DNA of 28,823 bases from a virus. Shown here piece after piece: positions 1 to 28,823 of the stretch (positions are counted from its first letter, which is position 1; every line of letters starts with the position of its first letter). The notes beneath the pieces are model-generated. The model was given only the letters and a program-made list of their open reading frames with translations. It did not search any database and was not told where the DNA came from. Both the position numbers and the translations under genes were made by a program. Location of the stretch: positions 1-28,823 of IMG/VR virus record IMGVR_UViG_3300028607_001909; one strand, 5' to 3'.

Positions 1-1
1 A

Positions 2-241
2 CTGCCAGCCGAACTGGGCGGGCCAGAGGAGGAACCTGAAGAGGACGCTGAAGTGGTGGCAGAGGCTGAAGTGGTGGCTGGTGAGGAGGAGGCTCCCAAG
101 GAGGAGGAAGTTCCCAAGCCGAAGAAGAAGGCCAAGAAGAAGGCTGTTCCCAAGGTAGAGGAGGAGCCTGAAGTGGTGGAGGAAGTCAAGGAGGAGGTTC
201 CAGTAGAGGTGGAAGCTAAGGATGGCGAAGGACAGGCTTGA
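2..241 (+). CDS. C-terminal tail of an unknown acidic/lysine-rich protein (5' truncated)
   Basis: The frame is open from the left edge to a TGA at 239-241, so the start lies outside the window. The visible 79 residues are almost entirely Glu, Val, Pro, Ala and Lys, with a basic patch (KPKKKAKKKA) set between acidic stretches. This is low-complexity and probably disordered. The motif AEVVA is repeated six residues apart, encoded by an exact 14-bp direct repeat (47-60 and 65-78). There is no recognisable domain. In position it precedes lysis-type and tail genes, so it may be the tail of a structural protein, but the function is unknown. The GTG at 53 is probably internal, because codons upstream have the same composition. 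Confidence 0.6.
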   Translation: MPAELGGPEEEPEEDAEVVAEAEVVAGEEEAPKEEEVPKPKKKAKKKAVPKVEEEPEVVEEVKEEVPVEVEAKDGEGQA

Positions 242-264
242 ATTTGGGTATAAGAACCTATAAT
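238..264 (+). promoter_or_regulatory. Possible sigma70-type promoter
   Basis: A perfect TATAAT (259-264) is preceded by TTGAAT (238-243) with a short 15-nt spacer. It sits in the gap between the first two genes, the only AT-rich gap on this side. Transcription would start near 271, inside or just before the next coding region, which weakens the case. The match may be chance. Confidence 0.25.
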
Positions 265-268
265 ATAA

Positions 269-484
269 ATGCACGTTATGGACGAAGTAAATAAGTTCGA
301 CGCGGCGCAGCAGCAGGTAAATGTATTGTTCCAAGCGGCACAAACGGCCCTGCTTCCTGCGAGAGATCATCAAGTAGTAACCGAATCAGCACGGTCTTTA
401 ATAGCTTTTGTAGAAGAGTTTAAGAAGGCCGAAAACGGGGGTGGCGATGTTAGTATCGCAATGCCCGAAGAAAAACAGGGGTAA
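269..484 (+). CDS. Small hypothetical protein, 71 aa
   Basis: Not recognised. A mostly helical, soluble protein is expected: Ala/Gln-rich first half (AAQQQVNVLFQAAQTALL), then a second helix ending in FVEEFKKAENGGG, and a polar tail. No signal peptide or membrane segment. An alternative start is the ATG at 278 (MDEVNKF); neither start has a clear Shine-Dalgarno sequence. It lies directly before the membrane-protein cluster. Small helical proteins of this kind are common in phage late regions, but no function can be given. Confidence 0.55.
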   Translation: MHVMDEVNKFDAAQQQVNVLFQAAQTALLPARDHQVVTESARSLIAFVEEFKKAENGGGDVSIAMPEEKQG

Positions 485-513
485 TTCCCTCACATGCCCA
501 CCCTAAATCACCT

Positions 514-684
514 ATGCGAATTTCGCTCGACGATATTAAAATTCTTAGTGCAACGGTGGTTGGGGTGGGTAATCATTTTGTTGAGCACATTGACATTGGT
601 GTCAAGCTGCTCATTAGTGTGGTGACGCTGGCATATGTTGGCGTCAAGTTTTATAGGTTGTTAACAGAAAAGGATAAAAAATAG
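514..684 (+). CDS. Small one-helix membrane protein, holin candidate, 56 aa
   Basis: The ORF runs from ATG 514 to TAG 682-684. Layout: a polar N-terminus (MRISLDDIKILSATVVGVGN), one strongly hydrophobic segment at about residues 29-45 (IGVKLLISVVTLAYVGV), then a basic tail (KFYRLLTEKDKK). This is the usual plan of the very small holin-like proteins of marine podoviruses. Its stop is two bases before the start of a second small membrane protein, and a lipobox protein follows, so a lysis cassette is the natural reading. No good Shine-Dalgarno is visible. Holin function is inferred from size, topology and context only; it could be another small inner-membrane phage protein. Confidence 0.6.
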   Translation: MRISLDDIKILSATVVGVGNHFVEHIDIGVKLLISVVTLAYVGVKFYRLLTEKDKK

Positions 685-686
685 AT

Positions 687-890
687 ATGCCAGAAGAAAA
701 GAAACCTACCAGCATGATGAAGTCCAAGACAACTTGGGCGGCTATAACGGGAGTTGTCGGCGGTATTGCCGGGTACTTCACAGGGGAACTGGAGCTTGGT
801 GCGGCAATCAATGTGATTATCACCAGCGTCTTAGCCTTGTTCCTGCGTCACGGGATTAAGAAGGCCGAGGTAGCAGCTACTGAAGATTAA
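687..890 (+). CDS. Small membrane protein, holin-like, 67 aa
   Basis: The N-terminus is charged (MPEEKKPTSMMKSKTTW). Two hydrophobic segments follow: about residues 17-31 (WAAITGVVGGIAGYF) and 39-54 (AAINVIITSVLALFLR), separated by the short polar turn TGELELG. A basic, acid-ending tail closes it. The phrase SKTTWAAI...GYFTGE resembles small phage proteins often annotated as holins. An AAGGA lies upstream at about 669-673. The TAA stop is immediately followed by the GTG start of the next gene, which suggests translational coupling. Two small membrane proteins in tandem could be holin plus antiholin or pinholin, but the sequence does not decide which is which. Confidence 0.6.
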   Translation: MPEEKKPTSMMKSKTTWAAITGVVGGIAGYFTGELELGAAINVIITSVLALFLRHGIKKAEVAATED

Positions 891-1202
891 GTGGGATTCC
901 TTTTGGCAATATTGAGGGCAATTCCCGCATTGAGGGGATTGGCTGATACTATTGAGAAGGTGTTTAGGAGGGCGGAGGCCCAGAAAAGGCGTGAAGACAA
1001 GTTGACCATATTGACTCGGCTATTGCTGATGCAATCGCTCATCCTAGTGAGCGGGTGCGTGGTGACGAAGCTGGACACGTCGAGAAGCCTGATAGAGACA
1101 CATCCTAAAGGATTCAAGGACGCTGTTAATGCTAGCCCCGAGGCGCGTCTTTTTGTTAAGGACGCGGAGAATAAAAATGGCATCACCAAGCAAACCAAGT
1201 GA
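891..1202 (+). CDS. Lipobox protein, outer-spanin (Rz1-like) candidate, 103 aa
   Basis: GTG start directly after the preceding stop. Residues 1-40 form an amphipathic, then strongly basic helix (FRRAEAQKRREDKL). Residues 44-55 are hydrophobic and end in the lipobox-like LVSGC with Cys56. The remaining 47 residues are polar. A lipoprotein behind two holin-like genes fits an o-spanin, which links to an inner-membrane partner to disrupt the outer membrane. The lipobox is unusually far from the N-terminus. An internal TTG (1002) or ATG (1029) in the same frame could give a shorter lipoprotein precursor, so the gene may make two products. The 3' end overlaps the tail-collar gene by 26 bp. Moderate confidence in the gene, lower in the spanin role. 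Confidence 0.5.
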   Translation: MGFLLAILRAIPALRGLADTIEKVFRRAEAQKRREDKLTILTRLLLMQSLILVSGCVVTKLDTSRSLIETHPKGFKDAVNASPEARLFVKDAENKNGITKQTK

Positions 1203-1926
1203 TTTTTCAAACCTAGTCCTCACATCGTCAGCGACGTTATGCGACAGGTTCAAGGCCGTGCTGCTCAGCCTGCCCAGCAAGCTGTATGATTTAGCCAACT
1301 ATGTGTTGGATGCAGACGGGAACCCATCCATAAACTTTGCCAAGGATTTAATGGCCAACACAGGAATGTGGTCTATTGGGGACATCAAGACCACGGCGGC
1401 TCAATTCAGCACTCCAGACGGATGGCTTGAGTGCGACGGGGATATTAGAAACAGAACGGGTATTAGCCAAGACGGGCTTGATTACTCTGACCTATATGCA
1501 GCAATAGGAACCAGTTATGGAACGGGCGACGGTGTAGACACCTTTAATCTGCCAGACATGCGGGCGCAGGTTATGGTTGGTTACAACTACAGCCAAGGCC
1601 AGCTGGCGGGTTATTCGACTTATGCCATGGGAGAGAGAAAGGGGGAGGAAGTTTTTGTGATGAAGGAAGAGAACCTTCCAGCGCACAATCATGTTCACCC
1701 ACAAGCGGTTGGGATGAAGATTTGGCATGACGGCCAGCATGAAAGTTGGATGAAGAGTAAAAGAAGGGATCATTTTGGCCGCGACGACGCTTATGCAGGT
1801 GTGTCTCATTTTGAGCAACTGTTACAAGAGGTTGGGGAAACTAATCCTACGGGGGTTTCCACCGTACAGCCGAGTGTGGCGTTTCGGTTCCTAATTTTCA
1901 CGGGGGTGTTTAAAACAACAACATAA
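1177..1926 (+). CDS. Tail-collar domain protein (tail fibre/adhesin), 249 aa
   Basis: I start at ATG 1177 because GGAG lies seven bases upstream (1166-1169); an earlier ATG at 1129 adds 16 basic residues and lacks a site. Residues 67-135 match the phage tail-collar fold (IGDIKTTAAQF, PDGWLECDG, YSDLYAAIGTSYGTGDGVDTFNLPD). This is followed by the glycine/charged turn GERKGEE and the collar-family motif ENLPAHNHVH at 165-174. These proteins are distal parts of tail fibres and bind the host surface. Residues 1-66 are likely the attachment segment. The gene overlaps the lipobox gene and sits one base before the large beta-propeller gene, within the tail module. The family call is strong; the exact receptor role is not visible. 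Confidence 0.85.
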   Translation: MASPSKPSDFSNLVLTSSATLCDRFKAVLLSLPSKLYDLANYVLDADGNPSINFAKDLMANTGMWSIGDIKTTAAQFSTPDGWLECDGDIRNRTGISQDGLDYSDLYAAIGTSYGTGDGVDTFNLPDMRAQVMVGYNYSQGQLAGYSTYAMGERKGEEVFVMKEENLPAHNHVHPQAVGMKIWHDGQHESWMKSKRRDHFGRDDAYAGVSHFEQLLQEVGETNPTGVSTVQPSVAFRFLIFTGVFKTTT

Positions 1927-1927
1927 A

Positions 1928-4900
1928 ATGCCTAGGTTGCCAAAGTTCAAGGACTTTCACATAAGCCCGTTAACTGGGCCCATGAACTCCAGAACGCCCC
2001 TTGATCTCTTACCCCAGAAGCAATTCAGACATGTAAAGAACTTTAGGGTTGATGGTGCTGGCAGGTTAAGAAGGGGTGCGGGTTTTAAACCCCTGTTCGA
2101 TGATGGAAACTATGGCCTGTGCTATATAGATGATAGCATAAATTCTTCTTACACGACAAAGGCGACATGTGAGGCCAACAGCGGAACATGGAGCATTAAA
2201 AACAACACCGATCTTCACGACCAGCTTGGTTCAAAGGAAGACCCGACTAATTCAATTAATGAGCCAATCACGATGCTGTATGAATTTGAAAGTGGCGGTG
2301 GTTCCAGAAAGCTCGTTGCTGCGTCGAAGAGCAGGATATACGCATTAAGCCAAAGGACTAGGAACTGGACTATCATTGGTGACAACGGTGGTTCTGGTTA
2401 CGGAGAGGGTATTTCGACTGACTACACCACGACTAAATTCAAGGCAGCTCAGCTGGGCAACAACATAGTATTCACAAACAACTACAACGAACCGCTGTAT
2501 TGGTTTTTTGACACCAAACCAGATCGTGCAGATAAAAATCTGGTTCAAACAATACCAGACCTAGTTAAGCTAAAGATCACAAAGGCCCAAGAAATAGTTG
2601 AGTACAAGGGGTTTCTGTTCTTGGGCAACCTAGAGGAAAACTATGCCCAGCAGATAGCCAAGGTTCAGTGGTCTGATTTCGTAGACGCCACAAGTTACTA
2701 TCCGTCCTTGGCATCACTTTCTGGCCAGCAGACAGTGGGTGATATAGGAGAGGCCATAATAGGAATGGCTGTTCTTGGTGATCACCTTATGATTTACAAG
2801 GAGAGGAGTATATGGAGGTGTTCATTGGTCAGCTCTGCCAACCTGTTTGTATTCAAGCAGGTTTATCAGGGGGAGAACACCCCGTATTACGAGGACACCT
2901 TGGTTACGGTTGGAGACGCTCATTTCTTTATGGCAGAGGCTGGTGTATATAGGCTAACCATTTCAGATGTTCGGCCCATACTTATAGATTGGATGCACAA
3001 CGCATCCGGGATTATCTTTAACAAGGGTGAGATTATAACAAGAGAAGATGACTCAGCAGGTGTGTGTATCATATCTGGTGCTACGAACCCCGACTACAAA
3101 ACCAAGGCGACATGTGAGGCTGCTAGCGGTACATGGTCTCCGATACAGGGCGGCATAAAAGATAACAAGGTTGTTCAGGAAGGCACCATTGCGGCTCTTG
3201 CCCCGTGCCCAGCACGAGCACCAACAATCGACACACATCCTGTCAATGTTTCCAATATAAACACAAATCCATGTGACGCCTCAAGTTACACCAAAACAAT
3301 TACATTTACAGTTGAGGCCGAAGGAAGGGAGCCCTTTAGTTATCAGTGGAAAAAGAAGAACTCCTCGCAGACGGCAGCTCAAGCTGTTTCGATTTCAGGG
3401 GCAACTAAGAAGACATTTGTAATAACTAACCCCGAGTCTTCTGATGTTAAGGATTTTGCCAACGCGGATGATTTCCAATACGGGGTTGTTGTTACTAATG
3501 AAGACGGAACTGTGACCAGCAATTTTGCAACAACAACACTTGCGTCTGGATCATACAGTAATTCACCAGATTTCACCCTTCAACCCGAGGATGTGACGGA
3601 GGTAATTGGGGGGGATGCCGTTCTGGAGGCTAGATGGTGCACCGCATCGGCGGAGATAAATCAAGCTGGTGGTGCTTCAGGTACGCAATGGTTAAAGAGC
3701 ACAGATGATGGGGACACCTATGCGGCTGTTGCTTTAAACGCGGTAGCGCACGTAGTCGAAAGTGGTCTGCAGCCCCCAGACGGGTCAACTGCTGGGTATT
3801 ACCACAGTAAGCTGACCGTGAAAAATCTGACGTTTGTTGAGCCACCCGGTGATGCATTGAAGTATAAGATTAATGTTGTGAACCCAGCGGGGAATACCGA
3901 CTCTGATGTTGCAACCATTACGGTTATTAAAGCTGCTACCGATGATGCCCCGGGCGGAAACTTAACCCTTTTTGCGCAGCACAATTACTACAGAGATGTA
4001 AGGGTTGACGAAACCGTTGGTTTCGAAATAAAAAGAGAGGGTGGCGTCATAGTTCAAAGCGCCCCCGGGCTTGCAAACAATCATGTTGTTAGGGACGGAA
4101 ACACAAAGGCGTACTATATACGACACGAACCCCTAACGATTTATGTGGTTGGCGGAACCCCTCCATATACGTTTGCTTGGTATAAGAACATAGACCTCTC
4201 TGGTGCTGAGTTAACTGCGGCCCGGACGCAAGGCAGTGGGGTTGCTGTCAGCGTTAAGGCAATGGGCTGGAAGATGGCTATAGGCGACATTATGAAGTGG
4301 TATGTCTCCCCCAACATGGCGGTGCTCACACTAACTGCGGCAGTAGACGTTGGTGACACGACATTAACGGGTGATTTAACCGGGGCAGACCTGCCTGCCC
4401 CAACAGGAAGCCCCGCACAAGGGCTGCAAAGCTACATGTATTGGAACCCAGTACACGAGCATCGTATTTCCCCGTTCTCCGACTCAACCTGTGACACAAC
4501 CTCGTTTAACGTGGCCAGCTGTATCACGACAGTTGACAGTAAGATTGTAACTTGCCCGAATCAAGTTTCAATACCCATAACAGAGAGTCAATATGTTATT
4601 GGCACAGGACTTGTGGATGAAACTTATATAGTCTCCGTGGATGTAGACACCGACGCAAACGGCGAAGCCGAGCCCGGCACAACGGCACTTGAATTGAGCA
4701 AGGCCGCCGAGGCGGCGGGTTCTGTTACCCTGTCGTTCACTAAGACCACGGTGACTTGTGACTCCAGTTCCTTTATAAAGGTTGGTCAGCCTGTTAGCGG
4801 AGAGGTGATTGAGGATAATGATGTAACCGTTGTTGCGGTTACTGTTGCCGGGGCGGTGACCTCCTTCGAGCTAAGTGCGCCAACCACACCTTATTATGAT

Positions 4901-5170
4901 AACGATGTCGACGCTTGGGTAATATTTAAAAACAATATTGAGTTAACCTTTACCCCTGTAAGGGGTAGGGATTATCTCATTAAGACCTCTTCCACGAAAT
5001 TTGACAACGACACGAGTAAAATGTCATACAAGTGGGGGGATAAGGACACTGCTGATAAAACGAATACGGTCGGTATTGGAAGTGTGTATAGATGCTTGAT
5101 AACGGACAGTGCTGGAGCCTCCGGGCTTTCAGGAATTTTTTATACTAACTATAGGACTTGGAGCAGCTAA
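1928..5170 (+). CDS. Large tail structural protein: N-terminal part of a beta-propeller plus Ig-like domains, 1080 aa
   Basis: Residues 1-375 look like the first part of a phage tail-tube/nozzle beta-propeller protein: repeated short strands with Trp/Tyr-rich turns, such as KGFLFLGNL, VQWSDFVDATSYYP, LMIYKERSIWRC and HFFMAEAGVYRL. Beta-sandwich regions follow: Ig-like at about 430-540 (FSYQWKKKNSS...YGVVVTNEDGTVTS), a second at 546-665 (ALKYKINVVNPAGNTDSDVATITV), and a third Ig/PKD-like stretch near 735 (GGTPPYTFAWYKN). Two small beta units near 880-1000 end the protein. The motif TKATCEAxSGTWS occurs twice. The TAA stop overlaps the next ATG (TAATG), and the next gene looks like the rest of the propeller. 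The structural role is well supported; assignment to a P22 gp10/T7 gp12-like nozzle is inference. Confidence 0.7.
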   Translation: MPRLPKFKDFHISPLTGPMNSRTPLDLLPQKQFRHVKNFRVDGAGRLRRGAGFKPLFDDGNYGLCYIDDSINSSYTTKATCEANSGTWSIKNNTDLHDQLGSKEDPTNSINEPITMLYEFESGGGSRKLVAASKSRIYALSQRTRNWTIIGDNGGSGYGEGISTDYTTTKFKAAQLGNNIVFTNNYNEPLYWFFDTKPDRADKNLVQTIPDLVKLKITKAQEIVEYKGFLFLGNLEENYAQQIAKVQWSDFVDATSYYPSLASLSGQQTVGDIGEAIIGMAVLGDHLMIYKERSIWRCSLVSSANLFVFKQVYQGENTPYYEDTLVTVGDAHFFMAEAGVYRLTISDVRPILIDWMHNASGIIFNKGEIITREDDSAGVCIISGATNPDYKTKATCEAASGTWSPIQGGIKDNKVVQEGTIAALAPCPARAPTIDTHPVNVSNINTNPCDASSYTKTITFTVEAEGREPFSYQWKKKNSSQTAAQAVSISGATKKTFVITNPESSDVKDFANADDFQYGVVVTNEDGTVTSNFATTTLASGSYSNSPDFTLQPEDVTEVIGGDAVLEARWCTASAEINQAGGASGTQWLKSTDDGDTYAAVALNAVAHVVESGLQPPDGSTAGYYHSKLTVKNLTFVEPPGDALKYKINVVNPAGNTDSDVATITVIKAATDDAPGGNLTLFAQHNYYRDVRVDETVGFEIKREGGVIVQSAPGLANNHVVRDGNTKAYYIRHEPLTIYVVGGTPPYTFAWYKNIDLSGAELTAARTQGSGVAVSVKAMGWKMAIGDIMKWYVSPNMAVLTLTAAVDVGDTTLTGDLTGADLPAPTGSPAQGLQSYMYWNPVHEHRISPFSDSTCDTTSFNVASCITTVDSKIVTCPNQVSIPITESQYVIGTGLVDETYIVSVDVDTDANGEAEPGTTALELSKAAEAAGSVTLSFTKTTVTCDSSSFIKVGQPVSGEVIEDNDVTVVAVTVAGAVTSFELSAPTTPYYDNDVDAWVIFKNNIELTFTPVRGRDYLIKTSSTKFDNDTSKMSYKWGDKDTADKTNTVGIGSVYRCLITDSAGASGLSGIFYTNYRTWSS
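2150..2194 (+). repeat. Cys-bracketed TKATCEAxSGTWS motif, copy 1
   Basis: Encodes YTTKATCEANSGTWS (residues 75-89 of the 1080-residue protein). It is preceded by another Cys (LCYIDD) about 14 residues before the central Cys. It shares an exact 17-bp stretch, AAGGCGACATGTGAGGC, with copy 2. Confidence 0.85.
3095..3139 (+). repeat. Cys-bracketed TKATCEAxSGTWS motif, copy 2
   Basis: Encodes YKTKATCEAASGTWS (residues 390-404), again preceded by a Cys (VCIISG). Differences from copy 1 are mostly in the second half and include synonymous changes, so selection on the peptide is likely. Confidence 0.85.
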
Positions 5171-6111
5171 TGGGCCAGAATAAACATAAGATTCCGATCT
5201 CGGGTTACAACCCGAAAACCAAGGAGCTGTTTTTTTCTTGGAGCTCGAGCCAGTCCACAAGTGATCTTCCTGATAGAACCGTAGTGTACAATCTGGAATA
5301 TGGGCACGCCAGTTATATAGACCACGGCTTTACGGCCATGATTAATTATCAGTCTTACAACCAAATGTCGATTGGGGATTTTCTTGTTGAGACCATAGTG
5401 GATGATCACGATGTAAGCATATGTCCCTGTGACGATTCTTTGGATGATATCATGCAGGGCAGTCCCTATGTTTTGGGAAGGACTGATCTTACCTCTGAGT
5501 TCCCAAGCCTGTGGAACGAGGATGAGGATGTTGACACTGATGCGGATAGCGACAGTCTGTGTTCTAAACTGGGTGATTCCAACTTCGAGACTTTTTGTGA
5601 AGGGGGGACAGAGGGAAGCACTTTCGTAATGGCAAGTGCCGAAGATTACTTCCTTAAGGAGTATGATACGGAATATTATAACAGGGATATTTATACGCCT
5701 GTGGCGGGCAGCACGCCCCATTATGTTTCTTCAGGGTTTGAAAGTATACTGGAGTCTGGGGCGTTACACTTTGACACGGATGACGAGAAGATGCTTCAGC
5801 GCATTACACTGGAGTATTCGGGTGTGACAACCGACTTGGTGACGGCGGCTATGAAGTTTGGCAAGGCAAATCAGCCTGACCTGCTTTTGTCTGGTTCAAG
5901 CTACACAACCCTGACGGGGGTGGAGTTGCTGAATTACCAGTCCAGTGCTGCCACATCAGACATCGAGGGGAACCTGATAAGCCCTGATGACAAGGCTTAT
6001 TTCAACAATTACACTAGAGGCAGATATCTTGGGTATCAACTCAAGCTGACTGGCGATGGGCCAGCCATATTATCTAGGCTCACTTTGAGCACCAGATTAT
6101 CAGAGAAATAA
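5170..6111 (+). CDS. Tail structural protein, C-terminal part of the beta-propeller, 313 aa
   Basis: Start at ATG 5170, which shares its A with the upstream TAA (TAATG); GGAG at 5159-5162 serves as ribosome site. The opening (ISGYNPKTKELFFSW...DRTVVYNLEYGHASYIDHGF) is the typical last-blade text of phage beta-propeller tail proteins, normally found inside one longer protein. An acidic Asp/Cys insert lies at about 80-150 (CPCDD, EDEDVDTDADSDS, LCSKLGD, FCEGG). The end (ILSRLTLSTRLSEK) is a beta-strand tail. Coupling to the 1080-residue gene suggests the two products assemble into one tail part. The next start again overlaps this stop (TAATG at 6109-6113). Confidence 0.7.
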   Translation: MGQNKHKIPISGYNPKTKELFFSWSSSQSTSDLPDRTVVYNLEYGHASYIDHGFTAMINYQSYNQMSIGDFLVETIVDDHDVSICPCDDSLDDIMQGSPYVLGRTDLTSEFPSLWNEDEDVDTDADSDSLCSKLGDSNFETFCEGGTEGSTFVMASAEDYFLKEYDTEYYNRDIYTPVAGSTPHYVSSGFESILESGALHFDTDDEKMLQRITLEYSGVTTDLVTAAMKFGKANQPDLLLSGSSYTTLTGVELLNYQSSAATSDIEGNLISPDDKAYFNNYTRGRYLGYQLKLTGDGPAILSRLTLSTRLSEK

Positions 6112-6320
6112 TGGCAACTAACATACAGATACAGAGGATGGCGCTGGACAAGTCGGCCCTTATTGAGGCCAGCGGCCTGCGCCCCCCATCGTTGCCAGAA
6201 GATGTTGTGAAAAGGTTCCCATCTATGGCAGGGTATCAGGAGCAGCTGGGTGAGTATTTTGACAAGCTGGACAAGTATTTTACTTCCCAGCTAATAGCAG
6301 TAAAACAGGAGAGTGATTAA
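6111..6320 (+). CDS. Small hypothetical protein, 69 aa
   Basis: Not recognised. Coupled to the upstream tail gene by TAATG. The N-terminal half is mixed (RMALDKSALIEASGLRPPSLPEDVVKRFPSM). The C-terminal half is an amphipathic helix (YQEQLGEYFDKLDKYFTSQLIAVKQ) that could form a coiled coil. No membrane segment. It sits between tail and internal-protein genes, so it may be a small virion or assembly protein. The function is unknown. Confidence 0.6.
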   Translation: MATNIQIQRMALDKSALIEASGLRPPSLPEDVVKRFPSMAGYQEQLGEYFDKLDKYFTSQLIAVKQESD

Positions 6321-6332
6321 GGAAAAAACATC

Positions 6333-7388
6333 ATGGGTTTAGTATCAACAGCAGGAAAACTATTTGGCGTCAAAAAAGGCAAGAGGGTTCATGAATTCTA
6401 TAGCCCAGAACTCAAGGGAGCCATGGCGGGTCAGGGCAGAAGGCTTGAGGGACAGGCTGATGTGGACAGGGCAGATGCTGCCAGCGCCAGACAGCGGTGG
6501 CAGGCTGATATGCCCCGGTACAATCGGTTTATTGATGAAGACATTTCGCGTTCAGAAGGGTACCAGCCCGGTGGCCTTCAGGAGAGGCGGTATGATCGAG
6601 GAATAGATCAGTATAGGGATGCCCAAATGGGGGCTCTTCAGGATGCCTTTGGCAGGGCAACAGCCCAGTCAAAGCATCAGCAATCCATGATGGGTGCTGG
6701 TGGAGTAATGAGCCCATACGATCTAGCCAACCTTGCCAACCAAATGGGAGCTCAGGGAAGGGGTGTAGCTGCCAATGTTAGTGGCATGAGGCTTGGCAAC
6801 ATTGGAAGAGGGATCGACAGAGGGATGGGAATGTTTGGCATGAGAGGTGACATGTTGCAAAACAAGTTGAGAAACGCCATGACAGGATTTGGTATATCTG
6901 GTGCCAGAGATCGGAATATTCAAGGAAGAACAAGTGGGCTTATTGACCAGTACGATAAAGGCTCATGGTTTAGACAGAAACCAGACAAGCTGAACTGGTT
7001 CGGAAAATTGGCTGCCCTTACTGGGGGGGTGAAGCAAGACATCAATGATTTTTCTGATAGGAGTCAGGAGGGCATGGAGGCGTTTTCGAAAATGATGGGT
7101 AGTGGTGGTGGTGGAGGTGGTGGAGGGGGGATGTCGGCACTTGCTACAATGTTTTGTTGGGTTGCTCGTGAGGTGTTTGGTGAGGATAACCCAAAGTGGT
7201 TGTTGTTTTATCACTGGAAAGAGAACCAAGCGCCGCGCTGGTTCAGGAAGTTATACAACAAACATGGTGATAAAATTGCAGTTTGGATTTCAGACAAGCC
7301 ACGCCTCAAGTCGGTTATCAGGTGGTGGATGGAGTCTAGAATTAACAGCTTAAACAGAAGGAACAGTTATGCCAACAGTAATATATGA
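6333..7388 (+). CDS. Putative virion protein with C-terminal CWVAREVFG domain, 351 aa
   Basis: ATG 6333 is preceded by AAGGA (6319-6323). Residues 1-255 are Gly, Met, Gln and Arg-rich helices (SMMGAGGVMSPYDLANLANQMGAQG, LGNIGRGIDRGMGMFGMRG), a composition often seen in ejected internal virion proteins. A linker of nine consecutive glycines (258-266) leads to residues 275-340. These match a conserved C-terminal module I recognise from other phage structural proteins: CWVAREVFGEDNPKW, then FYHWKENQAPRWFRKLY, a short hydrophobic helix and PRLKSVIRWWMESRI. The function of this module is not known to me. The gene overlaps the next by 20 bp. A structural or ejection role is inferred from context. 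Confidence 0.65.
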   Translation: MGLVSTAGKLFGVKKGKRVHEFYSPELKGAMAGQGRRLEGQADVDRADAASARQRWQADMPRYNRFIDEDISRSEGYQPGGLQERRYDRGIDQYRDAQMGALQDAFGRATAQSKHQQSMMGAGGVMSPYDLANLANQMGAQGRGVAANVSGMRLGNIGRGIDRGMGMFGMRGDMLQNKLRNAMTGFGISGARDRNIQGRTSGLIDQYDKGSWFRQKPDKLNWFGKLAALTGGVKQDINDFSDRSQEGMEAFSKMMGSGGGGGGGGGMSALATMFCWVAREVFGEDNPKWLLFYHWKENQAPRWFRKLYNKHGDKIAVWISDKPRLKSVIRWWMESRINSLNRRNSYANSNI

Positions 7389-9510
7389 CAGGCCGAGTTC
7401 AGCTGTCTCGATCTTCGATGATCTGGAAAAAGAGAAACAGGCAAGCGCAGCTAGGAGGATTCAGAGCCGATCCGTTAGTCAGCGAGCTGGGTACTATGAT
7501 TACCTAAACGCCCTTCAAAAACAGAAGTTAGAACAGACGGAGAACTCCGCACGCGGGGCTTCATTTGCCCAGAGAGCCCTCAACAAAAACAATGCGAAGC
7601 TTCACGATCATTACAGAAGACAGATAGCAAGGGAGCGAAAGGTTATCGGTGACAAGGTGGCGTTTCTTGATAAAACCATAGGCTTTGCAACGGAAAGGGG
7701 TCTCACGGCTGAACAGATAGCCCAGAGAAAGGAGGACGCGGAGGCTGGGGGTTTCGTTGGGAATCTAGCTGGAACCAACCCAGATCAATATGCAGTAGAG
7801 AGACTTGCGGCTTATGGGAAACTGTTGGGAACAGATGACTTTAAGGCAAGTTATATAGAGGGTGGTGCGACAGGTTCCTATGACAGGTTGGTCTCAGCTT
7901 TTACTATAGCGAACAATGCTATTAGAAAGGGAGCGACACTTGACAAATCTACAACAGCAATCGGTCTGATCGAGGGAAACACTGAGTTTATCAACGAGTC
8001 AGGCACTAAGGACTACAGGTTTGATGCGTCGGATCATCTCATAGAATACTATAAGTCTGTCTATGGCAGAGACCCATTCACACAGGGCCAAATTACTTCA
8101 AGCAGGCCCCTAAGCAAGGGAGAGATGTCGAGTGCTAGGGAAACTGTTTCAACCTACGACCAGAAACAGCGACCCGGTGGAAAGTTGATCCCAAGTATAA
8201 GGCCCGGGGAAAAGGGTTACGTTACACGCCATCCCGCACTGGACATAAGGGAACCTGAAGTAGAACCAGCCCCTGTTGAGGGTGTTGCCCCAGCTGCCCC
8301 TGCTCCTCCTGATTTTCTTCAGCAACTTGAGGAGGGATACGGCCCAGAACTATCTCCTTCATGGGTGTCTGGTCTTCCGAGGGATCAAATGATGAGCCCC
8401 GAATACGTGACACCCTTTCCAAGTGAGGTTCCCAGAGAAGCACCACAATTAATGCCAATGGATAGGGAAGAGGCACAACAAATTTCACCACCAGCCATTC
8501 CATCTTTTGTTCCTGACGATGAGGCTGAGCCTGAGATGTTCTCGGAAGAGTGGCAGGAGAACCTTCAAAGAGAGAGGGATAATAGTTATTACAGGAGAAA
8601 GCTTGATGAGACAAACGCAACGATATCAGATATGTTGAGGAGGTCGGAAGGGGGTAACCCTTCCACAACCTTCGCTTGGTACGATAAAGCTGTAAGAGAC
8701 AGGGCGATGTATGAAGGGTTGATTGAATACACCAACCCTCAGCAATTAATGCCAATGCCGTGGCAGCCCGAGGAACTCCCAGCTCCACCAGATCAACCAA
8801 CTCCGCCAGCTATTGACAGGCCTCCAGTTGATGAGGGTCGCCCCGAAGTTGAGGAGGCGGTTCTCCCAACCATGATGCCCCGGGAGGTTGCCCCAGCACC
8901 ACCAGCTCCAGCCCCGAAACCCCCAACAGCTCCAGCGGTTCCTGCCGAGCCTCCCCCGCCACTCCCTTCTGTTCGAAGGGATATGGTTCCAGAAGCAGGG
9001 GTGGTTCCATACTATGCGGACACACTGACCCCTGAGCAAAGAGATGTTTACTACGATGCCATCAATGAGATGGGGGAACGCGGGTCGACTGGGATGATGG
9101 AAAGGCGGGTTCCTTCTCGTGAAGAACTTGATTCTCTTTCCAGTTTTAGGCAACCTTATCGTGATCCCAGATATGATGCTGGTTATGGTTTTGCTGACAT
9201 AGGCGCGGATGAATATGTCCCCCCATTTGATCGTGGGCCGTTGGTAGACAGAAGTTATCCAGAGATGGGAAGGATAAATGATGCCGATTATCCCACTGCA
9301 TTTGATGGTGGAGAACTTGTTGAATTAAACACATTTGGTGGGCCGACCTTGATGCGTAGGCAAAGGTTAATGGATAGGGGGGGGGAACTTTCCCACTTTG
9401 AAGGAAATATTACCAGCGCTCAGGGAGCCACTCGATTACGAGAATTATCCGGGCAACCCCCTTTACAGGAGGGGTGGGCCTCTTTACGAAGAGTAAATAA
9501 AAATGCCTGA
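7369..9510 (+). CDS. Proline-rich putative internal virion protein, 713 aa
   Basis: Start at ATG 7369 with GAAGGA seven bases upstream; it overlaps the previous gene. Residues 1-240 are helical and charged (KQKLEQTENSARGASFAQRALNKNNAKLHDHYRRQIARERK). Residues 295-380 and about 460-540 are Pro/Ala/Glu-rich and likely disordered (APAPPDFLQQ, PAPPAPAPKPPTAPAVPAEPPPPLP). The motif QLMPM occurs in both (exact 15-bp repeat, 8446-8460 and 8743-8757). The C-terminal 170 residues are Tyr/Asp/Gly-rich. It overlaps the giant gene by 8 bp, which suggests both are made together and may be packaged together. No enzyme motif seen; the role is inferred from position. Confidence 0.6.
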   Translation: MPTVIYDRPSSAVSIFDDLEKEKQASAARRIQSRSVSQRAGYYDYLNALQKQKLEQTENSARGASFAQRALNKNNAKLHDHYRRQIARERKVIGDKVAFLDKTIGFATERGLTAEQIAQRKEDAEAGGFVGNLAGTNPDQYAVERLAAYGKLLGTDDFKASYIEGGATGSYDRLVSAFTIANNAIRKGATLDKSTTAIGLIEGNTEFINESGTKDYRFDASDHLIEYYKSVYGRDPFTQGQITSSRPLSKGEMSSARETVSTYDQKQRPGGKLIPSIRPGEKGYVTRHPALDIREPEVEPAPVEGVAPAAPAPPDFLQQLEEGYGPELSPSWVSGLPRDQMMSPEYVTPFPSEVPREAPQLMPMDREEAQQISPPAIPSFVPDDEAEPEMFSEEWQENLQRERDNSYYRRKLDETNATISDMLRRSEGGNPSTTFAWYDKAVRDRAMYEGLIEYTNPQQLMPMPWQPEELPAPPDQPTPPAIDRPPVDEGRPEVEEAVLPTMMPREVAPAPPAPAPKPPTAPAVPAEPPPPLPSVRRDMVPEAGVVPYYADTLTPEQRDVYYDAINEMGERGSTGMMERRVPSREELDSLSSFRQPYRDPRYDAGYGFADIGADEYVPPFDRGPLVDRSYPEMGRINDADYPTAFDGGELVELNTFGGPTLMRRQRLMDRGGELSHFEGNITSAQGATRLRELSGQPPLQEGWASLRRVNKNA

Positions 9511-12500
9511 AGACTTTGTAATGCCACCCGATCCACACAGTGGCGGGGGGTTGGATTTTGGTGGGTTCAATCAAACAGGCCCACTAAATTTAACGTATCT
9601 TACTAAACCAAAGCAAAAGCAGGTTGTCCCCTACGACCAAAGACTAGAGGAATACACGGCGGGTGGCGGGAAAAAGGCCACGAACCCTTGGCAACGTGGG
9701 GGGAGAGCTGGGTTTCTGGGTGGATTTGCCGGGGACATGGGTTTCTTTGAGACAATTTCCGACATACTGCCTTATGACCCGGGCAAGGAGTGGTTCAAGG
9801 GGATTGGTGACGCACTAGAAGAAGAGGCCTACGAGGTTCCCATGAGAACCCTCCGCGACATTAAGGGAGCGGGGGATTTCATGGATTACATGGGTCAGGG
9901 TATTGGTTATGTCTTTGGTTATGTTGGTTCGATGATACCAACAGCTCTTGCCACTGGTGGGCTTGGTGCAGCTGGAAGGATAGTCGGCAGGGAGGCTCTC
10001 AAGGGTTTAACAAAAAAACAGATTGGAGCCCGTGGAGCACAAGCTGTTGGAAGATTTGTCACTGGCCCATCCATCATCAAGAACACAGGCCATATATATC
10101 GCGGTGTTCGTGAGGAAACGGGGGTTGAATCGCCAGCTATTGCTATTCCAGCAGGTATAGCTTCGGGCATGTTGGAGCGGTTTGGCATGGGCAAAACATT
10201 CGGTACTTTTTTCGAAACCATACCGTTCAATGCGAAGCAGCAGGTCTGGCGTCAGATGGTTGCCAACGCGATGAGGGGTTATGGCAGGGCGTGGGCCATC
10301 GAGGGTGCGACAGAGACAGGTCAGGAATTAATTCAGCTTGCCGCCAACGAGGTGGCTGACAGCACATACGACTTGGTTACTTCTGAGAATGCTTGGCGTG
10401 TTCTTGATGCTGCAGCCTTGGGTGCATTTGGTTCTGGCCCATTTGGTGCTATTGGTTCGGCTGGAAATTATTATGGACAGAAGGTTTCCGCTGAAAAGGA
10501 CAAGAAACTGGTTGATGAGGTTATACGGCGCGTACAAAACATAGCCCCCGAAGGCAGCCAGATAATGTTCCGCATGGGTCAGCAGCGAATAAAGGAACAG
10601 GCGGCGCTGCTTGGTGACGAAGAGTTTATTCCCACAGATTCACATGTGGAGACACTGGAAAGGGTTGTTGACCAGATTCAGGAACAGAAGAGCCTGTCTG
10701 AAGAACAGAAAGCGGCGCTGCTTGCTGATGCAACAAATGTTCTTGGCAGGTTCAGGGAAAGGTTTGCCACACAGGAAGCGACAAAGGCAGAGGAATCTTC
10801 TGATGTAGAGGTTGCCGCTCGGGACAACAGGGAGGCTGCCGAACAGGTGGCTGGTGTTCCCTCCCAGCAGATGGTGGAACCCGAGTCAGCTATTCTCCCA
10901 GAGAACCAAGCGCCCTATAACAATCCTGAATCAAGGTATAACATTGGTCAGGAATACAAGCATAGGTTGGACACAGTTGAGGGTGAGGCAATACAGGTTG
11001 ATGCTGTTGTTACAAAGATAGGTAAAGACGGCAGGGTTCTCGAGTCTGTCAGTGCTGACGAGAACAGGCTTCCGCTTATAGTAACCAAGGGTAAGAAAAC
11101 AATTTCACTTCATACTCAAGAGGATGTCTTGAATGTGATGAAAGAGCTTGATGCTGACAAGTTTGGAAGGCCAGAGCCCAAGTCGGCAGCTGAATCCAGC
11201 TTGGCGATGGTTCAGTTGCTTGATGCGCAGGAGAAGAGAAAGGTAAGCAGAGAGGTTGCCGAGGAGGCGGGTGCTGAAATTGAAACGGACGAAATAATTC
11301 CTGCCACTGAACTTATAAAAAGAAGGAAGGCGCGGGAAGCCAGTGTGGCTGCCAAGAAAGCAGGGAAACCACCCCTTCAGGCTGCCAAAGCTGTGGCAAA
11401 GGCCGTTAGAACAGTTTACGCAGCCAAGCCAGCACCCACCGCTAAGGTTGGCAGGGAAGAGATGGACAGAATCAACCTTGAGAACAAGCGCAAGACGATT
11501 CTTAAATCCAAGGTGGTTGAGGTTTCCCGTCCCGGTGAAAAGAGAAGGACTGGTGTTATCACGGAGGTCAAACTGCTTCAGCATTTCTCGGAAGCAGTAG
11601 GTGGGCCGAGGATGTTTTCTGCGGAGGTTCATTGGGATGATGGTGAGATAGAGACTGTTAGTATTGATGAGAACTTTGAATCAAGCCAGCCACTGTATGG
11701 TGGTCTCATGGTTGTTGCAAAGAACGGTAAGTTATCCAAGGAACAAGAGTCGGCCATATCCAATGTGGAGAAGAAGGTGATACCAGCGGTTGACCCAGAG
11801 GCTGAGGAAGTAGCCGAGGTTCAGGTTCCACCACCAACCGAGAAGCCAAGGGCAACCAAGGAGACAACGAAAGCACCAACAAAACCACAACCCACAAAAG
11901 AGGTTGAGGTTACAAAGCGCATCGTTAAAGGGGAGAAACCCGAGGTCAAACCAGAGGAGGTGGCGGGGTTAAGTTCGGAAGAGACACTACTTCTAAAGGC
12001 TATTAACACTGAGGTTACAAAGCGCACTATAGGCGTTCGTGACACGGGCGCAGGAGCGGTTACTACTGTAGACGAGGCGACAGGGGAGCTTCTTCTAGAC
12101 GGGTTGTCCGAGGCTGAAATTAAAGGTGAACAATATCAGTTGGCCAACAGGGGGATGCGAGTTGATGCGGTCAAGATGCTAGTGGAGAATACGGGATGGT
12201 TGTTTGACGCGAGGCGACAAGAGTTGGGTTTAACTAAAATCGCCGCTGAAAACATTAAGATAATTGAGGCTCTTAAAAAGAAGGTGGGTGAGCAGAAGCC
12301 AGTTATCTTGGGCAACCTGAAGCTGGATAAGGATTTATCTGCTCGGATGAGGCAGATGAGAAATGACAGGGCGGAAGAAGACAAAATGCAGATGACCATT
12401 GAGACATTTATTGTTCGGTCATTTGTTGAGCTCGGTCGGCTAATAGAAACTGCAACGATTTACATTAGACAGCTTTATAGGAACGGGAAGGTAAAGTCTG

Positions 12501-15500
12501 GGGAGAAGTTCAACAGGGAAACTAGGGGCTACAAGGCTGTTAGGGATAGGTTCATAAAAGACCTTAGTATAGACTTGGAGGAACGCCTCCCGCAGGACGC
12601 ACTGATGCCACACCTGCCGTCGTTTGGGGAAGACCCGGTTAAGTTTCTTGGCGGCCTGTTCGATGCTGTTGTCGAGGAATACAACAAGGTTGACGGGGTT
12701 CGCGGTCTTTCCTCAATGGAGGACGGGGGTGTTAATCAGGACAAGGCAAGGGAACTGGAGGGGTTGATCCTAGACAAGGACACCCTGTCAAAATATCTGG
12801 ACTACCCGATAGCAGAGGATACGGATGATGAGAGGACAATTGTAATTGCCAACTCAAACATATTTAAGAAAACAGATACTGGCTGGGATATAAATAACAT
12901 AGAGCTTTACAGTGATGACCTGAGTAAACAATACATCCCCGTCATGGACTTCTCAGACCACAAGGGTTTGAGTGTCACGATCAAGTCTGTTGGGAAGGGG
13001 ATGGATGCCATAGCCTATAGGCTTTCCGAAGAAGCCTTGAAAAGGGTTCGCTTTCAGGAAAGTAAAACATCAGGACGCGAGGGCAAGGTTACGTTCGCCC
13101 ACATACCAGAGTCACTTTTAATTGAGAACGGAAATGTTCAGTACGACAACTGGGTGTTGGATACCCAGAAGGCAGGTGGTCGTTTCTTAAAGGATATAAG
13201 CTGGGTCGGTCTTCCCACCGAGGAGTTTGTCAGGCTGCTTAAGTTGAGAACAAAGAACAAGGAGCTCAAGGCCTTTTTAAAAAGCAAGAAGGGTGGGCTG
13301 CTTCTTTCATCAAAGGAGGAGGTGGCTGCAACAATCGCCAATGCCATACTGCTTGCTTCTGATCCAAGATATAAGCCATCCAACAAGAAGGCAAAGACAG
13401 CAAAGAAGGCTCTTGCAGAAAAGAAGGATTCAAAGGTGGCCCTCTTTAGTGTTGATCAGTTACAGAAGCTTCTTGAGCACGCAATCAACATACATCTGGA
13501 TCACTTCGCAACACTAACGGAAAAACAACTTGGATTGTTGACGCCTGAGTTGACAGAACTAAACAGGCTAACCGCCTATCATAACAAGCTTTTCAGGGCT
13601 TACCATGAGAAGTCCATACCCAGAGCTCTTGACCTACCCAAGCTTGATGCCAATCTTGAACCGAAAGCAGACACCTCGCTAGATATGAGGGGGCTTGCCC
13701 TTTGGATTACAAATGATCCTGATGTTTTAAAGGGTCGGAAGCCCAACAAGGGTATGTTTATTTCCAGACTGAAGGAGTTGTTTTATTCCTTTGAGGAAAA
13801 GAAAGAGGGTTTACCCAAGGCGCTCAAGAGAAAGACGCTTAGGCCAGAGGATTTAAAGGAAGCAAAAGATACGCTGGAAAAGGTTAGTGCCAGAATGGAC
13901 GAGCTTAGGCTCAAGGTGTCTCAGGTCAAGGAGAGTGCTGTCCTGAGCGAGGATGACTTGGTAAATCTTGAAGCCACAATCAGGCCAGCTGAAGCGCGGA
14001 TGGGTTTAAGGATGGTTGAGAAGACCGCCGTTGGAGATGTTGAGTTTATTGCTGAAGGGGAAGTAGAAGAGGAGTATGAACTTGATCCCTATGTTAAAGA
14101 CAGGGGTGCCACAGTTCGAGTTGGCCCGACAAGGAAGATCGTAGAAAACATCAGGAACTTCTTTAAGAAAGGCACGGGGCTTGGTGATGCTTATTCTGCC
14201 ATTGTGCTTTACACCGACGGGGTAGAGAGGGAGAAGGAAAAGTTCACAGCAGAATACAGATCAACACTTCTTATTGATGAAGCCAAGGAGCGCGACCCCG
14301 TAAAGGAGGCCGAGGCCAAGATTGCTCTTGAAACCGAGAAGGGGGTTGCTACGCCTATCGCAGAAGGGGAAGACCCAAGCAAACAGGTTATTGCCAAGGA
14401 GCGGGAGGCAGAACTAGATAGGCTTTTAGAGGGTAAGTTTGATGAGGACACAGAACTTGGGCGAGCAATAAAAGGATTCAGGGCGGCCAGAACCAAGCTG
14501 GTTGATTTGATCGAGCACGGTTCCGAGGAAGACCCAGCATACGGAGCCAAGCTACTTGAGTATCAGCTGAACATGCTGACTGAATGGGATACATTCATGG
14601 CGAAACAGGGCACGGATTTTGTCCTTTCACTCAGGCCAAATATTATGGGGCAGCCAAGCCTTGATTATAAACTGATGCCAAGAACAGCGGGGTTGTTGGA
14701 GGTTTATAAAGATATAGAGAGTGAGAACATATCTAGAGTTAAGGCGCGTGGCATATTTGAATCCATTGATGCGAAGATAGAAAGGGTTAAGGCAAGGTTC
14801 AATGATGCTGAATCGGAAAGGCTGGCGTTAAGGGACTCCTATGATGCAGCTGTTAAAAGGGTGGATGCCATCCTTGAACCAATCAGGAAGCAGACCCAAG
14901 CTTTTATTAACAGTGAACATGCCAAGGGGCCAGAGGAAAGAAAGTTTCTTGCAGGGCTGGGGTGGGTTGGCCCGAGGGGGGGCAGAAAGCAGCTTACCCC
15001 GCAAGATGTGACCATTCATAAGGTTATTACCCATCCTGAAAAATACGCTGGTGAATCTGGTGCCATAAGAGAGAAGCTTGAGGAAGAAAAACCAATCGTT
15101 GATGGGTATCTGCACGCGGTGGCATTAAGGGATGGACTGGCATTGAACCTGTCCTTGTTTGAAGAGGAACTTGCCTACATATACGGTGGCGCTCTTAGGT
15201 TTAAAGCTTCAGATGTTCCGGGTATTGGGTTTGAACCAGTAGAAGGTGAGTCATGGTTAAAGGCACCAGACTTTGAAAGACTCAGGGCTAAAGAGAAAAA
15301 ACTAGAAGTTGATATAGAAGAGTATAAGAGGGAAGGCCTTAAAGTAGAGGCCACAAAGGCAAGAAAAGAGAGGGCCACGATAAACAAAATCCTGAGCTTC
15401 TGGAGGTCTGAGTCCAGAAAGCGCGGAAAGGTAAAGGAGTATAGGTTAACCGCACAGAAACTCAAGAAGAGGGAGGTTGTGTTTCAGGTTATATTTGATT

Positions 15501-18500
15501 CACACATACAAGGCGGGGCCCGGAGGTTGCCTGTTGGAAATCTGTTTGGCCACCTTGTCTCTATTTCCAACAAGTTCAGTGAGGATCAGTTCAGGGAGAC
15601 GGGCAAACCCATACAGGTTGAGGTGGCTGGGTACAGGATGGAGACGCCAGCGAGCCTGTACTACAAGCTTTACAAGACACTGGAACTTAGAGACCCCAAA
15701 AAGATTTTAAGTCATCCAATCTTCTCCAATTCCGGGATGTATATTGGCCCGATTAAACCAGAGGGAATGACAGAGGAGAGGTGGATTGATTCAAGGTTCA
15801 AGAGAACCGAGAAGATTGGTTCTGAAATTCAAAAGTACATAGACAACCACAGCGTGGAACAACACGAGGCATCCTTGTTGTATATAAAAGACACCATACT
15901 TGCTTCCATTGTTAATGATTTCATATCTATTTTCACATATGAAGCAGGTTATCGCGGAAACAAGGAGGCAATAGTCAAGAAGGCCATGGGGGTGAGTGGT
16001 AAGCTGAGTGAAATAACCGAGCACTTAAGCGAGGGGTTAAGGATACCGTTTAAGCCGTTGTTGGAGGAGGATATTGATCCTAGCATAACAGAGGAAGCCC
16101 TAACCGATCTCGGGAACCAGCTTGGTGTTGCCAAGGAGAAATTCAACAAGGCTCTTGAGGTGTTCGAAAAGAACAAGGGTGCCCTAGATGTCGCAAGGTT
16201 ATCTTACCGAAACGTGGTCGTATCAAGAACGGGTAAGACTGATATCGAACAGCCCAGCGAGCTTGGTAAGCTTGTCGTGTTTGCTGAACAAACCAAGGCA
16301 AAGTATCACGCAGCCAAGACTGAGCTAGACAAGATAACCCTGCAAATAGAAGCGATTAAGGCAGACCCAAGGATTTTATTTAAGAGTGAGATAAGCAGCA
16401 GTAGTCTGGACATTATACCAAACAAAAACCTGTCCACAACTATAACAATGACGCTTCCTTTCGGGTATTCTTCCGTAAAGGCTGATCGTAAATCAATTGA
16501 TCTTGAGATTAAACCGATGCCACTTGATGGTAAGCTTGCTGAAGGTGACACATCGGGCGGCAAGGGTTCTGTAGAGATTGGTCGTTCCAAGGGTTCCGAT
16601 GAGATTGCCCAGTTGCTGCACGAGAACAGGGCTAGGTTGGGTGATGCTTTTGTTGATAGGTCGCTGAGTTTTCTTAGCCAGATACCAGACAAGTATTTAG
16701 ATGAGCTAACCCTGAGTATGTATGGCGGTGGGCTTGAGACAATCAAGGGAACAAAGCTTTCTGGTTCCTTTATGGAAGCCATCAAAACAGTTTTCATTCC
16801 AACAGAGGGCAACACCACTGATTCCTTTGTTCATGAGTTCTCGCATTATCTCCACGCGTTCCTTCCAGCGGAACAACAGGAACGTGTTACACACATGCGG
16901 AAGGACGCGCTTCAAAAGGTTGTGTCCAACACAAAGGATGGCAGGTTGAGATACAGAATTGAAATGGCCTCGGTGTTCCTTGTTGATGCGGACTCAGACA
17001 TGGCCATGGGCCCAGATGATTTTCAATTTTACTTGGATAAGTATGGAGACAAGGCAAAGGACATGTATCACCTGATGAACGACAGGGAGTTCTTTGCTTA
17101 TATCATGACCAAGGAGGGGCAGAGGGATATAGGAACACTCTCTCCTAACAGCAACCCGGTTGGGTTTGTTGCTAAAATCAAGCAGTTCTTTGCTGACTTT
17201 ATTAATTGGGTTCTAAAGAAGAGTGGGCTTGTCGTTGGGGAAGCGGCGTTCGTTGATGAGGTGTTGTCCAAGTTCAAGTCTGGTTCCTTTACGGTTGAAA
17301 GAAGGATGTTCACCGCAGGGCCAGCGGTTGATGCCTCCATACTAACAGTCAGTGACCTTAAGCGGGCGCTGGAATTCAATGTAAGGAATGCCGCGTTAAC
17401 CGAGGGGGGTGGGGCAAACGTGGAGGCTGGCAGGCAGGTTTCAATGGAGGCGGGTTCATTCCACAACATGATCTATGACCTTTCCAATAAGTTTCTTATG
17501 GAGATGTCGGAGAGCGATGAGTTCAGGAACCTGTTAACTGGCCAAGACGATGAGGTTTCCATATCAAAGAGAGCTGCAGGACTGGCGAACATCAAGGAGT
17601 CTTCTGCCATAAGGAGGCTTCTCGAGGATAACGAGATCAGTTCAGGTGGTGTGATCTTCAGTCCCGAGGGTTACCTTCAGTTGTTGAAGGTCAAGAAGAC
17701 GCTCAAGGATAAGGATAAGATTCCTGATTCAATGTGGCAACAGGTCAGCAAGGAGTTCTTTAAGAACACCGAGGAATTCTTGGAATCATATAGGAGGCTT
17801 CTGGCAAAAGCTGATGCGGTTAAGGGTGAGAATCAAAATGAAAAGCTTAAGCGCCTCTTGTCTGAGGTAAAGGAACAGTACGACAGCAAGACAGCAGCAG
17901 CGTCCTCCGCTGCTTCATTCAAGGGGATGATCAGGTCTATGCTTGAAAAGGCAAATGAAAGGTCAGCAGAGAACGAGGCCATAAAAAGACTTACACAGTA
18001 CGGGTTCGACCTTAACCAGATCACAAGCCAGCTGGATGACAAACTGATAGGCGGGGAGATCAACAAGATGATCCGTGACTTTTACAACACGGTATGGTTC
18101 AGCGCAGAAGCTCAGATGATTCTGCACAAGGGGATAAACAAGGATGGAAAGAAGGCCACTTGGGAGGATTTGATGTGGACTTATATAGTGGAGAAGGGGA
18201 TTGAGCTTAAACACAGAAAGAGAAGGGTCGGGATGAGCGCCGATGATAGGCGCAACATGATGTTTGCTGAGGTTGAACCTATAATGAAGTTTGCTGCTGA
18301 CCACATACTGAAGGTACACCAGAACGACATGCTGTTGAATGAGGTTTCGGAGAAACAACTTGAGGCTTCGTTCAATGAATACACAAAATATGAGGCAGAG
18401 ATAAACGCCCTGTTTGAGACCAACACGATCACCACCAAGGCAGGGAAACTTCAAAAGGTTGATGGTGCCAAGAGGGCGGTTGACAGGCTTCTTAAGGATT

Positions 18501-21500
18501 ACAAGCAGGCGGTTGGTGATCAGGCTATAGCCAACAGGCTTTACCTGTCCTTGAGGCGCAATGTTCATTCACAAATAAGGTACATGAATGATGTGACTGT
18601 TGCAGCCGAGCTGGTGGGCAGGATAGTTGAGTCCAAGGAGTTCAGTGACGCTAGGAATGCTGCCGCTGCCGAGATAGAGGCGAAGCCAGACAGGGAAATG
18701 AGCATTGATACCGCCAAGATTACTTTCATTCACCCAGAGAAAGGTGAGGACTTTGAGTTTTATTATGATGTTAGTGACAAGACTGGTAGGGAAAACCAGC
18801 TAAGGAAGTTGAGCATATATGTTGAGAGCCTGAACAAATGGTTGGCAGACAACCCAGAAAGCCCATACACAGATTTCTGGTTGGAGATGAGGGATTATGC
18901 CTCTGCCACAATGCTTAGCCCAACAATGAGGGGCGGGCAGGCAATGAAGCCCGTTGTGAATGTCAACGCTTTAAGGCCAATACAAAACATGATGGCTGGT
19001 ATTGGAACCTATACGTCTCGTCTGTCAATGACACACATGGACAACATGGTTGCCATGATGGAGCGATCAGCTGATATAAAGGACATGTATGAACAGAAGG
19101 TTGTCAACGCCCTTCAGGCAGCAGCCAAGTCCCACGGATTCAGCACCGATCCGATTGGTATTGATGATTGGTTTACTGCCATCGGGGAAAGGTTCTTTGC
19201 CACCGCAAACCAGACGGGAAGAAAGCTTAATGTTGGTGACAGGGTTACCATGTCTGACCTGACCGACATCAAGACTGTTACCAAGGAGGATGAAGCGGCC
19301 ATTAAAATTCAGGTTGAGTTCACCGGGGCCCTGTTTCAGATGGATGTTAAGCAGGGCAGGGGTGACCTTATATTGCGCAGGAGAACCGAGGAGGAATTAC
19401 GGAAGAGGGGCGGAAAGGCTGGCAGGATTATAGGAAGAAAGGCACTTCAGGTTACACCGTGGACTTTGCCCAAGACATTCTCATCCAAGGCAATTAGGTT
19501 TTCACAATCAATTTCTGCCATGCTAAGGGAGCACAAGGATGCGGTCAGTGACATTGATGCCGACACAACCCTTAGCGACAGCCAGAAGCGCGAGCTGAAG
19601 CTTGGGTTCTTCAAGGCAGCAGACAGGAGGGGGGACTCAGTTATGTCACTCATAGGTGAGAACTTTAACAGGTTTGTACTGGCTTTTGTTGACAACAGGG
19701 AGGGTAGAATAACAAACGGAACAAACCCGTTCTTCACTGAGGGTGTATATGATGAGGCCAGAGATTCCATGGTTAAAGGGGAGATCAGAAATCTGGACGA
19801 ACTGGCTGAGTTCTTTTCCAACAGGTCTGTGGATATAACCAAGCTTGGTCAGGAGGGTGTTCCCATGCAGCTCTCAAAGAAGGAGGCTCTGTATGAGCTT
19901 CTTAGAGAAATGTCCACCCAGTCGGACAAGTTCCATGATTTTATTTACGGGAAGATAGACCACGACACTGAGACTTCCCTTGCCTACAAGTTTGCCAAGC
20001 TAAAGAAGGACTCTCCATTTACTGTTGCGAGGCAGGAGCCAATTGCAAACTACTACTATTATAACTATGGCATTTCCGAGACAGTTGGTTTGCACAACCT
20101 GTCACTTGAATCCAGCGCACAATACATAGACGCCTTCAGGGCCTCGCTTGATGCTGTGGAGGGTGAGCTTGATGCGGCATCAAACGACAAGAAGCTGGCT
20201 GCAGAGAGGGGTAACCTAGAGGAGTTCATGGAGGGCAAGAAACAGAGCGCCGCAAACAGGGAATCCTTCTTGGACTACGAGAGGGTTGAGGCACACAAGG
20301 CAAACGTCAAGGCCCTGATGAACGACATAGATGCTGTTCGTGATCGTGACATCAGGTACGAGCTTCAGGTTAACAGAACTTTCAGAAGGGTGTTTGGTGA
20401 CATGATCAGTGTTGCAATTCAAGCGCCAACAACTGCGCTGGTTAACCTGATAGGAACACCTGTCAGAACCACCATGAGAATGCAGGCCATGTTCGGGTTT
20501 GCACCCAAACTAAACGCAAGGTTTGTCATAGATGCGCTCAAGGAAATGACAAAGGGTGCGGCAACATTTGGCAGGGGTTTCATAAAGGGGGCGTGGGGAG
20601 GTCTGGGTTACCTTGCAATAGCCAAACCAAAGAAGGCGCTGATTAAATTCGTTGATGAGTTCGCCAACAAACCGTTCACAGAGGACTTTGTGATTGGTCA
20701 GTACAAGGTTAACTCAACCTTGCGCAGGATTTTTGATGCCGGGTACGGCATGAGGATAGATGTACAGGGCAAGATAGATGCCTACTGGGATTCAGTTGAA
20801 ACAAGGGGGAGGGTCGAGCGTGCCCTTGAGCTGAGGGGCAGGGGTGCCCATAGAAGTTTCTGGTCTAAGCTCTATAATGGTTCGGCCCTTATCCTTGCCG
20901 AGATTCCCGGGACTACATTGCCCAGACTTTTCGACGCTGTTGGTAACAATGTTTCCTTTAGGTTTGCCAACACAGCCATGTCGCACTTGGAACTTAGGCT
21001 GAAAGATTTACACAGAAAATACGGGGACTCCTTGTGGGAAAGGTATAACGACCCAGATGTATTGGCCAAAGACACCAACAAGATGGACACGCTTACCCCT
21101 GTGGATGCGTTTGGTGAACAGTTCCTCTTTTCCCCAGACGAATCCAAGCTTGGCAAGCTGGAGAACATGTTCATGCACGCTGGTCTGGACTTCCATCAGG
21201 AAGCCTTCAGGTTTTATAAGGCGCTGAACACAGACAAGGAGGCAACCTTCCTCACTCCAGAGCAGCGGGCCCAGATGGGGATTGGTTTGGTAACCTCTGA
21301 GAACCTTGCGACCATAGCCAACAGGCCGCTCAAGTTCAGGAACGATCCTAATGTTGGTTTCTTGTTTGCACTCAGCGGGTGGAGTTTGTCTGCCGCCCAT
21401 AACAGTGTTGAGTTCCTGTCAAAGGCGCAGGGCGGGAAGCAGGGTTGGTCTGTTAACTCCCTCAATGTTCAGCTTGGAATGGTGATGCTCGGGATGATGG

Positions 21501-22399
21501 CTGTCGCTGGTGTTGCCTTTGCTGGACAAGAGGAGTTAATGCGCAAGATTTACAGGTTCATGTTTGGTGAGGTCAGGGTTGGGAGACATCCGTGGGAAGC
21601 TGATTCAGCTGGTGAGGCAGCGAGAAGGACTTTGCTTTATGCATTAAGTGGGTTCCCGATTGTCAACACCCCGTTTAACATGATGTTGAACGACCAGAAG
21701 AACATGGCATCAATGGGCATGGACTTGTTTATTCAAAACAAGGTAAGGGATGTTATCAATCTGGCGGGTCAGCTTGCCAGCACGAGGAACTTGGAGGGGG
21801 CGGAGAGGGCCCTGCTGGTTTGGACGAAACAAACATATCCAAATTCTAGGATGCTTGTGAACGCATTCCCCTCCATATCAGGAACCATAGACCTGATGAA
21901 CAACAAGAGGCTTATACAGCGTCACTCACCTAGGGACATAATAAAAGTTTCAAGTTATTCTGGGGGTGCAACCACTGCCACACCGTTGACGGGTATCATT
22001 GGGAAGATGAGCAGCTATGCTACTCAGGGTCGCTTCGATGAGTTCATGGAACTCTACAGAAAGGCGGTAAGGGTTGCCCGTGAACTGGGCAGGCCAGACC
22101 CGGAGAGGTATGTTCGCACGTTGTATTTTGGTAAAGACCCGTACAGGGCCGCACTGAAGGGAAGGATCACGGAGGGGGTTAGAACAAGGGTGCTCAACAG
22201 CCTTGATCCATTGGAGAGAAGTGAGTTTTTGAATGTTGAAAGGAATTTTTACAAGGGGCTAAGGATGATTGGTGGCTCACCTAGGTCTTTTGGTGTCGGG
22301 GCTTATATACCGAGGCGAAGAAGTTACAGACGGACAGGGAAGCCGTTCCCAACAGGGATGAAGTCCGCTAGCCCGCTGAGGAAGACTTATGCCCTTTAG
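9503..22399 (+). CDS. Giant virion-type protein with internal zinc-peptidase motif, 4298 aa
   Basis: One open frame of 4299 codons. N-terminus: GFLGGFAGDMGFFETISDILP, then a hydrophobic Gly-rich segment at 133-158 (GIGYVFGYVGSMIPTALATG). A small beta-barrel-like region lies at about 668-730 (SKVVEVSRPGEKRRTGVITEV...AEVHWDDGEIETVSID). Long charged helical stretches follow, for example 1920-1995. A metallopeptidase signature FVHEFSH is at 2442-2448, with a possible third ligand in NDREFFAY (Glu2529). Hydrophobic segments occur near 3634-3656 and 3991-4009. The C-terminus (RVLNSLDPLERSEFLNVERNFYKGLR) and the general plan resemble the large polyvalent or ejection proteins of podoviruses. It probably enters the cell with the DNA and may open the envelope. 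I found no polymerase motifs. Function is inferred; only the peptidase motif is direct evidence. Confidence 0.8.
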   Translation: MPEDFVMPPDPHSGGGLDFGGFNQTGPLNLTYLTKPKQKQVVPYDQRLEEYTAGGGKKATNPWQRGGRAGFLGGFAGDMGFFETISDILPYDPGKEWFKGIGDALEEEAYEVPMRTLRDIKGAGDFMDYMGQGIGYVFGYVGSMIPTALATGGLGAAGRIVGREALKGLTKKQIGARGAQAVGRFVTGPSIIKNTGHIYRGVREETGVESPAIAIPAGIASGMLERFGMGKTFGTFFETIPFNAKQQVWRQMVANAMRGYGRAWAIEGATETGQELIQLAANEVADSTYDLVTSENAWRVLDAAALGAFGSGPFGAIGSAGNYYGQKVSAEKDKKLVDEVIRRVQNIAPEGSQIMFRMGQQRIKEQAALLGDEEFIPTDSHVETLERVVDQIQEQKSLSEEQKAALLADATNVLGRFRERFATQEATKAEESSDVEVAARDNREAAEQVAGVPSQQMVEPESAILPENQAPYNNPESRYNIGQEYKHRLDTVEGEAIQVDAVVTKIGKDGRVLESVSADENRLPLIVTKGKKTISLHTQEDVLNVMKELDADKFGRPEPKSAAESSLAMVQLLDAQEKRKVSREVAEEAGAEIETDEIIPATELIKRRKAREASVAAKKAGKPPLQAAKAVAKAVRTVYAAKPAPTAKVGREEMDRINLENKRKTILKSKVVEVSRPGEKRRTGVITEVKLLQHFSEAVGGPRMFSAEVHWDDGEIETVSIDENFESSQPLYGGLMVVAKNGKLSKEQESAISNVEKKVIPAVDPEAEEVAEVQVPPPTEKPRATKETTKAPTKPQPTKEVEVTKRIVKGEKPEVKPEEVAGLSSEETLLLKAINTEVTKRTIGVRDTGAGAVTTVDEATGELLLDGLSEAEIKGEQYQLANRGMRVDAVKMLVENTGWLFDARRQELGLTKIAAENIKIIEALKKKVGEQKPVILGNLKLDKDLSARMRQMRNDRAEEDKMQMTIETFIVRSFVELGRLIETATIYIRQLYRNGKVKSGEKFNRETRGYKAVRDRFIKDLSIDLEERLPQDALMPHLPSFGEDPVKFLGGLFDAVVEEYNKVDGVRGLSSMEDGGVNQDKARELEGLILDKDTLSKYLDYPIAEDTDDERTIVIANSNIFKKTDTGWDINNIELYSDDLSKQYIPVMDFSDHKGLSVTIKSVGKGMDAIAYRLSEEALKRVRFQESKTSGREGKVTFAHIPESLLIENGNVQYDNWVLDTQKAGGRFLKDISWVGLPTEEFVRLLKLRTKNKELKAFLKSKKGGLLLSSKEEVAATIANAILLASDPRYKPSNKKAKTAKKALAEKKDSKVALFSVDQLQKLLEHAINIHLDHFATLTEKQLGLLTPELTELNRLTAYHNKLFRAYHEKSIPRALDLPKLDANLEPKADTSLDMRGLALWITNDPDVLKGRKPNKGMFISRLKELFYSFEEKKEGLPKALKRKTLRPEDLKEAKDTLEKVSARMDELRLKVSQVKESAVLSEDDLVNLEATIRPAEARMGLRMVEKTAVGDVEFIAEGEVEEEYELDPYVKDRGATVRVGPTRKIVENIRNFFKKGTGLGDAYSAIVLYTDGVEREKEKFTAEYRSTLLIDEAKERDPVKEAEAKIALETEKGVATPIAEGEDPSKQVIAKEREAELDRLLEGKFDEDTELGRAIKGFRAARTKLVDLIEHGSEEDPAYGAKLLEYQLNMLTEWDTFMAKQGTDFVLSLRPNIMGQPSLDYKLMPRTAGLLEVYKDIESENISRVKARGIFESIDAKIERVKARFNDAESERLALRDSYDAAVKRVDAILEPIRKQTQAFINSEHAKGPEERKFLAGLGWVGPRGGRKQLTPQDVTIHKVITHPEKYAGESGAIREKLEEEKPIVDGYLHAVALRDGLALNLSLFEEELAYIYGGALRFKASDVPGIGFEPVEGESWLKAPDFERLRAKEKKLEVDIEEYKREGLKVEATKARKERATINKILSFWRSESRKRGKVKEYRLTAQKLKKREVVFQVIFDSHIQGGARRLPVGNLFGHLVSISNKFSEDQFRETGKPIQVEVAGYRMETPASLYYKLYKTLELRDPKKILSHPIFSNSGMYIGPIKPEGMTEERWIDSRFKRTEKIGSEIQKYIDNHSVEQHEASLLYIKDTILASIVNDFISIFTYEAGYRGNKEAIVKKAMGVSGKLSEITEHLSEGLRIPFKPLLEEDIDPSITEEALTDLGNQLGVAKEKFNKALEVFEKNKGALDVARLSYRNVVVSRTGKTDIEQPSELGKLVVFAEQTKAKYHAAKTELDKITLQIEAIKADPRILFKSEISSSSLDIIPNKNLSTTITMTLPFGYSSVKADRKSIDLEIKPMPLDGKLAEGDTSGGKGSVEIGRSKGSDEIAQLLHENRARLGDAFVDRSLSFLSQIPDKYLDELTLSMYGGGLETIKGTKLSGSFMEAIKTVFIPTEGNTTDSFVHEFSHYLHAFLPAEQQERVTHMRKDALQKVVSNTKDGRLRYRIEMASVFLVDADSDMAMGPDDFQFYLDKYGDKAKDMYHLMNDREFFAYIMTKEGQRDIGTLSPNSNPVGFVAKIKQFFADFINWVLKKSGLVVGEAAFVDEVLSKFKSGSFTVERRMFTAGPAVDASILTVSDLKRALEFNVRNAALTEGGGANVEAGRQVSMEAGSFHNMIYDLSNKFLMEMSESDEFRNLLTGQDDEVSISKRAAGLANIKESSAIRRLLEDNEISSGGVIFSPEGYLQLLKVKKTLKDKDKIPDSMWQQVSKEFFKNTEEFLESYRRLLAKADAVKGENQNEKLKRLLSEVKEQYDSKTAAASSAASFKGMIRSMLEKANERSAENEAIKRLTQYGFDLNQITSQLDDKLIGGEINKMIRDFYNTVWFSAEAQMILHKGINKDGKKATWEDLMWTYIVEKGIELKHRKRRVGMSADDRRNMMFAEVEPIMKFAADHILKVHQNDMLLNEVSEKQLEASFNEYTKYEAEINALFETNTITTKAGKLQKVDGAKRAVDRLLKDYKQAVGDQAIANRLYLSLRRNVHSQIRYMNDVTVAAELVGRIVESKEFSDARNAAAAEIEAKPDREMSIDTAKITFIHPEKGEDFEFYYDVSDKTGRENQLRKLSIYVESLNKWLADNPESPYTDFWLEMRDYASATMLSPTMRGGQAMKPVVNVNALRPIQNMMAGIGTYTSRLSMTHMDNMVAMMERSADIKDMYEQKVVNALQAAAKSHGFSTDPIGIDDWFTAIGERFFATANQTGRKLNVGDRVTMSDLTDIKTVTKEDEAAIKIQVEFTGALFQMDVKQGRGDLILRRRTEEELRKRGGKAGRIIGRKALQVTPWTLPKTFSSKAIRFSQSISAMLREHKDAVSDIDADTTLSDSQKRELKLGFFKAADRRGDSVMSLIGENFNRFVLAFVDNREGRITNGTNPFFTEGVYDEARDSMVKGEIRNLDELAEFFSNRSVDITKLGQEGVPMQLSKKEALYELLREMSTQSDKFHDFIYGKIDHDTETSLAYKFAKLKKDSPFTVARQEPIANYYYYNYGISETVGLHNLSLESSAQYIDAFRASLDAVEGELDAASNDKKLAAERGNLEEFMEGKKQSAANRESFLDYERVEAHKANVKALMNDIDAVRDRDIRYELQVNRTFRRVFGDMISVAIQAPTTALVNLIGTPVRTTMRMQAMFGFAPKLNARFVIDALKEMTKGAATFGRGFIKGAWGGLGYLAIAKPKKALIKFVDEFANKPFTEDFVIGQYKVNSTLRRIFDAGYGMRIDVQGKIDAYWDSVETRGRVERALELRGRGAHRSFWSKLYNGSALILAEIPGTTLPRLFDAVGNNVSFRFANTAMSHLELRLKDLHRKYGDSLWERYNDPDVLAKDTNKMDTLTPVDAFGEQFLFSPDESKLGKLENMFMHAGLDFHQEAFRFYKALNTDKEATFLTPEQRAQMGIGLVTSENLATIANRPLKFRNDPNVGFLFALSGWSLSAAHNSVEFLSKAQGGKQGWSVNSLNVQLGMVMLGMMAVAGVAFAGQEELMRKIYRFMFGEVRVGRHPWEADSAGEAARRTLLYALSGFPIVNTPFNMMLNDQKNMASMGMDLFIQNKVRDVINLAGQLASTRNLEGAERALLVWTKQTYPNSRMLVNAFPSISGTIDLMNNKRLIQRHSPRDIIKVSSYSGGATTATPLTGIIGKMSSYATQGRFDEFMELYRKAVRVARELGRPDPERYVRTLYFGKDPYRAALKGRITEGVRTRVLNSLDPLERSEFLNVERNFYKGLRMIGGSPRSFGVGAYIPRRRSYRRTGKPFPTGMKSASPLRKTYAL

Positions 22400-22721
22400 C
22401 TGATATCTCCCCTATCAACCATCTCCATACAAGGGGGCTTTGCCTCATGGTTGTTGCTATACCAATTGACATCTTACCCGTAAACGATTCCTCTAATATT
22501 TTACTTGGAGCCCCCATCCCATGGTTAACAGCATGAATGATTTCATGAAGCAGGGTTTCTGCCCGTGACTGTCTTGGTAAATCTTTGATTACAGCGATCA
22601 CTTGTGATTGAAAGTCGCACCAACCCAGCTGGTCAGCACCCCCTTCATTGGGGGTGGTGATCCAGTTGATCCTGTATGTCAGGTTCAATATGTCTACCTC
22701 GGTTGGTAACTTTCTTCCCAT
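22368..22721 (-). CDS. Small HEIIH zinc metallopeptidase-like protein, 117 aa
   Basis: Start chosen at ATG 22721 (MGRKLPTEVDILNLTYRINW), where the family's usual opening begins; the frame stays open upstream to a TTG at 22820, and no good ribosome site is visible. TLLHEIIHAVNH at 56-67 gives the zinc motif H59-E60-x-x-H63, and Glu78 in ILEESFTGKMS is the likely third ligand. This matches a small phage family related to ImmA/SprT-type peptidases, with an N-terminal beta hairpin, GWCDFQSQVIAVI strands and the HExxH helix. The substrate is unknown. Its 3' end overlaps the end of the giant gene by 32 bp on the opposite strand. The 330-nt region upstream is highly structured. Confidence 0.75.
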   Translation of the reverse strand: MGRKLPTEVDILNLTYRINWITTPNEGGADQLGWCDFQSQVIAVIKDLPRQSRAETLLHEIIHAVNHGMGAPSKILEESFTGKMSIGIATTMRQSPLVWRWLIGEISAKGHKSSSAG

Positions 22722-22893
22722 GGTAAAAATAAGGTTGGGGGTCGATGAACTTACTCCCGTTCTAATTGTGACTGTCCCGGTTGTGAACACATACGCTTGA
22801 CATGCCACACGGGAGACCAAACAACCGCCCCTGTAGATGGGGTCTTGGCGTGAACCCCCAACCTTTTAAATTTAGGACAGAACTTTGTTTCAT

Positions 22894-22907
22894 GAGGTGT
22901 ACACCTC
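22894..22907. repeat. Perfect 14-bp palindrome GAGGTGTACACCTC
   Basis: It is identical to its reverse complement. Its right half (CACCTC) is also part of the 9-bp stem with 22934-22942, so two pairings compete. As DNA it could equally be a binding site for a dimeric regulator. Confidence 0.8.
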
Positions 22908-23022
22908 GACACTTTTAACGGTAACCAACCAAAGTCGAGGTGATCCTGTCCTGCGATCTCCACAGGCACCATACGTCCTGCCCATAAAACGCCCCCCGCA
23001 CACCGCACTCACGGGGCGGGGG

Positions 23023-23072
23023 TTCCAGCGAAAGTGTTGCCAAACATGTTGGTTCATCGCTGGAATTTTTTT
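23023..23072 (+). terminator. Rho-independent terminator-like hairpin with T7
   Basis: TTCCAGCGA (23023-23031) pairs with TCGCTGGAA (23057-23065), followed at once by seven T (23066-23072). The 25-nt loop contains its own small stem, CCAA/TTGG (23040-23043/23049-23052). The orientation fits + strand transcripts: either the structured RNA just upstream or read-through from the late operon. It overlaps the 3' end of the convergent minus-strand gene. Confidence 0.6.
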
Positions 23073-23311
23073 AATATCCTTGTCCATAGTGAATCATTTG
23101 GAATGGAATACGGTGGATCAAGCAGAGGCATGTCCTCCTTGTTTTTCCTAGCCCTTTCTGTTGCCTTGTTGAACTCTGATTGGGTCAACATCAACGGGGT
23201 ATAGATCAGGTTTTCAAGGTCATTAAGCCACACAGCATAGTAATACGCATTGGCTGATGTCTTCCTGTCCTTGTTCCTCACTCTTTCCATTATACCTAGT
23301 TTAGTTCTCAT
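23054..23311 (-). CDS. Small hypothetical protein, 85 aa
   Basis: Start chosen at ATG 23311 (MRTKLGIMERV), two bases after the upstream stop. An ATG at 23326 would add five residues and overlap the upstream gene. The middle (ANAYYYAVWLNDLENLIYTPLMLTQSEFNKATERARKNKEDMP) has the look of small phage proteins with a beta hairpin followed by a helix (xTPLLLTxxExxxAxxRAxKNxED). The family is widespread next to nuclease and recombination genes, but I know of no function. It is the last gene before the structured intergenic region. Confidence 0.65.
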   Translation of the reverse strand: MRTKLGIMERVRNKDRKTSANAYYYAVWLNDLENLIYTPLMLTQSEFNKATERARKNKEDMPLLDPPYSIPNDSLWTRILKKFQR

Positions 23312-23313
23312 GA

Positions 23314-23883
23314 TTAAAGTTCCCATTTCATGTTGGGAAACGGGTGTAACAACTGATTTTCACAAACATAAGCCCCGGAAAATTGGCCCTCCTTTTTGAG
23401 TTTACCCTTGAGTTCAGAGTCCCCAACCCATCCCATTATATGACAGAACACTTTCTCGTTAACAATATCAACGACCACCAACCCATATGTCCAATCCTCC
23501 TTTCTTTCGTTTTCCCTGACAGCTAGGACATAGTCCGTGGGTCTCTTGCCCGGTCTAAGCCTTGAACCTTTGAAGTCCAGACTCAACCCCGGGATATCAT
23601 ATCCACCATCGCCCCTGTCTGGAGTCCTCATGCAGTTCCATCTCTGGAGCTTGTACATCTGGTCACTTCCAGTCAGGTACAGGGTTCCACCAAGCTGGGC
23701 CAGTTGTCCTGTGAGCTGGTCTCCATCCAGCCTCTTAATTCTTTGGTCTAGGTTCTGTATATTCGAGCCAGACTTCTTTTTCTGTATGATTCTTGGCATG
23801 AAATAACCCACCAGTTCAGACGCCTTTTCCTCGGCCAGCAAGATGTCGGCCTTGGTCAAGACTACTGTTGGGTACTGGGTCAT
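23314..23883 (-). CDS. PD-(D/E)XK endonuclease-like protein, 189 aa
   Basis: Residues 93-106 (GGYDIPGLSLDFKG) carry the core D96...D103-x-K105 of the PD-(D/E)XK nuclease fold. The conserved frame around it has a helical N-terminus with Glu19/Glu20, strand WTYGLVVVDI after the core, and the end FSGAYVCENQLLHPF, typical of small phage nucleases of this kind. It probably cleaves DNA during recombination, replication or host-DNA breakdown; specificity is not visible. The ATG overlaps the recombinase stop (ATGA), so the two are translationally coupled. Confidence is good for the fold, moderate for activity. Confidence 0.7.
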   Translation of the reverse strand: MTQYPTVVLTKADILLAEEKASELVGYFMPRIIQKKKSGSNIQNLDQRIKRLDGDQLTGQLAQLGGTLYLTGSDQMYKLQRWNCMRTPDRGDGGYDIPGLSLDFKGSRLRPGKRPTDYVLAVRENERKEDWTYGLVVVDIVNEKVFCHIMGWVGDSELKGKLKKEGQFSGAYVCENQLLHPFPNMKWEL

Positions 23884-24746
23884 TCTATCCCCATTATTAG
23901 TTTCTTCTTTTCCAGACTTGGATGGATGTATCTTAACAGGCTCTTCATGTTCTTGTGTCCGCTAAGATGTTTCACGGTTATGATGTCTGCGTTCGGATGG
24001 GAAAGCCATCTGGAGATTGCGGTTCTTCTGAAGGCATGGAATGTTTTCCCCTTCTTATACAGCCCAGCCCCGTCCAGAAAGTATTTAAAGTGTCTTGATA
24101 TATTACCATTTCCTACCATGGAGATAATAGCCAACCGTCCCATTACAAATTTGTTGCCATCCCTCAGCCCGTTCTTTTCCAGAAGCGCCTCGTACAGTTC
24201 ATTAGACATTGGTATCTCAACCTTGGTTTCAAACTCAGAGGTCTTTGATGGTTTCAGTGCGATGGTTCTTTCTTCTAGGATGACCGATTCCCACATGAGC
24301 CTTGCGCAGTCACCGATCCTCATCCCCGTGTTCCAGCCTATTTTTATAAGCAGGTTCCACTCTGTTCCCTCGGACTTGTCGAGCATGTCACTGTAGTTCT
24401 GCTCCGTAAAAAGAACGGCATCCCTTTTGGGGATAGCAATTAGGCCCCTTGGGAACTTGGACAACATGTTTCCCTCTGTGTATCCTCTCTCTTCCATCCA
24501 GTTAAAGAAACTCTTAATGCTGTTGGCTATGTGGTTCACGCTTGATGGCTTGTATTTCTCCTTGAGCCCCACTATAAGCTCAAAGATATCCGCGCTGTTG
24601 GTATGAATGTCATCCATGGACAGCAGCAGTTTTTCCCTGAAAACACCAAGCCCCCAGTTCATTGTGTTGTGCTCATCCATTTTCCTTTCCATTAGGAATT
24701 CCGTTACCTTTTCCGCCAGTTCCTGTTGTGTTACATTTCTTTCCAT
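23880..24746 (-). CDS. int: Tyrosine recombinase / integrase, 288 aa
   Basis: The catalytic set is complete: Arg143 in TGMRIGDCARL, Lys165 or Lys168 in LKPSKTS, His237-x-x-Arg240 in HAFRRT, His264 in LSGHKNM and nucleophile Tyr273 in LLRYIHP. The N-terminal 100 residues form the usual helical core-binding domain (SSVNHIANSIKSFFNWMEERGY). Length is typical of XerC/phage integrases. It catalyses site-specific strand exchange for integration, excision or multimer resolution. It lies in the middle of the recombination operon, overlapping the HTH gene by 16 bp and the nuclease by 4 bp, rather than beside a tRNA or clear attachment site. I see no attP, so lifestyle is undecided. Confidence 0.9.
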   Translation of the reverse strand: MERNVTQQELAEKVTEFLMERKMDEHNTMNWGLGVFREKLLLSMDDIHTNSADIFELIVGLKEKYKPSSVNHIANSIKSFFNWMEERGYTEGNMLSKFPRGLIAIPKRDAVLFTEQNYSDMLDKSEGTEWNLLIKIGWNTGMRIGDCARLMWESVILEERTIALKPSKTSEFETKVEIPMSNELYEALLEKNGLRDGNKFVMGRLAIISMVGNGNISRHFKYFLDGAGLYKKGKTFHAFRRTAISRWLSHPNADIITVKHLSGHKNMKSLLRYIHPSLEKKKLIMGIE

Positions 24747-25054
24747 AGTTTTAGTAGTTTGCTGTAGTATTTAATGTTCGGGCTCTTCTTGATGTGGTGA
24801 AATTTTCTGCGCTTGAAAAACTCAAGGCTTCTTGTCTGTCTTAACAGGTCAATGCCACATGCCATGCTGAATCTCTGTGCCGTGCCGACAGGCACATTCT
24901 CCCAAGATTTTTTTTCACAAATCCTCCTGAGTGTGGTTAGTGGTATTCCGCTGTTCTCAGACAGCTGTTTGTTGGATGGTGATTTACCGTTCCTCCTCGC
25001 CATAAGTCTGCATAGAAATGGTGGCATCCTGTCCAGTTTCTCTATTAATAGCAT
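24731..25054 (-). CDS. Small HTH-like DNA-binding protein, 107 aa
   Basis: Start chosen at ATG 25054 (MLLIEKLDRMPPFLCRLMARR), which overlaps the upstream stop by 10 bp; an ATG at 25072 is possible. SNKQLSENSGIPLTTLRRICEKKSW at about 28-52 reads as a helix-turn-helix, with SENSGIPLTTLRRI as turn and recognition helix. PVGTAQRFSMACGIDLL follows, like the extra helices of Cro/CI-type domains. The C-terminus is very basic (FFKRRKFHHIKK). I recognise the MPPFLCR...VPVG.AQRF.ACG.DLL pattern as a phage family. Next to the recombinase it might be a regulator or recombination directionality factor; this is inference. Confidence 0.65.
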   Translation of the reverse strand: MLLIEKLDRMPPFLCRLMARRNGKSPSNKQLSENSGIPLTTLRRICEKKSWENVPVGTAQRFSMACGIDLLRQTRSLEFFKRRKFHHIKKSPNIKYYSKLLKLWKEM

Positions 25055-25347
25055 TGTTTTACAGCTATACATCGTATGAAGTGTTCCCGTAGTTTTTCTT
25101 TCTGTTCCTCAAGGCGCTTGTTCTTTCTGACCCCTTTCTTTTTACGCTTTTCGTAGGTGTCGATGTATAGCTGTAACCCTCTTGCTGCTTCCTTTGCCTC
25201 CTCTTCGTCCTCGTATTCCCAGCTGTCATTGGGGAATGGCTTCCCTCTTTCGAGCCTGTCTCCTGCTGGGAGATGATACCCCATTCCAGAGTCGACGTAG
25301 AGTCTGTATTTTTCATTGATATTCTTTACAACAATCCTGATAGACAT
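25045..25347 (-). CDS. Hypothetical charged protein, 100 aa
   Basis: Not recognised. Residues 1-35 are beta-like (MSIRIVVKNINEKYRLYVDSGMGYHLPAG). Then come an acidic patch (YEDEEEAKEA) and a long basic helix (YEKRKKKGVRKNKRLEEQKEKLREHF), probably a coiled coil. It overlaps both neighbours (22 bp and 10 bp) within the minus-strand operon. The small beta-plus-helix plan suggests a nucleic-acid or protein binder, but nothing specific supports it. Confidence 0.6.
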   Translation of the reverse strand: MSIRIVVKNINEKYRLYVDSGMGYHLPAGDRLERGKPFPNDSWEYEDEEEAKEAARGLQLYIDTYEKRKKKGVRKNKRLEEQKEKLREHFIRCIAVKQCY

Positions 25348-25610
25348 CCCCGTGGATACTCCTTTTCGTAGTCTATTCCAAGATGAGTTTCATCTATCCC
25401 GCCATCCCTCTTCTCGTGAAGTGATGTTACAACTAGGTTGTTGCTTTCATCAGACTTGATGTCCACGAAGTGCCTTGTGTTCTCACATTGCTCCATGAAC
25501 TCATGAACTGAGCCGGGGGTCAGGACGACCCGACCCCCGAGCTCGTTTAGAATCATTCCTAGAATGGCTGACATGCCAGCCTTATGTTTTTTGCTGGCAG
25601 CCCTAACCAT
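25326..25610 (-). CDS. Hypothetical protein, 94 aa
   Basis: Not recognised. The ATG shares a base with the SSB stop (TAATG), so it is translated with SSB. N-terminal basic helix (MVRAASKKHKAGMSAILGMILNELGG), then a compact alpha/beta region (VVLTPGSVHEFMEQCENTRHFVDIKSDESNNLVVTSL). No catalytic or metal motif seen. It probably belongs to the replication/recombination set by position only. Confidence 0.6.
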   Translation of the reverse strand: MVRAASKKHKAGMSAILGMILNELGGRVVLTPGSVHEFMEQCENTRHFVDIKSDESNNLVVTSLHEKRDGGIDETHLGIDYEKEYPRGCLSGLL

Positions 25611-25984
25611 TAGAATGGATTTTCTTCAGTTGCGGAAGCCAGAGCCTGTTGTTCAGGCTCGTCGGCTGTCTGGCCCTTCGGCCCACCTGCAAAGGTGAAT
25701 TGCTCCACAATACAGGCTAGCTTGGAACGCTTCTTGCCGTCGGATTCCCAGCTTTCGGTGCGAAGCCTGCCCTCAACCAGAAGGCGGTCTCCTTTTTTAA
25801 CGTGCTTGCCGATTACCTCGCCCTGCTTCCCGAAGGAAGCGCAGTCAATGTAAGCGACCTCTTCGTTATCTCCTCGTTTTCGGTTTGCAGCTATCGTGAA
25901 ATTGCAAACCGTGTTGTCATTACCTATTTCCTTGACCTCTGGTGTGCGGACAAGGTTTCCCATTACTATTAGTTTATTATACAT
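25610..25984 (-). CDS. ssb: Single-stranded DNA-binding protein, 124 aa
   Basis: Start at ATG 25984 (MYNKLIVMGNLVRTPEVKEIG), the usual SSB opening; the frame extends upstream only as overlap with the exonuclease gene. OB-fold landmarks follow in order: VCNFTIAANRK, AYIDCASFGKQGEVIGKHVKKGDRLLVEGRLRTESWE and LACIVEQFTFAGG. A short flexible tail ends in EENPF, the acidic tip by which SSBs recruit partner enzymes. Shorter than E. coli SSB because the linker is short, as in many phages. It protects ssDNA during replication and recombination, together with the adjacent exonuclease and ATPase. Confidence 0.92.
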   Translation of the reverse strand: MYNKLIVMGNLVRTPEVKEIGNDNTVCNFTIAANRKRGDNEEVAYIDCASFGKQGEVIGKHVKKGDRLLVEGRLRTESWESDGKKRSKLACIVEQFTFAGGPKGQTADEPEQQALASATEENPF

Positions 25985-25989
25985 TACGT

Positions 25990-26769
25990 TTAGAATACAT
26001 CCTCCAACGGAGGTATGTAGTTTTTTGTTTTTTGGTACATTTGATTGGCCAATTGAAATATCGACCAACCTTCCTTGGCTTCGTCTGTCCCCCATATTTT
26101 CTCAATGGGTTCGGACGCTGACTTGGAATCTATTATAAGGGACACACAGTTTGTGCTCCCCTCAACGCATTGCTGGTAGGCAGCCAGCTGGTATATCCAC
26201 GTTTCATAGAAACGGGCGCGTTTCTTTATATTCTGTGTCTTGAAGTCTATGACACACTTCCCCCACTGGACATGGTCTGCAATCAGGTCAACTGTTCCAG
26301 CGTAACCGTGTTGCTTGTTAACAAGAACGGTTTCTGCATTGTAAACCTTTGTTATATACTGATCAAACCAGAGCTTGTATTCCTTAAACCAGTCATAAAG
26401 CTCATCGTCTTTGTCGGGTTCATCCCTGTTCATGTTATACCTCTCAAGAACCCGATGAACCTTGGTGCCAAATGTTGGGGCCTCGGCTGCCACTGACTTC
26501 ATGTTGTCCACAATGCGCTTGGCAAAGTGATTAAGCGACTCATCCTTGTTCCTGTCTAGGCTAAGCGCAGACAGTATGCCTTGCTCAATCTTCCAGCTTT
26601 CAAGGGCTGGCTTGGCTATGACGGACAGGATGGAGGTCACACTGGGGAACAGGCCCTCCACCCTCGCGTCCTTGAGGGTGGTTGGCTTGCCGTTTTCCCT
26701 AGTGTGCCTTGGTTCACCTTCGGCGGTGTACCAATGTGCGCTGTTGTCTGGTTTAACAAGCGCCGTCAT
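25990..26769 (-). CDS. RecB/Cas4-like PD-(D/E)XK exonuclease, 259 aa
   Basis: Motifs in order: GTKVHRVLE at 101-109 (His105), GTVDLIAD with Asp161, VIDFKTQ with D175-x-K177, and QLAAY with Gln194 and Tyr198. These are the signature residues of the RecB-family nuclease superfamily, including phage recombination exonucleases. It likely resects DNA ends for single-strand annealing. AAGG lies upstream of ATG 26769, and the start is three bases after the Sak4-like stop; SSB follows after five bases. The triad ATPase-exonuclease-SSB supports a recombination role. Processivity and polarity cannot be read from the sequence. Confidence 0.85.
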   Translation of the reverse strand: MTALVKPDNSAHWYTAEGEPRHTRENGKPTTLKDARVEGLFPSVTSILSVIAKPALESWKIEQGILSALSLDRNKDESLNHFAKRIVDNMKSVAAEAPTFGTKVHRVLERYNMNRDEPDKDDELYDWFKEYKLWFDQYITKVYNAETVLVNKQHGYAGTVDLIADHVQWGKCVIDFKTQNIKKRARFYETWIYQLAAYQQCVEGSTNCVSLIIDSKSASEPIEKIWGTDEAKEGWSIFQLANQMYQKTKNYIPPLEDVF

Positions 26770-26772
26770 AAC

Positions 26773-27657
26773 TCAGCCTTTGTCAGATAACATTGGTTCT
26801 ATTTCGTTCCACTTATCAACGAAGAACCTCACCTTCTCGTTGGGTATCAGTGAGAGGTCTTTGATTCCGCTCTCGATGTGCCCTCGTTCGGTCGCAATTG
26901 CTAGGAACTTCTTGGGTGAACTGGTCTCGTTTATTAGAACCTTCAGCTGTTCAACAGGGCTCGGGATTTTTTCTCCCTCACCAAGCCAAGCGGCCAGACG
27001 CTCACCCAGTTCCTCGTTGGGCTTGTTGATAACCTCCCCAGCGAACTCCGGTATGCGCGTCTTCTCAACGATGAGTGTGTTTTCATTGTCGAGGCGAGCA
27101 ACAAAGTCCAAGTTGTATTCCCATCCCTCCTTATATACAGGAGCGAGTCCAACTTTCCTTGGTACCGCCTTTCCTTTTTCGTTCTGTTCAACAACATACT
27201 CAGTCTTTGATCTCAATGTGGTAATCACATGGTATGGAGCTCCCATGACTAGGTCATTTATTCGGTTTAATGTGGGAGAAACCTCAGCCCACGCACGGAA
27301 GGAGCTCCCCCCTTGACTGCGTTTACCAGCGTTCTCCACCTGTTGAAGTATCCCATCTTTTCCCTGCCAGAATGCAGACATGGAATCAATGATAACGATA
27401 CTATATGTGCCGGGAATGTTTTCCAATCCCGTGATCAAGGCCTTTGGATTAAAGGACTCCAGCTCGCAGACATCGAAGTCGAACATGTCTGAATACTTGC
27501 TCGCACTTCCATACTCCGTGTCAATGAACGCTGTCTTTCCACCCATGCCCTTGGCTATGAGTAGAGCGGTCATTGTTTTCCCGCCCCCCGAGGGGCCGTA
27601 TAGGCCTGCTCTCAGCTTGGCGCTTTTCTTAGTTGCTCTTTTGAACTCTAGGCTCAT
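26773..27657 (-). CDS. Sak4-like RecA-fold ATPase (phage nucleotide-binding AAA protein), 294 aa
   Basis: Walker A GPSGGGKT at 21-28, Walker B YSIVIID at 85-91, and a RecA-like core (GGKTAFIDTEYGS, SAFWQGKDGI, FRAWAEVSP, HVITTLRSKTEY). This is the pattern of the AAA_24/Sak4 family, RecA-like ATPases that promote single-strand annealing with SSB in phages. The C-terminal 90 residues (KPNEELGERLAAWL and after) are helical and may be an accessory domain. The ATG overlaps the preceding stop (ATGA). Neighbouring exonuclease and SSB genes are the expected partners. Confidence 0.85.
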   Translation of the reverse strand: MSLEFKRATKKSAKLRAGLYGPSGGGKTMTALLIAKGMGGKTAFIDTEYGSASKYSDMFDFDVCELESFNPKALITGLENIPGTYSIVIIDSMSAFWQGKDGILQQVENAGKRSQGGSSFRAWAEVSPTLNRINDLVMGAPYHVITTLRSKTEYVVEQNEKGKAVPRKVGLAPVYKEGWEYNLDFVARLDNENTLIVEKTRIPEFAGEVINKPNEELGERLAAWLGEGEKIPSPVEQLKVLINETSSPKKFLAIATERGHIESGIKDLSLIPNEKVRFFVDKWNEIEPMLSDKG

Positions 27658-27986
27658 TTTGTTTTGTTAGTTTTTCTAGTTTCATTATTGCCCCCTCGTT
27701 TCCTTTTGGGGCCCGTCTTACTCGCACCACTATTTCCCTTATCTCCCTCACAGAGTCGTCTAACGGCACCGATGAGGCAATCCAAGATTGTATTGATTGC
27801 CCCGTCGGGGTCTCGCCTTCGTCGATCTGATATAAGGAGATCAATTGTGACACGAAACTTTGCTCTATTGCTCGCATCTGTTTCCTTGCTCTTGGGATCG
27901 TCACCAACATATTCCTCCAACAAGCCTTGCAGTTCTTGAAGTTGCCTATGTGACCAAGACCCTGTATTACAAGATGGATCATTCAC
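27654..27986 (-). CDS. Hypothetical hydrophilic protein, 110 aa
   Basis: GTG start at 27986; the stop overlaps the ATPase start (ATGA). Residues 11-65 are helical (WSHRQLQELQGLLEEYVG, RAKFRVTIDLLISDRRRR), then INTILDCLIGAVRRLC, then a basic tail (KTGPKRKRGGNNETRKTNKTK). Not recognised. A second frame over the same DNA (27629-27982, ATG start) is also open for 117 codons. I prefer this one for its clean junction with the ATPase and more usual composition, but the competing start overlaps the upstream stop as ATGA, so the choice is not certain. Confidence 0.5.
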   Translation of the reverse strand: MNDPSCNTGSWSHRQLQELQGLLEEYVGDDPKSKETDASNRAKFRVTIDLLISDRRRRDPDGAINTILDCLIGAVRRLCEGDKGNSGASKTGPKRKRGGNNETRKTNKTK

Positions 27987-28119
27987 CCCCGCTATTCTTC
28001 TTTCTCTTAAGGTAAAGAAGAACAGCCTGCTCGGCGGCGTATGTCAGCTTTACACCTATTGCCTTACAGGCTGTCTTCAGTTTAGAGTGGGTCTCCTTGG
28101 ATATACTTATTACAGACAC
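27979..28119 (-). CDS. Tiny ribbon-helix-helix-like protein, 46 aa
   Basis: GTG start at 28119, stop TGA at 27979-27981. Sequence plan: short strand (MSVISISKETHSKLK), helix (TACKAIGVK), turn, and helix (TYAAEQAVLLYLKRKK). This fits the size and pattern of Arc/MetJ-type ribbon-helix-helix DNA-binding proteins, where the strand contacts DNA as a dimer. The frame is closed upstream by a TAA, leaving GTG or CTG as starts; no ribosome site is clear. It heads the recombination cluster just after an AT-rich gap, so it could be an autoregulator of the operon. This is inference. Confidence 0.5.
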   Translation of the reverse strand: MSVISISKETHSKLKTACKAIGVKLTYAAEQAVLLYLKRKKNSGGE

Positions 28120-28182
28120 GGGGCAAGTGTGGGTAAACAGGGATTAAAATCAAGAACAAACTACAATTTTTTTAAATAAAAA
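28120..28182. other. Short AT-rich intergenic gap
   Basis: Contains a run of seven T (28169-28175) and AAATAAAAATTAA. It is one of two non-coding gaps on the minus-strand side. A promoter for the recombination genes could lie here, but no convincing pair of -35/-10 boxes was found. Confidence 0.35.
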
Positions 28183-28731
28183 TTAACTGTCTTTATGCCC
28201 AGATTGGTGGGTTTCCCCGCGTTTCTCCTGCAACTCCAAATCAAACGGGCCGTAATATCGGTTATACCCTTCTGCCTCTATTGGGTAATATGGGTTTGGC
28301 CAGAGCCGCTCACATGAGATCATGCTCGCTACCCTGTGGTTTACCGTGGCCATGTTGTCCGATCCAATCTCGAAGTAAAAATCAACCGCATGTTTTCTTA
28401 CCTTTCTGGCACCTGCGATCCTGTTGAATTTCCAGTTAACCTTTTGGCCGTTCCTTTCATAGTCACGCATTATATTATGAAGCAGCGTAATGCTTACCAA
28501 GCCCATCCCCACGCTGTCCGTCAACATCGCGTTTCTTTGAACCTTGGTCTTGTTTGATAACACGCTTCCAGCAACAGCCAAACCCGTGCGTTGGTACAGG
28601 TCTGCCATGTGCAGTTTGTTTCCCCTGACAATTAATGGTTCCTTTAGAGAATCCCAACAACCAATGTGTGTTGTGTATTCCCAGTCATTGTTGCCACCAA
28701 TTTCCCGTTCATAACATATTGAAGGGTTCAC
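28183..28731 (-). CDS. Hypothetical protein, 182 aa
   Basis: GTG start at 28731 overlaps the upstream stop (GTGA), so it is coupled to the partial gene at the window edge. Not recognised. Features: N-terminal CYEREIGGNNDWEYTTHIGCWDSLKEPLIVRGNKLHMADLY, a middle helix region (SVGMGLVSITLLHNIMRDYERNG), and an aromatic, Pro-rich part (SCERLWPNPYYPIEAEGYNRYYGPFDLELQEKRGE). No membrane span or catalytic motif. It probably belongs to the early/replication side by position only. Confidence 0.6.
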   Translation of the reverse strand: MNPSICYEREIGGNNDWEYTTHIGCWDSLKEPLIVRGNKLHMADLYQRTGLAVAGSVLSNKTKVQRNAMLTDSVGMGLVSITLLHNIMRDYERNGQKVNWKFNRIAGARKVRKHAVDFYFEIGSDNMATVNHRVASMISCERLWPNPYYPIEAEGYNRYYGPFDLELQEKRGETHQSGHKDS

Positions 28732-28823
28732 TGGGTATCGTCCTGTTCCTTATTTTTAAGTGTTCCGTCAGGTTTCATGACGGCAGCAGCTCCCTTTACG
28801 AACTCAGCTTGTTCCTTTGATAT
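28728..28823 (-). CDS. C-terminal end of a hypothetical protein (5' truncated by window edge)
   Basis: A minus-strand frame enters from the right edge and ends at TGA 28728-28730. The 31 visible residues (ISKEQAEFVKGAAAVMKPDG, then TLKNKEQDDTQ) are polar. The stop overlaps the GTG start of the next gene. Too little is visible to assign a function. Confidence 0.5.
   Translation of the reverse strand: MSKEQAEFVKGAAAVMKPDGTLKNKEQDDTQ

Follow-up and report, generated by a model that had tools for sequence, protein, structure and literature searches.

A terminator-like hairpin with an invariant GNGU/UGU tip marks a candidate small RNA module in a phage spacer and in many other uncultivated viruses

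Introduction

What is encoded by the spacer at 22722-23053 of an uncultivated phage genome, on which strand, and to what end? The window analysed here is the complete 28,823-base IMG/VR record IMGVR_UViG_3300028607_001909, in which 342 nt had been singled out in an original prediction as a new structured RNA between convergent phage gene blocks, with small RNA, packaging RNA and regulatory leader as its proposed roles. Judged by sequence comparison, the spacer encodes a real, previously uncatalogued structured RNA, on the strand opposite to that of the first description. Three covarying domains, H1-H2 (22993-23065), domain A (22874-22984) and domain B (22731-22865), stand in series, and only about 75 nt of the interval, namely H1-H2, belong to a widespread family. 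Hairpin H2 recurs, in varying positions, in many uncultivated bacterial viruses that otherwise differ from one another, which suggests a shared RNA job.

The spacer and its flanking genes

The plus-strand genes of the window include virion genes and a 4298-aa open reading frame (ORF; 9503-22399), the minus strand carrying recombination genes, an integrase, a 189-aa protein, a 90-aa ORF and a 117-aa SprT-like peptidase. The spacer is flanked by the last two of these minus-strand genes and thus does not lie in a gap between convergent gene blocks, as had been proposed, the convergence being found further left, at 22368-22399. The relatives L002-L004 and L064 each have a homolog of the 90-aa ORF, 83-87 aa in length, at the corresponding position, and the homolog of the peptidase in L008 matches the Pfam SprT-like family below the curated cut-off. 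No tRNA or tmRNA was found in the window. The features of the region are as follows.

22368..22721, minus strand: downstream gene, 117-aa SprT-like metallopeptidase with an HEIIH motif (phrog_1233, E 3.3e-16)
22731..22865, minus strand: domain B, 12-bp stem 22731-22742/22854-22865 with hairpin H3 (22828-22842) inside (covariation)
22874..22984, minus strand: domain A, closed by the long-range helix 22874-22883/22975-22984, with hairpin A2 (22950-22966) and other stems inside (covariation)
22986..22989, minus strand: short U-run UUUU, three nt past the H2 stem, weak in the window and longer in most other lineages
22993..23022, minus strand: hairpin H2, CCCCCGC-C-CCGU-GAGU-GCGG-UGU-GCGGGGG (covariation; 57.1 bits with model R1 in the window)
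23023..23065, minus strand: H1, variable hairpin domain adjoining H2 on its 5' side, with closing stem TTCCAGCGA/TCGCTGGAA (compensation)
23054..23326, minus strand: upstream gene, 90-aa ORF of unknown function, its stop codon inside H1

Two plus-strand genes outside the spacer also deserve mention. The 4298-aa ORF has no PHROG match, and relatives have homologous long ORFs in the same place; a 1080-aa virion-type protein (1928-5170) gives a weak immunoglobulin-like domain match near residues 455-530.

Stems, relatives and covariation of the spacer

The perfect 12-bp inverted repeat 22731-22742/22854-22865 that opened the original prediction is present, and its description as unlikely by chance holds, a perfect repeat of at least 12 bp appearing in none of 1000 dinucleotide shuffles of the 342 nt. 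The CCCCCGC/GCGGGGG pair (22993-22999/23016-23022) is likewise found where it had been seen, and the two arms of the H1 closing stem are present at 23023-23031/23057-23065. The nested 7+9-bp hairpin survives in part: its 9-bp arms (22902-22910/22934-22942) are there, but its 7-bp stem AGGACAG/CTGTCCT is not conserved in relatives, which pair 22874-22883 with 22975-22984 instead. What had been taken for a terminator-like hairpin with T7 is H1 read from the other strand, and the A-run equivalent of the T7 is missing in relative L064. Folding z-scores of the region against shuffles are -4.52 on the plus and -4.62 on the minus strand; with values of about -4.5 on both, folding energy alone cannot choose the strand.

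Relatives of the window were obtained with the 189-aa neighbour protein as query, which led to three viral contigs (L002-L004) with the same gene order and 77-78% protein identity. A single-sequence search of viral contigs with the SprT-like peptidase gave no match, and an alignment of the peptidase added the fourth relative, L064. The least variable stretch in the first alignment of the relatives is a 28-nt core, CCCCGCCCCGTGAGTGCGGTGTGCGGGG on the minus strand. Compensatory changes in related phages, the first check suggested for the region, were found for all three domains. Domain A shows double-sided changes in 8 of 16 counted pairs with 98.4% of cells paired (four sequences), and domain B in 8 of 16 counted pairs with 97.5% of cells paired (five sequences), the 12-bp stem reading AAGGTTGGGGGT/ACCCCCAACCTT in the window and AAGTCTGGGTG/CATCCAGACTT in L003. 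The H1 stem is maintained by compensatory changes in L002, L003 and L064, and in other lineages, too, a stem-closed domain of different sequence precedes H2. Domain B is found only in the window's lineage, in five phages, and ends 9 nt upstream of the peptidase start codon. Domains A and B, which follow H1-H2 in the window and are lineage-specific, probably make up a structured leader at the 5' end of the SprT-like peptidase mRNA. The claim of a new structured RNA thus stands as regards compensatory changes in three domains and the lack of an Rfam 15 match, but not as regards one 342-nt RNA on the plus strand.

A conserved protein frame across the core, the alternative outcome named for such an alignment, was not found in the relatives. 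A candidate frame (PRECGVRG) does cross the core in the window and L002-L004; it was rejected because, upstream, the frame changes from the window to L003 and because the inner-helix sequence varies freely in other lineages. In a nearby ORF (MKQS...), L003 and L004 differ by a one-base indel that breaks the frame. A reading of the CCCCGC/GCGGGG stem as a CRISPR-repeat-like RNA or RNA anti-CRISPR finds no support, since nothing but the tip is fixed and stem sequences are free to vary.

The H2 motif

H2 consists of a variable outer stem, a C, a 4-5-bp helix of free sequence, a GNGU tetraloop and a UGU, the last forming two single-U bulges that flank a C-G pair. RNAfold gives the same shape for 62 of 62 elements: inside the outer stem come a U bulge, a C-G pair, a second U bulge, 4-5 bp and the GNGU tetraloop. 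Among 15 representatives, whose outer-stem pairing was partly selected by the stem filter and whose inner helix was unselected, double-sided changes occur in 6 of 12 pairs with 99.4% of cells paired, against 0 of 500 shuffles. The inner helix also covaries in L074 and L064.

A search with the pattern CCCGGCN{4,6}GNGTN{4,6}TGTCCGGG, which does not require inner complementarity, gave at least 120 rows. Among the new loci in the matches listed, the inner arms are fully complementary in 85 of 93 equal-arm matches, amounting to 21 distinct helices, and the variable position of the tetraloop in these 85 hairpins is T in 72, A in 12 and G in 1. A cellular control with a looser pattern on 392 genomes, in contrast, gave scattered matches, and none of the six equal-arm matches among the 20 loci fetched was complementary; the motif is thus real and not an effect of composition. 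The tip (GNGU, and the C opposite UGU) is invariant and receptor-like, set on stems of free sequence under strong compensatory selection.

Strand, U-tracts and promoter-like sites

G-U pairs recur in H2, for example as U-G at the loop-closing pair in 7 of 15 rows. The functional strand is the minus strand, because the G-U pairs of the relatives would become A-C mismatches on the plus strand, and because U-tracts follow the hairpin on the minus strand in most lineages. Scored as five or more T among the 9 nt that follow the matched stem, a U-tract follows H2 in 49 of 64 hairpins of the sampled family, a clear one being missing in about a quarter. H2 also has the GC-rich hairpin by which intrinsic terminators are recognised. 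Only GCGUUUU comes after the stem in the window, and L002 and L003 have no U-tract.

Directly 5' of H1, a promoter-like site, that is, a match to the consensus TTG-N15-18-TANNNT, is found in 47 of 70 elements, compared with 0, 1 and 0 of 70 at more distant 5' control positions, 1 of 70 when the reverse strand is read and 4% of shuffled sequences. Many of the 47 come from a single terminase lineage (36 of 37), their sites overlapping the 3' end of the terminase gene; sites in other contexts are those of L103, L139, L171, L180, L187, L195, L203, L207, L219 and L235. None was found directly 5' of H1 in the window lineage, which, together with the short U-run there, limits the reading of the window copy as a small RNA gene.

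Distribution and hosts

H2 occurs in more than 80 IMG/VR loci, sense or antisense, beside many different neighbour genes and with three terminase types; the loci are redundant, and counts from the matches listed are not frequencies. A 15-nt core search of viral contigs gave 56 loci, of which those with complementary flanks are the window's relatives and two other phage groups. H2 adjoins a homolog of the window's SprT-like peptidase (35-37% identity) in the L006/L008 group, and lies antisense to genes, with a completely different stem (CCTAGG), in the L018/L019/L044 group. A degenerate-pattern search added lineages in which the hairpin stands between the terminase gene and gpW/portal genes or behind a large primase/helicase-like ORF, as well as the copy in L103. 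H2 is usually found directly 3' of the stop codon of a sense gene, and in the largest groups it directly follows or precedes the gene for the large terminase subunit; flanking genes come in many different combinations. The terminase is of the phrog_2 type in the window's relatives, its gene 24-27 kb from H2, of the GpA type in the largest group and of the Terminase_6 type in another. With the strict pattern, there is one H2 copy per phage record.

The hosts are likely in or near Verrucomicrobiota, since Verrucomicrobia phage P8625 is the best, though distant, match for both the portal and the terminase of the largest group, and since L006 encodes an H-X9-DG protein at the curated cut-off. No convincing hairpin was seen in P8625 itself, in Akkermansia phage Moulinsart, in EBPR podovirus 1 or in further phages whose terminases or portals are related, so carriage of the element is not simply tied to a single gene.

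Several individual loci carry further features. In the L006/L008 group, pilin-like N-termini and the H-X9-DG protein (L006:14-1319 and L008:6580-6840) are convergent with the H2 element. A tRNA gene lies within about 0.5 kb of H2 in two loci (L148:4159-4232 and L231:4260-4333), with a partial one in L228:1-53. A phage with the peptidase homolog has an apparent shortened H2, CCCCGG-C-GAGT-GT-CCGGGG followed by T6, without an inner helix (L073:1069-1101). The record that includes L103 (G015) has a second H2 at about 45410 (L133:160-199; inner helix CTGGC/GCCAG, loop GGGT), and a DUF3800-VIII RNA (RF03075, 49.9 bits; L103:1015-1082, minus strand) is located about 300 nt from the L103 H2 on the opposite strand.

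Database searches

The suggested Rfam search bore out the novelty of the element: Rfam 15 gave no match at the gathering score and nothing up to E 5 in the window, and its covariance models, those for DUF3800 included, matched no H2 element as a family member. BLAST of GenBank phages and plasmids with hairpin queries returned chance-level matches only, BLAST being insensitive to short variable hairpins. A search of GTDB genomes for the window-type core gave three matches, none of them with the stem. Literature searches turned up no description of a GNGU/UGU hairpin motif. Model R1, whose E-values are rough, found mostly ordinary terminators in genomes from a single phylum, to which a Planctomycetaceae MAG belongs, and a possible variant in cellular genome G082. 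This hairpin (L136:602-690) is H2-like, GCCCGG-C-CCGCG...CGCGG-TGT-CCGGGC-T8 with an 11-nt loop; the GGGGACAGTC within the loop is complementary to an upstream GACTGTCCCC, and the hairpin adjoins RelE/Phd-like toxin-antitoxin genes.

A small RNA module and its alternatives

In the reading preferred here, held with roughly even confidence, H1-H2 is a small noncoding phage RNA module of about 75-100 nt whose terminator hairpin carries a protein-binding motif. The unit would usually be transcribed from its own promoter, with H2 doubling as intrinsic terminator and binding site; a candidate protein, more likely a host factor than a phage protein, would recognise the H2 tip, and the RNA would sequester or redirect the host factor during infection. 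The apparently promoterless window copy would probably be processed or terminated out of the minus-strand transcript. The compensatory changes, the common fold, the U-tracts, the promoter-like sites, the varied contexts and the lack of an Rfam match speak for a small RNA gene. Against it count the missing promoter-like site and short U-run in the window, the quarter or so of hairpins without a clear U-tract, the concentration of promoter matches mostly in one lineage, and a host assignment drawn from distant matches. Of the roles first proposed, small RNA is thus the best supported for H1-H2, with regulatory leader fitting domains A and B.

More tentatively, phages that infect one host group but otherwise differ might share a mobile RNA gene in which a host factor such as RNA polymerase or an RNA-binding protein docks on the terminator hairpin. 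The GNGU/UGU receptor would then, equally tentatively, be the hallmark of a new class of phage RNA, regulatory or counter-host in function. An RNA common to phages with differing terminases, gene orders and neighbours points to a common host target, and the free sequence of the helices that surround the invariant tip means that binding experiments and covariance searches are feasible at once. Hairpins of terminator shape in phage spacers, commonly passed over as ordinary, can conceal RNA families missing from Rfam.

H2 might instead be a cis-acting, factor-responsive terminator or 3'-end module, in which a host or phage factor reading the tip sets read-through or RNA stability and no trans-acting RNA is involved. 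Terminator anatomy in most lineages, the usual position directly after the stop codon of the sense gene and the location of the window copy inside an operon are what this would predict; a separate RNA gene nevertheless better fits the antisense copy of L018/L019/L044 and the dedicated promoter-like sites, and a strong terminator within a terminase-portal operon would be odd without antitermination. We regard it as possible but rather improbable.

The proximity of H2 to the terminase large-subunit gene in the largest groups would suit an RNA operator or packaging signal, a hairpin near the packaging genes bound by phage terminase, portal or a translational repressor. This is unlikely, given that terminase families differ among carriers and that phages with related terminases lack the hairpin; the distance of 24-27 kb to the terminase gene in the window's relatives also disfavours the packaging RNA of the original prediction. 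Slightly less probable still is a DNA-level element, the hairpin acting as folded single-stranded DNA at a replication start, recombination or packaging site: a single copy per phage record, movable and in either orientation to genes, is consistent with it, but strand-specific G-U wobbles, and U-tracts and promoter-like sites on the same strand, are not. That H2 is just a GC-rich terminator of the ordinary kind, or a set of chance stems lacking any conserved motif, can practically be set aside, since, common as GC-rich hairpins are and even with R1 weakly matching ordinary terminators of cellular genomes, an invariant C, GNGU and UGU with freely covarying helices, the negative cellular control and the shuffles without a perfect 12-bp repeat all argue against it.

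Comparison with known systems

Like intrinsic (Rho-independent) terminators and the small RNAs that end in one, the proposed H1-H2 module closes with a GC-rich hairpin and, in most lineages, a U-tract. In contrast to ordinary terminators, H2 has a selected invariant GNGU tip and a C/UGU double bulge, and its U-tract is weak in the window lineage. The DUF3800-I to XI RNAs of Rfam (e.g. RF03075, DUF3800-VIII) resemble H2 as terminator-like hairpins with conserved internal loops on mobile DNA, but no Rfam DUF3800 model matches H2 elements.

Among phage RNAs, the put RNA of HK022 is roughly 70 nt long, has two stem-loops and exploits a host factor. H1-H2 may be likened to it in size and in its two stem-loops, by description only; put RNAs are antiterminators and have no terminal U-tract. 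The phi29 packaging RNA is also phage-encoded and structured, but differs from H2 in size and architecture, and its association with packaging motor genes has no counterpart in the window's relatives, with H2 24-27 kb from the terminase gene. For the tip, BIV TAR offers a lead: there, two single-U bulges around one G-C pair form a known protein-binding groove. The bulges of BIV TAR sit on the other hairpin arm, in an unrelated virus and context, and by analogy the two U bulges of H2 around one C-G pair may open the major groove in the same way.
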